From Paenibacillus borealis (GTDB taxonomy: Bacteria > Bacillota > Bacilli > Paenibacillales > Paenibacillaceae): 64,000 nt of DNA. The stretch is taken from assembly GCF_000758665.1 (NCBI RefSeq), contig NZ_CP009285.1:1798001-1862000 (forward strand). Direction: 5' to 3'. The position numbers and the translations under genes are program-made. This document shows positions 1 through 64,000 of this stretch, piece by piece. The notes under the pieces are model-generated. The model searched no databases. It was given only the letters and a program-made list of their open reading frames with translations, and was not told where the DNA came from. Within the stretch, counting starts at the first letter, position 1; every line of letters starts with the position of its first letter.

Positions 1-1068
1 GCTAAATTACTTGCTAACGGTTCTTATATCGCTAATTATGATGAGAAGGTAGACGGAATTTCCGGCGCCACTGAGAGCAGCCACGGCTGGAACCAGGCTG
101 TAGAAAGAGCTTTCGAGAAAGCATTGAAAGTTCCAACTGAAGGCCAATACTTCGACGGTAAATTTGCCGGTGTGGATAACCAGTCCAAAGTTCTTCTGCT
201 GGTAGATGTTGATGCTGATCAAGTTACTGGCATTACAATGAGCCTGTTCGGCACAGACGGCAAGATCATTGCTAACGACAAGCTTACCGCTGATCAGAAA
301 TCTGCTGTAGAAAAACTGACCGCCGGATTGCTTGCAAATGGCGTGAACACCGCTGACATCGCTGGCCAAGAAGCTGTATCTGCTGCAGCAAAAGCAGCAC
401 TGGCAGATGCTCTTGCCAATGCTTCCAAAGTACAAGGCACTTATAAAGACGGTACTTTCACCGCTTACGGTGACGCTTATGACAAGGGTACAAACAAAGC
501 TGACGTTACCCTGCGTAACGGCAAGATCGTGAATGTTGCTCTTTCCCGTGTAGGAATGAACATGGTAGACTTGGGTAAAGCCGCTTATGCTGAAGTTCAA
601 AAAGCAATTCCTGTGCTGACAGCTAACTTCCTTGCTGCAGGTACAAGAGAAGGCGTAGCACAGGTTGATGCGGTATCCGGCGCTACCAGCAGCAGCAATG
701 CACTTAAAGCTGCCGTTGACAGAGCTTATGGTAAAGCTGAAGTTGTTGAAACCGAGAAAGCCGCATACTTTGACGGAATCTTCATTGGTGCTAGTGCAGA
801 CAAATCCGTTAATGTAATGGTTACTACTAAATTCAATGTTCCAGTAACTATGGTTGTTTACTTCCTTGATGATAAAGGTAAAGTAAGATACAACCTGACT
901 GATGACGAATTGCTCGTGAAGTACGAAATCGAGAATACTTCTAACGGCAAAGGGCTGCACAAGTACGGATACCGTGCAGCAGCATTCGGAACGAATGATG
1001 CTCAGAAGGCTATCTCTGCCAAAGCTGTCGAAGCTATCAAAGCAGCACTAGAAGCAGCTGGTAAATAA
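1..1068 (+). CDS. FMN-binding-domain protein (5' end outside window)
   Basis: The reading frame is open from base 1, so the start lies upstream; 355 residues are visible. Two FMN-binding-type motifs are present: SGATESS near residue 22 and SGATSSS near residue 228. The Thr of such S-GAT motifs is the FMN attachment or binding residue in the FMN_bind family (RnfG/NqrC-like and related extracellular electron-transfer proteins). The repeats GTYKDGTF and YFDGKFAG look like the start of successive domains, so the protein is a tandem FMN_bind protein, rich in Ala and Lys and without membrane segments in the visible part. It probably acts outside the membrane, but the N-terminus that would show a signal peptide or lipobox is missing. 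The family call is fairly sure; the redox partner is unknown. A terminator follows. Confidence 0.7.
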   Translation, partial: AKLLANGSYIANYDEKVDGISGATESSHGWNQAVERAFEKALKVPTEGQYFDGKFAGVDNQSKVLLLVDVDADQVTGITMSLFGTDGKIIANDKLTADQKSAVEKLTAGLLANGVNTADIAGQEAVSAAAKAALADALANASKVQGTYKDGTFTAYGDAYDKGTNKADVTLRNGKIVNVALSRVGMNMVDLGKAAYAEVQKAIPVLTANFLAAGTREGVAQVDAVSGATSSSNALKAAVDRAYGKAEVVETEKAAYFDGIFIGASADKSVNVMVTTKFNVPVTMVVYFLDDKGKVRYNLTDDELLVKYEIENTSNGKGLHKYGYRAAAFGTNDAQKAISAKAVEAIKAALEAAGK

Positions 1069-1082
1069 TTTGTATTAACCGC

Positions 1083-1133
1083 AAAGGGCTGTCCTTGACC
1101 ATGCAAATGGTTGGGGGCATCCCTTTTTTATTT
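1083..1133 (+). terminator. rho-independent terminator of the FMN-binding gene
   Basis: AAAGGGCTGTCC pairs (one mismatch, one G-U) with GGGGCATCCCTTT, followed by a T-run. It lies 15 bp after the stop codon. Confidence 0.75.
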
Positions 1134-1273
1134 TCGCATGGACGGGTTGCAGTGAGGACGGACATAATTAAGGATGGCGATCGTATAGTAATTTAAAGGG
1201 ATTTCGGATGTGAATGTCTAAACTTTAATATACACGGCAGGTTCAAAGCCTGTAAGTAATAGGAGGCTCATCA

Positions 1274-2230
1274 ATGACATTAATTAAACAGCTATCCCCT
1301 CAGGATGAATTCACCGGCTTCTATCTGCTTAGGGAACTGGTGCTTAAACAGACAAACGGTACTCCTCCAAAGGATTATTTCGATATTGTACTTGGTGATT
1401 CCAGCGGCCAGCTGTCGGCGAAATATTGGGATGTCAGTGTAACGGACAAAGAAACTTTTTTCCCTATGGCCCTGGTGAAGGTCCGCGGGATTGCCCATAC
1501 TTACCGGGAGAAGCTGCAGGTCAAAATAACTAAAATCAGACTGGCGGATGAGTCCGACGGAGTGTCACTTACCGAGTTCATCCGTTCAGCTCCTGTGCGT
1601 CCTGTGGATCTGGTCCATACGATTAAGAATGCGATGGCTAGTATAACGGATCAGGAGATCGCGTCAATCGTATCCTTCTGTGTGGGCAAGGTTGAAGAGA
1701 AGCTAATGCACTATCCGGCGGCCAAAACACATCATCACGCTTATTTCGCCGGACTGGCATATCATATGGTACGGATGCTGGAGATCGGAGATTTCCTGTG
1801 CAAGCAGCGCCCGTTCCTGAATCCTGATCTCATGCGTGCAGGCATCATCCTTCACGATATTGCTAAACCGGAAGAAATGATCTCACAATTCGGCATAGTG
1901 TCGGATTATAGTGTGCAGGGCAAGCTGATCGGGCATATATCGATGGCGTCAAGCTGGATTACAGAGGCAGCAATCCGCACCGGCATTGATCTGGAGTCGG
2001 AGAAGGTATTGGCCCTGCAGCATCTGGTTCTATCACATCATAATCTGGGTGAATGGGGAAGTCCGGTGCAGCCGCAGACCGCAGAAGCAGTCGCTTTGCA
2101 TCATATAGATGCCATGGATGCCAAGCTGCAGATGGTGGAGGATGCTCTTGATACCACTCCGGAGACGGAGGAATGGACACCGTTCATCCGCGGGCTGGAG
2201 AATAAGGCAGTATACCGGATGAAAATTTGA
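1274..2230 (+). CDS. yhaM: 3'-5' exoribonuclease YhaM family
   Basis: 318 residues, close to the 314 of B. subtilis YhaM, a 3'-5' exonuclease with an N-terminal OB-fold nucleic-acid-binding domain and a C-terminal HD phosphohydrolase domain. The HD metal site is visible: HHAYFAGLAYH at about 156-166, HDIAKPEE near 194, GHISM near 221 and LVLSHH near 255 followed by HHIDAMDAK. The start is set by AGGAGG eight bases before the ATG. It is a single-gene unit: a terminator precedes it and another follows, and the next gene converges. Role: cytoplasmic RNA/ssDNA turnover. Confidence 0.93.
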   Translation: MTLIKQLSPQDEFTGFYLLRELVLKQTNGTPPKDYFDIVLGDSSGQLSAKYWDVSVTDKETFFPMALVKVRGIAHTYREKLQVKITKIRLADESDGVSLTEFIRSAPVRPVDLVHTIKNAMASITDQEIASIVSFCVGKVEEKLMHYPAAKTHHHAYFAGLAYHMVRMLEIGDFLCKQRPFLNPDLMRAGIILHDIAKPEEMISQFGIVSDYSVQGKLIGHISMASSWITEAAIRTGIDLESEKVLALQHLVLSHHNLGEWGSPVQPQTAEAVALHHIDAMDAKLQMVEDALDTTPETEEWTPFIRGLENKAVYRMKI

Positions 2231-2257
2231 GGCTGTACTGTATCGCTGAATAATATA

Positions 2258-2296
2258 AAACACCCCCAAGCTGCAACCGCGGCTTGGGGGTGTTTG
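2258..2296. terminator. bidirectional terminator between yhaM and the exonuclease-TerD gene
   Basis: Perfect stem AACACCCCCAAGC / GCTTGGGGGTGTT with A-rich left and T-rich right flanks, placed between two convergent genes, so it can serve both. Confidence 0.85.
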
Positions 2297-2325
2297 TTCA
2301 TGCCATTTTGTATTGGGCATGAATT

Positions 2326-3717
2326 CTATTTGTGGGTAGCCGGAGAAAACCTGCCGGCTGTTTGTACTGTTTCTGTTGTTTCGGCTGTTGCTGCGGATTC
2401 AGCTGCAGACCCGGCCGCTGCTCCAGGAGGCTCCACCTCAAGACCGTAATGGCTGCACAGGGCATGGAGTCCGCCCGGGAATCCCTCTCCAATGGCAGCA
2501 AATCTCCATTTGTCTTTGTACCGGTAGAACTCGCCTATGACTGTCGCTGTCTCAAGGCTTAACCCCCGGCCAAAGGGGAAAACGGCCAGTCTGGTACCCG
2601 TCTGGGAATCAATTAGTGAAGCGGTGGCGTTACTGAGCTGGCCCAGATTCTGGCCGGAGGCGTCTTCAGAAACAGTGAAGGTCAAAGCGATCCGTGTAGT
2701 GGCCGCAGGCAGCTTCGCCAACTGAAGATGCAGATGTCCTGCGTTTGGCGCAGGTTTCGAGTAGAATACAGATCCGGTCGGGTCTTCCATGTTGCCATAG
2801 AAAACAAATTCCTGATCCTGTCCGCAGCGTCCTGTGTCCCGGAGCAGGAAAGCAGAGGTGTCCGGCTCGAGAGAGGGATCTGGTGAATCCCATTCCACAG
2901 ACACCAGGAGTCTGGAAGCACTGAGCTTGCCGCCTATATCCACGCGCTGTCCTCTCACCAGCTCGGGTACAGGTTGAACCTTAGCGGCAGATGGTGTTGA
3001 AGCCGGAAGACTTGCTGAAGATGGACGCTGCTGAGTTCCAGCAGCAGGAATTCCGCTATCCGCTATAGGTGAGATTACGGGAATTTCCGTCTTTGCAGCA
3101 GCCTTCGGAACCGCCGGTTTCTTGGCGGCCTTCTTGGGCGGCGCCTTGAAGGGAGTATATCCGCCCGCATACATCGTGCCGGCCTTGTAGCCTTGGCTGT
3201 CCGCTAACAGCAGAGGATCGAACTGCTGCCACTGCTCCATCAATTTCAATAGAATGAGTGCTGAAGCTCTGGCGTCATCCAGCGCATCATGGTGCTTCAG
3301 ACGGATTCCGAAATGCTCCGAGACTACATTCAGTTTATGGGAGGGCAGCTCCTGGAGCATTTTTTTGCCCAGCAGGTAAGTGCACATATATTTGAAATCC
3401 GGATAGCTGAGGGACGAGTCATCCAGACAATAACGCAGCACGCTCATATCGAAGGAGGCATTATGCGCAATCACAATCTCGCCTTGCAGCAGCGGTTCAA
3501 TAGTGGGCCACAACTCCGCGAAGGTCGGTTTGCCTTTGACCATCGAGGGTGTAATTCCGTGTATCGCGATATTCATCCCGTCGAACCGCTGCCGCGGGTC
3601 AATCAGCCAGTCATATTCCGCTGTGACCACACCATCCCTAACCTGAACAAGCCCCAATGCGCAGGCGCTGGAGCGGCTGGAGTTAGCCGTTTCAAAGTCT
3701 ATTGCTGTAAAATCCAT
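2326..3717 (-). CDS. DEDDh 3'-5' exonuclease fused to a TerD domain
   Basis: 463 residues with two domains. Residues 1-165 form a DnaQ/PolC-epsilon-like exonuclease: D7 and E9 (AIDFET), D90 (HNASFD), H143 and D148 (HDALDDA) are the DEDDh metal-binding set, all present. A Pro/Ala/Lys-rich linker (about 190-260) joins it to a TerD-type domain (about 262-430: GQRVDIGGKL, VEWDS, AFLLRDTGR, FVFYGN, GLHALCSHYGLEVE). TerD domains occur in tellurite and general stress proteins and bind calcium. The gene is divergent from a second TerD protein that shares the same domain sequence pattern, suggesting a common stress system at the membrane that couples nucleic-acid cleavage to signalling. Fusion and domain calls are clear; the substrate is not known. 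Confidence 0.85.
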   Translation of the reverse strand: MDFTAIDFETANSSRSSACALGLVQVRDGVVTAEYDWLIDPRQRFDGMNIAIHGITPSMVKGKPTFAELWPTIEPLLQGEIVIAHNASFDMSVLRYCLDDSSLSYPDFKYMCTYLLGKKMLQELPSHKLNVVSEHFGIRLKHHDALDDARASALILLKLMEQWQQFDPLLLADSQGYKAGTMYAGGYTPFKAPPKKAAKKPAVPKAAAKTEIPVISPIADSGIPAAGTQQRPSSASLPASTPSAAKVQPVPELVRGQRVDIGGKLSASRLLVSVEWDSPDPSLEPDTSAFLLRDTGRCGQDQEFVFYGNMEDPTGSVFYSKPAPNAGHLHLQLAKLPAATTRIALTFTVSEDASGQNLGQLSNATASLIDSQTGTRLAVFPFGRGLSLETATVIGEFYRYKDKWRFAAIGEGFPGGLHALCSHYGLEVEPPGAAAGSAAESAATAETTETVQTAGRFSPATHK

Positions 3718-3859
3718 AGGTAAAGCCCCTTATCTGTCATCTATAAGGTTCATATTAAAGGAGCGCAGAGAGAATTACAATCCAGTAGATTGTACAAAAA
3801 GCGGCGGATATGGTATGCCTTATCTATGAACTGCTGGAATATGCTGCTATAACGGGGAG
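3718..3859. promoter_or_regulatory. divergent intergenic region of the two TerD genes
   Basis: 142 bp separate the two divergent start codons, so promoters for both must lie here or be very short-range. I see AT-rich segments (CTATAAGGTT, TATGGTATGCC) but no confident -35/-10 pair. The minus-strand ribosome site is AAGGGGCTTTACCT. Confidence 0.4.
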
Positions 3860-5260
3860 ATGAGAGACTTGCAGCTGTTAAAGGGCCAAAAAGTAGATAT
3901 CACCAAGGGAAATGGCGTTCGCGATATAAAAATCCTGCTACGCTGGGATACGGATCATAACGGAATCAGTGTTGATGCTGCCGCTTTTCTGCTGTCGGCT
4001 CAGAACCGGTGCGAACGGGACGAGGATTTCATATTCTACGGGAATCCGGAATCACGGGATGGAACGGTAACACATGCCGCAGCGGGGAAGAATGTTGAGA
4101 GTCTTTCGATTTCATTATCCGGAATTCCGGAGCAATATGCCCGGATTGCGGTGACGTTGACGATCTACGAGGGGGAGCAGCAGAATCTGCGGATGAAGGA
4201 GCTGTCCGGACTGCAGCTGTTACTGATGGACCGCAAGAACGGCGAAGAATTATACCGTTTCGATTATGGAGCGGATCTGTCCGACGAGACAGCAGTGGTG
4301 GCCGGGGAGCTGTACCGCCATCAGGGAGAATGGAAATTCAGCGCGGTCGGCAGCGGTTTTGACGGAGGCTTGGCAGCATTATGCAAGAACTATGGGCTTG
4401 AGGTTGAGCAGGAGACGGACAGTGAAGCAGCTGCGACGGCGGAATTGGCGGAGAGGGTTGGGCTGGTAGAGAAGGCAGATAAAGTAGAGAAGGTTGATAG
4501 GGTAGATAGGGGAGATAAGGTTGAGAAGGGAGAAAAGGCAGAAAAGGCAGAGAATGTCCTCCCGCAGACTGCATCGGCCGTCCCTGTCAACGTCTTATCA
4601 TCGATAGATTTGCGCAAGAAAATAGTCGGGTACACTCTGGTCAAGAAACAGCTGACGGATGTAAAAGCCAGAGTAGGAATTGTACTGGACATCACCGGCT
4701 CAATGAGAAACCTCTACTCCAGCGGTGTTGTACAGGAAGTGGTAGAACGTATTCTGGCCGTAGCCAGCCTCATGGATGACAACGGATCGCTGGACGTGTG
4801 GGTGTATGATACGGAATTCAGCAGGCTGCCGCCGGTAACGCAGCAGGATCTCGGAAGCTATGTCTTCACTCATATTATGAACAACGATTCTATTCATAAA
4901 TTTGGTCGCAATAATGAGCCGCCGGTGATGGAGGATGTGATTCAGAAATATACCCGGGAGGAGAAGGAGACGACCCCGGTGTTCATTATTTTTATTAATG
5001 ACGGGGGCGTAGTGAAGCCAACCAAAAAAGTAATTATGGCGGCTTCCCCGCTGCCTATCTTCTGGCAGTTTGTCGGAATCGGAGATTCCGATTTCGAGGT
5101 GCTGAAGCAGCTCGATACGATGGGCGGCAGACTGGTGGATAACGCGAACTTCATCCATCTGGACCGCATAGAAGAGGTGTCTGATGAGCAGCTCTACGAC
5201 CAGCTGTTGAATGAATTCCCGCAGTGGCTGAAGGCGGCGAAGGCGAAGCGGATTCTGTAG
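3860..5260 (+). CDS. TerD domain plus von Willebrand A domain protein (TerF-like)
   Basis: 466 residues. N-terminal TerD domain (about 4-180: KGQKVDITKGN, LLRWDTD, AAFLLSAQNRC, FIFYGNPES, GGLAALCKNYGLEVE), a charged Lys/Glu/Asp repeat linker (about 200-232) and a C-terminal vWA domain (about 270-460) with MIDAS motif D277-I-T-G-S281. This is the TerF/TerY-type arrangement found in tellurite-resistance operons; vWA domains bind a metal and mediate protein-protein contacts. The start is uncertain: the ATG at 3860 sits directly against GGGGAG, while an in-frame TTG at 3869 has proper spacing and gives an N-terminus typical of TerD proteins (MQLLKGQKVD). It is divergent from the exonuclease-TerD gene. 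Confidence 0.85.
   Translation: MRDLQLLKGQKVDITKGNGVRDIKILLRWDTDHNGISVDAAAFLLSAQNRCERDEDFIFYGNPESRDGTVTHAAAGKNVESLSISLSGIPEQYARIAVTLTIYEGEQQNLRMKELSGLQLLLMDRKNGEELYRFDYGADLSDETAVVAGELYRHQGEWKFSAVGSGFDGGLAALCKNYGLEVEQETDSEAAATAELAERVGLVEKADKVEKVDRVDRGDKVEKGEKAEKAENVLPQTASAVPVNVLSSIDLRKKIVGYTLVKKQLTDVKARVGIVLDITGSMRNLYSSGVVQEVVERILAVASLMDDNGSLDVWVYDTEFSRLPPVTQQDLGSYVFTHIMNNDSIHKFGRNNEPPVMEDVIQKYTREEKETTPVFIIFINDGGVVKPTKKVIMAASPLPIFWQFVGIGDSDFEVLKQLDTMGGRLVDNANFIHLDRIEEVSDEQLYDQLLNEFPQWLKAAKAKRIL
4468..4556 (+). repeat. degenerate in-frame repeat coding a Lys/Glu/Asp linker
   Basis: Short purine-rich units (GTAGATAAG, GTTGAGAAG, GCAGAAAAG and variants) repeat in frame and encode alternating V/A-E/D-K/R triplets between the TerD and vWA domains. 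Such arrays change length by slippage. Confidence 0.6.
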
Positions 5261-5263
5261 CGG

Positions 5264-5365
5264 CGTTCACCAGTATGGCTTACGCCGGTATGGTGTTCAC
5301 ACAGTATAGCGTTCATATATAGTAGTAATCACCGCTATGGCACTCACCAATATGACCTTCACACT
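5264..5365. repeat. degenerate CACC(A/G)NTATGG-type repeat after the TerD-vWA gene
   Basis: Related words (CACCAGTATGG, CGCCGGTATGG, CACACAGTATAG, CACCGCTATGG, CACCAATATGA, CACACTATATA) recur at irregular spacing. No coding frame. Part of the 815 bp gene-free stretch 5261-6075. Confidence 0.45.
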
Positions 5366-5389
5366 ATATAGGCATTATTGTTGTACGTT

Positions 5390-5560
5390 TTACAACTTTG
5401 ACCCGCTGATATGGGAGCGTTTGGGAGGATTGTTGTATGAAATACAAGAATTTTCCCGCTAAGCGGCTTGGAGGAGGAGAAATGCTGCATTTTGTACAAC
5501 AATTTTGGATTAGGGCCGAGATTATAAGAGGAATGTTGTATTTAGTGCAGGATTATTAAA
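5390..5560. other. gene-free stretch with recurring TTGTTGTA / TTGTACAACAA words
   Basis: The words TGTTGTACG, ATTGTTGTATG, TTGTACAACAA and ATGTTGTATTT recur about every 50-70 bp, some in inverted orientation, next to AGGAGG-like purine runs. No open frame longer than a few dozen codons. Function unknown; possibly degenerate copies of one element. Confidence 0.3.
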
Positions 5561-5577
5561 ATAATCTCCAGATCTTC

Positions 5578-5677
5578 ACCATACTTAGCGGATTACCGCC
5601 ATACTTAGCAGATTTCCACCATAATCACCGGAGATCCACTGCTATCAGTGGATCTCCACCACAATCAGCGGCTAAAA
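5578..5677. repeat. 20-bp tandem repeat, five degenerate copies
   Basis: Exact 20-bp period: 5578 ACCATACTTAGCGGATTACC, 5598 GCCATACTTAGCAGATTTCC, 5618 ACCATAATCACCGGAGATCC, 5638 ACTGCTATCAGTGGATCTCC, 5658 ACCACAATCAGCGGCTAAAA. Contiguous without spacers and not a multiple of three. Confidence 0.8.
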
Positions 5678-5733
5678 TAAACCAAACCTCCCGGCCTAGG
5701 CGGAGCTATAGGCTCTTACTCAAATAAAATTCT

Positions 5734-5977
5734 GCCTCCCAGCACCGCAGCCTCCCAGCACCGCAGCCTACAGCACCGCAGCCTCCCAGCACCGCTGCCT
5801 ACCAGCACCGCAGCCTCCCAGCACCGCCGCCTACAGCACCGCTGCCTACCAGCACCGCTGCCTACCAGCACCGCCGCCTACCAGCACTGCTGCCTACCAG
5901 CACCGCCGCCTACCAGCACTGCTGCCTACCAGCGCCGCTGCCTATCAGCGCCGAGCCTATCAGCACTGCCGCCTATC
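5734..5977. repeat. 16-bp tandem repeat array, 15 full copies
   Basis: Consensus GCCTACCAGCACCGCT repeats head to tail from 5734; copies 3, 7 and 14 are one base shorter. Variation is mainly at positions 5-6 (CC, AC, AT), 11-13 and 16. No spacers, period not divisible by three, no open frame. The strand composition is strongly C over G on the plus strand. A hypervariable minisatellite-like array in a gene-free stretch. Confidence 0.9.
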
Positions 5978-6075
5978 TACTCCTCCTGCTCTATATCCTT
6001 CCTGCAGGCGGGTCTCTTTCAGCATAAGCTCCGCATACTTTATCCTTATTTTTCCCGCAGGAGCGGTTCCGTCCC

Positions 6076-6657
6076 TTAAAGGACGGTTAATCCCGTTCCT
6101 GCCTGGGCCGCGGAGGTTTCTTGCGCCTGCAGACTGGCGGAGAGCGGAAGCTCCAGCCGATACCCTTTGACCAGCGTATCCCCGTTCTTAATATCCGTTT
6201 CATAGGCCCGCCGGAAACCGAGCTTCTCGTACAGCTTGATTGCGGATGCCATCATATCCGATGTATGGAGATTCAGGCTGGCTGCTCCCAGCGCAAGAGA
6301 TCTTTCGGCGGCTTCACGGATCAGCAGTCTGGCAACCCCGCGTCCCCGGACAGCCGGAGAAACGGCAAGCAGACGGATGATCGGTGTGTGGATATCCATT
6401 TCAGGCCTGCCGTATGCGGACTCTGAAGAGGTAAACAGCAGCACGCTCCCCACGATTTGTCCATCCAGTTCAGCTACAATCCGGGCGACCGGACCATTAC
6501 CGTGGACGGAATCAAGAATGGAGTCGCGGTACTCCGCCCAGTAAGGCCCGGGCAGCACGGCTGAATATTCGCTATAGGACTCAAGTAATACTCCGGCAAT
6601 CGCCTCGCGGTCAGAATCTGCGGCTTCGCGGATTACAATTTCTGTTGAATGATTCAT
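6076..6657 (-). CDS. GNAT family N-acetyltransferase
   Basis: 193 residues from the ATG at 6657, chosen because AGGAGG lies six bases upstream; a longer frame upstream lacks a ribosome site. Acetyl-CoA binding motif A is visible as LLAVSPAVRGRGVARLLIREAAERS near residues 98-122, followed by the LYEKLGFRRAYE C-terminal GNAT signature. Substrate unknown. It is a single gene; the 16-bp repeat array lies just beyond its 3' end. No terminator hairpin was recognised. Confidence 0.85.
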   Translation of the reverse strand: MNHSTEIVIREAADSDREAIAGVLLESYSEYSAVLPGPYWAEYRDSILDSVHGNGPVARIVAELDGQIVGSVLLFTSSESAYGRPEMDIHTPIIRLLAVSPAVRGRGVARLLIREAAERSLALGAASLNLHTSDMMASAIKLYEKLGFRRAYETDIKNGDTLVKGYRLELPLSASLQAQETSAAQAGTGLTVL

Positions 6658-6817
6658 CGGGTACCTCCTATGCAGAAATGGACTATGGCGCTTATTATAA
6701 TCGACAAATCCGATGAACATAAGAGGAATTTAACAATTCCGATAAATGAATAGAAAAGTTCTATCTGTAATTGTGATCTTTGTAATGGTTTTTATTGAAT
6801 ATAACGCTATAAGTCAG

Positions 6818-6846
6818 TTGACAAAAAAAGGGCCGGTGACTAAGAT
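6818..6846 (+). promoter_or_regulatory. sigma-A promoter of the LysR gene
   Basis: TTGACA (6818-6823), 17-base spacer, TAAGAT (6841-6846). The resulting leader would be about 85 bases. Confidence 0.7.
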
Positions 6847-6878
6847 ATAAACAAAATCTATACATCCGTACGGCAATA

Positions 6879-6901
6879 ATTCCATGTTAATCAATTGGAA
6901 T
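6879..6901. promoter_or_regulatory. inverted repeat before the LysR gene, possible autoregulatory site
   Basis: ATTCCA (6879-6884) and TGGAAT (6896-6901) separated by 11 bases, an 11-base-spaced dyad as LysR-type regulators often bind. It lies between the promoter and the start codon. Confidence 0.4.
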
Positions 6902-6937
6902 AGTTAATTTAAATAAAGTTGTGGAGGAGGACTACGC

Positions 6938-7834
6938 TTGAACATCGAGAACATTGAAGCCTTTGTCTACATCAACCATTACGGAAGCTTCAACAAAGCG
7001 GCAGATGTCTTATACATCTCACAGCCGACCGTGACTGCCCGTATCCAGTCGCTTGAACGGGAGCTGGATTGCAGAGTATTCGACCGGCTGGGCAAGCAGA
7101 TTAACCTTACGGATAAAGGCCGCCAGTTCCTCCCCTACGCCCAGCAAATTCTGCAGGTCTACCAGAACGGTAAACATCAGATTCAGTCGAAGGGCCAGAT
7201 TCCGAATGAATTGAGAATCGGCAGTACGGTATCGGTCTCCAATTATCTGATGCCTCAGCTCCTGCAGCATCTGAAGCGGAAATATCCGCACATCCACTTT
7301 AAACTGACAACCTCATCGACCGATTCATTAATTGAGAAGCTGAAGGCCAAGGAGATAGATCTCGCTTTTATCCGCAAAGTGGTCAATCCGGCCATCCAGT
7401 CATTTCCTTTTTGTGAAGATCCGATCTCACTATACGTATACAAGAACCATCCGCTGGCCCGCAAAGGCCTTGCCTCCATCCAGGAGATCCGGGAGGAGAC
7501 TCTTGTATTCTTCGAGTGCGGCTCACTGGACTGGATGCGCCTGCACCGGGTATTCGAGAGCATGGAGCAGCCGCCGGACATTGTGTATCAGGTGGATAAT
7601 CTGGAGACGGCGAAGAAGCTGGTGCTGGGGCAAGCGGGGATCTGCTTCCTTCCCGCCCTCAGTGTGCAGGAGGAAGTGGAGGCAGGAACGCTGATTAGGG
7701 TGGATATCGCTGAGACGGAAGGCATATCCCTGCGGACCAGCCTGATCTCCCTGAATGGGGAGAATGCGGAGTTCATTGAGTCGCTGCTGGAACTGGCGGT
7801 GGGCCGCAGCAAGCCGGATCGACTTCTTGTATAA
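6938..7834 (+). CDS. LysR-type regulator of the sulfur operon (YtlI/AscR-like)
   Basis: 298 residues from a TTG start with GGAGGAGG seven bases upstream. The N-terminal winged helix-turn-helix (about 1-60: AFVYINHYGSFNKAADVLYISQPTVTARIQ pattern, DRLGKQINLTDKGR) is typical of LysR proteins; the rest is the periplasmic-binding-like effector domain. It lies directly upstream of, and colinear with, the S-modified-cysteine operon, so it is the likely activator; in B. subtilis the equivalent regulator YtlI (AscR) activates the snaA/ytmI operon. Family certain, orthology inferred from context. Confidence 0.85.
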   Translation: MNIENIEAFVYINHYGSFNKAADVLYISQPTVTARIQSLERELDCRVFDRLGKQINLTDKGRQFLPYAQQILQVYQNGKHQIQSKGQIPNELRIGSTVSVSNYLMPQLLQHLKRKYPHIHFKLTTSSTDSLIEKLKAKEIDLAFIRKVVNPAIQSFPFCEDPISLYVYKNHPLARKGLASIQEIREETLVFFECGSLDWMRLHRVFESMEQPPDIVYQVDNLETAKKLVLGQAGICFLPALSVQEEVEAGTLIRVDIAETEGISLRTSLISLNGENAEFIESLLELAVGRSKPDRLLV

Positions 7835-7872
7835 CAGTATTAAAAAACTCTATTAGCGCATGGCAGCATGCA

Positions 7873-7899
7873 GTGATAAAGTTAATTGCATGTAATCAC
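7873..7899. promoter_or_regulatory. dyad upstream of the sulfur operon
   Basis: GTGAT (7873-7877) and ATCAC (7895-7899) separated by 17 bases in the 110 bp between the LysR gene and the first operon gene; GCATGGCAGCATGC (7859-7872) next to it is also partly symmetric. Candidate activator-binding site; no clear -35/-10 could be assigned. Confidence 0.35.
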
Positions 7900-7944
7900 C
7901 ACTAAACACATAGGGATTATCTAAATTGAGAACGGGGGCACGAA

Positions 7945-8469
7945 ATGAGCGAGGTATACCGGCAGGCCGAAGGGAAGGATGCACAGCAGCTGCTGGACGT
8001 AACCTATCGTGCCTATCAGCTGATCCGCGAGCTTGGGCTGCATTGGCCGGCGGCAACAGCGGATCTGGCTTTAATTGAGGATAACATCGCCACCAATGAG
8101 TGTTATGTGCTGGAGATTGACGGCAACGTGGAGGCGACGATCACACTCTCGAAGAGTGGAGAGGTCAAGGCGGTAACCGATCTGCCTTTTGTGAAATGGT
8201 TCGCGGTGAATCCCGAGCGCAGCGGCAAAGGGTATGGCGGCAAGCTGCTGGACTGGGTGGAGGAGCATATTATTCACGGCAAGCTGGGTGCTTCTGCTGT
8301 GACCCTGGCTACGGCGCAGAAGCATCCCTGGCTGGTTCCGATGTATGAACGCCGGGGGTATGAACGGATTCTGGAGCTGGACGCGCAGAACGGTGACGGC
8401 ATTATGTATTTGATGAGAAAGACACTTACCGCTCAACCATACTACAACCTAAAGGGGATAGAGAGATGA
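7945..8469 (+). CDS. snaA: GNAT acetyltransferase, SnaA/YtmI-like
   Basis: 174 residues (B. subtilis SnaA about 178). Motif A is FVKWFAVNPERSGKGYGGKLLDWVEE near 88-113 and the C-terminal signature is MYERRGYERI. In B. subtilis SnaA N-acetylates S-(2-succino)cysteine and related S-alkylcysteines as the first step of their conversion to cysteine. It is the first gene of a densely packed operon and its stop overlaps the next start (ATGA), the same order as in B. subtilis. The specific substrate is inferred from context. Confidence 0.75.
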   Translation: MSEVYRQAEGKDAQQLLDVTYRAYQLIRELGLHWPAATADLALIEDNIATNECYVLEIDGNVEATITLSKSGEVKAVTDLPFVKWFAVNPERSGKGYGGKLLDWVEEHIIHGKLGASAVTLATAQKHPWLVPMYERRGYERILELDAQNGDGIMYLMRKTLTAQPYYNLKGIER

Positions 8470-9347
8470 AGAAGACCATTTCGCTCACAACTGCATTGGC
8501 ATTGACACTGGTGATTGCCGGCTGCGGTAACAATAACGCTGCGAACAGCAGCAACGGCGGGAATGTAGCGGAAGCTGCACCGCAGAGCAGTGCGGAGGCC
8601 ACAACTGCAGCCGCAGAACCGGCAGAGGTCACTAAGATTGTGGTCGGTACAGGCACCGCTTTTCCTAATGTCTGCTTCATCGATGAGAATGGCAAGCTTA
8701 CCGGGTTCGACGTTGAGCTGCTGAAGGAAATTGATACCCGTCTGCCGGAGTATGAGTTCGAATTCCAGACGATGGACTTCAGCAACCTGCTGCTGAGCCT
8801 TGAGACCAAGAAGATCGATCTGGTAGCCCATGTTATGGAGAAGAACCCGGAGCGGGAGCAGAAGTATTCTTTTAACAAAGAAGCTTATGCCCACTGGAGA
8901 AACCGCATTATTGTAGCCAAAGGCAATGATTCGATCCAGACACTGGACGATCTGCAAGGTAAAAAGGTGCTGACAGGCGCAACCAGCGCACAAGCGCAAA
9001 TTCTCGAGAATTACAATAAGGAGCACGGCGCGGATTCGATCAAAATTGTCTATCAGAACGGTGCGGCCAATGACACGGTGAATCAGATTGAGACTGGGCG
9101 TGTAGATGCAACACTCGCTGCGGATTTCGTACTGCCGATTATTGATCCGCAGAGCAAGCTGCAGGCGGTTGGCGGCGAGCTGTCCTCTGCTGACATTCTG
9201 TATGTGTTCCGCAAGGATGATGCCCCGTCACAGAAGCTGTCGGATGCGATTGACGGAGTCATTGCGGAGCTGAAGACAGACGGCACGCTGGGTAAAATAA
9301 GCACGCAGTGGCTCGGAGCAGACGTCACTTCATCAGCAGTTCAATGA
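8466..9347 (+). CDS. tcyK: amino-acid ABC transporter substrate-binding lipoprotein (TcyJ/TcyK-like)
   Basis: 293 residues. Lipoprotein signal with lipobox VIAGC, Cys20, followed by an Asn/Ser/Ala-rich tether. The mature part is a family 3 solute-binding protein (VVGTGTAFPNVCFIDENGKLTGFDVELLKEI, then the KKIDLVAHVM and GRVDATLAAD segments). Together with the next three genes it forms a cystine / S-alkylcysteine importer. B. subtilis has two binding proteins, TcyJ and TcyK; only one is present here. Anchored on the outer face of the membrane. Confidence 0.85.
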   Translation: MKKTISLTTALALTLVIAGCGNNNAANSSNGGNVAEAAPQSSAEATTAAAEPAEVTKIVVGTGTAFPNVCFIDENGKLTGFDVELLKEIDTRLPEYEFEFQTMDFSNLLLSLETKKIDLVAHVMEKNPEREQKYSFNKEAYAHWRNRIIVAKGNDSIQTLDDLQGKKVLTGATSAQAQILENYNKEHGADSIKIVYQNGAANDTVNQIETGRVDATLAADFVLPIIDPQSKLQAVGGELSSADILYVFRKDDAPSQKLSDAIDGVIAELKTDGTLGKISTQWLGADVTSSAVQ

Positions 9348-9382
9348 CGAGGCTGCTGTTATAGCGGAGAAGGAGGGGCAGG

Positions 9383-10165
9383 ATGGGTGCACCGTTTGAT
9401 CTTAGTTTTGTATTCTCTTTTCTGCCTAAGCTGCTGACTACGCTGAGCACAACACTGCTGATCGTAGCCTGCTCGCTGCTGGCAGGTGTGATTGTCGGAT
9501 TTATCATTGCCCTTCCCCGCCTGTACAAGGTGCCGGTCCTGAAGACCTTAGCCGAGGTGTACATCTCATTCTTCCGGGGAACGCCGATTCTGATTCAATT
9601 GTTCCTGTTCTATTACGGTCTGCCTGAGGTACTGAAGCTGGTAAATGTCGATATGACGCGGACGCCGGTGCTTGTATTCGTGATTCTGACCTACGGTCTG
9701 CATACGGGGGCGTTCATGTCGGAGATGATCCGCGCTTCGGTAACGGCTGTCGATAAAGGCCAGGTGGAAGCGGCCTACGCCACGGGGATGACCTCTTATC
9801 AGGCTTTTACCCGTATCGTATTGCCCCAGGCGCTGGGAATTGCGATTCCGGTATTCTCGAACCTGGTCATTGCGCTGCTGAAGGATACTTCGCTGGCGTT
9901 CACGCTTGGCGTGATGGAAATGACGGGTAAGGCGCAGACTTTGGGCAGCGTGACCCAGCATTTTATTGAAACCTATATTGCACTTGCACTTATCTATCTC
10001 GTAATCAGCTTTACTATCGAGAAGCTGCTGCTGGTGGCGGAGCACCGGCTCCTCAGGCATGAAGCCCAGGGCAGTCCGGTGAAGCGGAAATTCAGTCTGC
10101 AGAAAAAAGCGTCCTACCGCCATATCATTGCGGACATGGGACCGGGTAAAGGAGGCGGCGCGTAA
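9383..10165 (+). CDS. tcyL: amino-acid ABC transporter permease (TcyL-like)
   Basis: 260 residues, His/Glu/Gln/Arg/opine-type permease with five predicted membrane segments. The EAA loop is visible (EAAYATGMTSYQAFTRIVLPQA, near 129-150), which docks onto the ATPase. RBS GGAGGGGCAGG before the ATG. Its stop overlaps the next gene. The C-terminus carries about 30 extra basic residues (VKRKFSLQKKASYRHI) compared with the neighbouring permease. Confidence 0.85.
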   Translation: MGAPFDLSFVFSFLPKLLTTLSTTLLIVACSLLAGVIVGFIIALPRLYKVPVLKTLAEVYISFFRGTPILIQLFLFYYGLPEVLKLVNVDMTRTPVLVFVILTYGLHTGAFMSEMIRASVTAVDKGQVEAAYATGMTSYQAFTRIVLPQALGIAIPVFSNLVIALLKDTSLAFTLGVMEMTGKAQTLGSVTQHFIETYIALALIYLVISFTIEKLLLVAEHRLLRHEAQGSPVKRKFSLQKKASYRHIIADMGPGKGGGA

Positions 10166-10875
10166 TGAAGCTGGACCCATCGTTTATCTGGACGGCGTTC
10201 CTGCAGATTCTGGGAGCCATTCCTACGACGCTGTATATCACGGTAGTCTCGGTACTGGCCGGCTTCGTAATTGGAATTATAGTGGCATTGATCCGGATTT
10301 ATAAAGTACCTGTCCTGTATCCTATCGCGGTGGGGTATGTCACCTTCATCCGCGGTACCCCGATGCTGACCCATCTGCTGCTGATCTATTTCGGTCTGCC
10401 AATGATTATCGACGGGCTTGCTGTACAGTTCGGGTGGAGCTTCCGCTCGGTATCGATTCCGATGATCGGCTTCGCTTATATTTCCTTCTCGATCACGGCG
10501 GGGGCCTATATGTCCGAGGTGGTCCGTTCCGGCCTGCTGGCGGTGGACCGCGGTCAGATCGAAGCTGCCCATTCCATAGGGATGAGTACTCCCCAGGCGC
10601 TCCGGCGGATCGTATTCCCCCAGGCGCTGGCGGCGAGCCTGCCTAATCTGTCGAATTCCGTGATCGGAATGCTGCACGGGTCTACGCTTGCTTTTACCGT
10701 ATCGGTCGTGGACATTAATGCCCAGGCGCAAATTGTAGCCTCAACGAACTGGAAATTCTTCGAAGCCTACCTGGCGGCGGCACTGATCTTCTGGGGGCTG
10801 ACTTTCCTTATTGAACGGGTAACGGCCTTGATCGAGAAACGGATAAATCTGTATAACCGGGGTGGAGTCGCATGA
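10165..10875 (+). CDS. tcyM: amino-acid ABC transporter permease (TcyM-like)
   Basis: 236 residues, second permease subunit. EAA loop [22 protein letters not shown] near 133-154. Same fold as the preceding subunit, so the pair builds the heterodimeric membrane channel. Starts on the last base of the previous stop codon and overlaps the ATPase start by four bases, indicating translational coupling. Confidence 0.87.
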
Positions 10876-11624
10876 TTAAGCTGGCGAATATATCGAAGTC
10901 CTTCGGGCGCCATCAGGTGCTGAACAATATTGATCTTAAGGTGTCCAAAGGGGAGGTTGTGGTTATTCTCGGCCCCAGCGGCTCCGGCAAAACAACCCTG
11001 CTGCGCTGTGTGAATTATCTGGAGAAGCCAAGCGGCGGTGAAATCTCGATCGGTGAGTTCAAGCTGGACTGCCGGCATGCCCGCAAGAAGGAGATTCACC
11101 AGCTGCGGCAAAAAACGGCTATGGTCTTCCAGCAGTACAATCTGTTCCGCCACAAAACAGCGCTGGAGAATGTAATGGAAGGGCTGCTGATCGTCAAGAA
11201 GCTTCCGAAGGAGGAAGCTAGGAAGAGAAGCATCGCACTGCTGGAAAAGGTCGGCTTAGGAAGCAAGCTGGATGCTTATCCAAGCCAGCTGTCCGGCGGC
11301 CAGCAGCAGCGGGTTGGCATTGCCCGGGCGCTGGCGCTTGAGCCGGAAGTGATTCTGTTCGACGAGCCAACCTCTGCACTCGATCCGGAGCTGGTAGGCG
11401 AAGTGCTTGCGGTGATCCGCAAAATTGCCAAGGAAGGCATCACGATGATTGTGGTGACGCATGAGATGGGTTTTGCCCGCGATGTGGCGAATCATGTGGT
11501 GTTCATGGACGGCGGCGTGATTGTCGAAGAAGGCACACCCACCGAGGTGTTCAACCATCCACGTGAAGAACGAACGAAGCAGTTCCTGAAGCGGATTACA
11601 CCGGAGCTGAACTATTCCATCTAG
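10872..11624 (+). CDS. tcyN: amino-acid ABC transporter ATP-binding protein (TcyN-like)
   Basis: 250 residues. Walker [10 protein letters not shown] (35-43), Q-loop VFQQYNLF, signature LSGGQQQR (about 139-146), Walker [13 protein letters not shown], and H-loop VVTHEM. Standard polar-amino-acid importer ATPase; energises the TcyL/TcyM channel for cystine or S-substituted cysteine uptake. Confidence 0.9.
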
Positions 11625-11635
11625 GAGGCATAACT

Positions 11636-12658
11636 ATGGCAATTACAATCAGCGTATTGGACCAAAGTCCGATTTATCCCGGGGAGACGCCGGAAGAGGC
11701 CTTCCAGCATACGGTCCAGCTGGCGCAGCTGTCGGAGCGTCTCGGCTTCCGCCGGTTCTGGGTATCCGAGCATCATGATTCCGAGCAGGTGGCCGGTTCT
11801 TCCCCGGAGGTGCTGATCGCGCATCTGCTGGCTAAGACGGAGAAGATCCGGATCGGCTCCGGCGGAATAATGCTTCAGCATTACAGCCCGTATAAGGTTG
11901 CGGAGAACTTCAACGTGCTGGCTTCGCTGGCGCCGGGCCGTGTAGACCTGGGCGTCGGGCGCGCTCCAGGCGGGCTGCCGCGCAGTACGCAGGCGCTGCA
12001 GCAGGGAGACGGCGAAGCCCCTTCGTTGACCGATAAAATCATACAGCTGGAGAAATATGTACATAACCGGCTGGAGGAGGATCATCCGCTCGCCGGGCTG
12101 AAGGCTGGCCCGCTGCCCGGAACTCCGCCGCAGCTGTATGTACTGGGGGCCAGTGTCGCCAGTGCCGAAATCGCAGCAGAGCTGGGGCTGCCGTATGTAT
12201 TCTCTTTGTTCATCGGCGGCGATCAGGCCGTGGCCCTGGAAGCGGTGCGTGCTTACCGCAGCGGCTTCAATACAAGCAGCGGCAAAGAGCCGCAGGTGAT
12301 CATCGCACTGGCTGTAATTGTGGCCGATACGGAAGAGGAGGCCAAAGAGCTGGGCGGAGCGCATAAGCTGATCCGCATTCAGCTGGCCAGCGGGAAGAAG
12401 CTGACAGTAGCCACCCGTGAGCAGGCAGAGGAGTTCACGCGGCAGAGCACGGAGCCTTACACCCTGGAAGAACGGGAGCCTGAGGTTACGAAAGGAACGA
12501 AGGAATCGGTCCGCGAACAGCTGCTGGCGTTGGCGGAGGCCTCCGGCGTAGAGGAGTTCATCGTCACAACCAACGTGCAGCCCTTCGATAAGCGTCTGCG
12601 TTCTTTCGAGCTGCTGAGTGAGGCGCTGGCTGAAGTGCCGGCGGAGGCCTCATCATGA
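11636..12658 (+). CDS. cmoO: luciferase-like flavin monooxygenase, CmoO/YtmO-like
   Basis: 340 residues, single-domain LLM-class bacterial luciferase family (SVLDQSPI start, FRRFWVSEHHDSEQVAGSSPEVLIAHLLAKT, GRVDLGVGRAPGG). This N-terminal pattern is that of the YtmO/YwcH group. In B. subtilis CmoO (YtmO) takes part in oxidative cleavage of N-acetyl-S-(2-succino)cysteine, using reduced flavin and O2. RBS AGGAGG seven bases upstream; the stop overlaps the next start. Confidence 0.8.
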   Translation: MAITISVLDQSPIYPGETPEEAFQHTVQLAQLSERLGFRRFWVSEHHDSEQVAGSSPEVLIAHLLAKTEKIRIGSGGIMLQHYSPYKVAENFNVLASLAPGRVDLGVGRAPGGLPRSTQALQQGDGEAPSLTDKIIQLEKYVHNRLEEDHPLAGLKAGPLPGTPPQLYVLGASVASAEIAAELGLPYVFSLFIGGDQAVALEAVRAYRSGFNTSSGKEPQVIIALAVIVADTEEEAKELGGAHKLIRIQLASGKKLTVATREQAEEFTRQSTEPYTLEEREPEVTKGTKESVREQLLALAEASGVEEFIVTTNVQPFDKRLRSFELLSEALAEVPAEASS

Positions 12659-13854
12659 CAAGCGAAGCCGCAGAATCCGCTGCACAGGCAGTACATGAAC
12701 TAGCATGGAAAGATAGATTGGCCCAGATCCGCCGTCATCTGCACCGGCATCCTGAACTATCTAATGAAGAATATGAAACTAGCGAATATATAACCTCACT
12801 GCTCAAGCAGGCGGGCGTGAAGATAGTGGATTACGGGCTGAAGACCGGAGTGATTGCCGAGATCGGCGGCTTGCAGGACGGTCCGGTGATTGCCCTTCGG
12901 GCCGATATTGATGCACTGCCGATTCAGGAAGAAACCGGGCTGCCTTATGCCTCGCTGCATCACGGCAGAATGCATGCCTGCGGGCATGACTTTCATACCG
13001 CGGCGCTGCTGGGGGCGGTTTATCAGCTGAAGGAGCAGGAGAGCCGCCTGAAAGGAACCGTGCGCTTATTGTTCCAGCCTGCCGAGGAGAAGGCCAAAGG
13101 CGCGCAGCAGATCATCGCTGCCGGAGGGCTGGAGAATGTCCGCGCGGTCATCGGGATGCATAATAAGCCAGATCTGCCGGTAGGAACATTCGGCATTAAG
13201 GAAGGGCCGCTGATGGCTGCCGCTGACGGTTTCATAGCGGAGGTCCGCGGGTTCGGAACCCATGCGGCAGTGCCGGAGGCCGGTATAGACCCTATAGTGG
13301 CGGCCTCGCATATCGTTACGGCGCTGCAATCCATCGTCAGCCGGAATGTGAGCAGCCTGAACAGTGCCGTCATCAGCGTTACGCAGATTCACAGCGGGAA
13401 CTCGTGGAATATCATTCCGGAAACAGCGGTGCTGGAAGGGACGATCCGCTCTTTCGATGAAACGGTGCGCGGCACGGTGCTGAAACGGTTTGAAGAGGTA
13501 GTAGCAGGCGTTGCAGCCGCCTTGGGTGCCGAGGCCAGCGTGCGCTGGATTGGCGGACCGCCGCCGGTTATCAATGATGCGCTGCTGGCCCGGCTGGGAG
13601 AAGAAACGGCTGCGAACCTGGGCTATACCTCCGTGAAGCCGGTGCCCTCACCGGCCGGGGAGGATTTCGCCTTCTACCAGCAGGCGGTTCCCGGTTTATT
13701 TGTCTTCACCGGCACGGCCGGAAGCCGGGAATGGCATCATCCGGCGTTCGATCTGGACGAAGCGGCCTTGCCTGTGGGAGCAGCGTTCTTCAGCGATCTG
13801 GCGGTACGTGTACTTGAGCATCTCTCGGCTGAAGGGGGTGCGGATCATAGCTGA
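12655..13854 (+). CDS. M20 family amidohydrolase (N-acyl amino acid deacylase), first copy
   Basis: 399 residues, M20D peptidase family. Metal-binding motifs: MHACGHDFHTAALLG (near 104-118) and QPAEEKAKGA, plus MHNKPDLPVG and GEDFAFYQ near the C-terminus. Such enzymes remove N-acyl groups from amino acids; in this operon a deacetylase is needed to release cysteine from N-acetylcysteine (SndA step). B. subtilis has one deacetylase here; this operon has two, so this copy may handle a different N-acyl substrate. Overlaps the previous gene by four bases and runs 17 bases into the next. Confidence 0.82.
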   Translation: MTSEAAESAAQAVHELAWKDRLAQIRRHLHRHPELSNEEYETSEYITSLLKQAGVKIVDYGLKTGVIAEIGGLQDGPVIALRADIDALPIQEETGLPYASLHHGRMHACGHDFHTAALLGAVYQLKEQESRLKGTVRLLFQPAEEKAKGAQQIIAAGGLENVRAVIGMHNKPDLPVGTFGIKEGPLMAAADGFIAEVRGFGTHAAVPEAGIDPIVAASHIVTALQSIVSRNVSSLNSAVISVTQIHSGNSWNIIPETAVLEGTIRSFDETVRGTVLKRFEEVVAGVAAALGAEASVRWIGGPPPVINDALLARLGEETAANLGYTSVKPVPSPAGEDFAFYQQAVPGLFVFTGTAGSREWHHPAFDLDEAALPVGAAFFSDLAVRVLEHLSAEGGADHS

Positions 13855-15025
13855 CCATCCCGTATATGATGTAATTATTGTCGGCGCAGGCTCGATGGGC
13901 ATGAGTGCAGGCTATCATCTGGCCCGGCGCGGCGTGAGGACGCTGCTGATCGATGCCTTTGATCCGCCGCATACCGAAGGAAGCCATCACGGGGAGACCC
14001 GGCTGATCCGGCATGCCTACAGCGGAGATCCGGCCTATATTGACCTGGCGCTTCGTGCCCAGGTGCTATGGGAAGAGGCAGAAGCGGAGAGCGGGACGGA
14101 GCTGCTTGTTCCTTCGGGCGTGCTCAATCTGGCAGACAGCGGCGTGTATTCCTTCGCCGGCCGCCTAGCGGAAGCGCAGAAGCGGAAGGTCCGGGCCGAG
14201 CAGCTGGATGCGGAGGAGATCCTCCGCCGCTGGCCGGCGCTGAAGCTCCCGGAATCCTTCGAGGCGATGTATGAGCCGGATGCGGGTTACCTCTACAGCG
14301 AGCGGTGCGTAACAGCCTACCGGCAGCTTGCGCTGGCTCATGGTGCGGAGCTGCTGACGAATACACCCGTGCTGAATGTGACGGCCCGCGAAGGCAGTGT
14401 CACCGTTCACACGAAGAACGGTGAGTATCATGGAGCGGCTGCTGTTCTCAGCGCCGGCGCCTGGTTTAGTTCATTGTCGCCCTTTGTCAGCCTGCCGATT
14501 AAGGCCATCCGCAAGGTAGTAGGCTGGTTTGGGAGTACGCCGGATTTCGAGGCCGGGAAGTTCCCCGGCTTCACGCTGGGTGCTGAAGAAGGCGGGTTCT
14601 ACGGCTTCCCCGGTATTGGCGGGTCGGGACTGAAGATCGGCCGTCATGACACTGGCGAGGAATGGAAGCCTGGCGAACCGCTGAAACCGTTCGGCAGTCT
14701 GGAGAGCGATGAAGGCGACCTCCGCCGCGTGCTGGAGGCTTATATGCCTGGCGCAGCAGGGAAGCTGCTTAAAGGCTCCGTCTGTAAATATGAGCATACG
14801 CCGGATGAGGATTTCATTATTGACCGCCACCCGGTCTACAGCAATGTGCTGCTGGCTGGAGGCTTCTCGGGGCATGGCTTCAAGTTCTCCAGTGTAGTCG
14901 GAGAGATCCTCGCAGATTTGGCTGTGCAGGGAAATACGAGGCAGAATATTGCGCCGTTTGCGCTGTCACGCTTCAATACCGGGCCTGACCAGCCACCATC
15001 GAAACTTACATTGGAGGGAATCTAA
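13838..15025 (+). CDS. monomeric sarcosine oxidase / N-methyl amino acid oxidase family flavoprotein
   Basis: 395 residues from the GTG at 13838. The frame is open further upstream but has no ribosome site, and the GTG gives an N-terminus just before the FAD-binding motif (DVIIVGAGSMGMSAGYHLARRG). Other landmarks: GSHHGETRLIRHAY near 45-58 and, near 315, VCKYEHTPDEDFIID, whose Cys matches the residue that binds FAD covalently in monomeric sarcosine oxidase, followed by AGGFSGHGFKFSSVVGE. These enzymes oxidise N-methyl or secondary amines to imines with release of H2O2. It is absent from the B. subtilis version of the operon, so its substrate may be an N-alkylated sulfur amino acid; that is inference. 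Confidence 0.82.
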   Translation: MRIIADHPVYDVIIVGAGSMGMSAGYHLARRGVRTLLIDAFDPPHTEGSHHGETRLIRHAYSGDPAYIDLALRAQVLWEEAEAESGTELLVPSGVLNLADSGVYSFAGRLAEAQKRKVRAEQLDAEEILRRWPALKLPESFEAMYEPDAGYLYSERCVTAYRQLALAHGAELLTNTPVLNVTAREGSVTVHTKNGEYHGAAAVLSAGAWFSSLSPFVSLPIKAIRKVVGWFGSTPDFEAGKFPGFTLGAEEGGFYGFPGIGGSGLKIGRHDTGEEWKPGEPLKPFGSLESDEGDLRRVLEAYMPGAAGKLLKGSVCKYEHTPDEDFIIDRHPVYSNVLLAGGFSGHGFKFSSVVGEILADLAVQGNTRQNIAPFALSRFNTGPDQPPSKLTLEGI

Positions 15026-15517
15026 ATGAGCAGTGTGGAGCTGACGGACTATTTGAATACGCACGGTCAACTGGTGCAGGCGCTGGAAGGCTTATCCGAT
15101 GAGCAGCTGAAGTGGAAGGCAGAACCGTCCAGCTGGAGTGTAACCGAGGTACTGGCACATTTGGCTGACCACAGCATCGTGGTCTCTTTCCGTATCCGTG
15201 ATATTCTGGCAGATACGAAGGTGCAGCTCCCGGCGTTCAATCAGGATGCCTGGGTCAGCGGACAGCACAGTAATCAGGGGAACGCCGCAGACAGCCTGGA
15301 GCTGTTCCGCAGCCTGCTGCAATACAATAGTCTTCTGCTCGGAAGGCTGAGTGCCGGTGATTGGGAGAAAAGCGGGATTAACTTTAAGGGGGAAACGGTG
15401 AGGATTGCCGATATCGTCCGCAGCTTCACCGCCCATGTGCAGACCCATCTGGCCCAGATCGAGCGGATTAAGCGGGGAGCGCAGGCCGTACTCTCTGCAC
15501 AGCAAGCCGCTCTGTAA
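15026..15517 (+). CDS. DinB-fold protein
   Basis: 163 residues, four-helix-bundle DinB/YfiT-like domain. His residues at LAHLADHS (about 45-49) and HVQTHLAQ (about 131-136) fit the metal-binding triad of this family. WSVTEVLAHLADH is the typical first signature. Members include bacillithiol- and mycothiol-dependent S-transferases and maleylpyruvate isomerases. In a thiol-compound operon a thiol-transferase role (for example bacillithiol S-transfer) is attractive but unproven. RBS GGAGGG is inside the end of the previous gene; ATG follows its TAA directly. Confidence 0.75.
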   Translation: MSSVELTDYLNTHGQLVQALEGLSDEQLKWKAEPSSWSVTEVLAHLADHSIVVSFRIRDILADTKVQLPAFNQDAWVSGQHSNQGNAADSLELFRSLLQYNSLLLGRLSAGDWEKSGINFKGETVRIADIVRSFTAHVQTHLAQIERIKRGAQAVLSAQQAAL

Positions 15518-15546
15518 TTAATACACAATCTTGAGGAGGAATGAAC

Positions 15547-16884
15547 ATGACTAAACCGAGACAATTGAAGCTGGGAGCACTGCTGCACGGTGTTGGAGGA
15601 AGCACCTCCATGTGGCGACATCCCGATGCGAAGCCTGATGCCAGTGTGAATTTTGAGTTATACAAGGAATGGGTGCGCAAAGCAGAGGAAGGCAAGCTGG
15701 ATCTGATCTTCATTGCAGATGGTCTGTTCATCAACGAGAAATCGATCCCTCATTTCCTCAACCGATTCGAGCCGCTGACGATTCTTAGTGCACTGGCAGC
15801 GGTCAGCAGCCGCATTGGTCTAGTGGGAACCTTGTCCACCTCCTACAGTGAACCGTTTACTGTGGCCCGGCAATTCGGCTCACTGGATGTCATCAGCGGG
15901 GGGCGGGCCGGCTGGAATGTGGTGACCTCACCGCTCGAAGGCTCTGCGCTCAATTACAGCAAGAAGGAGCATCCGGACCATGGCAAACGGTACCGTATCG
16001 CTGCTGAATATCTGGAGGTAGCGCGCGGGCTGTGGGATTCCTGGGAGGATGATGCGTTTGTCCGCAATAAGGAGACAGGCGTCTTCTTCGATCCGGAGAA
16101 AGTGCACACGCTCGATCACCAGGGTGAATTCTTCTCTGTAAAGGGACCGCTCAATATCGCCCGCTCGAAGCAGGGGCAGCCGGTTATTTTCCAGGCAGGG
16201 TCCTCAGAGGTCGGCAAAGATTATGCATCAGGCGTAGCGGATGCTGTCTTCACGGGTCATGACACGCTGGAGTCCGCTCAGGAATTCTATAAGGATGTGA
16301 AAACCCGCGTAGCTTCATTCGGGCGCAATCCCGAAGAAGTGCTGATCTTCCCTGGAATAGCACCGATTCTGGGAGCTACCCCTGAGGAAGCGGAACGCAA
16401 ATACCAGGAGGTTGCCGGTCTGGTGACGATCGAGAATGCGCTGAACTATCTGGGCCGCTTCTTCGAGCATCATGATTTCTCGCAGTATCCGCTGGATGAG
16501 CCTTTCCCGGATGTCGGTGATCTGGGCCGGAACAGCTTCCAGAGCGGCACGGACAAAATCAAAAAGGATGCCAGGGAACAGGGCTTAACCCTGCGGCAGG
16601 TGGCCTTGCAGTCTGCAACACCGCGCAGCAGCTTCATCGGAACTCCGGAGCAGGTGGCCGATCAGATTCAGGCCTGGTTCGAGGCCGGTGCAGCGGACGG
16701 CTTCATGCTGGCGGCAGCTGTACCAAATGGTCTGGAGGAATTCGTAGATCTGGTCGTTCCGATTCTACAGGAACGCGGACTGTTCCGTACCGAATACGAA
16801 AGCGATACGCTGCGGGGGAATCTCGGTCTGCCTATTCCAGAGAACCGTTATACTAAGGCTTCCGAACCGGCAGGGCAGGTGTGA
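15547..16884 (+). CDS. cmoJ: flavin-dependent monooxygenase of the NtaA/SnaA/DszA group, CmoJ/YtnJ-like
   Basis: 445 residues. AGGAGG at 15534-15539 leaves seven bases to the ATG at 15547 but only one to the ATG at 15541, so the downstream start is preferred. Signatures: [54 protein letters not shown]. This LLM-class subgroup oxidises C-S or C-N bonds with FMNH2 from a partner reductase. B. subtilis CmoJ (YtnJ, about 442 residues) acts in the N-acetyl-S-alkylcysteine pathway. No CmoI (glutaredoxin-like), flavin reductase or RibR homologue is present, so the reductant must come from elsewhere. Confidence 0.82.
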
Positions 16885-18128
16885 CAGAAATGCGGTACAG
16901 TGCAGTGAATCCGGAACCGGATATTGAAGCCATGATGAAGTATGCCGGTGAACTGGAGGCGGAGCTGATTGCGATCCGCCGTGATCTGCACAGCCACCCG
17001 GAGCTGCTCTACGATGTTGCCCGTACTTCAGGCAAGGTTGCCGCTCTGCTGGAGTCATGGGGAATTGAGGTGCGGCGGAATGTGGGCCGGCATTTCGGGA
17101 TGGGAGTTACCGGGACGCTCCGGGGAACGGCAGGGAGCGGGCCGGTGATTCTGCTGCGGGCGGATATGGACGCGCTGCCGATTAGTGAGCTGAATGAGCT
17201 GGACTATAAGTCCAGGAATCCCGGCGTAATGCATGCCTGCGGACATGATGCCCATACGGCAATGCTGCTGGGCGCCGCCCGGACGCTGGCGGCATTCCGC
17301 CATCAGCTGAGCGGCACGGTGATCTTCGTCTTTCAGCCGGCGGAGGAAGGCGCAAGCCGCAGTCCGCTGGATGGCCGCCTCCTCTCCGGCGGCAGAGATA
17401 TGATCGAGGACGGCATCCTGGAGGGAGTGGATCAGTGTTATGGGCTGCATGTGATGCCGGAGCTTGCCGTTGGAACGCTGGGTATACATCCCCGGTATGC
17501 CATGGCTGCCTCCAGCCATTTCACCGTGAAGTTCCGGGGCACCGCCGGACATCACAGCGCGCCGCATGAAGCGGTCGACGCTATCCAGATGGCAGCACGG
17601 TTTGTGGCCGAAGCCAACGGGCTGATGGCCAATGGGATTAATCCGTCGGAAGCAGCGGTGCTGGCCTTCGGGACATTGCGGGCCGGTACGGCGATCAATG
17701 TCATTGCTGAGCACAGTGAGCTGACCGGCACCTTCAGGGCTTTCTCGAAATCAACCGTCAGCCGGATTACGGAAGGGCTGAAGCGTCACGCGGCAGCAAT
17801 TGCTGAAGCCTATGGCGGCAGCAGCAGCCTGGAGCTGCGCGAAGGTATCGCTGTGGTGAACGATGCCTTCGCAGTTCAGCAGATGCTTGCGGCAGCGCGC
17901 AAGGTGCTGGGAGATGAGCAGGCGTATCTGTTGGAGCAGCCGAGCCTGGCCGGGGAGGATTTCGGCTGGTATCTCGATCAGGTGCCTGGAGCGTTTGCCT
18001 TTATCGGCTGCGGCAATGCGGGACAGGGAATTACGCATGCGCTCCACCAGCCCCTGTTCAACATTGATGAGGCCGTGCTGGTACATGGCGCCAGAGTATT
18101 GGTGAGGCTTGCTGCACAGGACTTTTAA
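16881..18128 (+). CDS. sndA: M20 family amidohydrolase, SndA/YtnL-like second copy
   Basis: 415 residues from GTG (four-base overlap with the previous gene); an ATG at 16890 is an alternative. B. subtilis SndA (YtnL) is 416 residues and occupies the same place after the monooxygenases. Metal site: [20 protein letters not shown] near 116-135, [24 protein letters not shown], and AGEDFGWYL near the C-terminus. Likely role: deacetylation of N-acetylcysteine to cysteine, the last step of the pathway. An insertion [15 protein letters not shown] distinguishes it from the first M20 protein of the operon. Confidence 0.82.
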
Positions 18129-18145
18129 AGCAGAAATAGTACAGA

Positions 18146-18192
18146 AAAAGGTTGTTCCTCGGCCAATAAAGGCACCGGGAACAACCTTTTAT
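18146..18192. terminator. bidirectional terminator of the sulfur operon and the LacI gene
   Basis: Thirteen-base perfect stem AAAAGGTTGTTCC (18146-18158) / GGAACAACCTTTT (18178-18190), between two convergent transcription units. Confidence 0.88.
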
Positions 18193-18222
18193 TGTTCAGT
18201 AAGAATAGTTAAGCGTCCTTGT

Positions 18223-19227
18223 TCAGGTAATTGCCCGGACGGTTTGTCTTTCCACAATGGAGTGGGTACAGATTTGACTCTCCGCAGGCTCTCCCGTTTC
18301 AATCATACTGATCAGCTTCTCGGAAGCGATCATTCCAATGTCATATAGCGGCTGACGCACGGTAGTCAATGGCGGATTAACCATCCGGGCTAACCGGAGA
18401 TCGTCGTATCCCATGATGGAGATATCTTCAGGGACATTCATTCCATGCTTCGTAACTACCGAGAGGGCACCAATCGCCATCTCGTCACTGGCAGCGAAGA
18501 CAGCAGTAATCTCAGGCGTTCTCCGTAATATGGCTTCCATGGCTCTGCAGCCGCTTTCGTATGAAAAGTCTCCGTATACGAGGTAACGGCTCGCAAAGGG
18601 AATGCCGTGTGCTTCCAGCGCTTTGCGGTATCCTTCAACCCGCGGAGTTCCGGCGATGGGATCGCCCTTGGTTCCGCTGATCATACTGATGCTGCAGTGG
18701 CCTTTGGTGATCAGATAATCGACAGCGTCATAGGCCGCCTGATAATCATCAACCTTCACATAAGGGACATTGGCATAATCCGTTTGGGAAGAGACCAGTA
18801 CCACTGGAACCTTCATGCTCTCCAGCATGTCATAATACTCTTGCTTGAGCACTTCACTGGAAAAAATAATCCCGTCAACCTGCTTCTCGCGCAGAAGCTG
18901 CAGATACTTCAGCGTACGTTTACCGTCCTGATCGGTATTGCAGACCATCACACTATAATTGCGGTCATGGACGAATTCGTCGATTCCGTGGAGCAGATCA
19001 GAGGAGAAGGTGCTCGACACATCAGGAAATAATACGCCGATGGTTTGGGTACGCTTGTTAATCAGTCCGCGGGCGATAGCGTTCGGCTGATATTTAAGCT
19101 CTTTGATGGTCTGATCTACCTTTTGCTTCGTTTTATCTGAATATCCGCCCAGGTTATGCAGAACCCGTGAGACGGTGGCAATGGATACGTTCGCCTTTTG
19201 GGCAACATCTTTGATTGTGGGATTCAT
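18223..19227 (-). CDS. LacI-family repressor of the isomalto-oligosaccharide locus
   Basis: 334 residues. N-terminal LacI helix-turn-helix and hinge (TIKDVAQKANVSIATVSRVLHN, then AIARGLINKRTQTIGVLFPD); the remainder is a periplasmic-binding-like sugar domain. It is divergent from the giant GH66 gene, with four GTAAACGTTTAC-type operators in the 446 bp between them, so it is almost certainly the local repressor and controls its own promoter too. Sugar inducer unknown; isomaltose or isomalto-oligosaccharides would fit. Confidence 0.9.
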   Translation of the reverse strand: MNPTIKDVAQKANVSIATVSRVLHNLGGYSDKTKQKVDQTIKELKYQPNAIARGLINKRTQTIGVLFPDVSSTFSSDLLHGIDEFVHDRNYSVMVCNTDQDGKRTLKYLQLLREKQVDGIIFSSEVLKQEYYDMLESMKVPVVLVSSQTDYANVPYVKVDDYQAAYDAVDYLITKGHCSISMISGTKGDPIAGTPRVEGYRKALEAHGIPFASRYLVYGDFSYESGCRAMEAILRRTPEITAVFAASDEMAIGALSVVTKHGMNVPEDISIMGYDDLRLARMVNPPLTTVRQPLYDIGMIASEKLISMIETGEPAESQICTHSIVERQTVRAIT

Positions 19228-19292
19228 ATAATCTCCTACCTACCGCTTAGCAGTAAATTAACATTCTCATTCTCATTTCTAAAGTTAAAAAG

Positions 19293-19304
19293 GTAAACGC
19301 TTAC
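19293..19304. promoter_or_regulatory. LacI-type operator O1 (GTAAACGCTTAC)
   Basis: Twelve-base near-palindrome lying just downstream of the -10 of the minus-strand lacI promoter; consistent with autorepression. Confidence 0.65.
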
Positions 19305-19308
19305 TGAA

Positions 19309-19337
19309 AATATAAGGCCTTGCTTTTTCTTTGTCAA
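19309..19337 (-). promoter_or_regulatory. sigma-A promoter of the LacI gene
   Basis: On the minus strand: TTGACA (19337-19332), 17-base spacer, TATATT (19314-19309). Confidence 0.75.
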
Positions 19338-19365
19338 CCGAATTAAAAATTCCGAAAAATAAGCA

Positions 19366-19394
19366 TTGACAAGGAAAAATAAACAGGATAACTT
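19366..19394 (+). promoter_or_regulatory. sigma-A promoter of the giant GH66 gene
   Basis: TTGACA (19366-19371), 17-base spacer, TAACTT (19389-19394). The operator O2 overlaps the expected transcription start, so a bound repressor would block it. The leader to the start codon would be about 270 bases. Confidence 0.65.
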
Positions 19395-19399
19395 TTATG

Positions 19400-19411
19400 G
19401 TAAACGTTTAC
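19400..19411. promoter_or_regulatory. LacI-type operator O2 (GTAAACGTTTAC)
   Basis: Perfect twelve-base palindrome directly downstream of the GH66 promoter. Confidence 0.75.
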
Positions 19412-19461
19412 GTTATACGAATTTAAGGTTGTGGAAGCAAAAATACATAACTTTCATTCGA

Positions 19462-19473
19462 GTAAACGTATAA
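19462..19473. promoter_or_regulatory. imperfect LacI-type operator O3 (GTAAACGTATAA)
   Basis: Ten of twelve positions match the perfect palindromes O2 and O4; lies between them. Confidence 0.4.
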
Positions 19474-19542
19474 ATTCACACAATAGATTTTTTTGGGGGG
19501 AAGGAGGGGGTCTTAATAAAGGGATGCTCTTTGCCTATTTGA

Positions 19543-19554
19543 GTAAACGTTTAC
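19543..19554. promoter_or_regulatory. LacI-type operator O4 (GTAAACGTTTAC)
   Basis: Second perfect palindrome, 143 bases downstream of O2 inside the leader. Looping between O2 and O4 or a roadblock role is possible. The leader between O3 and O4 also has a G-rich run around 19493-19510. Confidence 0.7.
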
Positions 19555-19673
19555 GTGAAAATAGAATTCCTTGAAATCTATTATTCCTTCGATACCTTTG
19601 CCAAACCTAACATCCTTATTCAGTCTTTCAGCAATATGTATGCTCAACAAAATGGATATAAAGGAGATGCTGT

Positions 19674-22256
19674 ATGCTAAAGAAGCAAGCTGTTATCTGT
19701 CTCTGTTTATTACTGCTGGTTCAAATTTGTACAACAGGCTATGGCGGCAGAGGAACAGCTCAGGCAGAGCCGATGGGGACGGCGAATCCCAAAATACTGA
19801 AAAAGGTACCCTCAAAGGCACGATTCGCTCCGGGTGAAGCCGCAGAGCTGATTATGACCCTGGATCAATCTGCGGATTGGAGCGGCCAGCTGCATCTGCA
19901 AATTTATCAGTTGAATACTCTGGTTGCTGAAGGCGACAAAGCGCTGACAGTATTGCAGGAAGGGAGCAACAAGCTAACCGTGGGGTGGACGCCTCCGGCT
20001 GAGGACTTCCGCGGCTACACGGCGAAAGCGTGGATAGAGGGAGATGCGCCATCGGAGTATGTGACCGCAGCAATCGAGGTTTCCAGCGATTGGTCGAAAT
20101 TCCCAAGATACGGATATGTCGCTGATTTTCCGCAGGAGACGGCAGAGGAGAGTGACTCCAAGCTCCGAGAATTGTCCCAGGACTACTACATTAATGCCTA
20201 CCAGTTCTACGATTGGATGTGGCGGCATGATGTTTCGGTGTATTCCAAGACCGACGGGAACGGACAGCCGGTCACAGATGCAGACGGTAATTTCATTGAT
20301 GAAGACATTAACGCGGATACACACTATTCGGATCTGCTGGGGCGTTCACTGTATCCGCTCAGCGTTAAGCAGCAGGTGGAGGCTGCACAGAAATACGGCT
20401 CCGCAGCTATGGCTTATCAGATGAATTATGCAGCGCGTGAGAACTATGAGGACTTCGGCGTCAGTCCGGAGTGGGGACTCTATAACAGTGCCCAGCTTGA
20501 TTTGAACAATCCGCAGAAAGACCAGAACGGGTATACCTTCGAAGTGAACGGGAAGACGACCTCCCTGTTCCTGCAAGACCCGGGAAGCAGGTTCTGGCAG
20601 GACTATATCACCAGACAGTTTGAGCGTTCCATTAATACATTCGGGTTTGACGGCATTCACCTGGATCAGTGGGGAGCCAATGATAACAATTTCCTGTATG
20701 ACTATAACGGCAATAAACGTTATTATTCCCTGGATTATGCCCGGTTCATTAATTCCGTCAAGGACTCATTGCTCGCAAATAATCCCTTAAAGAGCAAGGT
20801 TACGTTCAATATGGTGGGAGGCAATGCCGAATACAGCGCTGTACCTGATCCGGGTACGAAAACCGATTTTGACTATAGTGAGATTTGGCAGGACCGAAAC
20901 AATTACCGGGATATTCAAAAGGTCGTGGAAGATACCCGGGAGAAGGATGGCGGTAAGGCGATGGTGATCGCCGGTTATATGAACTACAAAGAGGCTACAG
21001 GTCTGCAGACACGAGGCACGGAAGCACAGGATGCTCCGGTAACCGTGGATTACCAATCGCGGATTGCCAAAGCTTACGGCTGGGTCGGCAACTTTGGACG
21101 CAAAGATACGGATTCGGTGACGTTTACGGTAAATGCTCCAGCAGACGGAATGTATACGCTTGTCCTGAATTATGGCCAGGGCAATGGCTCCGGTTCTCCG
21201 GAAGGCAAGCTGATGGTTAATGATGAGATTGCCGCAGCGGCAATTCCCTTTGAGGCCAATACGGGGTGGGGGAACCCGACAGCTCAAGCCGCAGTAACGG
21301 CAATGTTAAAGGAAGGTGAAAATTCCGTCAAGCTTACCCTGAATACCAACAGCCTTTGGCTCAATCTGGCGGGCCTGGAGGTCCAAGGGCAGGGGATCAA
21401 TGAGCGCTACGAGGCGGCAGATGCCAAGCTGGATACGGTAATTGTGGATCAATACAGCAATGTGTATTATTTTGATACCGCAGGTGATTATGTGAAATTC
21501 AATGTAAATGTCCCTGTTGAAGGAGAATATCCGCTCGGATTCAGCTACGCTTCGGATTGGCAGGAGGTGACACGTGAGCTGCTTGTGAATGATGTACCTC
21601 AGGGAGAGGTCTCGTTTGCCGGCACGGGGACATGGGATAAATTCTCGGAGCTTGGCAATCTGCATAAGGTTCATCTGAACGCAGGCTATAATACCCTAAC
21701 GCTAAGGGCGTCTGCAAATGATCTGGGTATTAAGCTCCGGTATATGACGGTTGGCACACAGAGAAGCTATGCACTGTATGCGGATGTTCCGCAGACCAGC
21801 AGCCTGAATTACAGCCAGAGCAAGACAGACAATTTCGGGCAGGCAGGACAGACTGTTACCTACGATGTATATGCAGAACATCCGCTGGACACGATTACGG
21901 TCCTGTATCATGGTGATAATGATCCTGTAATGTCGGTTCTGGTGGATAGTGAGCCAGCTCCACATGCCCAGAATATCACGTTTGCTAAAACAGCCGGCGG
22001 CTGGGAGGGCTCCATGCAGCCCCGTGAATTATCTGTTCCTGTCCAGGCGGGACATCATAAGGTTACGCTGCGAATGGAATCAAGCGGACAATATATCAAT
22101 GTGGGCGGGATTATTGCCGGAGGGTATGAATACAGTACAGGCAACGCTGAACCAACAGGCGGAGTTGTCCCTATCATCGGATATGCCTCCGAATTCAATA
22201 ATGTCAATGACCGGTTGGCTTTTTACAGTGAATACAGCGCAATCAGGCAACTATGA
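19674..22256 (+). CDS. GH66 dextranase / cycloisomaltooligosaccharide glucanotransferase, N-terminal part (frameshifted)
   Basis: 860 residues before a premature stop. Signal peptide 1-31 (hydrophobic core CLCLLLLVQ, cleavage after AQA). A beta-rich N-domain is followed by the GH66 barrel: YGYVADF, YQFYDWMWRHD, PEWGLY, GFDGIHLDQWG (nucleophile D331) and DYSEIWQ (acid/base E403). From about residue 455 the barrel is interrupted by CBM35-like beta-sandwich modules, as in CITase of Bacillus circulans. The frame ends just after a T-run at 22220-22224; deleting one T joins it to the next frame in mid-module (RLAFTVNTAQSGNYDLGW). RBS AAGGAG. The intact protein would be about 1709 residues. As drawn it lacks the end of the barrel and the cell-wall anchor. 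Confidence 0.85.
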   Translation: MLKKQAVICLCLLLLVQICTTGYGGRGTAQAEPMGTANPKILKKVPSKARFAPGEAAELIMTLDQSADWSGQLHLQIYQLNTLVAEGDKALTVLQEGSNKLTVGWTPPAEDFRGYTAKAWIEGDAPSEYVTAAIEVSSDWSKFPRYGYVADFPQETAEESDSKLRELSQDYYINAYQFYDWMWRHDVSVYSKTDGNGQPVTDADGNFIDEDINADTHYSDLLGRSLYPLSVKQQVEAAQKYGSAAMAYQMNYAARENYEDFGVSPEWGLYNSAQLDLNNPQKDQNGYTFEVNGKTTSLFLQDPGSRFWQDYITRQFERSINTFGFDGIHLDQWGANDNNFLYDYNGNKRYYSLDYARFINSVKDSLLANNPLKSKVTFNMVGGNAEYSAVPDPGTKTDFDYSEIWQDRNNYRDIQKVVEDTREKDGGKAMVIAGYMNYKEATGLQTRGTEAQDAPVTVDYQSRIAKAYGWVGNFGRKDTDSVTFTVNAPADGMYTLVLNYGQGNGSGSPEGKLMVNDEIAAAAIPFEANTGWGNPTAQAAVTAMLKEGENSVKLTLNTNSLWLNLAGLEVQGQGINERYEAADAKLDTVIVDQYSNVYYFDTAGDYVKFNVNVPVEGEYPLGFSYASDWQEVTRELLVNDVPQGEVSFAGTGTWDKFSELGNLHKVHLNAGYNTLTLRASANDLGIKLRYMTVGTQRSYALYADVPQTSSLNYSQSKTDNFGQAGQTVTYDVYAEHPLDTITVLYHGDNDPVMSVLVDSEPAPHAQNITFAKTAGGWEGSMQPRELSVPVQAGHHKVTLRMESSGQYINVGGIIAGGYEYSTGNAEPTGGVVPIIGYASEFNNVNDRLAFYSEYSAIRQL
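22220..22224 (+). other. probable one-base frameshift in a T-run
   Basis: GGCTTTTTACAG has five T; with four T the two GH66 frames fuse through a carbohydrate-module motif with no missing residue. Either a sequencing indel, a true mutation or a slippage site. Confidence 0.75.
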
Positions 22257-24804
22257 TCTCGGCTGGGTCTATCAAAATAATGCCCAGGGGGCAGCGACCG
22301 TCAGCCGCAGTGTGTATATTAACAATGGCGCGGGCACTCCTGTAAGCTTTGCACCAACCACTGGCTCCGAATGGGGAGAAGCGGCAATGAGCGGCATTCC
22401 AATGGAGGAAGGCGTAAACCGCATAGTCATCAAAATGCCGGAGGGGCAGGACAGCGGAATCAGGCTGGATAAGCTGAACGTTGCATTATCCGGTGATCCG
22501 GACCCGGTAACACGCAGCTATGAAGCCGAGAGTACGGATACGGAATCACCGTTCTCTCTCTACAAGGATACCGTGCTGAACTTTGGTGAAATCGGAGAGC
22601 AGGTGACCTATCCGGTGAACATCCCTCAATCGGGGGAACAGAGCCTGATCTTCACCTATTCCAATGCAGGCGGCATGACCACCCGTTCGGTCTATATCGA
22701 CGGTGTGCGCGCCAAGGATGAACATGGCAACGATTTGAAGATTGGATTGGATGGCACAGAGAGCAGTGAGAAGTACAGCGGGGACGGATACGTGATTATT
22801 CCACACATGGAGGCGGGAACCCATACCGTTACATTGAAGATGGAAGCGGATGATATTGCCGGAAGTGTCCGGCTGCGCGGGGTAACGGCTGGCTATTTCA
22901 ACGAGCCGTCCGTGCGGCTGATGGATGCCGGGCTGGCATCGATGGGTGCAACCCATATTGAGCTGGGAACCGCCGAGAAGCAGTCGGAAGGCCCGAACAT
23001 GCTTGCCCATGAATATTATCCGAACCGCAGTAAAAAAATGCTGGAATCTACCAAGGAATCCATGCAGGAATATTATAAATTTAATGCTGCCTATGAAAAC
23101 CTGCTGTTCGGCAGCAAGGCCGATTCAGCTGCTGTTGTGTCCGTGGAAGCGGACGGCGGCAATTTGGCAACAAGCAAAGACGGAACGGAGAATACGCTCT
23201 GGATAACAGTCAGGAAAAATGAGGCTAATACAGGCTTTGAGCGGTATGATGTACTGCATCTGATCAATCTGCTTAACAATGATGACAACTGGAGAAATGC
23301 AGCCAATGAGCCAGCTGTCCTTAACCATTTGAAAGTGTCTTACGATATCGGCATCACCGAGAAGGAGGCACCGGATCTGAAGGTCTATGCCGCCAGTCCT
23401 GACGCAGGGCATGGTCTGTCACAAGAGCTGAAGTATATTTGGGATGGGGAACAATTGCAGATTGAACTGCCATCCCTGCAGTATTGGACAATGATTTATA
23501 TCGACAAGGCGCCGGGGACAGCATTGGTTCAGCCGATCTTCAGTGATGATGAACCGGGCCTTCCAAGCCCGTCACCGACTGCAACTGCAACTCCTGCACC
23601 GGAAAGGGCAACTACTGCTCCCGGAGGAGCAGATATAAGTGCAGTGGCGGTCCCGGCCACACCTACACCTACACCTGCTCCTACTCCGGCAGCGGCGGAA
23701 AGGGATGTTCTAGTTTTGCAGGCGAAGGATTTGAATCCGGCGGTTGATGGGACAATCACAATTGCGGTCAATGAGGATAAATACAACCGGATTCAGCTTC
23801 CTGTCTCTGTTGCGGAAGGGTTGCAGGGGAAGAAGCTGCAGCTTCAAGGAAGTCATTTCAGCCTGAATTTCACCCATGATCATATTCTTCAGCTTCTGGA
23901 AGAGAACAAAGGGAAAATAACAGCCGAGTCACAAATTCAAATTACCTTCAACAGAATCGAGCCGCAGGCAGCTTTCCTTCCGGGTGTGAAGCCCTGGGTT
24001 CCCGCTGGATCGACCTATGAATTTGAATTCGCAGTAACGACGGCAGACGGAGGATTATCCAGGCTTGTTTCCTTTAGAAGCCCGGTGCAGCTTACCTTAA
24101 AGGTTGATGATCTGGAGCAAGGAGATCTGAATGAATTGCTGGGCATCTATGCTTTCATTGAGCCGCTGAAGAAATGGGAATATACCGGCAGCAGAGCCAA
24201 CACGGCTGAACAGGAGATTACAGCAGAGCTTAGTCACTTTAGCCGTTATACCGTGTTTGCGTATGACAAAACATATGCTGACGTGCCTGCGGAGCATTGG
24301 GCATATAAGGCTGTCCGCCGCTTGACCGCGAAGCATATCATCAACGGAATGACAGAGAACACGTTCGTTCCAGCGGCGAAGATCACCCGCGCGCAGTATG
24401 CAGCCTTGATGGTCAAAGCGCTTCGGTTAACAGCCGAAGGACCGGCTCCATTTATGGATGTAACTGCGGATAGCTGGTATGCCGGTGATGTTGCCGCTGC
24501 TTATCAGGCAGGTCTGGTGAACGGAAGAAACGGGAAGCGATTTGCACCTGACGAAGCGATAACCCGCCAGGAGATGGCGGTGATGCTTGCCAAAGCATCA
24601 GCCATCCATGGGAGCATTAAGCAGACCGAAGACGTGAACCTAACCTTTAGGGACAGCAAAGAGATCTCTGCCTGGGCACAGTCAGCAGTTCAGCAGGTGA
24701 AGTCAGCGGGTCTGATGAACGGATACGCGAATGGAACCTTTGCACCTGAATCCGGCGCAACCCGGGCAGAAGCCGCAGTGGTCATAGAGCATTTGATAGA
24801 TTAA
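22225..24804 (+). CDS. GH66 enzyme, C-terminal part: CBM modules, barrel end and three SLH domains (continuation after frameshift)
   Basis: Continuation of the preceding frame from the T-run; about 860 residues. It begins in the middle of a CBM35-like module (VNTAQSGNYDLGWVYQN), includes one further module (YEAESTDTESPF to about 22870), then the resumed GH66 barrel (VRLMDAGLASMGATHIELG, HEYYPNRSKKM, YKFNAAYENLLF, DVLHLINLLNNDDNWRN, LPSLQYWTMIYI), a Pro/Thr-rich linker (23560-23700), a beta-rich domain, and three SLH repeats (from about 24265: YADVPAEHWAYKAVRRL; FMDVTADSWYAGDVAAA; FRDSKEISAWAQSAVQQ). SLH repeats bind the pyruvylated wall polymer, so the intact enzyme is held on the cell surface. 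No ribosome site or start that would make this an independent gene was seen. A terminator follows. Confidence 0.82.
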   Translation, partial: TVNTAQSGNYDLGWVYQNNAQGAATVSRSVYINNGAGTPVSFAPTTGSEWGEAAMSGIPMEEGVNRIVIKMPEGQDSGIRLDKLNVALSGDPDPVTRSYEAESTDTESPFSLYKDTVLNFGEIGEQVTYPVNIPQSGEQSLIFTYSNAGGMTTRSVYIDGVRAKDEHGNDLKIGLDGTESSEKYSGDGYVIIPHMEAGTHTVTLKMEADDIAGSVRLRGVTAGYFNEPSVRLMDAGLASMGATHIELGTAEKQSEGPNMLAHEYYPNRSKKMLESTKESMQEYYKFNAAYENLLFGSKADSAAVVSVEADGGNLATSKDGTENTLWITVRKNEANTGFERYDVLHLINLLNNDDNWRNAANEPAVLNHLKVSYDIGITEKEAPDLKVYAASPDAGHGLSQELKYIWDGEQLQIELPSLQYWTMIYIDKAPGTALVQPIFSDDEPGLPSPSPTATATPAPERATTAPGGADISAVAVPATPTPTPAPTPAAAERDVLVLQAKDLNPAVDGTITIAVNEDKYNRIQLPVSVAEGLQGKKLQLQGSHFSLNFTHDHILQLLEENKGKITAESQIQITFNRIEPQAAFLPGVKPWVPAGSTYEFEFAVTTADGGLSRLVSFRSPVQLTLKVDDLEQGDLNELLGIYAFIEPLKKWEYTGSRANTAEQEITAELSHFSRYTVFAYDKTYADVPAEHWAYKAVRRLTAKHIINGMTENTFVPAAKITRAQYAALMVKALRLTAEGPAPFMDVTADSWYAGDVAAAYQAGLVNGRNGKRFAPDEAITRQEMAVMLAKASAIHGSIKQTEDVNLTFRDSKEISAWAQSAVQQVKSAGLMNGYANGTFAPESGATRAEAAVVIEHLID

Positions 24805-24827
24805 TCCGCAAATAAGGTCATAGGATA

Positions 24828-24852
24828 AGGGTCACTGAGGTGACTCTTTCTT
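24828..24852 (+). terminator. hairpin after the GH66 gene
   Basis: AGGGTCAC / GTGACTCT stem with a TGAG loop followed by TTCTT. Short; probably an attenuating terminator between the enzyme gene and the kinase gene. Confidence 0.5.
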
Positions 24853-24875
24853 ATGTTCTGTTGTAGAAAGGATAC

Positions 24876-26630
24876 ATGATGAAAAACAGAAAAAATTCGC
24901 TGGGTGTAAGACTGATTCAGCTGTCTGCGGCGATAACGATTCCGCTCCTCTCCGTCCTTTTTGCCGGGGGATATTATGCCAAGGGAATTGTGCTCGATCA
25001 GGTATCCAGATCCTATCAGAATCTGGTCAACTCCAATCTTAAAATGATGGAGAGCAGTCTGGAGGACATTACGATTAATCTGGTCGATATTGTCGATCAT
25101 GATGTGAATTTTCTTCAATTGAATCAGCCGGGGCTGACAGAGTCCGAATATTATTTTGCCCGGATGGGGATTATGCAGAGAAATCAAGCCTACCAGGCCT
25201 ACTACCATAGCGTGGACATGTTCTATCTGTACTCCGGCGTTAATGATACCTTGACACTATCCAACGTATTAGGAACTACAGAGGATTATATGGACCAGAT
25301 GCGGGAGTGGATTACGGAAAAGGTTCAAACTGAAGATAATCTGGAGCCGCTTCAGTACAAATGGACGATTGTTAATATTGCCGGAGAGTACTATTTAAAC
25401 CGGACAGTCAGCAATAATCTGGGCAATACCGCTTGTATTGGCGCTCTGATCCGAATCGACTCTATGCGTTCACCACTGGACAATCTGAACCTGCAATCGG
25501 GCGGTGATGTGCTTATTGTGGATAATCAAGGGAATATCTTAACCAGTCCTTCGGAATCCATGGGCTACGATTTCAAGCTGCCGGGTGAGAAGATGAATTT
25601 GAATTCTTCCTTTTCTTTTACGCATGATAGCCTGAAGTGGTTTGTGGTGTCCAGCCAGTCCTCCGCCCTGGGAATCAATCTGTCTGTGGTCATCCCCGCT
25701 TCCGAGCTGCTTCAGGGGTTGAATACCTTCCAAATGATTATTAATATACTTCCCTTTTTCATCTTGCTCATTTTATTGGTTTACTTATATTATTTCCGCC
25801 GTATGGTCATCCGTCCGATTCTGGATTTGCTGAGCGGCATCCACCGGATCCGCAACGGCGCCATGGAAACCAAGCTTCCCGGTTCTAACCTGGTGGAGTT
25901 TCAGGCGCTGAACCAAGCATTTAATAACATGGTTGTGGAAATTCAAGATCTGAGAATTGATATCTACGAGGAACGGATTAATGCGCAAAAGGCAGAAATG
26001 AAACATTTGCAAATGCAAATTAATCCGCACTTCTTTCTGAATACGCTCAATATTATTTTTCAGCTTGCCGATCTGAAACGTTTCGAATTGGTCAAAAAGA
26101 CAGTACGGCATCTGGTGCAGTATTTCCGCTTTATGCTTCAGGTCAAGGATAACCGCATTACTTTGGGCCAAGAGCTGGAACATCTCCGCAATTACCTGGA
26201 AATTCAAAAGATGCGCTACCAGCAGTCGTTTGAGTTCCAGATCACCATAGCCGAAGAGCTTAGCCTTGCCTCCATACCGTCCTTGATCGTACAGCCCTTT
26301 GTAGAAAATGCCATGCTTCACGGCATAAGTCTGAAGGAGGAGATTTTTCATCTGGAGATTTCGGCTGGTCTCTCAGAAGAAGCGGCCGATACCATGATCA
26401 TTGAAATTTCGGATAACGGAAAAGGCAGCAGCGCAGAGGAGCTGCAGGAGCTGAATTCGCCGGATTACAACCCGGTCACAGATGAAGGGCATATCGGGAT
26501 CTGGAATGTGAAGCAAAGGCTGGCGATGATCTATCAGGGGAGAGCCGGAATTAACTTCAGCGGCAATCAGCCGTCCGGATTCCGTGTGCGGCTTAGCCTG
26601 CCCATTGAATATACAGAAGGAGAACGATGA
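24876..26630 (+). CDS. sensor histidine kinase, YesM type
   Basis: 584 residues. Membrane segment at about 18-35, a large extracellular sensor region (about 36-290), a second membrane segment at about 291-312 (MIINILPFFILLILLVYLYYF), HAMP domain, then the His_kinase (PF06580-type) motif MQINPHFFLNTLN with the phospho-acceptor H385, and an HATPase domain (VQPFVENAMLHG, ISDNGKGS, GIWNVKQRL). Such kinases sit next to AraC-type response regulators and sugar ABC transporters and sense oligosaccharides, directly or through the binding protein. The regulator gene follows after 3 bp. Confidence 0.9.
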   Translation: MMKNRKNSLGVRLIQLSAAITIPLLSVLFAGGYYAKGIVLDQVSRSYQNLVNSNLKMMESSLEDITINLVDIVDHDVNFLQLNQPGLTESEYYFARMGIMQRNQAYQAYYHSVDMFYLYSGVNDTLTLSNVLGTTEDYMDQMREWITEKVQTEDNLEPLQYKWTIVNIAGEYYLNRTVSNNLGNTACIGALIRIDSMRSPLDNLNLQSGGDVLIVDNQGNILTSPSESMGYDFKLPGEKMNLNSSFSFTHDSLKWFVVSSQSSALGINLSVVIPASELLQGLNTFQMIINILPFFILLILLVYLYYFRRMVIRPILDLLSGIHRIRNGAMETKLPGSNLVEFQALNQAFNNMVVEIQDLRIDIYEERINAQKAEMKHLQMQINPHFFLNTLNIIFQLADLKRFELVKKTVRHLVQYFRFMLQVKDNRITLGQELEHLRNYLEIQKMRYQQSFEFQITIAEELSLASIPSLIVQPFVENAMLHGISLKEEIFHLEISAGLSEEAADTMIIEISDNGKGSSAEELQELNSPDYNPVTDEGHIGIWNVKQRLAMIYQGRAGINFSGNQPSGFRVRLSLPIEYTEGER

Positions 26631-26633
26631 GCC

Positions 26634-28262
26634 ATGCAATTATTGATTGTAGATGATGAACAATTCGCTGTGGAGGGGCTGCTCTACTGCTGCGACTGGA
26701 AGGCGTATGGGATTGAAGAGGTCTTGACGGCGAACAGGGCCGACAAGGCCAGAGCGCTGCTGAATGATCAGAGAATAGAATTGCTGATTTGCGATATTGA
26801 GATGCCGGATGAAGACGGACTTTCACTGGTCGGCTGGGTGAGGGAGCACTCTCCCTGGACGGAATCGATATTTCTGACCTGCCATTCCGAATTCTCCTAT
26901 GCCAAGAAAGCCGTTAACCTCGGGAGCTTTGATTACTTGCTGAAGCCTGTTGACACGGATGAGTTGTTGTCTGCCGTATCGGGGATGATGGCGGCCATCC
27001 GCGAGAAGGAAGAGTATGAGTCCTACAACCGAATGTATCATAAGTATCTGAATCTGTGGCAACAGGAACAGCCGAAGCGGGTAGAACGTTTCTGGCAGGA
27101 TTTGCTGTCCCGCAGCATCCTGTCGTTCGGAGATTTCTTTGACCGGGAGCTGGCGGGTGCGGGGGTAGGGTTAAATCCTGACGATCAGGTGCTCCCGATT
27201 CTAATCAGTATTGAGGAGTGGTCCAAACCGCTCAGCCCGCGTGATCAGGAAATCATGGAATATGCGGTGAAGAAAGCGGCGGAGGAATGTTTCACAGAAG
27301 AGTATCCGGGGGAGGCCGTCACCGATAAAAGCGGGGTTTTGTTCATTCTGCTGTATGCCGGAGGTGCGGAGGGAGAACGGGAGACTAAGAAGCTTAGCAT
27401 TCAGAGGCTCACTGCCATAGGTAAACGTTTCATCCAGGCATGTCAAGAGTTGTTCTACAGCATCGTTACCTGCTATGTCGGTTCGTTCAAACCCCTTCAG
27501 GAGCTGCCGGGAATGTGTGAAAGTCTAAAGATCATGGAGCGTGACAATATCTCCCGGACCCAATCCGTGCTTTTATACTTACCGCAGGACCAGATATTAT
27601 TATCAGCTGATTCTAATTCGGAGGATATCCTGCTGGGTGATCTGATCTCTTATATGCTGAACGGCAAACGTGAGTCCGCTGTGCAGTTCATTCATAATCT
27701 GGCAGCGAAGCTGGAAGCCGATCCTTGCTTTCAGGGAAGACATCTGGACGCCCTGCATCAGGATACCCTGCAGATTATCTACCACTTCCTGCAGGTCAGA
27801 GGAATCAATGCGGGAAGCATCGCCCTGTTTACAGACTGGACAACCGCCCGGATCCGGGGACTGCTTCAATACAGGCATTGGGCGGAAGGGATCGTATCAG
27901 CGGTCATGGAAGCGGAATTCGAGCGGCAGGAGAAGGGCGGTGTGATTGAGCGGTCCATCCGCTACATCCAGCAGCATGTGGAGGAAGAAATCTCCAGGGC
28001 CAGTGTCGCTGACTATGTGGGCTTGAACCCGGCTTATCTCTCCAGGCTGTTCAAGAAAGAGACCGGCCAGAACCTTATCGATTTCCTGATTTCGGTGAAG
28101 CTGAACCGCACCCGCGAGCTTCTGGACACCACGGATATGCCGGTCAGCGCGATCGCGCAGCAGGTGGGCTACAGCAATTTCTCACATTTCACCAAAATGT
28201 TCCGCAAGCAGTTCGATGTCAATCCCCAGGAGTACCGCAATGTCACAAAACGACTGGACTAA
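26634..28262 (+). CDS. AraC-type response regulator, YesN type
   Basis: 542 residues. Receiver domain 1-120 with D7/D8, phospho-acceptor D54 (ICDIEMP) and K104 (LLKPVD); a long middle domain; and a C-terminal AraC DNA-binding domain with two helix-turn-helix motifs (ISRASVADYVGLNPAYLSRLFKKETGQN and MPVSAIAQQVGYSNFSHFTKMFRKQFDVNPQEYR). Partner of the kinase just upstream. Expected to activate the downstream importer and hydrolase genes in response to the extracellular sugar. Confidence 0.92.
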   Translation: MQLLIVDDEQFAVEGLLYCCDWKAYGIEEVLTANRADKARALLNDQRIELLICDIEMPDEDGLSLVGWVREHSPWTESIFLTCHSEFSYAKKAVNLGSFDYLLKPVDTDELLSAVSGMMAAIREKEEYESYNRMYHKYLNLWQQEQPKRVERFWQDLLSRSILSFGDFFDRELAGAGVGLNPDDQVLPILISIEEWSKPLSPRDQEIMEYAVKKAAEECFTEEYPGEAVTDKSGVLFILLYAGGAEGERETKKLSIQRLTAIGKRFIQACQELFYSIVTCYVGSFKPLQELPGMCESLKIMERDNISRTQSVLLYLPQDQILLSADSNSEDILLGDLISYMLNGKRESAVQFIHNLAAKLEADPCFQGRHLDALHQDTLQIIYHFLQVRGINAGSIALFTDWTTARIRGLLQYRHWAEGIVSAVMEAEFERQEKGGVIERSIRYIQQHVEEEISRASVADYVGLNPAYLSRLFKKETGQNLIDFLISVKLNRTRELLDTTDMPVSAIAQQVGYSNFSHFTKMFRKQFDVNPQEYRNVTKRLD

Positions 28263-28337
28263 GGTTATAAAAACGGCAGAGCAGCTGCAGGCAACTCCTT
28301 ATAATAAAGCCATAACCCAATAAGAAGGTGTGGAACT

Positions 28338-29267
28338 ATGGCTTCGGAAAGCAACTCAAAATGGAAAAGGATATGGAAGTACAGGGCACTGGTCGTGCTG
28401 GCACTGCCTGGTGTGCTGCTGATGCTGATCAATAACTACCTGCCCATGTTCGGTATTTTCCTGGCCTTCAAGGACCTGAATTATACGGCAGGAATATGGG
28501 GCAGCAAATGGATCGGACTGGATAACTTTAAGTTTCTGTTTGCTTCGAACGACGCTTGGCTGATCATCAGGAATACCTTGCTGTACAACCTTAGCTTCCT
28601 GATCATCAATACGATACTCGCTGTGATGCTGGCACTTCTCCTTAACGAGGTCAAAAATAAGTTCGCCTCCAAGTTCTTTCAGAGCACAGTGATCCTGCCC
28701 AATTTCATTTCCATGGTCATTGTCGGCTATATTGTCTATGGATTTCTGAATCCGGAGCTGGGATTCATCAACAGATTCATTCTGGAGCCCTTCGGGATAG
28801 ATCCTAGAAACTGGTATGCGGAAGCAGAGCATTGGCCTTATATCCTGACCCTTGTTAACACCTGGAAGGGTGTGGGTTACTCGGCCGTCGTCTATCTGGC
28901 AGCCATTGTCGGAATAGATTCTGAATATTATGAAGCAGCCGTCATTGATGGGGCCACACGCTGGAAGCAAATGACGAAAATTACGATTCCGCTGATTGCA
29001 CCGATCATTATCATCATGACACTGCTGGCGATCGGCCGGATTTTCAACGCTGACTTCGGTCTGTTCTATCAGGCAACCATGGCCTCCGGCATGATCAAAG
29101 AGACAACGGATGTTATCGATACCTATGTATACAGGGCGTTAATGGTTACCGGTGATACGGGACTCGCCTCCTCGGCAGGGATGCTGCAATCGGTGGTTGG
29201 CTTTACACTTGTCATTACCGTCAACCTGGCTGTCCGTAAATTCAGCAAAGAAAATGCTTTGTTCTAG
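28338..29267 (+). CDS. carbohydrate ABC transporter permease, LplB-like
   Basis: 309 residues with six predicted membrane segments. Permease signature EAAVIDGATRWKQMTKITIPLI near 199-220 (EAA loop). The LplB/YtcP-type N-terminus (ALPGVLLMLINNYLPMFGIFLAF) is typical of oligosaccharide importers that share the multitasking ATPase MsmX; no ATP-binding subunit is encoded in this locus. RBS AAGAAGGTG. First gene of the importer unit. Confidence 0.9.
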   Translation: MASESNSKWKRIWKYRALVVLALPGVLLMLINNYLPMFGIFLAFKDLNYTAGIWGSKWIGLDNFKFLFASNDAWLIIRNTLLYNLSFLIINTILAVMLALLLNEVKNKFASKFFQSTVILPNFISMVIVGYIVYGFLNPELGFINRFILEPFGIDPRNWYAEAEHWPYILTLVNTWKGVGYSAVVYLAAIVGIDSEYYEAAVIDGATRWKQMTKITIPLIAPIIIIMTLLAIGRIFNADFGLFYQATMASGMIKETTDVIDTYVYRALMVTGDTGLASSAGMLQSVVGFTLVITVNLAVRKFSKENALF

Positions 29268-29279
29268 AAGGAGGACACC

Positions 29280-30158
29280 ATGGAGAAAAAACGAACCAAT
29301 CCCATTATCCTTATCGTCCTGTCATTGTTCAGTCTTGCCTGCCTGATCCCGTTCTGGCTTGTATTTATGATATCGGTTGCTGATGAAGACTGGGTAACTG
29401 CGAATGGATACAGCTTCTGGCCCGGCAAATTCAGCCTTGTCGCTTATCAGTATTTATTTGAAGATGCCGGGAAAATATTGCGGGCTTACGGTGTGTCTGC
29501 CTCGGTAACGCTCATTGGAGTTGTCGTCAGTCTGTTTGTGACTTCGGCCATGGCCTATGCATTGTCGCGGAAAGAGTTCCCGCTCAGAGGTGCCCTGAGC
29601 TTCTACATCCTGATCACCATGCTGTTCTCGGGCGGCTTGCTGCCCTGGTATCTTGTCTACACCCGGTTCCTGCATGTTCAGGATACGCTGATGGCGCTTA
29701 TCATTCCGGGTCTGATCGGCGGCTTCAATGTTATCATTATGCGGACCTTCTTCACGAACAGCATACCGCCTTCCCTAATTGATTCCTCTCAGATCGACGG
29801 GGCAGGTGAATTCCGGACATATTTCAGCATTATTCTGCCGCTGTCCTTGCCTGTAATGGCTACAATCGGGTTATTCACCACCGTATCCTACTGGAATGAC
29901 TGGTTTACAAGCCTGGTCTTCATCCAGAATGAGAAGCTGTTCTCGCTGCAATATCTTTTGACCAAAACCTTAATGAACGCTTCGTTCCTGCAGACGATTG
30001 CCAATAAGGCATACAGCTCAACCGCACAGGTCACAACGCCGCTTGAATCTATCCGGATGGCGATGGCGATGATTGCAATCGGACCGCTGGTGCTGGTATT
30101 TCCTTTCCTGCAGAAGTATTTCGTCAAAGGCCTTACCGTAGGCGCTGTGAAAGGCTGA
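29280..30158 (+). CDS. carbohydrate ABC transporter permease, LplC-like
   Basis: 292 residues, second permease of the importer with six membrane segments (CLIPFWLVFMISVADEDWV start). The EAA-like loop here reads DSSQIDGAGEFRTYFSIILPLS near 167-188. Strong RBS GAAGGAGG; 12 bp after the first permease gene. Confidence 0.9.
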   Translation: MEKKRTNPIILIVLSLFSLACLIPFWLVFMISVADEDWVTANGYSFWPGKFSLVAYQYLFEDAGKILRAYGVSASVTLIGVVVSLFVTSAMAYALSRKEFPLRGALSFYILITMLFSGGLLPWYLVYTRFLHVQDTLMALIIPGLIGGFNVIIMRTFFTNSIPPSLIDSSQIDGAGEFRTYFSIILPLSLPVMATIGLFTTVSYWNDWFTSLVFIQNEKLFSLQYLLTKTLMNASFLQTIANKAYSSTAQVTTPLESIRMAMAMIAIGPLVLVFPFLQKYFVKGLTVGAVKG

Positions 30159-30242
30159 TCCCGGTAAATGACCGGATTAGTATAAGCAAGTCCAGAATGA
30201 TGAGGCAATAATACAGAAGGATTCCAGGGAGGTCTATTAATT

Positions 30243-31817
30243 ATGAAGTGGTTGAAAAAGAGTTCTGTTGTACTGTCATCGCTTGTGCTGACTTCAGTTG
30301 TAGCCGCCGGCTGCGGCGGGAATAATGCTGCAAATTCACCGGCGGGCACAGCCCAGCCGGGAAGCGCGGCCAGCTCCGGATTGAAGCCTTACGAAGTCGT
30401 AATGGTATTCCCCGATGCGCCGCAAAATGATAATCAGCGGGTACAGGATGCGATGAATGATTATCTGGCAAAGACCTATCCGGAGATGAACATGACGGTC
30501 AAGCTGAATCCCATCGACTGGGGCGCCTGGAGTGATAAAACGAACCTGATGATGGCCTCCGGCGACAAAATGGACCTGCTGTTTACAGCGGATTGGCTCG
30601 GGTTCCAGCAACAGGTGACCAAAGGGGGCTTGCTGCCGCTGGATGATTTGCTCGCAAAATACGGCCCGGACATCGAAGCTGTGGAGAAGGACTATCACGG
30701 CCCGGCTAAGCGCGGCGGCAAGCTGTACGGTATTCATACCCACCAGGAGCTGGGCGGTGCACAAGGGGTGTATTTGAACAAAGAGCTTGTGGACAAGTAC
30801 AATTTTGACCTGACTGCACTGAAGTCTGGTAAAGTCGAGGATCTGGAGCCGATGCTCCAGACCATCAAGGAGAACGAACCGGGGATTACGCCTTTAGTGG
30901 CACCAAGCTTTCCTCTCGAAGCGTACTATTCATCCACGAATTTGGATTCTATTGTGAGTATTGCAGCGATTAACACCGTGGGAACAGCGGCAGATGATTA
31001 TACAGTCATCAATTCCTACACGACTCCGCGGTATATGGAGCTTGCCAAGCTTACCAACAAATGGTACAAGGCAGGATACATTAACAAGGATGCACTGACA
31101 CCCGGTTTGGACGCTTGGAAGAAGATTCAAGCGGGTAAAGGCTTCGCCTTTGTCTCTGATATGGATATTATCGCGGATATGGAGATCGGCAAGGCAGCCG
31201 TTTCACCGAATGGTTCGATTAAAGCGGGCCGTGAGATGCTGCAAATTCCGCTTAATATTGACCGTTTGCAGACAGGGAAAATGACAGCAACTATGTATGC
31301 GATTTCAAAAAGCTCTGAAGATCCAGAACGTGCCATGATGCTGCTTAACCTTTTCTATAAGGACAAGGAATTGCTGACCCTCTTCAACTTCGGGATTGAA
31401 GGAACCCATTATGTGCTCAAAGACGGTCAAGTTGCGCTGCCGGAAGGCAAAACTACAGATAATGTCGGCTACTATCACGATATTATGTGGCAGCTCGGCA
31501 ATCAAATGCTCAACTATACCCGTGTAGGCGAAGATCCGAATAAATACCAGAACTACGAGAAGTTCAACGAACAGGTTTCTTCTAATCCTTCGCGGATCTT
31601 TGGATTTGTCTTCGATCCGGAGCCGGTAAAAAATGAACTGATCTCGATCGACAACGCCAACAAAACCTTTGTTGACGGTCTGAAGTCCGGTCAGCTCGAT
31701 CCGGAAGAGTCTCTTCCTAAAATGCTGGAAAAACAAAAAGTGGCAGGAGCAGATAAAGTCATCGCGGAAGCGCAAAAGCAGCTGGATGCCTGGCTGGCGG
31801 AAAACGGCAAGAAATAA
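30243..31817 (+). CDS. extracellular sugar-binding lipoprotein of the importer
   Basis: 524 residues, family 1 solute-binding protein of the LplA/YtcQ type. Signal ends in lipobox VAAGC, Cys24, followed by a flexible Gly/Asn/Ala/Ser tether. The mature domain carries the usual pattern (MASGDKMDLLFTADWLG, GGLLPLDDLLAKYGP, NKELVDKYNFD). RBS GGAGG upstream. By context it binds isomalto-oligosaccharides or cyclic isomalto-oligosaccharides released outside; the ligand itself cannot be read from sequence. Confidence 0.88.
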   Translation: MKWLKKSSVVLSSLVLTSVVAAGCGGNNAANSPAGTAQPGSAASSGLKPYEVVMVFPDAPQNDNQRVQDAMNDYLAKTYPEMNMTVKLNPIDWGAWSDKTNLMMASGDKMDLLFTADWLGFQQQVTKGGLLPLDDLLAKYGPDIEAVEKDYHGPAKRGGKLYGIHTHQELGGAQGVYLNKELVDKYNFDLTALKSGKVEDLEPMLQTIKENEPGITPLVAPSFPLEAYYSSTNLDSIVSIAAINTVGTAADDYTVINSYTTPRYMELAKLTNKWYKAGYINKDALTPGLDAWKKIQAGKGFAFVSDMDIIADMEIGKAAVSPNGSIKAGREMLQIPLNIDRLQTGKMTATMYAISKSSEDPERAMMLLNLFYKDKELLTLFNFGIEGTHYVLKDGQVALPEGKTTDNVGYYHDIMWQLGNQMLNYTRVGEDPNKYQNYEKFNEQVSSNPSRIFGFVFDPEPVKNELISIDNANKTFVDGLKSGQLDPEESLPKMLEKQKVAGADKVIAEAQKQLDAWLAENGKK

Positions 31818-31860
31818 GCGGAAGTGACTAAGCTCAATCTACAAGCATTGGAGAATTCAT

Positions 31861-33582
31861 ATGGACAATAGAATATTGACACATATAGATATATATCCGG
31901 ATCAAGCCCAGTACAAAACCGGTCAATCCGGCAGTATTATCATTGAAGTGGAGACCCGGGAGAAAGCGGCTCTGCAACTGGTTGTCGGCTTCTACAAGCT
32001 GGAGCAGCAGGTTGCTGAAGAAAGACTTAGCATCAGTACGGAACCAGGCCTGAGACAGAGAGTACCCTGTCCCTTGTTCACTGAAGCTACAGAGTGGGCG
32101 GGTTATGGGGTCAAGGCTACAGTTCTGTGCAATGAAGCTGTAGTGTCAACCGCCTATACCTCCTACGATATTGCCGATCATTGGGGCCGGGCGCCGCGGT
32201 ATGGATTTCTAAGCGATTTCCGGAGTGAAGAATCCGGAGACACCCGTGACGTCGACAGCATGAACAAGTTCCACTTGAATGTCATTCAGTTCTATGACTG
32301 GATGTACCGGCATGATGATCTGGTTCCGAAAGAGGATGAATTTATTGATCCGATGGGCCGGACGATGTCCTATAAGGTTGTCCGTGAGAAGGTCGCAGCC
32401 GTGCACGGTAAAGGAATGGCTGCCATGGCCTATGGGGCGGTATATGCAGGTCTTAAGGACTTCCTGCAGGCACGTCCGGAATGGGGACTGTATAACCGCC
32501 AGGGAGATCCGTTTCACTTAATAGATCTATTCTATATTATGGATATTACACCGGATTCGCCTTGGACCGATCATATTGTTGAACAGTTCCGTCAGGCCGT
32601 ACAGGCCGGATTCGACGGAATTCATATGGATCAATACGGCTTTCCCAAGAAAGCCGTACGCCGGATCGGGGGGGAAGAAGAACTGGTCGATTTGGCGGAA
32701 TGTTATCCGGCACTGATTAATCGGACCCATGCGGCCGTGAAGGAAATCAACGCAGAGGCTGGGGTTATTTTCAATAATGTGGGCAATTACCCTATAAGTA
32801 AGACGGCCTCGTCGGATCAGGAGGCGCTTTATATTGAAGTGTGGCCCCCTGTAGTCCGGTTACGTGAGCTTAAAGGGCTGATCGATCATGCGCGTTCATT
32901 GGACCCGCACAAGCCGGTTATCCTCTCCGCCTATCTGCCCTCCTTCTACCCGGAAGCCGGACATGACAAGGAATGGGCTGAGAACGGGGCGCTGCTGACG
33001 ATGGCCTCCATATTCGCCAGCGGGGGATATCACCTCTTGCTGGGTGAGGATCATGGAATGCTGACTATGCCCTACTATCCCGATTATGCAGTGATGCGGC
33101 CTGAATTTGCCGTTGAGGTTAGACGTTACTATGATTTCATCGTGCGTTTTGGTGTGCTGATACAAGATGCGCAATTGGAAGATGTGTCTTATACCTATAC
33201 CGCCGGGGTTAACACCGAGATTACCTTCGAAGGCAATGTGCCTTTTGCACCGAGTGGAGATATTGATTCCGTCTGGACGATCATTAAGCGAAAGCCGGGC
33301 TATCAGATTCTGCAGCTGATTAACCTTGCCGGTCTTGAAGATGATTATTGGGAGCATGGCAAGAAACAGCGGCCTGAAGCTCAAAATGATGTGGTGTGCA
33401 CACTGCTGATCGAACAGCCGATTGAATGCATTTACACGGCCAGCCCGGATGATCAGGCCCAGGAAGTGATTGTCCTGGATTACGAGGTGGTTCCTCACGG
33501 GCAAGGACTTGCGGCCAGATTCACTTTGCCGTCCCTGCGCATCTGGTCCATGGTTGTAGTTAAATTTAGCTTACAGGAGTGA
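31861..33582 (+). CDS. intracellular GH66 glycosidase (dextranase type)
   Basis: 573 residues with no signal peptide and no CBM insertion, so cytoplasmic. GH66 landmarks: PRYGFLSDF, IQFYDWMYRHDD, PEWGLYN, GFDGIHMDQYG (nucleophile D257), ALYIEVWPP (acid/base E326), LPSLRIWSMVV at the end. It is a compact paralogue of the surface enzyme. Positioned after the importer and before an oligo-1,6-glucosidase, it probably opens or cuts imported (cyclo)isomalto-oligosaccharides. RBS GGAG eight bases upstream. Whether it hydrolyses linear or cyclic substrates cannot be decided here. Confidence 0.88.
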   Translation: MDNRILTHIDIYPDQAQYKTGQSGSIIIEVETREKAALQLVVGFYKLEQQVAEERLSISTEPGLRQRVPCPLFTEATEWAGYGVKATVLCNEAVVSTAYTSYDIADHWGRAPRYGFLSDFRSEESGDTRDVDSMNKFHLNVIQFYDWMYRHDDLVPKEDEFIDPMGRTMSYKVVREKVAAVHGKGMAAMAYGAVYAGLKDFLQARPEWGLYNRQGDPFHLIDLFYIMDITPDSPWTDHIVEQFRQAVQAGFDGIHMDQYGFPKKAVRRIGGEEELVDLAECYPALINRTHAAVKEINAEAGVIFNNVGNYPISKTASSDQEALYIEVWPPVVRLRELKGLIDHARSLDPHKPVILSAYLPSFYPEAGHDKEWAENGALLTMASIFASGGYHLLLGEDHGMLTMPYYPDYAVMRPEFAVEVRRYYDFIVRFGVLIQDAQLEDVSYTYTAGVNTEITFEGNVPFAPSGDIDSVWTIIKRKPGYQILQLINLAGLEDDYWEHGKKQRPEAQNDVVCTLLIEQPIECIYTASPDDQAQEVIVLDYEVVPHGQGLAARFTLPSLRIWSMVVVKFSLQE

Positions 33583-33587
33583 ATGGT

Positions 33588-35219
33588 TTGAACAATACGA
33601 AATGGTGGCAGACCGCTGTAATTTATCAGATATATCCCAGAAGCTTTCAAGACAGCGACGGGGATGGAATCGGCGATCTCCGGGGGATTATTACCAGGCT
33701 GGACTATCTCGAACAGCTTGGCATTACCGCAATCTGGCTTAGTCCCGTATACAAGTCACCCAATGACGACAACGGCTATGACATCAGCGATTACCAGGAT
33801 ATTATGACCGAATTCGGAACCATGGATGACATGGATGAATTAATTGAACAGGCAAGGCAGCGCAATATCCGGATTATTATGGATCTGGTTGTCAATCATA
33901 CCTCGGACGAGCACCCATGGTTCATTGAAGCCCGCACAGGAAAGGATAACCCGTACCGTGACTATTATATCTGGCGTGATCCGGTCAACGGCGGGGTTCC
34001 CAACTCCCTGCGTTCCACCTTCAGCGGACCGGCCTGGGAGCTCGACGAAGTCAGCGGCCAGTACTTTCTGCACTTGTTCAGCCGCAGACAGCCGGATCTG
34101 AACTGGGAGAACAGCAAGGTCCGCCAAGAGGTATGGGACATGATGAATTTCTGGCTGGATAAGGGTGTCGGCGGATTCCGCATGGACGTCATTGATCTGG
34201 TCGGCAAAATTCCCGATCAGGAGATCACAGGAAATGGTCCGAAGCTTCATGAATATCTGCAGGAGATGAACCGGGAGACCTTCGGAGCGCATGATGTTCT
34301 GACGGTGGGAGAGACCTGGGGGGCGACTCCGGAAGCAGCCAAGCTCTACTCCAATCCGGACCGCAAGGAGCTGTCGATGGTGTTCCAGTTCGAGCACATC
34401 GGTCTGGATCAGCAGGACGGGGGAGAGAAGTGGGATCTGAAGCCCCTGGATGTATGTGAATTGAAGCAGGTGCTGGCAAAATGGCAGACCGAGCTGGGGG
34501 ACGAGGGCTGGAACAGTCTGTTCTGGAACAATCATGATTTGCCGAGAATTGTATCCCGTTGGGGCAATGACAAGCAGTACCGTGTGCAGAGCGCCAAAAT
34601 GTTCGCCATTCTCCTGCATTTGATGAAGGGCACGCCGTACATTTATCAGGGCGAGGAGCTCGGCATGACCAATTATCCGATTCAGGATATCAGCGAAGCG
34701 CAGGATATTGAGGCCATCAATATGTATCATGAACGGATCGGGCAAGGACATGCCAAGGAAGCTATCATTCAGTCCATTAATGCGAAGGGAAGAGATAACG
34801 CCCGGACTCCGATGCAATGGGATGCCACAAGTAACGGAGGATTTACAACCGGAGAGCCATGGCTGCCTGTACATCCGAATTATATGGAAATTAATATGGA
34901 AGCAAATCTGAACGACCCGGATTCAGTGTTCCATTGCTACCGTAAGCTGATTGAACTGCGGAAGAACAACCCGATTGTGGTATGGGGCGATTTCGAACTG
35001 GTGACCGGCGTACCGGATCAGGTGTTCATGTACTTCCGCCGCTATGAAGGGCAGACCTGGCTGGTGACGGCCAACTTCAGCGGGGAGCCCATCACGCTGG
35101 AATTGCCGGAGCTGGGTCTTGCCGGAGAATTCATTATCTGCAACTATTCCAGAGATGATGTGGACTTTAAGCAGCTGCAATTACGGCCTTACGAAGCTTT
35201 TGCAGTCGTACTTGCCTAG
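33588..35219 (+). CDS. oligo-1,6-glucosidase / alpha-glucosidase (GH13)
   Basis: 543 residues from TTG at 33588, preferred because CAGGAG lies eight bases upstream; a GTG at 33579 overlaps that ribosome site. GH13_31 motifs: DLVVNHTS, GFRMDVIDL (nucleophile D200), TVGETWG (acid/base E242), FWNNHDLPR. The Val directly after the nucleophile Asp is the residue associated with alpha-1,6 specificity in isomaltase-type enzymes. Cytoplasmic. Expected to degrade isomalto-oligosaccharides from the preceding GH66 protein to glucose. Its start overlaps the preceding gene region by spacing only; a terminator follows. Confidence 0.9.
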   Translation: MNNTKWWQTAVIYQIYPRSFQDSDGDGIGDLRGIITRLDYLEQLGITAIWLSPVYKSPNDDNGYDISDYQDIMTEFGTMDDMDELIEQARQRNIRIIMDLVVNHTSDEHPWFIEARTGKDNPYRDYYIWRDPVNGGVPNSLRSTFSGPAWELDEVSGQYFLHLFSRRQPDLNWENSKVRQEVWDMMNFWLDKGVGGFRMDVIDLVGKIPDQEITGNGPKLHEYLQEMNRETFGAHDVLTVGETWGATPEAAKLYSNPDRKELSMVFQFEHIGLDQQDGGEKWDLKPLDVCELKQVLAKWQTELGDEGWNSLFWNNHDLPRIVSRWGNDKQYRVQSAKMFAILLHLMKGTPYIYQGEELGMTNYPIQDISEAQDIEAINMYHERIGQGHAKEAIIQSINAKGRDNARTPMQWDATSNGGFTTGEPWLPVHPNYMEINMEANLNDPDSVFHCYRKLIELRKNNPIVVWGDFELVTGVPDQVFMYFRRYEGQTWLVTANFSGEPITLELPELGLAGEFIICNYSRDDVDFKQLQLRPYEAFAVVLA

Positions 35220-35261
35220 GCTAACCTGTTCAGTCCTAGCTGAAAAAGGTTTATTGCACCA

Positions 35262-35306
35262 AAACAAGGCTGCCGCCCTTATGAAAAGGGAGGCAGCCTT
35301 GTTGTT
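35262..35306. terminator. bidirectional terminator after the GH13 gene and pspA
   Basis: ACAAGGCTGCC-GCCCTT / AAGGG-AGGCAGCCTTGT stem with AAAA before and TTGTT after, between convergent genes. Confidence 0.85.
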
Positions 35307-35329
35307 ATTGCCGGTTTTTCATTGCCGGC

Positions 35330-36004
35330 TTATTTGCGGTTACGCAGGCGCTCAAGCTCGGCTTCAACCGCGCTATTCAGTGGAGATTCCGGGTTGGAAG
35401 CGGCAGCTGCCGCCAGCCCGGATTGCTCAGCAAGTGCTTCCTGCATGGCAATCTTGTCTTCCATCCGTTCGAAGCCGCGGGATGCGCTGCCGGCGTTCAA
35501 GACCTGACCGCGGTATCCACCGGGGGTGCTGGAGGCGCTGGCTTGAGCCGAATGCTTGATTTCAGCAGCTTTGCGGGCGCGTTCAGCCAACTCGGCTCTT
35601 TTGGCTTTGAGACGTTTATGCTCTTCCTTCACATTAGCCAGCTGCACCTCAAGCGAAGCAAGTGTGGCCTGGGTCTCCTGCAGTCCGGCGGTGCATTCCT
35701 GCCCGCTCTCTGTATAGCGCAGTTTAGCCATTACCGCAGCGCGTGCTGCCGGCTCATTGCCTTCGCTCATCGCTTGAACAGCTTCCGCTTCGCTGCGTTC
35801 TGCAAGCACCTGATATTCATAGATGCGGCGCTCCAGCACACTGGCAGCGGCTTTGAATTCACGTTGTTTGCTCTCGGCGTCCGTGATTTTATCCTCCAGA
35901 TCCCGCAGATATTGACCGGTCAGCAGGATCGGATCTTCCAATTTGTTCAGTCCCTCGTGGATAGCAGCTTTGGTCAGCGTGGTGATTCTTTGGAATATAC
36001 TCAT
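35330..36004 (-). CDS. pspA: PspA/IM30-family membrane-stress protein
   Basis: 224 residues, almost entirely helical coiled coil with the family N-terminus (MSIFQRITTLTKAAIHEGLNKLEDP) and continuous heptads to about residue 170, then a Ser/Ala/Gly-rich tail and a short terminal helix. PspA/LiaH/IM30 proteins are ESCRT-III-like and polymerise on damaged membranes. Encoded 48 bp after a PspC-domain protein on the same strand, making a two-gene phage-shock-type unit. RBS AAAGGAGATC. Confidence 0.9.
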   Translation of the reverse strand: MSIFQRITTLTKAAIHEGLNKLEDPILLTGQYLRDLEDKITDAESKQREFKAAASVLERRIYEYQVLAERSEAEAVQAMSEGNEPAARAAVMAKLRYTESGQECTAGLQETQATLASLEVQLANVKEEHKRLKAKRAELAERARKAAEIKHSAQASASSTPGGYRGQVLNAGSASRGFERMEDKIAMQEALAEQSGLAAAAASNPESPLNSAVEAELERLRNRK

Positions 36005-36052
36005 GGTTATGATCTCCTTTTTAGTTGGGGTTGGGTAGTCTGGAACGAGTGA

Positions 36053-36268
36053 TTAATAGTCGAAACCGTCAGTGAAGCCGCCGTAGGATTCTTTGGGCAC
36101 GATGACACTGCCGATGACATAGAGGACCAGGACGGTACCGAAGCTAAAAACGGCAGCGGCGGCTACGAGCAATCTAACAAGGGTGGTGTCAACGTTCAGC
36201 CAGCGCGCCAATCCTCCGCATAAGCCTGTAAGTTTGCTGTCAGTTACGGAACGGTATAATTTTTTCAT
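36053..36268 (-). CDS. pspC: PspC-domain membrane protein
   Basis: 71 residues. PspC domain signature KLYRSVTDSKLTGLCGGLARWLNVD followed by one membrane helix (LLVAAAAVFSFGTVLVLYVIGSVIV). Probably senses envelope stress or recruits PspA to the membrane. First gene of the pspC-pspA unit; RBS AGAGGAAG upstream of the ATG. Confidence 0.9.
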   Translation of the reverse strand: MKKLYRSVTDSKLTGLCGGLARWLNVDTTLVRLLVAAAAVFSFGTVLVLYVIGSVIVPKESYGGFTDGFDY

Positions 36269-36572
36269 ATGAATATCTTCCTCTCTTATATGGTGATCGC
36301 CGGTTCACGGCGTGTTCACTGCGTTGTCTATGTATGTATTGTACGAATTAATCCCGCGCGGCAAAACAGCCTGCAGACTGTTCTTTGTTCCCGACCTTAG
36401 TCGGGGATGCTGACCGCAATAGGGCGGGGAGGGGCCGGGAAAACACAGATTTATCCAGGGGAAATACGGATTTTTTACACAAAGAGGTCTTGTTGTTCAT
36501 CCGGAGCTGACACTGGAGGATTAAACTGTACTCTAGCGGAGCTTATCATAAACATACGGGAGGACTGGCCTC
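36269..36572. other. divergent intergenic region between pspC and the HD nucleotidase
   Basis: 304 bp without a gene. On the minus strand TACAAT (36343-36338) with a poor TTTTGC 17 bases upstream could be the pspC promoter. On the plus strand GGGAGGAC at about 36556 is the ribosome site of the next gene. No repeat or RNA structure recognised. Confidence 0.35.
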
Positions 36573-37202
36573 ATGGGAATTCACAAGTATTTTCGCTCTC
36601 TGAACGAACTGGAACGCATCATCCGCTGTCCGGGCAAATTCAAATTCGAGGAGCACAGCGTAGCAGCTCATTCCTGGAAGGTCGTACAATATGCCAAAAC
36701 ACTGGCTGATATTGAAGAGAAACACGGTGCGGTCATCGACTGGAAGAAGCTGTACGAGATTACGAGCAGCCATGATTACGGGGAGATTTTTATCGGGGAT
36801 ATCAAAACTCCGGTGAAGCACTCCTCACTCCAGCTAAGGTCGCTGATTCAGCAGGTTGAGGAGGGCATGATCGACAACTTCATCAAGGAGCATATCCCGG
36901 ATGAGTTCAAAAGTATCTTCTACCATCAGCTGCGCGAGGGCAAGGACGAGTCGATTGAAGGCTTGATTCTGGAGGTTGCCGACAAGATGGATCAGGTGTA
37001 TGAAGCTTTTGCCGAGCTGCAAAGAGGGAACACGGAGAAGGAATTTGTGGTGATGTACCGCAACGCCCTGATCAAGATCAAGAACATTGATCTTAAGTGT
37101 GTCGAGTATTTCCTGGCAGAGATTCTGCCGGATATGGTGAATGAGGAAACGCTGTCCCCGATTGATATCAAACGCATTACGGAAGAGGCGCTGGCTCTGT
37201 AG
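36573..37202 (+). CDS. HD-domain 5'-nucleotidase, YfbR-like
   Basis: 209 residues. HD motifs: EEHSVAAHSWKV near 26-37 (H28, H33), SSHDYGEIFIGDIKTPVKHSS near 66-86, and EVADKMDQVYEAF near 130. The ..HSxxxH...HD...D arrangement matches YfbR-type deoxyribonucleoside 5'-monophosphatases, which recycle dNMPs. RBS GGGAGGAC nine bases upstream. Standalone gene; substrate from family knowledge only. Confidence 0.78.
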   Translation: MGIHKYFRSLNELERIIRCPGKFKFEEHSVAAHSWKVVQYAKTLADIEEKHGAVIDWKKLYEITSSHDYGEIFIGDIKTPVKHSSLQLRSLIQQVEEGMIDNFIKEHIPDEFKSIFYHQLREGKDESIEGLILEVADKMDQVYEAFAELQRGNTEKEFVVMYRNALIKIKNIDLKCVEYFLAEILPDMVNEETLSPIDIKRITEEALAL

Positions 37203-37429
37203 ATGAGCTGTGGCTCTTTTTTCTTATGTACATATAGAAGTAAGTCAGGCCTGAAGGTGCTTGCTTGCGGAAGCCCTCGCATATAGTAAGTTCAGAGCTC
37301 CTTCTGATTCTTGCAGTTCTGTAGTATGAAATCAATTACATTTATTACAATAATGAAGGAGATGAATGTTACGGCAGGAAGACCGGCGAAATGCTACGAT
37401 AAAGGAAAAATAAGGAAGGTGTTTCGGCC

Positions 37430-38182
37430 TTGCAATATCTTAACCTTATGCCGTTCTCAACTACGCTAACCTGGTTTAGCCTGCTGCTGTTGATCGTGTG
37501 GGCGGTAGACTTCCTGCAGGGCGGCTCCCCGGTCCGGCTTTCGGCGGGCAGTCCCAGAGAGCGGGCCAAATCCATACTGGCGGATATTCTTATCTTTGCC
37601 GGGATTAACGGCTTGCTTCTGTACGTTCTTCATCCGCTGAGCAATCCGCTACTGATTTCGCTGGCTGCTGCGGGACTGCTCGTTACGTATTTTCTGACAT
37701 GCGGTATGCGCAGGCAGCCCTCGCCTAACCGCCCTTGGTTCCTGCTGATACACGTGCTGCTTGGTTTAAGCTTCTATCTGCTTTTCGGCATGCTGCTGAT
37801 GGGGAGGCTGATTGTTACGTATAACCTGAATATGACGGATCAGTTCGATATCCTCTATTTCGTCTACGGGCAGGACCGGGCAGTAGTGTATGCGCTGCTG
37901 CTGGTCATGGTTACACTCTATTTCGTAATCGGTAAACTGCTGATGCGGCCGCTGTACAGCTGGTATGCCGCGAATTATTACCAGGCCTCCAGAATGAACA
38001 TTAAGCTGACCGGCGGAGAGATTATAACCGGAGTGTATATGCTGCGGGATACGGATAGAAGGTTCGTGGCAGCGAGTGACTGCCTGAATCCGGGCCCGGA
38101 CGATAAGCTCTACAGAATCAGCCGGGAGAAAATAGAGTACATGGAGAGAGAGACGGCAGTGGATGTTGATTCAATCCTCTAA
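37430..38182 (+). CDS. membrane protein of unknown function
   Basis: 250 residues from a TTG start with GGAAGGTG upstream. Five hydrophobic segments: about 12-29, 48-65, 68-88, 103-127 and 147-168, then a soluble C-terminal tail of about 80 residues (KLTGGEIITGVYMLRDTDRRFVAAS, DKLYRISREKIEYME). The tail resembles a small beta-domain as found after membrane regions in some stress or transport accessory proteins. I do not recognise the family. A strong terminator follows. Confidence 0.65.
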   Translation: MQYLNLMPFSTTLTWFSLLLLIVWAVDFLQGGSPVRLSAGSPRERAKSILADILIFAGINGLLLYVLHPLSNPLLISLAAAGLLVTYFLTCGMRRQPSPNRPWFLLIHVLLGLSFYLLFGMLLMGRLIVTYNLNMTDQFDILYFVYGQDRAVVYALLLVMVTLYFVIGKLLMRPLYSWYAANYYQASRMNIKLTGGEIITGVYMLRDTDRRFVAASDCLNPGPDDKLYRISREKIEYMERETAVDVDSIL

Positions 38183-38187
38183 CCTAA

Positions 38188-38228
38188 AGTGGCCCCCGGA
38201 CCGTAGTGACGGCCGGGGGCCGCTTTAT
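38188..38228 (+). terminator. terminator after the membrane-protein gene
   Basis: GTGGCCCCCGG-ACCGTAGTGACGG-CCGGGGGCCGC: stem GGCCCCCGG / CCGGGGGCC followed by TTTATT. Confidence 0.8.
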
Positions 38229-38373
38229 TGTGATCCTATCCACTCATAAGCGGGCGCTGGATTGTACTGGCATACAGAGCAGGGGGAAGTACAGGAGGGG
38301 GAAATAATTATTGATTTTATAACATTATATGGTAAAAAGACTTGACAGGCATATGCTACAATTTATTTATAGG

Positions 38374-38385
38374 TGATAATTATCA
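38374..38385. promoter_or_regulatory. palindrome TGATAATTATCA upstream of the UvrA-like gene
   Basis: Perfect twelve-base palindrome in an AT-rich stretch downstream of TTGACA (38342-38347). It resembles the arms of Fur-family (Fur/PerR/Zur) boxes but without their central base. Candidate operator only. Confidence 0.4.
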
Positions 38386-38450
38386 AATGGCCTGGGAGCA
38401 GCAGATGAACTGAAATGGCCGGGTTTCCGGTCAATACTGGAGGACTACAA

Positions 38451-41282
38451 TTGCATCAATATATAACGGTAAGCGGAGCTAGAGAAAATAACCTGAAGAA
38501 TATCAGCCTTAACATTCCGCGTAATCAGTTTGTAGTGTTCACCGGAGTGAGCGGCTCGGGTAAATCAAGCCTGGCTTTTGATACGCTCTACGCCGAAGGA
38601 CAGATGCGTTATGTGGAATCTTTGTCATCCTACGCCCGGCAATTCCTGGGACTGATGGGCAAGCCGGATGTGGATGCTATTGACGGGCTGTCACCAGCCA
38701 TCGCCATTGAACAGAAAACCACCTCGGGCAATCCGCGTTCCACCGTAGGAACAGTAACAGAGATTTATGATTATTTGCGTTTATTATGGTCCAAGATCGG
38801 AATCCCGCATTGCCCGTCCTGCGGGCGGATCATTCAGCGGCAATCCGTGGACCAGATTGTTGAACAAATTGCGGGGCTTCCGGAAGGAACTAAATATGAG
38901 GTACTGGCGCCAATGGTCCGGAACAAAAAAGGTACGCATCAGCATATATTCGAGCAGGCTAAGGTAAACGGATATGTCCGTGTACGGGTGAACGGCGTAG
39001 TTAATCATGTAACAGACCCCATTTCCCTGGACAAGAATAAAAAGCACTCCATCGAAATTGTTATCGACCGGCTGATCGTGAAAGACATGGATGTTCAGCG
39101 GCTGGCCGATTCTCTGGAGCATGCGTTTGCCCTGTCAGGGGATCTGGTGATCATTCACCAGAGTGCCAGCGGTGAAGAGGTAACGTATTCGCAGAGCTAC
39201 GCCTGCCCGCATTGTGAAGTGTCTCTGCCGGAGCTATCCCCACGCATGTTCTCTTTCAATAACCATGAAGGGGCTTGCCCGGCCTGTACAGGTCTGGGGT
39301 CATATCTGAAGGTTGATCCGGATAAAATTATGCCGGACATCAGCCGCTCCATCCATTCCGGCGGGATTATCGCGAACGGCTGGAGTAATGTGAAGACCAA
39401 CTCTTTTTGCAAAATGTACTATGAGGCCTTGGGTGAAAAATATGGCTTCGACTTCGACACTCCGCTGCAGGAGCTGCCGCCAGAGGCTATGAACGCGCTG
39501 CTGTACGGGACTAACGGCGAGAAGCTTGAAGTGCACCATTCAAGTGATGCGCTACGGAAATATGTCAAAGAAGCCTTCGAAGGCATTGTCAACAACCTGG
39601 AGCGGCGTTACCGGGAGACTCCATCCGAAGCGATGAAGAAGGAACTGGAGGAATATATGTCCGTCCTGCCTTGCCCCCATTGTCATGGTGACCGTCTGTC
39701 ACCTGTTGTGCTTGGTGTGAAGATCGGCGGTAAAAGTATTGCAGAGTTCTGCCATTTGCCGGTGGAGGCTGCGGTAGACTTTATTGCCGGGCTTAGCCTG
39801 ACTGCTGCGGATGCGGAGATTGCCGGTACCATCCTGCAGGAGATTGATGCCCGGTTCCAGTTCCTGAATAATGTCGGACTAAATTATCTGACGCTCTCGA
39901 GAGCCGCCGGAACGTTATCGGGAGGTGAAAGCCAGCGTATCCGTCTGGCTACACAGCTCGGTTCCGGTCTTATGGGTGTCCTCTATATTCTCGACGAGCC
40001 GTCGATCGGCCTGCATCAACGGGATAATGACCGCCTGCTGCTGGCGCTGAAGAAGATGCGCGACCTCGGCAATACACTAATTGTAGTGGAGCATGATGAA
40101 GATACGATCCGCCAGGCGGACTGGATTGTCGATATAGGTCCCAATGCCGGAATACACGGCGGTGAGGTTGTAGCGCAGGGTTCCCTTGAAGATATACTGG
40201 CTGAATCCAACTCGATCACTGGCCAGTACCTGTCCCGCAGTAAACAAATATCCGTCCCGGAAGAGCGGCGGAGCGGGAACGGCAAACAGTTGACTATTAC
40301 CGGAGCTGCCGCCAACAATCTGAAGGGGATTACGGTATCTATTCCCTTAGGCACGTTAACCTGTGTGACCGGGGTTTCCGGCTCAGGCAAATCCAGTCTG
40401 GTCAACGAAATCCTGTACAAGAAGCTGGCTTCTACACTTAATCGGGCTCATACGATTCCCGGGGAACATCAGAGTATCGACGGGATAGAGCATCTCGACA
40501 AAGTTATTAATATCGATCAGAAGCCGATCGGGCGTACTCCGCGTTCTAATCCGGCTACCTATACAGGGGTGTTCGATAATATCCGTACCTTGTTCTCGCT
40601 GACGAATGAGGCCAAGGTTCGTGCCTACGGCCCGGGGAGGTTCTCCTTCAATATCAAGGGCGGCCGGTGTGAAGCCTGTGCGGGGGACGGACTGATCAAG
40701 GTGGAGATGCATTTTCTGCCGGATGTGTATGTGCAGTGCAGCATCTGCAAGGGACGGAGATACAGCCGGGAGACGCTTGAGGTGCATTATAAAGGTAAAA
40801 GCATCGCGGATGTGCTGGACTTGACCGCTCAGGAAGCCGTCCAGTTCTTTGGCAATATTCCGAAGATCCGTAAAAAGCTTGAGGCTCTTTGCATCGTTGG
40901 CCTCGGTTATATCAAGCTGGGCCAATCCTCCACGACCTTGTCAGGCGGCGAGGCGCAGCGGGTGAAGCTGGCGGCAGAGCTGCTTAAGCCGGCTACCGGC
41001 TCCACGCTATATGTGATGGATGAGCCGACGACCGGATTGCATTTTGCCGATGTGCACCAGTTAATTGATGTACTGCATTCCCTGACCGATGCCGGCAACA
41101 CCGTAGTGGTCATTGAACATAATCTGGAGCTGATCAAGAATGCTGATTACATTATTGATCTCGGCCCGGAGGGCGGCGCGGATGGGGGAGAGATCGTCTG
41201 TACAGGAACTCCTGAAGAGGTTGCGGTGCATGAGAAGAGTTATACTGGCAAATATCTGAACAAAGAGATGGGGAGAAGATGA
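38451..41282 (+). CDS. uvrA: UvrA-family excinuclease ATPase
   Basis: 943 residues from TTG at 38451 (GGAGG seven bases upstream); an ATG at 38415 in the same frame has no ribosome site. Two ABC modules: Walker A GVSGSGKSS near 30 and near 640; signatures LSGGESQRIRLA and LSGGEAQRVKLA; Walker B LYILDEPSIGL and LYVMDEPTTGL. Zinc motifs CPSCG, CPHC/CPAC, CPHCHGD and CEAC..CSICKGRR are present, so it is DNA-binding and full-length. Role: DNA damage recognition with UvrB/UvrC. No uvrB is adjacent and the next gene overlaps it by four bases, so it may be a second UvrA rather than the housekeeping copy. Confidence 0.88.
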   Translation: MHQYITVSGARENNLKNISLNIPRNQFVVFTGVSGSGKSSLAFDTLYAEGQMRYVESLSSYARQFLGLMGKPDVDAIDGLSPAIAIEQKTTSGNPRSTVGTVTEIYDYLRLLWSKIGIPHCPSCGRIIQRQSVDQIVEQIAGLPEGTKYEVLAPMVRNKKGTHQHIFEQAKVNGYVRVRVNGVVNHVTDPISLDKNKKHSIEIVIDRLIVKDMDVQRLADSLEHAFALSGDLVIIHQSASGEEVTYSQSYACPHCEVSLPELSPRMFSFNNHEGACPACTGLGSYLKVDPDKIMPDISRSIHSGGIIANGWSNVKTNSFCKMYYEALGEKYGFDFDTPLQELPPEAMNALLYGTNGEKLEVHHSSDALRKYVKEAFEGIVNNLERRYRETPSEAMKKELEEYMSVLPCPHCHGDRLSPVVLGVKIGGKSIAEFCHLPVEAAVDFIAGLSLTAADAEIAGTILQEIDARFQFLNNVGLNYLTLSRAAGTLSGGESQRIRLATQLGSGLMGVLYILDEPSIGLHQRDNDRLLLALKKMRDLGNTLIVVEHDEDTIRQADWIVDIGPNAGIHGGEVVAQGSLEDILAESNSITGQYLSRSKQISVPEERRSGNGKQLTITGAAANNLKGITVSIPLGTLTCVTGVSGSGKSSLVNEILYKKLASTLNRAHTIPGEHQSIDGIEHLDKVINIDQKPIGRTPRSNPATYTGVFDNIRTLFSLTNEAKVRAYGPGRFSFNIKGGRCEACAGDGLIKVEMHFLPDVYVQCSICKGRRYSRETLEVHYKGKSIADVLDLTAQEAVQFFGNIPKIRKKLEALCIVGLGYIKLGQSSTTLSGGEAQRVKLAAELLKPATGSTLYVMDEPTTGLHFADVHQLIDVLHSLTDAGNTVVVIEHNLELIKNADYIIDLGPEGGADGGEIVCTGTPEEVAVHEKSYTGKYLNKEMGRR

Positions 41283-41623
41283 ACTTGATCCATATGCAGG
41301 TTGAGCATAGCAAATATGGAGCGGGAACTGTCGTAAGTCAAGTGGAAGAGCGGATTATCATTGATTTCTCCGGAGATACGGGCGAGAAAAGCTTCTTGTA
41401 CCCGGAGGCTTTTGAGCAGCATCTGCGCATTCTTGATCCGGCGCTGCAGGCACAAATCGGTAAGGAAGTGCAGTTAAAAGCAGCGCAGCGGGCAGCAGAT
41501 CAGCTCCTGCGGGAACAGCAGCGGGAGGCAGAGCATGCAAGACTTGCTGAAGAGAAGCTTCAATTAAAGAATGACAAGAGCAAATCGCGGCGGAAGGCTG
41601 CTCAGGCGAAGAACAAGGGATAG
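41279..41623 (+). CDS. small basic protein, translationally coupled to the UvrA gene
   Basis: 114 residues starting within the uvrA stop (ATGA overlap). The N-terminal half (HSKYGAGTVVSQVEERIIIDFSGDTGEKSFLYPEAFEQHL) has the pattern of a small beta-barrel (Tudor/SH3-like) as found at the end of PcrA/UvrD helicases; the C-terminal half is a charged Lys/Gln/Ala-rich helix ending in a basic tail. Such a module may bind protein or DNA. Function not known; coupling suggests it works with the UvrA protein. Confidence 0.65.
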   Translation: MNLIHMQVEHSKYGAGTVVSQVEERIIIDFSGDTGEKSFLYPEAFEQHLRILDPALQAQIGKEVQLKAAQRAADQLLREQQREAEHARLAEEKLQLKNDKSKSRRKAAQAKNKG

Positions 41624-41688
41624 GGCCAGACTAACCAGGAAGGCTAAAAGCGTACTATAATAGAGATGGAACATAAGCTTAATAAGTG

Positions 41689-41738
41689 TCGGCGGTCTTT
41701 TCCCGGGGAGTTCTCTGGTGAGGGCCGCCAAGTTTTTT
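41689..41738 (+). terminator. terminator after the UvrA operon
   Basis: GGCGG (41691-41695) pairs with CCGCC (41725-41729), imperfect stem, followed by six T. Confidence 0.5.
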
Positions 41739-41773
41739 GTACACAATAAATACTATATACCGGAGGTTAACCC

Positions 41774-42379
41774 ATGTATCAATATAAAGACCGCGAATTT
41801 ACCCGTGTCCATTTTGACGGGCAGGATTTGCGTTATGGTGAGCTGATCAGCTGCACTTTTGAGAAATGTACGTTTATGAACACTTCTATGGAAGAAATCG
41901 ATACCAGCTACTGCCGGTTCATTGAATGCGACTTCAAGGGTGTCAGCCTGAACTCCTCGATTCATAACGAGTCCGCTTTTGAGAATTGCAAATTTAACGG
42001 CGCGAATCTCTTTGTCTCCAAATTTATCGCCTGCAAAATGACCGGCTCGGACTTCTCCGGCGCCCAGGTGGACGGCATTACCATTGACGGTGGAGACTGG
42101 TCGTACACAAATCTGCGGCATGCCAATCTGAGTAAACAGGACCTGCGCGGAGTACGTTTCTTCGAGGCCGACTTCACCGATACCGACCTGACGAAGGCAG
42201 ATCTCAGAGACTGCAATCTGGAGCGGGTATCTCTGGGCCGGGCCAAGCTTGCAGGGGCCGACCTGCGGGGAGCGAATCTGCAGGGTGTTGACCTGAAGGC
42301 ACTGGATGTAAAAGGCGCACGGATGGATCTGGAACAGGCTGCTCTGTTCATGCGTTCCTACGGGGCGAAGGTGGATTGA
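41774..42379 (+). CDS. pentapeptide-repeat protein
   Basis: 201 residues built of A(D/N)LXX-type repeats throughout (FDGQDLRYGELISCTFEKC, then ANLSKQDLRGV, ADLTKADLRDC, AKLAGADLRGANLQGV), which fold as a right-handed quadrilateral beta-helix. Some members mimic DNA and protect gyrase (Qnr, MfpA), but many have no known role. RBS CGGAGGTT seven bases upstream. Cytoplasmic, no signal peptide. Confidence 0.85.
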   Translation: MYQYKDREFTRVHFDGQDLRYGELISCTFEKCTFMNTSMEEIDTSYCRFIECDFKGVSLNSSIHNESAFENCKFNGANLFVSKFIACKMTGSDFSGAQVDGITIDGGDWSYTNLRHANLSKQDLRGVRFFEADFTDTDLTKADLRDCNLERVSLGRAKLAGADLRGANLQGVDLKALDVKGARMDLEQAALFMRSYGAKVD

Positions 42380-42509
42380 GATAGCGGACAGCAATTTTGT
42401 GCTATTTGTGAATCGATTTTACGGTGGAAACAGAAAAGAATTGCCGATACAATAATTCTGTATCCACAATAAATTACAATTCATTCACAAATGGAGGTTA
42501 CATTAACTT

Positions 42510-43793
42510 ATGAATCATTGGGAATTCGCCCCTACTCCGCCAATGGGCTGGAACAGCTGGGATTGCTATGGCGCTTCAGTGACGGAGGAGGAGGTGCGGG
42601 GAAACGCTGATTATATGGCCCGCAACCTGAAGCAGCATGGCTGGGAATATATAGTGGTTGATATTCAGTGGTATGAGCCCGAGGCCGTGTCGGACCAGTA
42701 CCGTCCTTTTGTCCGGCTGGAGACGGATGCGTATTCCCGGCTGATTCCTGCGGTGAACCGTTTCCCTTCGGCAGAAGGTGACCTTGGATTTAAGCCGCTT
42801 GCAGATTATGTACATAGCCTTGGCCTGAAGTTCGGGATTCATATTATGCGAGGTATTCCCCGCCAGGCGGTTCACGACAATACACCCCTCAAGGGAACGG
42901 TGGTGACTGCACGCGATATCGCCCATACCTGTTCCTTCTGCGGCTGGAATACGGATATGTATGGTGTGGATGCTTCCAAGGAAGGTGCGCAGGATTATTA
43001 CAATTCTTTGTTCGAGCTGTACGCTTCTTGGGGTGTAGATTACATCAAGGTGGATGATATCGCTGATTCCTGGCTGCATGGCGGCCCGCATCTGGCCGAG
43101 ATCGGACTGATCCGCAAAGCCATTGACCATGCCGGCCGCAGCATTGTGCTGAGCCTGTCGCCGGGACCAGCACCTGTGAAGCATGCTGACTTCTTGGAGA
43201 ACCACGCGAATGTATGGAGAATGACGGATGATTTCTGGGACCGCTGGCCGCTTCTGCTGGATATGTTCGACCGCTGTTCCGCCTGGGAAGGCCGGCCTAA
43301 ACCCGGCTGCTGGCCGGATTGCGATATGCTGCCGCTTGGGCGTATCGGAATACGCAGTGTACAGCATGACCGCTGGACGAACTTCACGAAGGACGAGCAA
43401 GTAACGATGATGACCTTATGGACCATCTTCCGTTCCCCGCTCATGTTCGGGGGCGAGATGCGGGACAATGATGAGTGGACACTCTCACTCCTGACGAACC
43501 AGGACGTGCTGAATATGCACCGTCACAGTTATGGCGCCCGGCAGCTCAGACGTGACGGTGATCAGGTTGTGTGGCTAGCTGAAGGTCCTGAAGGCGGGCA
43601 TTTCGTAGCCTTATTCAACACTGGCGAGATTCTGGCGGAAGTGTCTGTAGCTATTGCCGATCTGGGAATAGGCAGCGGGGTTAAGGCCAAGGAGCTGTGG
43701 ACCGGGAAGCAAACTGGCTTGCTCAAGGATACGCTGAGTGCAGCCATTCCACCCCATGGAGCAGCGTTGTTCCGGGTTTCGGCAGCAGAGTAG
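42510..43793 (+). CDS. GH27 alpha-galactosidase-family glycosidase
   Basis: 427 residues, no signal peptide, so cytoplasmic. Landmarks: PPMGWNSWDCYG (10-21), GWEYIVVDIQWYE, GLKFGIHIMRGIPR, WGVDYIKVDDI with nucleophile D182, and RMTDDFWDRWP with the acid/base Asp at 240 or 241; a beta-sandwich C-domain follows. The GH27 family contains alpha-galactosidases, alpha-N-acetylgalactosaminidases and beta-L-arabinopyranosidases, so the exact sugar is open. Single gene with RBS GGAGGTTAC upstream and a terminator downstream; no dedicated transporter or regulator nearby. Confidence 0.88.
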   Translation: MNHWEFAPTPPMGWNSWDCYGASVTEEEVRGNADYMARNLKQHGWEYIVVDIQWYEPEAVSDQYRPFVRLETDAYSRLIPAVNRFPSAEGDLGFKPLADYVHSLGLKFGIHIMRGIPRQAVHDNTPLKGTVVTARDIAHTCSFCGWNTDMYGVDASKEGAQDYYNSLFELYASWGVDYIKVDDIADSWLHGGPHLAEIGLIRKAIDHAGRSIVLSLSPGPAPVKHADFLENHANVWRMTDDFWDRWPLLLDMFDRCSAWEGRPKPGCWPDCDMLPLGRIGIRSVQHDRWTNFTKDEQVTMMTLWTIFRSPLMFGGEMRDNDEWTLSLLTNQDVLNMHRHSYGARQLRRDGDQVVWLAEGPEGGHFVALFNTGEILAEVSVAIADLGIGSGVKAKELWTGKQTGLLKDTLSAAIPPHGAALFRVSAAE

Positions 43794-43827
43794 GCTTAGC
43801 TTATGTAGGAAAAGAGTTCACATTACA

Positions 43828-43860
43828 AAGAGACGCAGCAGGGTGCTGGTCTCTTTTTTT
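43828..43860 (+). terminator. terminator after the GH27 gene
   Basis: AAGAGAC-GCAGCA / TGCTG-GTCTCTT stem followed by seven T. Confidence 0.85.
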
Positions 43861-43968
43861 GTATGACCGGGTTAGATAGAATAGGAGAATTCTTAAGTCA
43901 GCTGACATTGCAGAAAGTGTATAATCATATAAACATAGAATCTGCTAGGAAGGGCGGGGAGAGTCACG

Positions 43969-44778
43969 ATGGAACGGGAGATATTTAAGTTCAGCTGGGT
44001 CGGCAGTGATGAGATGTATCTCGATCATCCGGCGACAGTTACATATAAGAGTATGGTGATCGGCCGTTACGGCGGGAACACAGCAGCAGGTGCTGATAAG
44101 AATGAGGATGGTGCCTACGTATTAAATGAACCAGGCGGCAGCTGGGAATTCGTCATGCTTCTGGATGCGCATAAAACTGCAGAAAGTGCTGAACTGCTGG
44201 TCCGCACGATCGACAGTGAAGCAGGTGAAATTATCAGGCTGCTCTCGCTGCCGGTTCATCAGGCGTTTCATGCGCTGGAACAATTTCTGTTGTCTATTTT
44301 CAAGTCGGAGGATTTCAAAAGTAAGTGCAGGCAGGTTACAGGGGAGACCGCGTGTCTGATTAGCGTGCGTATGGAGAATTACATCTGGTGGTTCTCTGTA
44401 GGAGATAATTCGCTGTATCTGCTTCATCCGGATCTGGCCGCCCGCGGGCAATATGCTTTGAATCAGCGCAATTACTATGAATGGATCGGATTCGTGAACA
44501 CCTTCGACCAGCCGGTTGCCTGCTATTCTTCAGGAATCCGTGAGCTGCGGCAGGGCCATAACGTGATCGTGATAACTACGGACGGTATTTTGGAGGTGGG
44601 AGCAAGAGTACTTGAGGACCCGCGCAGGCTTTATCTTGCTTTTGCAGGTGAGAAGGAGATGGAGAAGTGTGTAAAAGATGTATTGGCGGATGTACACCAG
44701 CAGTTAGGCCGGGACAGCGCTACGGTTATTGCCTGGAGTTATGAGAATGGCAGGAATGGTGCTATGCCTAGTGATTAG
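43969..44778 (+). CDS. PP2C-like protein phosphatase domain protein
   Basis: 269 residues. PP2C-type motifs in order: GADKNEDGAYV (near 41), FVMLLDAHKTAE (near 60), WFSVGDNSLYLL (near 141), VIVITTDGILEVG (near 201) and a C-terminal GRDSATVIAW (near 246). The metal ligands of PP2C (D in KNED, D in LDAH, D in TTDG, D in RDSA) appear retained although the usual DGHGG is reduced to DAHKT. Probably a Ser/Thr phosphatase or a pseudo-phosphatase; substrate unknown. It lies 44 bp before the SNF2 helicase gene on the same strand. Confidence 0.72.
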   Translation: MEREIFKFSWVGSDEMYLDHPATVTYKSMVIGRYGGNTAAGADKNEDGAYVLNEPGGSWEFVMLLDAHKTAESAELLVRTIDSEAGEIIRLLSLPVHQAFHALEQFLLSIFKSEDFKSKCRQVTGETACLISVRMENYIWWFSVGDNSLYLLHPDLAARGQYALNQRNYYEWIGFVNTFDQPVACYSSGIRELRQGHNVIVITTDGILEVGARVLEDPRRLYLAFAGEKEMEKCVKDVLADVHQQLGRDSATVIAWSYENGRNGAMPSD

Positions 44779-44822
44779 CTATATATTATGAAGGTGAATT
44801 TTATATTGAGAAGGTGATTATT

Positions 44823-47800
44823 ATGAAGATTACTATGAGAGCAATTAGAGACTTCTGCGGGACTGACTTTTATAACCGGGGGAAGTCTTATTATGAACAG
44901 GGGTGTGTCCGCAGCCTTACCTTTTACCCGGGCGATAGCAGCTATGAAGCACAGGTGAAGGGAAGGAAAGTATACGAGGTAAATATTGATATTTATGACC
45001 GTACTGATACCTTCAAAGCAGACTGTTCTTGTCCTGCCTATGAGAACTATAGCTGCTGTAAACATGTAGCGGCAACACTTATTGCTATACACATGCAGCA
45101 GATGAAGGAGCCTGCCGATGCACAAGCTGCTCCATCCAGACGCGTAAACAAGTCCAAATACAACCAGACGGAGCAGCTTATTTCTTCTTTTCAGAAATCG
45201 GTTCTTAACCGTGAGAGTGAGCCTGTGCTATTCGGTCATGCAGAGCCGCTGCAGTTTGAGTTCACGCTTAACGTTAATGGTTACAGCAGCAGTCCGCGAT
45301 TCTCCGTTGAAATGCGTGTGGGAATCAAACGTCTGTATGTAGTGTCCAAAATAAACGAGTTTCTTGAGCATTTCGAGCAGCGTAAGCCGTTATACTTCAA
45401 GAGTATATTTACCTTTGATGCTGAAAACCAGCATATTAATCCTGCGGATATGAAATTCCTTGAACTGCTGATTCTAATGAAAAACACCGAGAAAATTTAT
45501 AGAAATGATCTCCCCAGCTATCATAATAACTCCTTAAAGGACGGGAAAACAATTGTCGTGAACCCGCTGGCCTGGGACAAGCTTAAACTGCTTTTTCCGG
45601 AGGTGAATGTCATTATGGGGGGATCGGGGAACCCGGGAATTCGGGCTGAGCTTGCAGAAGAGGCGCCTCCGCTTGAATTTACGATTGGACCAGGGAAAAG
45701 ACAGGACTATGTTCTGTCAGCTTCAGCACTGGATCATCTGATGCTGTTTCCGGACTACTCCACTGTAATCATGAACGGGAAGATATATTCAATAAACAGT
45801 GCTGTTATAAGCATGCTTTCACTATTAAAGCAGCAGTTTGCGGCATCGCAGAACATTGAGATCGCTCCCGGACAAATCGAATCGGTCGTTCAGCAGGTAC
45901 TGCCAGCCCTAAGAAAGCTAGGGAAAGTAAGGGTGGAGCAGGCAGTAAGCGAGCGGATTGTAGAACCGGACATGCAGGCCAAGCTGTATCTGGATTATGC
46001 GGATGGCATATTGACGTTTCGGCTGGAATTCCATTATGAAGAGATTATTATCAACCCGCTGGAAGAGAAACCAGATGACGCAGTCCGCAAGCAGAAGATC
46101 CTTATCAGAAATGTTCAGCAGGAAAATAAGATCATTGCTGTTCTGGACAATTCTCCACTCAGGCGGGAGCGGCAGCACTGGGCTTCAGTAAGTGAACTGG
46201 TCCTTTATGAGGCGCTATATGAGGTTATTCCAGTTCTGGAAGACTATGCAGAACTATTGGTTACTCCTGCTGTTCAGGGACTTGTGCTGGCGCGTAAATC
46301 GTATCCCAAAGTCAAAGCAAATTTAAATGAGGGCCTGGACTGGCTGGATATCTCGTTTGAGCTGGAGGGATTGGATGAACAGGAGACTGTTCGCGTCATG
46401 CAGGCTATTGTGGAGAAAAAGAAATATGTCCGGCTTAGCAGCGGGGCCTTTCTGTCCCTTGCAGATGAAAGCTTCAGCGAATTCGGTAACGTGGCCGAGC
46501 GGCTGAATCTAAAGCGGAAAGAGCTGAAGCAATCCGTGATACGCCTGCCCTCCGTTCAAGCGCTGCAGCTTCCGGAGCGTGGACAGGGGTTCAAGCATAC
46601 AAAGTGGGGCAAGTCTCTCCGGGTATTCCTGGAGCAGCTGCGGGAACCGGACAGTCTGGAGTTCGAGCTGCCGGCTGAGCTTAAACCTGTGCTCCGTGAC
46701 TATCAGGCCAGAGGCTTCCAGTGGATGAAGACGTTGTCGAAGTTCAGATTCGGCGGGATTCTGGCGGATGATATGGGACTGGGTAAAACCATTCAGAGTA
46801 TCGCTTATATCTGCTCCGAGCTGGCTGAGCTGGAGACTGAGGCGCAGGTGAAAGCTCCGGTGCTAATTCTCTGTCCGGCATCCTTGACCTATAATTGGGG
46901 GGATGAATTTGCCCGGTTTGCTCCAGAGGTAAAGGTACTGGTGGCAGCAGGGCAGAAGGAGGAGCGAAGCGGACTGCTGGAGAGTAAAGCCATGGAGGAA
47001 GCGGATGTGATTATTACTTCGTACCCGCTGCTCCGGAGAGATATTGACCTGTATTCCGGCACCACCTTTCATGCGCTAATCCTGGATGAAGCCCAGGCGA
47101 TCAAGAATTCAGCTTCCCAAACGGCCCAGGCCGTTAAATCTATTATGGCTGCGCGGAAATTCGCTCTGACAGGAACACCAATTGAGAACTCGGTAGATGA
47201 GCTGGAGGCTATCTTCAGTACAGTATTCCCGTCGCTGTTCGCCGGACGATCAGCCTTTAAGGAGTTGCCTGCAGGGCGGATCGCGAGTATCGTGTCTCCT
47301 TTTATTCTGCGGCGGCTGAAAAAAGATGTGCTGGAGGAGCTGCCGGACCGCATCGATACCGTGCAGCGCACGGAGCTGCTGGATGAGCAGAAGCAAGTGT
47401 ATCTCGCATACTTATCCAGGCTCCGTGCTGATACCGAACAGGATTTGCAGGCCGAAGGTTTCCAAAAGAGCCGGATGAAGATTCTGGCGGGAATCACCCG
47501 TCTGCGGCAGATCTGCTGCCATCCGTCATTGTTCATGGAGAATTATACGGGCGGCTCAGGCAAGCTTGCGCAATTGCAGGAAACCGTGCAGGAATGCCGC
47601 GATTCGGGCAAAAGAATGCTGGTGTTCTCGCAGTTCTCCAGCATGCTGCAGCTGATCCGGCAGAGCTTAATCCACGCGGGTTTGGAGCCGTTCTATCTTG
47701 ATGGCTCAACTCCGGCCAGGGAACGGGTTGAGCATTGCAGGCGTTTTAATGAGGGAGAAGGAGAAGTATTCCTGATCTCGCTCAAAGCAGGCGGAACGGG

Positions 47801-48068
47801 CCTTAATCTGACCGGAGCAGATACTGTTATTTTATATGACCTGTGGTGGAATCCGGCAGTGGAAGAGCAAGCGATTGGCAGAGCGCACCGCATGGGGCAG
47901 CGAAATGTCGTTCAGGTGATCCGGATGATCACAGAAGGTTCCATCGAGGAGAAAATTCTGGAGCTGCAGCAGCGCAAAAAGGATTTAATAGAAGAAGTGA
48001 TTGAAGCAGGAGAAAATAAGAACACTCGGCTGTCGGAAGAGGATATCCGTGAGCTGCTTAGAATGTAA
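44823..48068 (+). CDS. SWIM zinc-finger SNF2/Rad54-type helicase
   Basis: 1081 residues from the ATG at 44823 (AAGGTG seven bases upstream). N-terminal SWIM zinc finger CSCPAYENYSCCKH (about 60-75), a middle region about 540 residues long typical of bacterial SNF2_N/DUF3670-free YqhH-like proteins, and the C-terminal SNF2 engine: DDMGLGKTIQS (motif I), LILCPASLTYNW (Ia), LDEAQAIKN (II), LTGTPIENS (III), then helicase_C with LVFSQFSSML, SLKAGGTGLNLTGAD (V) and AIGRAHRMGQ (VI). ATP-driven DNA translocase acting on protein-DNA complexes, perhaps RNA polymerase. Several such helicases occur in Bacillales; exact role not known. Confidence 0.87.
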   Translation: MKITMRAIRDFCGTDFYNRGKSYYEQGCVRSLTFYPGDSSYEAQVKGRKVYEVNIDIYDRTDTFKADCSCPAYENYSCCKHVAATLIAIHMQQMKEPADAQAAPSRRVNKSKYNQTEQLISSFQKSVLNRESEPVLFGHAEPLQFEFTLNVNGYSSSPRFSVEMRVGIKRLYVVSKINEFLEHFEQRKPLYFKSIFTFDAENQHINPADMKFLELLILMKNTEKIYRNDLPSYHNNSLKDGKTIVVNPLAWDKLKLLFPEVNVIMGGSGNPGIRAELAEEAPPLEFTIGPGKRQDYVLSASALDHLMLFPDYSTVIMNGKIYSINSAVISMLSLLKQQFAASQNIEIAPGQIESVVQQVLPALRKLGKVRVEQAVSERIVEPDMQAKLYLDYADGILTFRLEFHYEEIIINPLEEKPDDAVRKQKILIRNVQQENKIIAVLDNSPLRRERQHWASVSELVLYEALYEVIPVLEDYAELLVTPAVQGLVLARKSYPKVKANLNEGLDWLDISFELEGLDEQETVRVMQAIVEKKKYVRLSSGAFLSLADESFSEFGNVAERLNLKRKELKQSVIRLPSVQALQLPERGQGFKHTKWGKSLRVFLEQLREPDSLEFELPAELKPVLRDYQARGFQWMKTLSKFRFGGILADDMGLGKTIQSIAYICSELAELETEAQVKAPVLILCPASLTYNWGDEFARFAPEVKVLVAAGQKEERSGLLESKAMEEADVIITSYPLLRRDIDLYSGTTFHALILDEAQAIKNSASQTAQAVKSIMAARKFALTGTPIENSVDELEAIFSTVFPSLFAGRSAFKELPAGRIASIVSPFILRRLKKDVLEELPDRIDTVQRTELLDEQKQVYLAYLSRLRADTEQDLQAEGFQKSRMKILAGITRLRQICCHPSLFMENYTGGSGKLAQLQETVQECRDSGKRMLVFSQFSSMLQLIRQSLIHAGLEPFYLDGSTPARERVEHCRRFNEGEGEVFLISLKAGGTGLNLTGADTVILYDLWWNPAVEEQAIGRAHRMGQRNVVQVIRMITEGSIEEKILELQQRKKDLIEEVIEAGENKNTRLSEEDIRELLRM

Positions 48069-48118
48069 GTAAGCCCGTACCTATTTTACCCGTACATGCA
48101 CTTCTAGGCATCTACCCA

Positions 48119-48126
48119 CATACAAT
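48119..48126 (+). promoter_or_regulatory. sigma-E-type -10 element (CATACAAT) before sigK
   Basis: CATACAAT matches the mother-cell sigma-E -10 consensus, as expected for sigK; the -35 at the proper distance (around 48097-48104) is poor. Lies 72 bases before the TTG start. Confidence 0.5.
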
Positions 48127-48198
48127 AAAAGGACCATGAACCCGTAGTTCTCGCTTGCAGATCGGTTTCATTGTACATGTGCGGGAGGTGTCGCCAAG

Positions 48199-48900
48199 TT
48201 GCCTGGAATCATAAGCACGATTGCGCTGCTGATCAAAGAACTGACGCTGCTGGTATCTTACGTAAGGAACAATGCTTTTCCCCAGCCTCTATCGGAGCAG
48301 GATGAGAGCAAATACTTAGGGATGATGGCCGAGGGGGACGCTAAAGCACGAAATTTGCTAATTGAGCATAATCTGCGGCTCGTTGCCCATATAGTCAAAA
48401 AATTCGACAACACCGGCGAAGACATGGAGGACCTGATCTCCATCGGCACCATTGGGCTGATCAAGGCCATCGAGAGCTACCGCCCGAACAAGGGCACGAA
48501 GCTGGCTACTTTTGCGGCCCGCTGTATTGAAAACGAAATCCTGATGCATCTCCGGTCGCTGAAAAAAACCCGCAAAGACGTGTCTCTGCACGACCCGATT
48601 GGGACAGACAAGGAAGGGAACGAGATCACGCTGATTGATATCCTCGGTTCTGAGGCGGATGATGTGATTAAAGAGGTGGATCTCAAAATCGAGAAGAGCA
48701 AGATATATCGGAACCTGGATATATTAGATGAGCGGGAGAAGGAAGTCGTCGTCGGCCGCTTCGGGCTGGATACTGGCGGGGAAGAGCGGACGCAGCGGGA
48801 GATTGCGAAGGATCTGGGGATCTCGCGGAGTTATGTGTCGCGGATTGAGAAGAGGGCACTCATGAAGCTGTATCATGAGTTTTATAAGGCGAAGCGGTAG
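48199..48900 (+). CDS. sigK: sporulation sigma factor SigK, complete and uninterrupted
   Basis: 233 residues from a TTG start (GGAGGTG eight bases upstream). The N-terminus ([26 protein letters not shown]) resembles the pro-sequence removed by SpoIVFB in B. subtilis. Region 2 ([49 protein letters not shown]) and region 4 ([26 protein letters not shown]) are intact. It directs late mother-cell transcription (coat, cortex). Unlike B. subtilis it is not split by a skin element. Its last 506 bp are duplicated at 54013-54518 and in decayed form near 61618, bounding two accessory blocks. Confidence 0.93.
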
Positions 48901-48905
48901 GGGGA

Positions 48906-48936
48906 GTGAGTCTGTCTTTTGACAGGCTCTTTTTGT
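48906..48936 (+). terminator. terminator of sigK
   Basis: AGTCTGTC-TTTT-GACAGGCT stem (one G-U) followed by CTTTTTG. Confidence 0.7.
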
Positions 48937-49679
48937 TGTCGAAATTTGGACAAGTAGTTCGATAGGATTATGTGAAAAGTAGGATTTCTGTGTAAAACAT
49001 TTGAAATTTAATGTTATAATTTGGATAATCATAATACTATTATTACATAATCTGGATGGAAAAGGTGGCTCGTAATTTTGGAAGTACAGTGAATAAAATG
49101 ATTAAAGAAACTGCAAAAGCGCAACGTGCTGCTTAAATTCCGAGGAATGCTGCTATTCGTGAGTAGGAGAGAAATTTAAGACTGAGGCGGATGGACTTGA
49201 AGTTATTATTAAGATCAACTGGATAGAACTTCAAAACCTGCCTGCCACCCGGATCTCATGATTATAAATATGGTATATATGTTCTAGTGTTACTAGTTAA
49301 AGAGAAACCTAAAGAATACGGAATTACTTCAAAATTGCAACATGCCTTTTAAAGTTCTTAACTATGTCTTGATTCCCGATAAAATGAGCCTGGTTCTCTT
49401 TACGTCGTGTAAGGGAACTTTTTGGATTGAATATTTTAAGATGTATCTCTTGGAGTAGGGAAGAACATTCAGATGGCCATTAGTAAAACGACGATTACTG
49501 TCAACGAGGTGCTCACCTACAAAATGAATGGTTGCTAATGAACTGATTGAGCAGGAGTTACGCTGGATTGAATGCGGAGCTTTCTGTTTTACTTTTTTAG
49601 TTGCTATTGCTGTTCGTTTATATAACCCTTACGTGATAAAATAAATGGAATATAAATCAATTAATAAGGTAGGAGAAAA
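48937..49679. other. AT-rich left flank of the Argonaute island with decayed gene fragments
   Basis: About 740 bp without a full gene. Very short frames look like gene remnants: GTG 49065-49136 (23 codons, MARNFGSTVNKMIKE..., like the start of some restriction/nuclease genes), ATG 49473-49538 (21 codons) and ATG 49528-49644 (38 codons, listed separately). Base composition is clearly more AT-rich than on the left of 48900. No recombinase, tRNA or terminal repeat was recognised. Confidence 0.45.
49528..49644 (+). CDS. possible small membrane peptide before the 618-residue gene
   Basis: 38 codons: a short charged N-terminus (VANELIEQELRW) and one hydrophobic segment (CFTFLVAIAVRLY). Ends 35 bp before the next gene on the same strand. 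The nearest purine-rich site (GAGGTG, 49505) is 17 bases from the ATG, so translation is doubtful; it may be a gene remnant. Confidence 0.25.
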   Translation: MVANELIEQELRWIECGAFCFTFLVAIAVRLYNPYVIK

Positions 49680-51536
49680 ATGGATAACCAAACTGGACTA
49701 AATCTTAGATATGCAACATCTCCGGGGGCACTTCAATGGCTTGTATTTCATCTTTTAAATCGATTACCATTTCAATGGGAAACTGGTCCAGTACACAGCG
49801 GCGGGGTTGAGGGCGCTGATAAGACCCGGAAAGGTACTCCAGACATTTGGGGAATATTGAAGGGAAATCAGACAGCTTACGTTCAAATAAGCACAGATGT
49901 TTCTTTGGGTAAACTCGAAAAAGATGTGAAAAAGTGTATTGATAAGCTTGTAGGACTTAATGCAAATAAAAGTGCAATTATTATGGCTTTTATGACTTAT
50001 GACCCGCAACATGAGGAAGTATTTAGGTGTATCACTCTCTGCAATGAAATTGGAGCCACCTTTAAAATGTACAATAATACATTGCTTTGCAAGCTTCTTG
50101 ACGCCCCTGAGAATCAAGATTTGAGGAAAAAACACTTATCTATACCGATGGATGCTGAAAAAGCTATCAGTAGTTTTGAACGTATTCATTCTTCTTTTAG
50201 GAATCTCGACTTTGGAGCAGCAACCGAACAGTTAACTGACATGATTCAAATGTTTGACGTTAACAGCAATTTGGAAGTTATTCCAGATTTAAAAAATCCA
50301 GGTAACTTTACGATTACTCCAAGAAAAACCGAAGAAAATCCAACAGGAGTTATAAGAACAAAAATTCATTTTGTTGTTACTGATGAGATTCGAAAATTCG
50401 CTTCATTTGGTGATTTTTTAAAGCACTTATATTATAAGCAAATAACAGCAGAACTAATTGTACAGGAAGTTGAACAGTATTCAGGTGAGCAATTAATCAA
50501 AAGAACTAAAACAAATAATGAGTTTGAAACAGAACAAATCGAAACTGTCGAGTTCTTTAGTGAACAACCTGTAGAAATCATAGTTGAAAAAATGGATAAA
50601 GAAGGGGCAAAGTTACCAGATCATATTGTAATCTATCCACCTTCAATGTCTGATCCTTTTCTAGTAAATCTAGAAATAGATGAAATATTTATAATGATGT
50701 TAAGCCTGCAAACCAAAGAAATTAATGAAAGTGAAAATCATATCGTGTTTACTGTATCAAATTCTCACCAAACAGAATCCCCTTATATATTTGAAATGGT
50801 CGTTTCCTTACCTAAAAAAGTCAATGTAGAAAACCGGCTCGTTCAAGCACAAGACGTTTCGTTTAATTTTTCTCAAAGAAAGGTTCCTACTGCTTATCAA
50901 CTTTATCAGTATTCAGATTTACTATATCTTTTAACAAAATCAAAAAAGCTAACATTGATTAACCTAAGCAATGGTAGTGAACTAATGTCTGGCAACACAG
51001 TAAAAATTGAAGCTACAGTAAAAGAATCTATGGCCCAAAGAGACTTTTGGAAAGATGTCTTATATGTAGAACGTAGATTAGGACATCAGTTTGAGATTCC
51101 CGAAATAATAGAGACATCCGATATTGATAACATGTACGAACTTATTCGAAATGTCAGAACTGGTATATCGGTTATCAAGAATGTCCAATTAAATTTAGAC
51201 TTTAGAAAAACTGAAATGAACGTTGAAGCACATCAATTGATTCGTGACAGTATGAAAAATAGGTACTCTGTTAGAATGCAAGAAAGCGAAGATTATGTAA
51301 TTACGACTCTCGGAAAAGAGTTTAATTTTGGTAAACGATTACTTGTTATTCCTGAATTAAAAGCAATAAATGACAAGCTTGATATTAACGGCGAAACTGT
51401 CACAGTTAACTGTATAGCAAATGTGCTGCTTTTAATAATTCCTGAGTATTATGGTACAGATGACTTGTTATCAATCCTTGAAAAAGAAGGCTATAAGGGC
51501 CCGCTTATATTAAAAGTGAATATTGATCAGGCTTAA
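49680..51536 (+). CDS. uncharacterised 618-residue protein with PD-(D/E)xK-like N-terminus, Argonaute neighbour
   Basis: 618 residues, not recognised as a named family. Residues 12-90 have the layout of a restriction-type nuclease fold: helix (SPGALQWLVFHLLNRL), E44 in GGVEGADKTR, then GTPDIWGI with D55 and strand TAYVQIST. The position that is E-x-K in active enzymes reads Q69-I-S71, so the site may be altered or inactive. The rest is a long mixed alpha/beta region without signal or membrane segments, ending in a small domain (ITTLGKEFNFGKRLLVIPELK). It is convergent with the Argonaute gene, 205 bp apart, in the same AT-rich island, and codon use is alike, so the two were probably acquired together. 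RBS GTAGGAG. Role with Argonaute (nuclease, effector or guide generation) is inference. Confidence 0.6.
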   Translation: MDNQTGLNLRYATSPGALQWLVFHLLNRLPFQWETGPVHSGGVEGADKTRKGTPDIWGILKGNQTAYVQISTDVSLGKLEKDVKKCIDKLVGLNANKSAIIMAFMTYDPQHEEVFRCITLCNEIGATFKMYNNTLLCKLLDAPENQDLRKKHLSIPMDAEKAISSFERIHSSFRNLDFGAATEQLTDMIQMFDVNSNLEVIPDLKNPGNFTITPRKTEENPTGVIRTKIHFVVTDEIRKFASFGDFLKHLYYKQITAELIVQEVEQYSGEQLIKRTKTNNEFETEQIETVEFFSEQPVEIIVEKMDKEGAKLPDHIVIYPPSMSDPFLVNLEIDEIFIMMLSLQTKEINESENHIVFTVSNSHQTESPYIFEMVVSLPKKVNVENRLVQAQDVSFNFSQRKVPTAYQLYQYSDLLYLLTKSKKLTLINLSNGSELMSGNTVKIEATVKESMAQRDFWKDVLYVERRLGHQFEIPEIIETSDIDNMYELIRNVRTGISVIKNVQLNLDFRKTEMNVEAHQLIRDSMKNRYSVRMQESEDYVITTLGKEFNFGKRLLVIPELKAINDKLDINGETVTVNCIANVLLLIIPEYYGTDDLLSILEKEGYKGPLILKVNIDQA

Positions 51537-51708
51537 TACCTGGGTTGGTCTGATTGACAAGCAATATGTATCCGATATATTTTTGATTGACTTGTATTAG
51601 CAACTTAAAAATCAACAGCACAAGGTGAAATATGCAGGCCTTCTCTTAATGGCACAACAGGTCTAGTCAAGTCAATTATGAGTTGCGTCCGAGTAATGGT
51701 AAGAACAG

Positions 51709-51738
51709 AATAAACCTCCCATATGCGGGAGGTTTATT
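51709..51738. terminator. bidirectional terminator between the 618-residue gene and Argonaute
   Basis: Perfect twelve-base stem AATAAACCTCCC / GGGAGGTTTATT with a six-base loop, between convergent genes. Confidence 0.88.
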
Positions 51739-51740
51739 TA

Positions 51741-53858
51741 TTATACAAAATGTAGGGCTTCGCCAGAATCGATCGGGAGCCATTGCCGGTTGAAGAATGT
51801 AGAGCTTAAATCAGCATAATACGTAGTAATAGGTAGGCGACATTTTAATAATGAACCAATGTGCATGAACGAAAGATGATAAATATCTTGAATTATTGCT
51901 TCAATCGGTAGTGATCCCTTTTTCTTGATAATTTTAATCGGTTGTGCTGTGCCGACACGTGGATGAGGATTTGTGGCGATAAGATATGCCGACTCATCTT
52001 TTAGATAACACAATCCTGGCTTGGTCTCCCAACCTTGCTTACCAACGGTTAGAGCCATGCGACGATTCGTTTTCTTGATGATTTCAACCATGTCATATTG
52101 TACATCCAAACTATTCATTACTTCGTCTAGACTAAGTAAATCTTCTCTACAAAAACCATCCCGATGAAAAGTAACATGCTTTGGTCTTTCATTGTAATGT
52201 TGCTGATATTGGTCTATAGCTGAGTATACAATTTGACACATAGTTTCATGACGGATTTTTTCACCGGCCTCATTAGAGGTGTTTGCCTTGCTAGACAATA
52301 CTCTGCCGTCTTTTCCTACGACCTGTACAATTCCTGTAGAGTGTCTACCAGCTTCATGAGATACATCCAACCCAATAAAACAATCAGATGACAGAGGAGA
52401 ATTTAAGATCCACGGTTGAATGCCAGATTTAGAATAGAGTCCTAATAATAGATTGCCTAGAATGTAGTCATTAGCTTTTTGAAGAGTTTCTATAGTTATG
52501 AACTGAGTTGGTACTGAGGAATTTCCTCCGAATTCCTTCTTTACCAAGTCATACCACATTCCTGAAATTTTCTCCGGAATTATCACGAGCGTCAACTCTT
52601 GAAATAAATTTTTTGTAAGTTCTTTCAGTAGGATGGCAAGTTGGTGTGGATTTGTGAAATCTATCGGTCTGTTCCGATATGCTCCTGATTTTTTTAAGAT
52701 TGATAATGGTACACCCCATTTATGGGATAGCGCATTTAATTTATCATTAAAGTCATTTATGACATCGAGTTTTGTATCTATCAGTTCTGGGTATACAAGC
52801 AAATTAATTGATAAAGGTTTTGAGGCTACAACACCGCCCTTATCAAGTCCATATTTAAGCTGTGTTTGAGTAACATTTTTTCCGAATTGAAGATTAGGAT
52901 TTGACAACTCCAATATTTCATACCCAGCTTGCTGGACTAGGAGCTTTTGTTTATTAAATTTAATTTTATCAGTGCGTGCTAATATTTTTTGTATTTCATC
53001 CAGCAATGTCTTAATTTTTTGATTTGCGTTTTGTTTAAAAATTTCTGATGTTTGACGTACTACATTAGTAGGAAGCGACTCAAAAGTAAGTTCTTTTTGT
53101 AGCATAGCAGGTGCATAAGCAATACGAGATCCATTAAACGCTTTTAGATAGACAACAGGCATACTCTGTTCAAGTTTATCAACTTTCCAAGCTTGCTTTC
53201 GTTCTTTAGTAAAATAATTAACAACAGATTGATTAAGTTCTGGAATTGAATCATTGATTGTGGAATTGGAGATTTCCACAAACTCATAATGAAGATTGTT
53301 ATATATATCAATTACTCGATCGCCTTTAAAAATAGCATTTGATTTCATGAGATCATATACCGATTCATTTGTACGATAACTATGATTTAAATCAAAGCCA
53401 ACGGAAATTTTGCCCGCATAATCTACAGTAACATCACATTGTATAACCCTGTGTATTGAAATATTTTCTACGACTTTTTCAGCTTTTAACCACGTGAATT
53501 TTCGACTTCCAGCAGCAATTTCTTTTTTTGGCTGAACGCTTTCTATAGTTCTTAAAAGTAATCGTTCCAAGATAGCTCTTTCTGCTAAGATGGTGGGATT
53601 AATTGAGCGATATTCATGCTGAGTGAATGTGTATTCACCCCAATTTTCAATAGGTTGCCAACTTACAATATATTGATCATAAAAATCGATAATGAGCGAT
53701 CTGTTTAATTTTCTAAGGTCAAAACAAGCATTTCCGTTTTCTTTATGCTGTTCAAATACATTACGCACTGGTAGCGTATATAAATGAATATGTAGAACAT
53801 TTGTGTTCGTGTCTGATTCCCATTCTGTAAGTACGTAGTGTGTTAGTGGTGTATTCAT
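51741..53858 (-). CDS. ago: long prokaryotic Argonaute (pAgo), predicted catalytically active
   Basis: 705 residues, the length of long-A pAgos with N, PAZ-like, MID and PIWI regions. MID domain: Y436 and K440 (WYDLVK), Q452 (VPTQFIT) and K461 fit the YKQK pocket that holds the guide 5'-phosphate. PIWI domain: D498 ([11 protein letters not shown]), glutamate finger E533 (EAGEKI), D567 (HRDGF) and D683 (YYADLSS) give a complete DEDD tetrad. Active long pAgos, including some from Paenibacillus and Brevibacillus, use short DNA guides to cut DNA and defend against plasmids and phages. The gene is AT-rich, flanked by sigK copies and convergent with the 618-residue protein. Ribosome site is weak. 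No short-guide processing enzyme is adjacent unless the partner provides it. Confidence 0.92.
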
Positions 53859-54012
53859 AATCTGTTCTTTTCACTCTCCCTATTGGCCTATACCGATATA
53901 TCTATATGGCATATTTTAACTATACAATATATCCCATGCATCATCTACAAGCATCTTGAAATAAGACTTCTAAGAAAACCAGATGATTTTACATCGTATC
54001 GTGTCCACAACA
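53859..54012. other. upstream region of the Argonaute gene at the right island edge
   Basis: AT-rich. On the minus strand TTGTAT-17-TAGATA is a possible Argonaute promoter. The plus-strand frame running into the sigK copy is open back to 53883 but has no ribosome site. Confidence 0.35.
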
Positions 54013-54518
54013 TCAAAAAATTCGACAACACCGGCGAAGACATGGAGGACCTGATCTCCATCGGCACGATTGGGCTGATCAAGGCCATCGAGAGTTACCG
54101 CCGGAATAAAGGCACGAAGCTCGCGACCTTTGCTGCACGCTGTATCGAGAATGAGATCCTGATGCACCTCCGTTCGCTGAAAAAGACCCGTAAAGACGTG
54201 TCCCTGCACGATCCGATCGGGACAGACAAGGAAGGCAACGAGATCACGCTGATTGATATCCTCGGCTCTGAGGCGGATGATGTAATTAAGGAAGTTGATC
54301 TCAAAATCGAGAAGAGCAAGATATATCGGAACCTGGATATATTGGATGAACGGGAGAAGGAAGTCGTGGTTGGCCGCTTCGGGCTGGATACAGGCGGGGA
54401 AGAGCGGACGCAGCGGGAGATAGCGAAGGATCTGGGGATCTCGCGGAGTTACGTGTCGCGGATAGAGAAGAGGGCGCTCATGAAGCTGTATCATGAGTTT
54501 TATAAGGCGAAGCGGTGA
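54013..54518 (+). pseudogene. sigK: second copy of the sigK 3' part (5'-truncated sigK)
   Basis: Colinear without gaps with 48395-48900 (offset 5618). Homology begins at TCAAAAAATTCGAC, in region 2.2, so the pro-sequence and region 2.1 are missing. I count 38 base differences in 506; all but one are synonymous or in the stop codon (only Pro to Arg in YRPNKG/YRRNKG). The first 55 bases are identical. The copy therefore derives from a functional sigK allele and has not decayed. The frame is open upstream to 53883, giving a 211-codon chimera that might be translated, but no ribosome site is seen. It marks the right edge of the Argonaute island. Confidence 0.88.
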
Positions 54519-54551
54519 ACTTGAAATTACAAAGTAGTATCTGCTTACTAT

Positions 54552-54590
54552 GCAACTTGTCTACGGACGAGTTGCTTTTATTATTTTATA
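54552..54590 (+). terminator. hairpin after the second sigK copy
   Basis: GCAACTTGTC-TACG-GACGAGTTGC followed by TTTTATTATTTT. A near copy lies at 55861-55892. Confidence 0.75.
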
Positions 54591-54634
54591 AAACACAAAA
54601 GCTAATTAAATATAACTAAATTTGAGTATCAAGC

Positions 54635-54682
54635 AAAAAAAACCACTTATGCTCGGAAATCCCAAGCTTGCTTAAGTGGTTA
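54635..54682 (-). terminator. terminator of the nitronate monooxygenase gene
   Basis: On the minus strand a stem ACCACTTA / TAAGTGGT closed around 24 bases and followed by eight T. Confidence 0.65.
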
Positions 54683-54709
54683 ATCGTGCTTTTGAATTTT
54701 AGAACAACC

Positions 54710-55675
54710 TTAAATTGTCGGGTTCAATGCCCCTTGATACTCATTCATTAGATTGTCGATAATCTGTTGTACGGACAAAATCTCTTTAATCTCATGAACT
54801 CTGGCCCCGGCAAAAACCAATCCGTTCTTAACATCTCCTCTAAGGGAAGTGAGCAGGGATTCCATTGTACAGAAGCGATGTGAACAAACCTTTAGACAAT
54901 CATAGCATTTGACTATCTTTAATTTGGCATCATTACTGATGCGGTCCGTAAATTCATTTCGAATCGCTCTTCCTTCTAGACCCACAGTAGACTTGATTAG
55001 GACAGTATCTCCTTGCTGAGCATCTACATACTTTTGCTTGAAGGCTAAGGGAGCATCACACTCATGGCTTGCCACAAAACGGGTACCCATTTGAACACCA
55101 GATGCGCCAATCCGAAGGGCTTTTGCGATATCATCCCCTGTCAAAATTCCACCCGCAGCAATAACCGGAATCGAAACGGCCTCTAAGACTTCAGGAAGGA
55201 TATCAAACATGGGTCTGTCTGTACCTAAATGGCCCCCGGCTTCGAACCCTTCCACAACGACTGCGGAGGCACCAAGTCTTTCGGAAATTCGGGCTAATTT
55301 GGCGGATGAAACAATAGTTACTACAGGAGTACCATATTCTTTACCCCAAGCATAAATATCTCTAGAAATTCCGGCTCCGGAAATAATAAAGTCAACCTTT
55401 TCTTCTAAAGCAACCTTCATTTTCTCGGCAAAGTCCTTCACTGCGAATAGTACATTCACACCGATATAGCCAATCCCTTTAGAGAGTTCTCTTGTTTTGC
55501 GAATATGCATTCTCAGCTCTTCAGCAGTGATCCCTGTACCAGAGATGGTGCCGATCCCACCCGCCTTGGCTACAGCAGCGGCGAGTCCACTTAAGGATAT
55601 GCCTACACCCATTCCACCTTGAATAACAGGAACTCTCGATTTAATATGTCCGAATTGGATTGTTGGAAGTTTCAA
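54710..55675 (-). CDS. nitronate monooxygenase / 2-nitropropane dioxygenase family
   Basis: 321 residues from a TTG start with GAGGTG six bases upstream. FMN-dependent TIM barrel: PVIQGGMGVGISLSGLAAAVAKAGGIGTIS at the N-terminus, SGAGISRD near 96, VVVEGFEAGGHLG near 138 (the conserved catalytic His in GGHxG), IPVIAAGGILTGDDIAKAL and GASGVQMGTRFVASHEC. These enzymes oxidise nitronates such as propionate 3-nitronate. The C-terminal KCYDCLKVCSHRFC cluster is Cys-rich. A related group is FabK enoyl-ACP reductase; the AGGHLG motif and lack of fatty-acid context favour nitronate monooxygenase. Single gene in the accessory block. Confidence 0.85.
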   Translation of the reverse strand: MKLPTIQFGHIKSRVPVIQGGMGVGISLSGLAAAVAKAGGIGTISGTGITAEELRMHIRKTRELSKGIGYIGVNVLFAVKDFAEKMKVALEEKVDFIISGAGISRDIYAWGKEYGTPVVTIVSSAKLARISERLGASAVVVEGFEAGGHLGTDRPMFDILPEVLEAVSIPVIAAGGILTGDDIAKALRIGASGVQMGTRFVASHECDAPLAFKQKYVDAQQGDTVLIKSTVGLEGRAIRNEFTDRISNDAKLKIVKCYDCLKVCSHRFCTMESLLTSLRGDVKNGLVFAGARVHEIKEILSVQQIIDNLMNEYQGALNPTI

Positions 55676-55860
55676 TTACACACCTCTTTCGCAAGTTGAA
55701 GGAATAAGATATATCGTAACACAGTTAAGTCTTTCCTGGATGTGACTGTAAACATGCTCAAACTATGTTAAATATCATGTCTTTCAACTGTTTTCTTTAA
55801 GGTGTTGATATCAAGTGAAAATTCAAGAAACGAAGTATCCGTTAACAATACAGCAGTAAA

Positions 55861-55892
55861 GCGACTTGTCTGTGGATGAGTTGCTTTTTATT
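55861..55892 (+). terminator. hairpin GCGACTTGTC / GATGAGTTGC with T-run
   Basis: Similar to the hairpin at 54552 (about four differences in 24 bases). It stands in a gene-free stretch (55676-56118), in plus orientation with no plus-strand gene before it, so it may be a relic of an earlier arrangement. Otherwise nothing recognised in this stretch. Confidence 0.5.
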
Positions 55893-56049
55893 TTTCTTGA
55901 CGGAGGTCCAAATGATTAGTTTTCAGCCAACTCGTGGGATTAGTTCGAGAGTTCTCTCTTTTTTCGAGGGAAAGGATGAGTGGGAATTGCATATACTGTA
56001 AAGTGTTAAACTTGGATAAACCAGATAGATGAAAGTTCTTGGAATTAGC

Positions 56050-56090
56050 AAAAGAAACCCGAAGTCTCATAAAAGACTTGGGTTTCTCGT
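56050..56090 (-). terminator. terminator of the old-yellow-enzyme gene
   Basis: Stem AGAAACCCGAAGTCT (56053-56067) / AGACTTGGGTTTCT (56074-56087), with a T-run on the minus strand. A second hairpin (AGTAGTC / GACTACT) lies at 56097-56118. Confidence 0.75.
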
Positions 56091-56118
56091 CAACCTGAGT
56101 AGTCTGTAGGACTACTTT

Positions 56119-57240
56119 TTATTTACTAATAGGAAACCAACCTGGCATGGCTTGAATTACATTTGAAAGTTTTTCCGGAATATTAAGCTGGTCGAGTTTC
56201 GAAACGTTCAACTCAGAATCCACCTCGGCTTCACGTCCATTTGCGACCTTCTCAACCCAATTAGGATCTATAATTAACGCATGCCCAATGGCGACTAGCG
56301 GCAATCCTAATTCCACAGCTTTAAGAGCATCATCTGGTGTTACTATGGATCCAGCAGCCATCACAGGTACCTTACCGTGTGCTCTCTCAAGAATTAATTC
56401 AAGCCGTGTTTTCCCATCTTGACTATCTACTGGCTTTGAAGACACATTATCTAGTGAAGCATGAATATAATCTAAATCCTGTTCAACTAGGAAATCAATT
56501 AATTCATACGTATCTTTCATACGTAATCCGTCCACTTTGTGAGATTCTTCAGGGGAAAGCCGGTATCCAATAATGAATGGTTTTGTAGCATGCTTTTCAA
56601 TGACGCTTTTGACTTCTTCAATAATCGCCAACGGAAAACGCAAGCGATTTTCAAGTGATCCTCCCCATTGGTCCATTCGTTGATTTGTTGCTGGCGACCA
56701 AAAATTCTGAATTAAAAATCCATGAGCTCCATGGATTTCGATGCCATCAAATCCGGCTTCGATCGCTCGTCTTGTTGTGTCTCCAAAAGCACGTACAATC
56801 GACAAGATCTCCTCATGAGATAGTTCTCTTGTTTCTGGAGTTGAACCTAAATTAGTAACTTCGGGTTGCAATGCACTCGCACTAACTGCATCCAATCCAG
56901 GCAGGACTTTATTTCCAGCATGGAAAATCTGTAGTATCGCAGGAGAGCCTCCACTTTTTGCTGCCTCAGCTAATCTTCGTAAACTTGGAGTGAATTCATC
57001 ATTGTACCCAGCGAATTCATTCGTAAAGCCCTGCCCATTAGGTGTAACATGAGTACACCCTGTAATGACGAGTCCTACTCCATTCACTCTTTGTTTGTAA
57101 TACTTTACTTCGTCATCCGAAATGGTAAGGTCGTCATTACTTGACCAGGTTGTCATGGGTGCCATAACCACTCTATTCTTCATTGTTATTCCGCTTCTGA
57201 AGGTGAAGGATTCAAATAACCGGCTATATTTCTGATTCAT
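56119..57240 (-). CDS. old yellow enzyme family NADH:flavin oxidoreductase
   Basis: 373 residues, single FMN-binding TIM barrel. Landmarks: KNRVVMAPMTTWSS (22-35), LQIFHAGNKV, the substrate-binding pair in IEIHGAHGFLIQNFWSP (H/H), NQRMDQWGGSLENRLRFPLAII, and MAAGSIVTPDDALKAVELGLPLVAIGHALI. No iron-sulfur domain, so not a dienoyl-CoA reductase of the long type. Reduces activated C=C bonds in electrophiles such as enones or nitroesters with NAD(P)H. Divergent from a MerR-type regulator, the usual arrangement for an electrophile-induced detoxification gene. RBS GAGGT nine bases upstream. Confidence 0.88.
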   Translation of the reverse strand: MNQKYSRLFESFTFRSGITMKNRVVMAPMTTWSSNDDLTISDDEVKYYKQRVNGVGLVITGCTHVTPNGQGFTNEFAGYNDEFTPSLRRLAEAAKSGGSPAILQIFHAGNKVLPGLDAVSASALQPEVTNLGSTPETRELSHEEILSIVRAFGDTTRRAIEAGFDGIEIHGAHGFLIQNFWSPATNQRMDQWGGSLENRLRFPLAIIEEVKSVIEKHATKPFIIGYRLSPEESHKVDGLRMKDTYELIDFLVEQDLDYIHASLDNVSSKPVDSQDGKTRLELILERAHGKVPVMAAGSIVTPDDALKAVELGLPLVAIGHALIIDPNWVEKVANGREAEVDSELNVSKLDQLNIPEKLSNVIQAMPGWFPISK

Positions 57241-57386
57241 TTCATTAACCTCGCTATCACAGTTTATTTTCTACTTCAGTATATTTGGTTCCTGTTACGG
57301 TAAGTAAAGGATTTTTTTATTTGATTGCATATTTGTGTGATTATATATAGGAATGTTGTTTTATTATTCTCTTTTATGATATATAT

Positions 57387-57409
57387 TTAGTTACAGTAAC
57401 TATAACTAA
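57387..57409. promoter_or_regulatory. inverted repeat TTAGTTA-N9-TAACTAA, candidate MerR operator
   Basis: Seven-base arms (57387-57393 and 57403-57409) spaced as for MerR-family dimers, in the divergent region between the old-yellow-enzyme gene and the MerR gene. It is close to the MerR gene start and so may mainly serve autoregulation. Confidence 0.5.
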
Positions 57410-57423
57410 AGGTGGATAAGTAG

Positions 57424-57846
57424 ATGACGTATTCAATGACATATGTGGTGGAGAATTATAATGTATCTGCAAAGACACTTCGATTTTATGAAGAGCAAGG
57501 GATATTACCAGATATTTCTCGTGACGAAAAAGGACGTAGAGTGTATAGCGAACAACAAATAGATTGGATTTCTTTTATTCGTTGCCTCAAAGAGACAGGA
57601 ATGCCTCTTATGAAAATAAAAGAATACAAGGAACTCTATGAATTAGGCAATTCTACCTTTTTACAAAGAGAAGAAATGTTAATTCAGCACAAATTGGATG
57701 TGCAGAAGAAGATTGATGAAAGCTTCAGACACTTAGAGGAAATAAATTATAAAATAGCTATGTACGACCTTCAGAAAGAAGAAGTCATAAAAAATCCCAA
57801 TCATATTTTTAGATGTCACGGTTTGGAGGTTAAGGTAGCGAATTAA
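57424..57846 (+). CDS. MerR-family transcriptional regulator
   Basis: 140 residues. N-terminal winged helix-turn-helix (YVVENYNVSAKTLRFYEEQGILPDISRDEKGRRVYSEQQIDWISFIRCLKETGMPL), a dimerising coiled coil (about 80-125) and a short C-terminus without a Cys-rich metal site. MerR regulators of this size respond to aldehydes and other electrophiles. Expected to control the divergent old-yellow-enzyme gene. Confidence 0.88.
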   Translation: MTYSMTYVVENYNVSAKTLRFYEEQGILPDISRDEKGRRVYSEQQIDWISFIRCLKETGMPLMKIKEYKELYELGNSTFLQREEMLIQHKLDVQKKIDESFRHLEEINYKIAMYDLQKEEVIKNPNHIFRCHGLEVKVAN

Positions 57847-57875
57847 TGTACTTAAGCTCTATCAAGGGTTCAATA

Positions 57876-57928
57876 AAACAGAGGTAGTCTAGGACTTTCA
57901 TTCGTCTAATGGCTGCCTCTGTTTTTAT
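57876..57928 (+). terminator. terminator of the MerR gene
   Basis: AAACAGAGG-TAG / CTG-CCTCTGTTT stem around a 27-base loop, followed by a T-rich run. Confidence 0.7.
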
Positions 57929-57934
57929 TTGGTG

Positions 57935-58042
57935 GTGAGTATCGTATTGTTTTCTTTATTTACTATAGGGATCATTATCCAAGTGAAGAGTTACAGGCGA
58001 CATAAACTTGTAAAAGATGAGAAGGTTGGAGGGAATTCTTAA
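57935..58042 (+). CDS. possible 35-residue membrane peptide
   Basis: GTG-started frame: one hydrophobic helix (IVLFSLFTIGIIIQV) followed by a basic tail (KSYRRHKLVKDEK). No clear ribosome site. It lies in a gene-free stretch (57847-58230) and may be a relic. The frame after it (ATG 58041, 10 codons) has GGAGGG upstream but stops at once. Confidence 0.25.
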   Translation: MSIVLFSLFTIGIIIQVKSYRRHKLVKDEKVGGNS

Positions 58043-58199
58043 TGCAGCGTCTGGCCTCTAAGGGATGCTTATAGAGGAATAGCACAGTGGAGGCTACAAA
58101 GGTTCTGCTTGCGAATTTATTTATTCCCGTCAGGCTATGCATAATACGACGGTCCGCAAAATTGAAAGTGGCTCGATAAATTCTGTTACGGCAAGAATT

Positions 58200-58228
58200 A
58201 GGGCCATCCTTTTCGGGATGGCCCTGTC
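58200..58228. terminator. bidirectional terminator of the SLH amidase gene
   Basis: AGGGCCATCC-TTTTC-GGGATGGCCCT stem followed by GTCTTTT; directly after the amidase stop on the minus strand. Confidence 0.8.
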
Positions 58229-58230
58229 TT

Positions 58231-61200
58231 TTAGTTCACAGTTTCCAGTAATCTGGAGACCATTGTTGCAAACTCTGCTCTGGTAATATCTTTTCCAGGC
58301 TTAAAGGTACTATCCTCGTAGCCAGTAATAATATTATTGGATGCGAGTGCATCAATGGAATCATAATACCATGCATTTCTATTAACATCTTTGAAGGATG
58401 TGTTTCCAGTACCTGTCAGCTTAAAGGCTCTAGTAATCAGTGCCGCTAATTCACTGCGGCTTATCTTGTCGTTCGGACGGAAGGTTCCATCGCTATATCC
58501 GTTCATCAGGCCTGCTCCGGCTGCTGCGCCGATATACGTATTAGCCCAATGCGTTGGAGATACATCTGTAAAGCTGCTAGCCTGTCCTTCAAGCCCCATG
58601 TACGTTGCAATGACCTTGATGGCTTCGGCACGGGTCAACCCTGAATCCGGACGGAAGGTTCCATCGGAATAACCCGTTAGTAATCCCTTGGCTATAAGCA
58701 CATCAATGCTTGCTTTTGCCCAGTGATTAATAGTATCTGCGAAACTGGCAACTTCCGGCGTAGGTGTTGGTGCTGCTGGTTCTGCAGGTGCTGGTGTTGC
58801 TGTAGGAGCCGGTGTTGGTGTGGGCGTTGCTGTTACCGGGGGAGTTACGGTACCTCCTCCAGGACTTGGATTGCTTGGTTCATTATCTGTTGGATCAGGA
58901 TTAGTAGGATTAGAGACGTATTGAAGTGCTGGAGCATAGGCTGTAAGCAGTCTGGCTTGACTCTGTTGCTCAAGAGCATAGCCCATACCTAGAACTTTGG
59001 CATCGTCCCATGCTCTGCCAACAAGCTGCATGGAGATAGAATATCCGCTGTCGTTCGTTCCTACAGGAACAACTACCGTAGGGAGGCCGACGTTAGACGT
59101 TAATACGCCCGTGTTTCGGTCAGAGCTTAATTGAGAGGCTGCTGAGTCATTGTTATATACGTCACTGATAAAACCTGCATAAACAATAGCATCCACGCCA
59201 TTTTCGTCCATCCAGCCTTTAATAACTTCCTTATAGTCAGTTCTATATTTGATGTAATCTTGTACAGCCTGTTCAGTCATGCGGGTAGGCTCTGTATATC
59301 CTCTCTGATTATAGATAAGCACCTTATCTGAAGCGAGTACACTTGCTCCATCAATGTAAGGGAAGTTCTTATGAAGCTCAATATAGCGCGCCCAGCCTTC
59401 GGTAGATCCATTAATGCCTGCTGGACGGGTAGGTGCTGACGGTACTTTTGACATTTCAACCATTGTCGCCCCCGCTGCCTGAAGCTCGGAGAACTTATTC
59501 ATTACGGCTTGTCCGGTATCATCATCGGCATAACTGGAGACAAAGGAAGCAGGGATATATCCGATTTTCTTTCCTTTCAATGCATTAGTATCCAGAGATT
59601 CCTTCCAGTCAGCCGGACGCTTATGATCTGCATCGGCAGTCACTGTGAAGATATCCTGCGGATCCGTCCCCGTTGTAGCATTCAACATGATGGCCAGGTC
59701 CGTTACTGTCTTAGCAATGGGACCTGCATAATCCTGTCCCCAAGTGAGCGGCAGTACACCTGTAGTACTTGCCATGCCGTCTGTACCACGGAAGCTTTTT
59801 AAGCTGGCGCCTGTAGTAGGTGCATAGAGAGAGACCCCTGTCTGTGAACCCATGGCTGCTGCTGCAAAATCAGCTGCAACAGATACTGCCGAGCCGCCGC
59901 TTGAGCCAAAGGATGTTTTCGATGGATACAGAGCATTCCAGGTTTGCTGCCAGCCGCTCTCGCTAAAGCTTCCGCTGTTGGCGAACTCGGAAGTATTTAC
60001 TTTACCAATAATTACAGCTCCAGCTTCCCGCAGCTTATTCACCTGGAATGCATCAGAATCTGGCTGCCAGCCTTCAAGCGCTTTGCTGCCGCCTGTAGTA
60101 GGCATATCCTTGGTATCATAGATATCTTTTATCGCAATGGGAATACCGAGCAAATCCCCTTTTGCACCTTGTGCGCGGGCATTGTCAGCAGCTTGTGCCT
60201 GGGTAAGCGCAGTTTCAGAGACATGCAGGAAGGCATGGAAGCCAAGCTGGCCTTCATCGTATACCTTGATTCTATCTAAATAAGCCTGAGTAATTTGTAC
60301 GGAAGTAGTTTTACCGCTAATCATATCCTGCTGCATTTGTGCAATGGATTTATTCGTAACATCATAGGGGGAAGAAGTGATGAATGCTTTAGCTGCTGGA
60401 GCATCCGGAATCACCAGGGTATCTCCAGTATCCAGTCCCTCTATAGCAGAGACATCCCAGTTACTGATTGAACGGATTTGTGCGTTGGTTAATCCGGTTA
60501 CATCCAGCTGGCTATTAAGCCCGTTTAGCATGGTCACCAGATTCTTCAGGCCTTCTTCACCCGCTTCTCCAACTTGTACATAATGTACCAGGGATTTCGA
60601 CTCTCCCGGCTCAATGTGTAATGTATTAATGAACCCGTAGAAATTCGCATCATTTCCGGACTTAGCTAATGGTGTGGTGAATGGATTCTGCTGCTGATTG
60701 CCCAGGCTGGTTAATCCATTCTCAAATGGATGCGGAGACCCGACTGCAACGCCCAGCGGCTTATTGTCTTTAGCACTGCTGTCTACAACAATCCATGAAT
60801 CATCCGTAGTCACCTCCAGATCATTGGAGTATGTTGCCTTGACTACTGAAGCATTTGCTGCTGTACCATACCCCAGAGAGCCGCCGAAAGAGACATCAAC
60901 CTTTACGTTCATATCATTTTTATTAGTAAAGGTATCAAAGAATCTCGTACGATTATTTATAGTATCGACATACACATCACGAGTAACAGTTACATTTCCC
61001 AGATTTACAGACTGAGTCGAAGTGAATCTATTCACACCATCGTATTTCAAGTCAAACCCGCGCATCATTTGACCATTCATCAGTGAAGCTGTAGGCGACG
61101 ACACTTTAACGAAGATATTACCGAAGCCTTGTACTTGTGTAGTACCAACGGTACGTAAACTTCCTGTGTCTAAGCTAGGCGCAAAGACATCATGAATCTC

Positions 61201-61404
61201 CCATACTGTGCCGCTTGCTGAAGTAACCCGGGTTAAAGCATCAGCGGTCTGAAACGGAATGACACTCGAAGCGATAACAGATAACGCAATGGACGTAGCT
61301 ATAACTTGCTTTTTACTCCAATTATTTTTTGCTGGTGAATATTCGGAGCGGGGGGAACCAGAATGATTTCTTTTAGTTTTACTTAGACGTTTTAGCTTAT
61401 TCAT
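58231..61404 (-). CDS. secreted amidase-signature protein with three SLH domains
   Basis: 1057 residues. Basic N-terminal stretch of about 30 residues, then a hydrophobic signal segment (VIATSIALSVIASSVIPF, 34-51). Residues 57-300 form a beta-rich domain of unknown family. The amidase-signature domain (about 340-850) has catalytic K426 (IPIAIKDIYD), the cis-Ser in FGSSGGSA (501-505) and nucleophile S525 in GSQTGVSLYAP, where the usual TGGS is TGVS. A Pro/Thr linker (about 865-905) leads to three SLH repeats (FADTINHWAK, FTDVSPTHWAN, FKDVNRNAWYY). So it is a wall-anchored amide hydrolase; peptide, wall or xenobiotic amides are possible substrates. RBS GAGGAG. Confidence 0.85.
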   Translation of the reverse strand: MNKLKRLSKTKRNHSGSPRSEYSPAKNNWSKKQVIATSIALSVIASSVIPFQTADALTRVTSASGTVWEIHDVFAPSLDTGSLRTVGTTQVQGFGNIFVKVSSPTASLMNGQMMRGFDLKYDGVNRFTSTQSVNLGNVTVTRDVYVDTINNRTRFFDTFTNKNDMNVKVDVSFGGSLGYGTAANASVVKATYSNDLEVTTDDSWIVVDSSAKDNKPLGVAVGSPHPFENGLTSLGNQQQNPFTTPLAKSGNDANFYGFINTLHIEPGESKSLVHYVQVGEAGEEGLKNLVTMLNGLNSQLDVTGLTNAQIRSISNWDVSAIEGLDTGDTLVIPDAPAAKAFITSSPYDVTNKSIAQMQQDMISGKTTSVQITQAYLDRIKVYDEGQLGFHAFLHVSETALTQAQAADNARAQGAKGDLLGIPIAIKDIYDTKDMPTTGGSKALEGWQPDSDAFQVNKLREAGAVIIGKVNTSEFANSGSFSESGWQQTWNALYPSKTSFGSSGGSAVSVAADFAAAAMGSQTGVSLYAPTTGASLKSFRGTDGMASTTGVLPLTWGQDYAGPIAKTVTDLAIMLNATTGTDPQDIFTVTADADHKRPADWKESLDTNALKGKKIGYIPASFVSSYADDDTGQAVMNKFSELQAAGATMVEMSKVPSAPTRPAGINGSTEGWARYIELHKNFPYIDGASVLASDKVLIYNQRGYTEPTRMTEQAVQDYIKYRTDYKEVIKGWMDENGVDAIVYAGFISDVYNNDSAASQLSSDRNTGVLTSNVGLPTVVVPVGTNDSGYSISMQLVGRAWDDAKVLGMGYALEQQSQARLLTAYAPALQYVSNPTNPDPTDNEPSNPSPGGGTVTPPVTATPTPTPAPTATPAPAEPAAPTPTPEVASFADTINHWAKASIDVLIAKGLLTGYSDGTFRPDSGLTRAEAIKVIATYMGLEGQASSFTDVSPTHWANTYIGAAAGAGLMNGYSDGTFRPNDKISRSELAALITRAFKLTGTGNTSFKDVNRNAWYYDSIDALASNNIITGYEDSTFKPGKDITRAEFATMVSRLLETVN

Positions 61405-61617
61405 TTCAGTAATCTCCTCTTCCTGTATGTATATTTATTAAATTATGTTAGGAAATATAACATCGTTATTTCTTTCAGTCAATAAATATTAAAAATTTAA
61501 TATATTTTTGAGGTTTTGATATAAAGTAAATACTATATTCATTAAAATTTGTAATATAAATGGTAACTATTAGATATATTAACTAACATATTATGATATG
61601 TTTAGTTCTATATAGCG
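61405..61617. other. AT-rich upstream region of the SLH amidase
   Basis: 213 bp, very AT-rich (runs such as AAAATTTAATATATTTTTGAGG), containing the amidase promoter on the minus strand and ending at the third sigK fragment. No clear operator. Confidence 0.4.
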
Positions 61618-61957
61618 ATGCACCTTCGCTCGCTGAAAAACACGGAAAGACGTGTCGCTCCATGATCCGATGGGGACAGACAAGGAAGGGAACGAGATTA
61701 CGCTGATCGATGTCCTCGGATCTGAAGCCGACGATGTGATTAAAGAGGTGGATCTTAAGATCGAGAAGAGTAAGATCTACTGCAACCTCGATATTCTCGA
61801 TGAAACGGAGAAGGAGGTCGTGGTCGGGCGGTTTGTTTTGGTTTGGATACAGAAGGTGAATAGCGGACGCAACGGGAGATTGCGGAGGTTCTGGGGATCT
61901 CGCGGAGTTATGTGCTGCGGATTGAGAAGAGGGTGCTAATGAAGCTTTATGCGGCAA
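61618..61957 (+). pseudogene. sigK: third, decayed fragment of the sigK 3' part
   Basis: Starts at CGATGCACCTTCGCTCGC, matching sigK from about base 48540 on. It has a 2-base deletion near 61643 (frameshift), an insertion near 61836, substitutions such as R to C (KIYCNLD) and loss of the TATCATGAGTTTTAT segment near the end. [38 protein letters not shown] is still readable. It is shorter at the 5' side and far more damaged than the copy at 54013, so it is older. It marks the right edge of the second accessory block. Confidence 0.85.
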
Positions 61958-61973
61958 ACCGATATTCATAATC

Positions 61974-62010
61974 AAAAAGGAAGACCGCACAAAGCGCAGT
62001 CCTCCTGTTC
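61974..62010 (-). terminator. terminator of the MFS gene
   Basis: On the minus strand AGGAGGACTGC / GTGCGGTCTTCCT (one bulge) followed by five T. Confidence 0.65.
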
Positions 62011-62048
62011 ATTTCGTTTGCAGCTTGTAATAAAGTCCTTCCTGATAT

Positions 62049-63521
62049 CTACTCCATTACAATCACAGGGGTTTTGTTTGCTTCACCAGGCGTAAGGCCT
62101 GCATCCTTAGGAGCGGGACGCTTTAAGGTGAGTGCCAGCAATAACCCGGCCACTGCAATAATGGCGAGTAGTTGGTAGGTGTTGTGAAATGCATGCGTCA
62201 TTGCATTAGGCACTGGTGCCTCACCATTGCTCGCATAATGATCGGTACGGCTGACAAGGAACGTTGTCAATCCTGCGATAGCTAAGGATGAAACTACTTG
62301 CTGGGCGGCACTTGTCAGTGAAGTGACTCTTCCGACCAGCTCCTTAGGCGCCGCTTGGATCAAGTGGGTATTCAATGCGATGAAAGACATGCCGGAACCG
62401 AGTCCGAGCAGTATGCGTGGAAGCAGGAATGCCCACGAGCTGTCGCTTGGATCGATCATGGAGAACATATAGGCGCCAGCCGTTATGAGAATCAAGCCGC
62501 CGACCACCAGGGGACGTGCGCCGACCCGGTCGAACAAACGTCCGCTGAACGGCATCATGATACCGGAAGCGATGGCCTGGGGCAATGACCAGAAGCCAGC
62601 TTCAAAAGCACTCATTCCCATAAGCCGCTGCATGAAATACGGAACAGCGAAAATCATGCCGAACAAAGCGAGCTGTAAAACCCATTGTACCAGAATCCCT
62701 AGGGTAAATTGCATAGAACGAAAAACCCTCAGCTCCAGCAATGGCTCCTTCTTGTTCCGGAGTTCAACGATGACAAACAGAATCAAAGCGACTGCACCTA
62801 CGGTAAGACCAGTGATCGTTTTCACCGTAGTCCACCCTTCTCCGCCTTCGCTTAACCCATATGAAAGGCCGCCGAATGCTAACGGAGCGAGCATAAATCC
62901 TAAGGAATCCAGCGGAGCAAAAGCCTTCTTCGGCAGATTCGGCAGTAATAGGATACTTAAGACAACCCCAACGATGCCGACCGGAATATTGATTAGAAAC
63001 AGCCACCGCCAGCTGACGTAGTCGACCAAATACCCGGATACGATTGGACCAAGTGCAGGTGCAAGCAGAACTGGCACTCCCATGATACCCATGATTCTGC
63101 CTACCGATTCGGCGGGACTGATCCGGTAGATCATCGCGAAGGCGATCGGAGTAACCATACCGCCACCCAGGCCTTGCAAGATGCGGAAGAATATCAACAT
63201 TTCGGCCGAGCCCGCGAATGAGCATAAGATTGAACTGCCGACGAACAAGATGATGGAAATAATGAAAATTTGCTTGGCACCGAACCGGTCGGACATCCAC
63301 CCAGCTAACGGAATAACGGAAGCCTGGGCTAGCGCATAACCAGTAATGGTCCATTGAATAAGGGTCAACGAACTTTGAAAGTCTTCAGAAATAACCGGAA
63401 TGGCGACGTTAACCGCCGTGCTGTCCAGAATAACCATGAACAACCCTACGATAATCGCGATCAACGGAGCAATGAGTGAACGGAGTGATGCGGACTCACT
63501 TACTGTGGAATCTGCGGGCAT
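62049..63521 (-). CDS. DHA2-family (EmrB/QacA) multidrug exporter
   Basis: 490 residues with about 14 membrane segments. MFS DHA2 motifs: LDSTAVNVAIPVI in helix 1 (motif D1, LDxTVVNVALP), GWMSDRFGAKQIF after helix 2 (motif A), and GPIVSGYLVDYVSWRWLFLINIPVG (motif C, antiporter). Proton-driven efflux of lipophilic or cationic compounds. Divergent from a TetR-family regulator, the common arrangement. RBS AGGAGAGAG. GC-rich relative to the preceding accessory block. Confidence 0.9.
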   Translation of the reverse strand: MPADSTVSESASLRSLIAPLIAIIVGLFMVILDSTAVNVAIPVISEDFQSSLTLIQWTITGYALAQASVIPLAGWMSDRFGAKQIFIISIILFVGSSILCSFAGSAEMLIFFRILQGLGGGMVTPIAFAMIYRISPAESVGRIMGIMGVPVLLAPALGPIVSGYLVDYVSWRWLFLINIPVGIVGVVLSILLLPNLPKKAFAPLDSLGFMLAPLAFGGLSYGLSEGGEGWTTVKTITGLTVGAVALILFVIVELRNKKEPLLELRVFRSMQFTLGILVQWVLQLALFGMIFAVPYFMQRLMGMSAFEAGFWSLPQAIASGIMMPFSGRLFDRVGARPLVVGGLILITAGAYMFSMIDPSDSSWAFLLPRILLGLGSGMSFIALNTHLIQAAPKELVGRVTSLTSAAQQVVSSLAIAGLTTFLVSRTDHYASNGEAPVPNAMTHAFHNTYQLLAIIAVAGLLLALTLKRPAPKDAGLTPGEANKTPVIVME

Positions 63522-63569
63522 ATAACTCTCTCCTAACTATTCGTAATTTGGCTACCATTAAAATAGCAT

Positions 63570-63599
63570 AGTTTATAAACGAAGTAAACGATTTATACT
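63570..63599. promoter_or_regulatory. imperfect dyad in the MFS-TetR intergenic region, candidate TetR operator
   Basis: AGTTTATAAACG (63570-63581) and CGATTTATACT (63589-63599) are nearly inverted; the core GTTTATAAAC is a perfect palindrome. Sits between the two divergent genes. Confidence 0.5.
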
Positions 63600-63682
63600 A
63601 AAAAAGTTCAAATAGTAAAGGGTGTTTAAAATATTGACGAATTGCTTTATAATGATATTGGCAACACAGGAGGTGTTGGAAC

Positions 63683-64000
63683 ATGTCGGAGGCAGATTGC
63701 GATCCGTTGTCCTCGAAACGAGAAAAGCTTCTCGTACGTTTAATCCCCTATATCCAAAAACAGGGCATCAGCCAGATGAAGATGGAAGATGCGGCCAAAT
63801 GTATGGATATCAGCAAGGCAACTATGTATAAATATTTTGACTCCAAAGATGAGATTGTGGGACGTCTGCTTGATCAATATGTCCGATTTCTTTCCAATCT
63901 GATCCTGCTGGAAGCTCCCTCAAAGCTGTCGCCTGAGAAGATATCGCGGCCGTCCGAAGAAGAGCTGAAGGTTTACAACGAATCTTTCGCCAAGGCATTT
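63683..64000 (+). CDS. TetR-family regulator (3' end outside window)
   Basis: 106 residues visible from the ATG at 63683, with AGGAGGTG ahead. N-terminal TetR helix-turn-helix: REKLLVRLIPYIQKQGISQMKMEDAAKCMDISKATMYKYFDSKDEIVGRLLDQY. The frame runs off the window. Likely represses the divergent exporter. Confidence 0.88.
   Translation, partial: MSEADCDPLSSKREKLLVRLIPYIQKQGISQMKMEDAAKCMDISKATMYKYFDSKDEIVGRLLDQYVRFLSNLILLEAPSKLSPEKISRPSEEELKVYNESFAKAF

What the first reader, a model, noticed from the sequence alone, without database searches (positions are those of the whole stretch)
48199..61957. sigK acts as a repeated insertion site: one intact gene and two 3' copies bracket two accessory blocks
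The intact sigK is followed by an AT-rich Argonaute island ending in a second sigK 3' part (54013-54518), then by a second block ending in a third, decayed sigK 3' part (61618-61957). All three are in the same orientation. That is what serial integration into a conserved gene leaves behind when the incoming DNA restores the gene end. It differs from the skin element, which splits sigK and is excised during sporulation; here the gene is whole.
Basis: partly seen in the sequence, partly recalled or inferred. Interest (0 to 1): 0.87.

Follow-up and report, generated by a model that had tools for sequence, protein, structure and literature searches.

The report
Mobile-element landing site inside sigK
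In these spore-forming bacteria one fixed point inside the sporulation gene sigK has taken in mobile DNA again and again, each time leaving a spare sigK tail behind, so that a long string of defence and antibiotic-type genes has built up next to a gene that stays whole.

Summary
The genome has one intact sigK and, as I group the pieces, ten 3' copies over 110 kb (two in the window), all in one orientation. Four begin at one junction: a 24-bp arm "P" fused to sigK nt 199; P occurs four times in 8.16 Mb, only there. P lies in 51 of 100 genus genomes and, with the core, in 73 of 394 family genomes, 9 of 19 genera. The closest relative compared carries other cargo in the same slot; shared flank resumes at 1957407, about 97 kb beyond 61957. 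Six relatives keep a sigK 5' stub, four of them joined to the inverse arm P'; those four also have a large serine recombinase (LSR) just upstream of a complete sigK. Two others have sigK split at this codon by LSR elements, with no whole copy found; joining the flanks gives a 233-codon frame. So this is an LSR landing site, akin to skin, where elements bring their own sigK. The window genome lacks this LSR family. How sigK became whole there (loss of stub and LSR, or insertion of a tail-bearing circle) is inferred.

The parts
48199..48900 (+). intact sigK (head of the array); contains the integration site attB
   Evidence: in pairs with alike upstream flanks, nt 1-196 are more alike than nt 205-702 in 36 of 38
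48375..48420 (+). attB region in sigK (outer limits are a guess): crossover at or near the A-run from sigK nt 199 (48397), codon 66/67
   Evidence: sigK homology reaches the base right behind P (nt 199) in 27 of 31 P sites that have a tail; split genes in G072 and G034 break at the same codon
48901..53990 (.). first (by the model newest) cargo block, AT-rich, Argonaute island
   Evidence: GC 0.34-0.35 for both large ORFs; no match in the G040 region compared, which has about 25 kb of other DNA here
49680..51536 (+). 618-aa protein of unknown family, facing the Argonaute
   Evidence: no Pfam, PADLOC or NCBIfam match at E<=0.01
51741..53858 (-). prokaryotic Argonaute, 705 aa
   Evidence: Piwi domain E 5.4e-25; PADLOC pAgo E 9.8e-298; in 1 of 100 genus genomes at E<=1e-40, this one
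53991..54014 (+). arm P of the right attachment junction (attR)
   Evidence: 0 mismatches to the pattern, which was built from the four tail junctions of this genome, this one included; 4 copies in genome, all at sigK tails
54015..54518 (+). displaced sigK 3' part no. 1, open frame
   Evidence: 92.9% DNA identity; 97.7% protein identity
54519..61616 (.). second cargo block: nitronate monooxygenase family (54710-55675), NADH:flavin oxidoreductase family (56119-57240), MerR regulator (57424-57846), amidase with S-layer repeats (58231-61404)
   Evidence: Pfam NMO 4.4e-60, Oxidored_FMN 2.1e-78, MerR_1 9.6e-17, Amidase 3.8e-68 and SLH 4.5e-44; amidase stretch 96.8% identical, and next to a sigK tail, in G040
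61617..61950 (+). displaced sigK 3' part no. 2, decayed (nt 345-675), no P arm recognised
   Evidence: 82.4% identity with indels; no P here
61951..64000 (.). start of third cargo block (62049-63521 MFS transporter); array goes on outside the window to genome 1957001
   Evidence: MFS_1 E 1e-77; block 97.5% identical between sigK tails in G040

Best explanation
sigK codon 66/67 is the attachment site of a family of large-serine-recombinase (LSR) elements. The element's attP is an inverted repeat (P ... P'). Integration cuts sigK into a 5' stub joined to P' (attL) and a 3' tail joined to P (attR). The presumed autonomous forms in relatives carry tyrosine recombinases, the LSR, a small CxxC gene and then a complete sigK with its own promoter region, followed by right-hand cargo, so the host keeps a whole sigK. 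That new sigK is itself an attB, so the next element lands in it and pushes the older cargo and tail downstream. Afterwards the stub and LSR are usually lost, most likely by homologous recombination between the duplicated promoter and 5' parts, leaving 'intact sigK - cargo - P - tail - older cargo - tail', which is what the window shows. Shown: fixed junctions, attL- and attR-like sites, stubs, LSR beside a full sigK, cargo differing between close relatives. Inferred: that this LSR made these junctions, the loss of stub and LSR in the window lineage, that the spare sigK works, and any function of the Argonaute.
For: (1) P arm 4x in the genome, only at sigK tails; reversed control 0. (2) 122 P-pattern sites in 51 of 100 genus genomes, against 10 reversed-control matches in 4 genomes; 95 of the 122 lie on the sigK contig, same strand, downstream within 200 kb, 6 are opposite-strand and upstream (the P' side), 1 is 1.3 Mb away, 13 are on other contigs, 7 in genomes with no listed head. 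(3) 31 of 35 P sites read run into a sigK tail, 27 of them right behind P at nt 199; 10 of 10 fetched loci from other genera have a sigK piece there, three of them short. (4) In G006, G075, G098 and G002 a sigK 5' stub ends in P'; in G006 P' is the exact inverse of a common form of P (as in G036, G040) over 22 of 22 bases, 2000 shuffles at most 14. (5) In those four genomes the LSR lies upstream of a complete sigK; the element copies of G075 and G098 are 96.6% identical over 1.2 kb incl. the sigK start, their stubs 89.5% over 325 bp. (6) In G011 the end of the LSR gene contains P; in G074 the LSR frame overlaps a sigK tail, with only the inner half of P kept (8 mismatches of 24). (7) Of 14 zeta-toxin-like matches that reach the C-terminus, 13 end 50-61 nt before P. 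(8) Closest relative compared: flanks shared, 110 kb against 55 kb between, other head cargo. (9) LSR has Resolvase, Recombinase and Zn-ribbon domains.
Against: No member of this LSR family is in the window genome at E<=1e-60; its only LSR-type matches are at 186 kb and 23-26% identical. The array holds no tyrosine recombinase either (5 matches in the genome, none there). Only 9 of 100 genus genomes have the LSR, while 51 have P, so either loss is very common or most cargo moves in trans. No circle or empty site was observed directly. Tails do not travel cleanly with cargo: G084 shares head cargo with G086 (98.7% over 7.0 kb) and G049 (97.5% over 5.4 kb), yet sigK nt 300-599 are only 86-94% identical, and G087 and G059 share about 8 kb of cargo at 90-100% with tails at 81-83%; exchange between tails must be added to the model. 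Six of the ten tails in this genome lack a recognisable P. In G075 the P right of sigK and its zeta remnant is followed by sequence other than a sigK tail. G011 has LSR+P away from sigK, and G034 a near-palindromic P site away from sigK, so the site choice is not absolute. G098 alone has 7 of the 10 reversed-control matches; these were not looked into (with the core added the control is 0 in all 394 genomes).
Confidence: 0.75

Rival explanations
1. Cassette route: the mobile unit is a circle holding P, a sigK 3' tail and cargo, without recombinase. An LSR supplied in trans recombines its P-B' site with the sigK B-B' site; the product is again an intact sigK (with the newcomer's tail) plus P-B' at the far end. 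This would work like SCC cassettes or integron cassettes.
For: Most arrays have no LSR of this family in the genome (9 of 100 against 51 of 100 with P). In the window against G040, nt -126 to 233 are identical and 62 mismatches fall in nt 205-702. For pairs chosen on upstream flank identity (>=0.75) the 5' part exceeds the 3' part in 36 of 38, mean 0.957 against 0.894; in pairs without upstream homology 298 of 523, 0.838 against 0.836. A break at or soon after the core is what this route predicts.
Against: The same pattern follows from gene conversion of the head by downstream tails, and near-identical cargo can sit beside unlike tails. An attR x attB reaction is not the normal LSR reaction (recalled). 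Stubs in six relatives, four with P', point to whole elements.
Confidence: 0.35
2. Homologous recombination alone: sigK tails are 500-bp repeats, and transformation or conjugation shuffles cargo by crossing over in them; an original integration happened long ago.
For: Tails and heads are repeats whose best matches run from 0.81 to 0.995; cargo blocks occur in different order in G040 and the window genome; head and first tail are 99.5% identical over nt 213-600 in G036.
Against: Crossovers in repeats do not create the P/nt-199 junction; P with core is found in 9 of 19 genera and P' beside stubs.
Confidence: 0.2
3. Skin-like programmed excision: the array or its first block is removed during sporulation.
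For: G072 and G034 have sigK split at this codon by LSR elements of 11.1 kb and about 22.7 kb (coordinates), no whole copy found, and a 233-codon frame when the flanks are joined. Direct repeats of sigK flank each block here.
Against: In the window genome sigK is whole and needs no excision, and the LSR is absent.
Confidence: 0.06
4. Tandem duplication or assembly artefact.
For: Repeats of a gene in one orientation can be assembly or duplication products.
Against: Single 8.16-Mb contig; in DNA alignment none of the ten copies reaches upstream of sigK nt 186, and their aligned pieces differ from sigK by 2-31%; the junction recurs in 51 of 100 genomes.
Confidence: 0.02

Closest known systems
skin elements in sigK (Bacillus subtilis skin; C. 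difficile skin with LSR CD1231 and RDF CD1234; sigK prophage of C. tetani)
   Same: LSR-type element integrates inside sigK; in C. difficile the LSR gene lies immediately upstream of the 3' part of sigK and the LSR alone suffices for integration (PMC5025042, passages seen). G072 and G034 repeat this layout. C. tetani strains carry a prophage in sigK (PMC5553647, passages seen).
   Different: Here sigK stays whole, elements in four relatives carry their own complete sigK, and insertions pile up; the site is codon 66/67. The exact codons of the known skin sites were not seen in a call (B. subtilis codon 112 is recalled); PMC5025042 says the B. subtilis and C. difficile sites differ.
SCC cassettes of staphylococci (CcrAB/CcrC, rlmH)
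   Same: Serial LSR-type insertion at one conserved gene whose function is preserved, giving a string of cassettes with repeated att sites (SCC facts recalled). Best NCBIfam model for the LSR is CcrB, E 6.1e-33.
   Different: Score far below the CcrB cut-off (114 against 900 bits). About 500 nt of the gene, not a few tens of bases, is duplicated; in four relatives the recombinase sits upstream of sigK.
Prophages and integrative elements that restore the 3' end of their target gene (e14 in icd, recalled)
   Same: Element-borne replacement of a split gene end.
   Different: The forms with LSR here carry a complete gene with promoter region, leaving a 5' stub; more than two thirds of the gene is left as a tail.
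Integron cassette arrays
   Same: Array appears to grow at one end; varied cargo incl. toxin-like and defence-type genes.
   Different: No tyrosine recombinase in the array; repeated unit is a sigK tail (attC-like sites were not searched for); blocks of about 1 to 63 kb.

Membership tests
skin-type sigK-intervening element | element splits sigK in the vegetative chromosome | tested here: not met
   window sigK is a 233-aa open frame; met only in relatives G072 and G034
skin-type sigK-intervening element | LSR encoded by the element | tested here: not met
   no LSR of this family in the window genome at E<=1e-60; the Recombinase and Resolvase domains are found only at 186 kb, not in the array
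skin-type sigK-intervening element | excision in the mother cell restores sigK | not testable with these tools
   needs sporulating cells; the frame after joining is 233 codons in G072 and G034
LSR-mediated site-specific integration | fixed crossover site in the target | tested here: met
   27 of 31 P sites with a tail have sigK homology right behind P, at nt 199
LSR-mediated site-specific integration | attP as inverted repeat, attL and attR as hybrid sites | tested here: met
   in relatives only: P' of G006 is the inverse of a common form of P at 22 of 22 bases; in the window genome only the attR half is present
LSR-mediated site-specific integration | cognate LSR catalyses the reaction | not testable with these tools
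   LSR lies next to the sites in four genomes, contains P in its gene end in G011 and overlaps the tail in G074; no biochemistry
SCC element | ccr recombinase genes and rlmH site | tested here: not met
   Ccr models match the relatives' LSR far below cut-off; target is sigK
integron | integron integrase (tyrosine recombinase) at the array | tested here: not met
   5 Phage_integrase matches in the genome, none between 1846 and 1957 kb

The most novel reading that the evidence does not exclude
A family of LSR elements has turned the sporulation sigma-factor gene into a growing cassette chromosome across one bacterial family. It spans a full series: split sigK that would have to be rejoined (G072, G034), elements that carry a complete spare sigK (G002, G006, G075, G098), and arrays in which the recombinase is gone and only sigK tails and cargo (Argonaute, zeta-like toxin, restriction-type genes, a 63-kb polyketide block) remain. 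The spare sigK is the trick that frees the element from programmed excision, and the 3' two thirds of sigK is exchanged between copies while the 5' part is inherited with the flank.
Probability: 0.55. Interest if true: 0.88.

Novelty: new variant of a known kind. Interest (0 to 1): 0.8.

Why it matters
It gives an ordered, readable integration record in a key developmental gene, shows how an element may occupy such a gene without needing programmed excision, and supplies a sequence signature (P plus sigK nt 199) that marks such islands in 73 of 394 family genomes. It also makes the origin of skin-like elements testable by comparing split, spare-copy and array states within one family. None of the ten library searches made listed a paper whose title or abstract start describes sigK arrays in Paenibacillus; the library holds only open-licence papers, and only listings were seen for most.

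Tried and rejected
Rejected: (a) flank after 61957 as the empty-site flank: the array continues to 1957001. (b) My first reading that G072 and G034 split sigK near codon 117: that was only the first Met of the 3' frame; the break is at codon 66-69. (c) The 5'/3' mosaic as proof that cargo brings its own tail: withdrawn, since near-identical cargo can sit beside different tails. (d) The LSR pair at 186 kb as the enzyme: 23-26% identical to the G006-type LSR. (e) Plasmid or phage carriers of this LSR: 1 of 72,556 plasmid records (32% identity) and 5 of 50,697 phage records (28-29%, SPbeta-type) at E<=1e-50. (f) Argonaute as a shared cassette: found in no other of 100 genus genomes at E<=1e-40. 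(g) Nearest-neighbour search for a donor of the window's sigK tail among 69 copies: best match 0.918, its own tail 1; no donor found. (h) A tyrosine recombinase in the array: none. The control for the mosaic (G047 with G054, one sigK match each) gives 0.857 against 0.878, but G054 carries a zeta-like gene in its fetched sigK locus and is not a perfect control.

Rows and limits: the match lists were cut ('more matches are not listed'), and one search scored at most 5 candidates per genome, so tail counts in relatives are lower bounds. In one search, 13 P sites on other contigs and 7 without a listed head were not placed. In one search, 35 P sites in 33 loci were read, of the 122; 4 of the 35 had no sigK tail: G011, G034's palindrome, one cut by the locus end, one in G057; and the search there began right behind P, so 'starts at nt 199' means that homology reaches P. 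Uncut alignments start at nt 186 or 197, because P itself partly resembles sigK. One search used 34 heads of 100 genomes. One search used 43 sequences; 11 zeta matches not reaching the C-terminus were set aside, G075's among them. Of the family-wide matches outside the genus, only the 10 loci that one search returned were read.
Full report
WHAT IS THERE. The window holds an intact sigK (48199-48900), a second 3' copy (54013-54516; 92.9%) and a third (61617-61950; 82.4%, with indels), all on the + strand. The search of the whole genome (one contig, 8.16 Mb; the window is 1798001-1862000) shows that these are the first three of eleven: grouping the aligned pieces, ten 3' copies lie downstream of sigK between 1852002 and 1957000, all + strand. 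They begin at 1852002, 1859617, 1862519, 1863679, 1864751, 1867931, 1931290, 1932413, 1939394 and 1956870. The copy nearest sigK has an open frame (97.7% protein identity over aa 63-233); the other nine are truncated, frameshifted or internally deleted.

THE JUNCTION. Four of the ten tails start at the same sigK position and are preceded by the same sequence, ACATCRYATYGTGTCCACAACMTC, here called P. P with up to 3 mismatches occurs exactly four times in the genome, all at these tails; the reversed control gives 0. In the window P is 53991-54014. The change from P to sigK falls at an A-run beginning at sigK nt 199.

DISTRIBUTION. In 100 genomes of the genus P occurs in 51, 122 sites in all; the reversed control gives 10 matches in 4 genomes, 7 of them in G098. 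Of the 122, 95 lie downstream of the intact sigK on the same strand within 200 kb (median 20 kb, longest 119 kb); 6 lie upstream on the opposite strand; 1 is 1.3 Mb away; 13 are on other contigs; 7 are in genomes without a listed head. Of 35 P sites read in 33 loci, 31 run into a sigK tail, in 27 with homology right behind P, at nt 199. In 394 genomes of the family the P-plus-core pattern occurs in 73, in 9 of 19 genera, with 0 control matches; all 10 loci fetched from other genera have a sigK piece beginning at aa 50-68 at P, in three of them only 13-19 residues long there.

THE OTHER END. Six of the 122 sites are on the opposite strand upstream of sigK (G006 two, G075, G098, G087 two). In G006, G075 and G098 the sequence before such a site is a sigK 5' stub (about aa 1-69), joined to an inverse arm P'; G002 has the same on a separate contig. 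The P' of G006, read in reverse, equals a common form of P (as in G036 and G040) at 22 of 22 bases; 2000 shuffles reached at most 14; the P' of G075, G098 and G002 differ from it at one or two bases. This is the anatomy of attL (B-P') and attR (P-B') from an inverted-repeat attP. G087 keeps a stub (aa 11-69) and decayed P', and G074 keeps a stub (aa 1-70, one stop) and a further 5' piece.

THE ENZYME. In G002, G006, G075 and G098 an LSR of 546-548 aa lies just upstream of a complete sigK with its own promoter region. It has Resolvase, Recombinase and zinc-ribbon domains. Farther upstream lie tyrosine recombinases: three in G006 and G075, three matching ORFs in G098, and two within the fetched stretch of G002. 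A small CxxC protein gene lies between LSR and sigK in all four, and a remnant of it, without the LSR, stands before sigK in G087: 5 of 43 sequences searched. The G075 and G098 copies from LSR end to sigK start are 96.6% identical over 1.2 kb, while the resident stubs are 89.5% identical over 325 bp: the complete sigK belongs to the element. In G011 an LSR of 568 aa has P inside its gene end, at a place that is not sigK. In G074 an LSR of 582 aa lies at the right end of a block and its frame overlaps a sigK tail; only the inner half of P is kept there (8 mismatches of 24). LSRs of this family occur in 9 of 100 genus genomes at E<=1e-60, not in the window genome, and the array holds neither serine nor tyrosine recombinase domains.

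SPLIT sigK. In G072 and G034 no intact sigK was found. The 5' and 3' parts are separated by 11.1 kb and about 22.7 kb (coordinates), with an LSR (50% and 47% identical to the G006 one) directly before the 3' part, and break at the same codon. Joining the flanks gives 233-codon frames with 206 and 205 of 233 residues identical to the window's SigK; without joining, stops come after 69 and 81 residues. This is the layout of skin in C. difficile, where the LSR CD1231 lies immediately upstream of the 3' part of sigK and suffices for integration, while excision also needs CD1234 (PMC5025042, passages read).

THE CLOSEST RELATIVE COMPARED. Among the 33 other heads compared, G040 is nearest to the window in upstream flank (0.955). 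It shares the upstream flank through sigK (1838001-1847137 with 29531-38621, 94.3%) and most of the distal flank from 1957407 on (from 93417, about 92%). Between them the window genome has 110 kb and G040 55 kb. The Argonaute block and most of the 63-kb block have no match in the G040 region, which has about 25 kb of other DNA before its first P-tail; some other blocks are shared at 96-97% in another order.

MOSAIC. Window and G040 are identical from nt -126 to 233 of sigK and then differ at 62 of 498 positions in nt 205-702. Among 34 heads, the 38 pairs with upstream flank identity of at least 0.75 have a mean of 0.957 for nt 1-196 and 0.894 for nt 205-702 (5' higher in 36 of 38); the other 523 pairs, without enough upstream homology, have 0.838 and 0.836 (298 of 523). 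So the 3' part has a history of its own. It does not follow that each block brings its tail: G084 shares the block behind sigK with G086 (98.7% over 7.0 kb) and with G049 (97.5% over 5.4 kb), yet sigK nt 300-599 are only 86-94% identical; and G087 and G059 share about 8 kb of cargo at 90-100% with tails at 81-83%. Exchange between head and tails is the simplest cause; G036's head and first tail are 99.5% identical over nt 213-600.

CARGO. Window block 1: Argonaute and a 618-aa protein with no family match. Block 2: nitronate monooxygenase, flavin oxidoreductase, MerR and amidase-SLH families; block 3: MFS transporter. Beyond the window: a zeta-toxin-like gene, a GmrSD-type gene in two ORFs (Pfam GmrSD_N; PADLOC HEC-06/Orf5), and a block of about 63 kb of which two genes were tested: one polyketide synthase and one AMP-binding/carrier protein; the rest is read. 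Of 14 zeta-like matches reaching the C-terminus, 13 end 50-61 nt before P. G075 has a zeta remnant right of its complete sigK, 106 nt before a P that is not followed by a sigK tail. I read zeta as the right end of the ancestral element, which would make many small units remnants of whole elements.

HOW IT WORKS. Best reading: LSR integration attP x attB at codon 66/67 gives stub-P' ... complete sigK - cargo - P-tail. The new sigK is the next attB. Duplicated promoter and 5' parts (about 300 bp, 75-88% identical within G006, G075 and G098) then allow loss of stub and LSR. Rival: circles with P-B' insert by an LSR in trans. Present data do not separate them; both use the same site and leave the same products.

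LIMITS. No reaction was observed; the LSR assignment rests on position, domains and sites. Whether the spare sigK works is inferred from its open frame. Known skin codon positions, SCC, e14 and integron facts are recalled unless a paper is named.

Noticed in passing
genome 186416-187695 (L017-L019), outside the window: Two adjacent LSR-type matches, one in a 200-aa open frame and one with a stop inside, the only LSR matches in this genome and 23-26% identical to the sigK-site LSR.
   Followed up: partly
49680-51536: 618-aa protein facing the Argonaute has no match in Pfam, PADLOC or NCBIfam at E<=0.01; a possible new Argonaute partner.
   Followed up: partly
58231-61404 and genome 1927905-1931084: Two alike amidase-SLH genes, each just before a decayed sigK tail (1859617 and 1931290), both matching one gene of G040 (96.8% and 94.3%): a duplicated block end inside the array.
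   Followed up: partly
genome 1868358-1931289 (L010-L013): One interval between sigK tails is about 63 kb of polyketide/AMP-binding-type genes; two large ORFs and a small carrier-type ORF appear nearly repeated (starts identical).
   Followed up: partly
G034 C36:4715-4738 (L109) and G011 C9:127265-127288 (L088): A near-palindromic P/P' site away from sigK in G034, and in G011 an LSR plus P at a non-sigK place: possible alternative targets.
   Followed up: partly
L084 14396-15286: Unknown 297-aa gene between the tyrosine recombinases and the LSR, with a 68% relative in G002 and no Pfam or NCBIfam match.
   Followed up: partly
G098: Seven matches to the reversed control pattern in this one genome, unlike the others; cause unknown.
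   Followed up: no
5732-5848 and 5858-5975: Adjacent direct repeat of about 118 bp, 84% identical.
   Followed up: no
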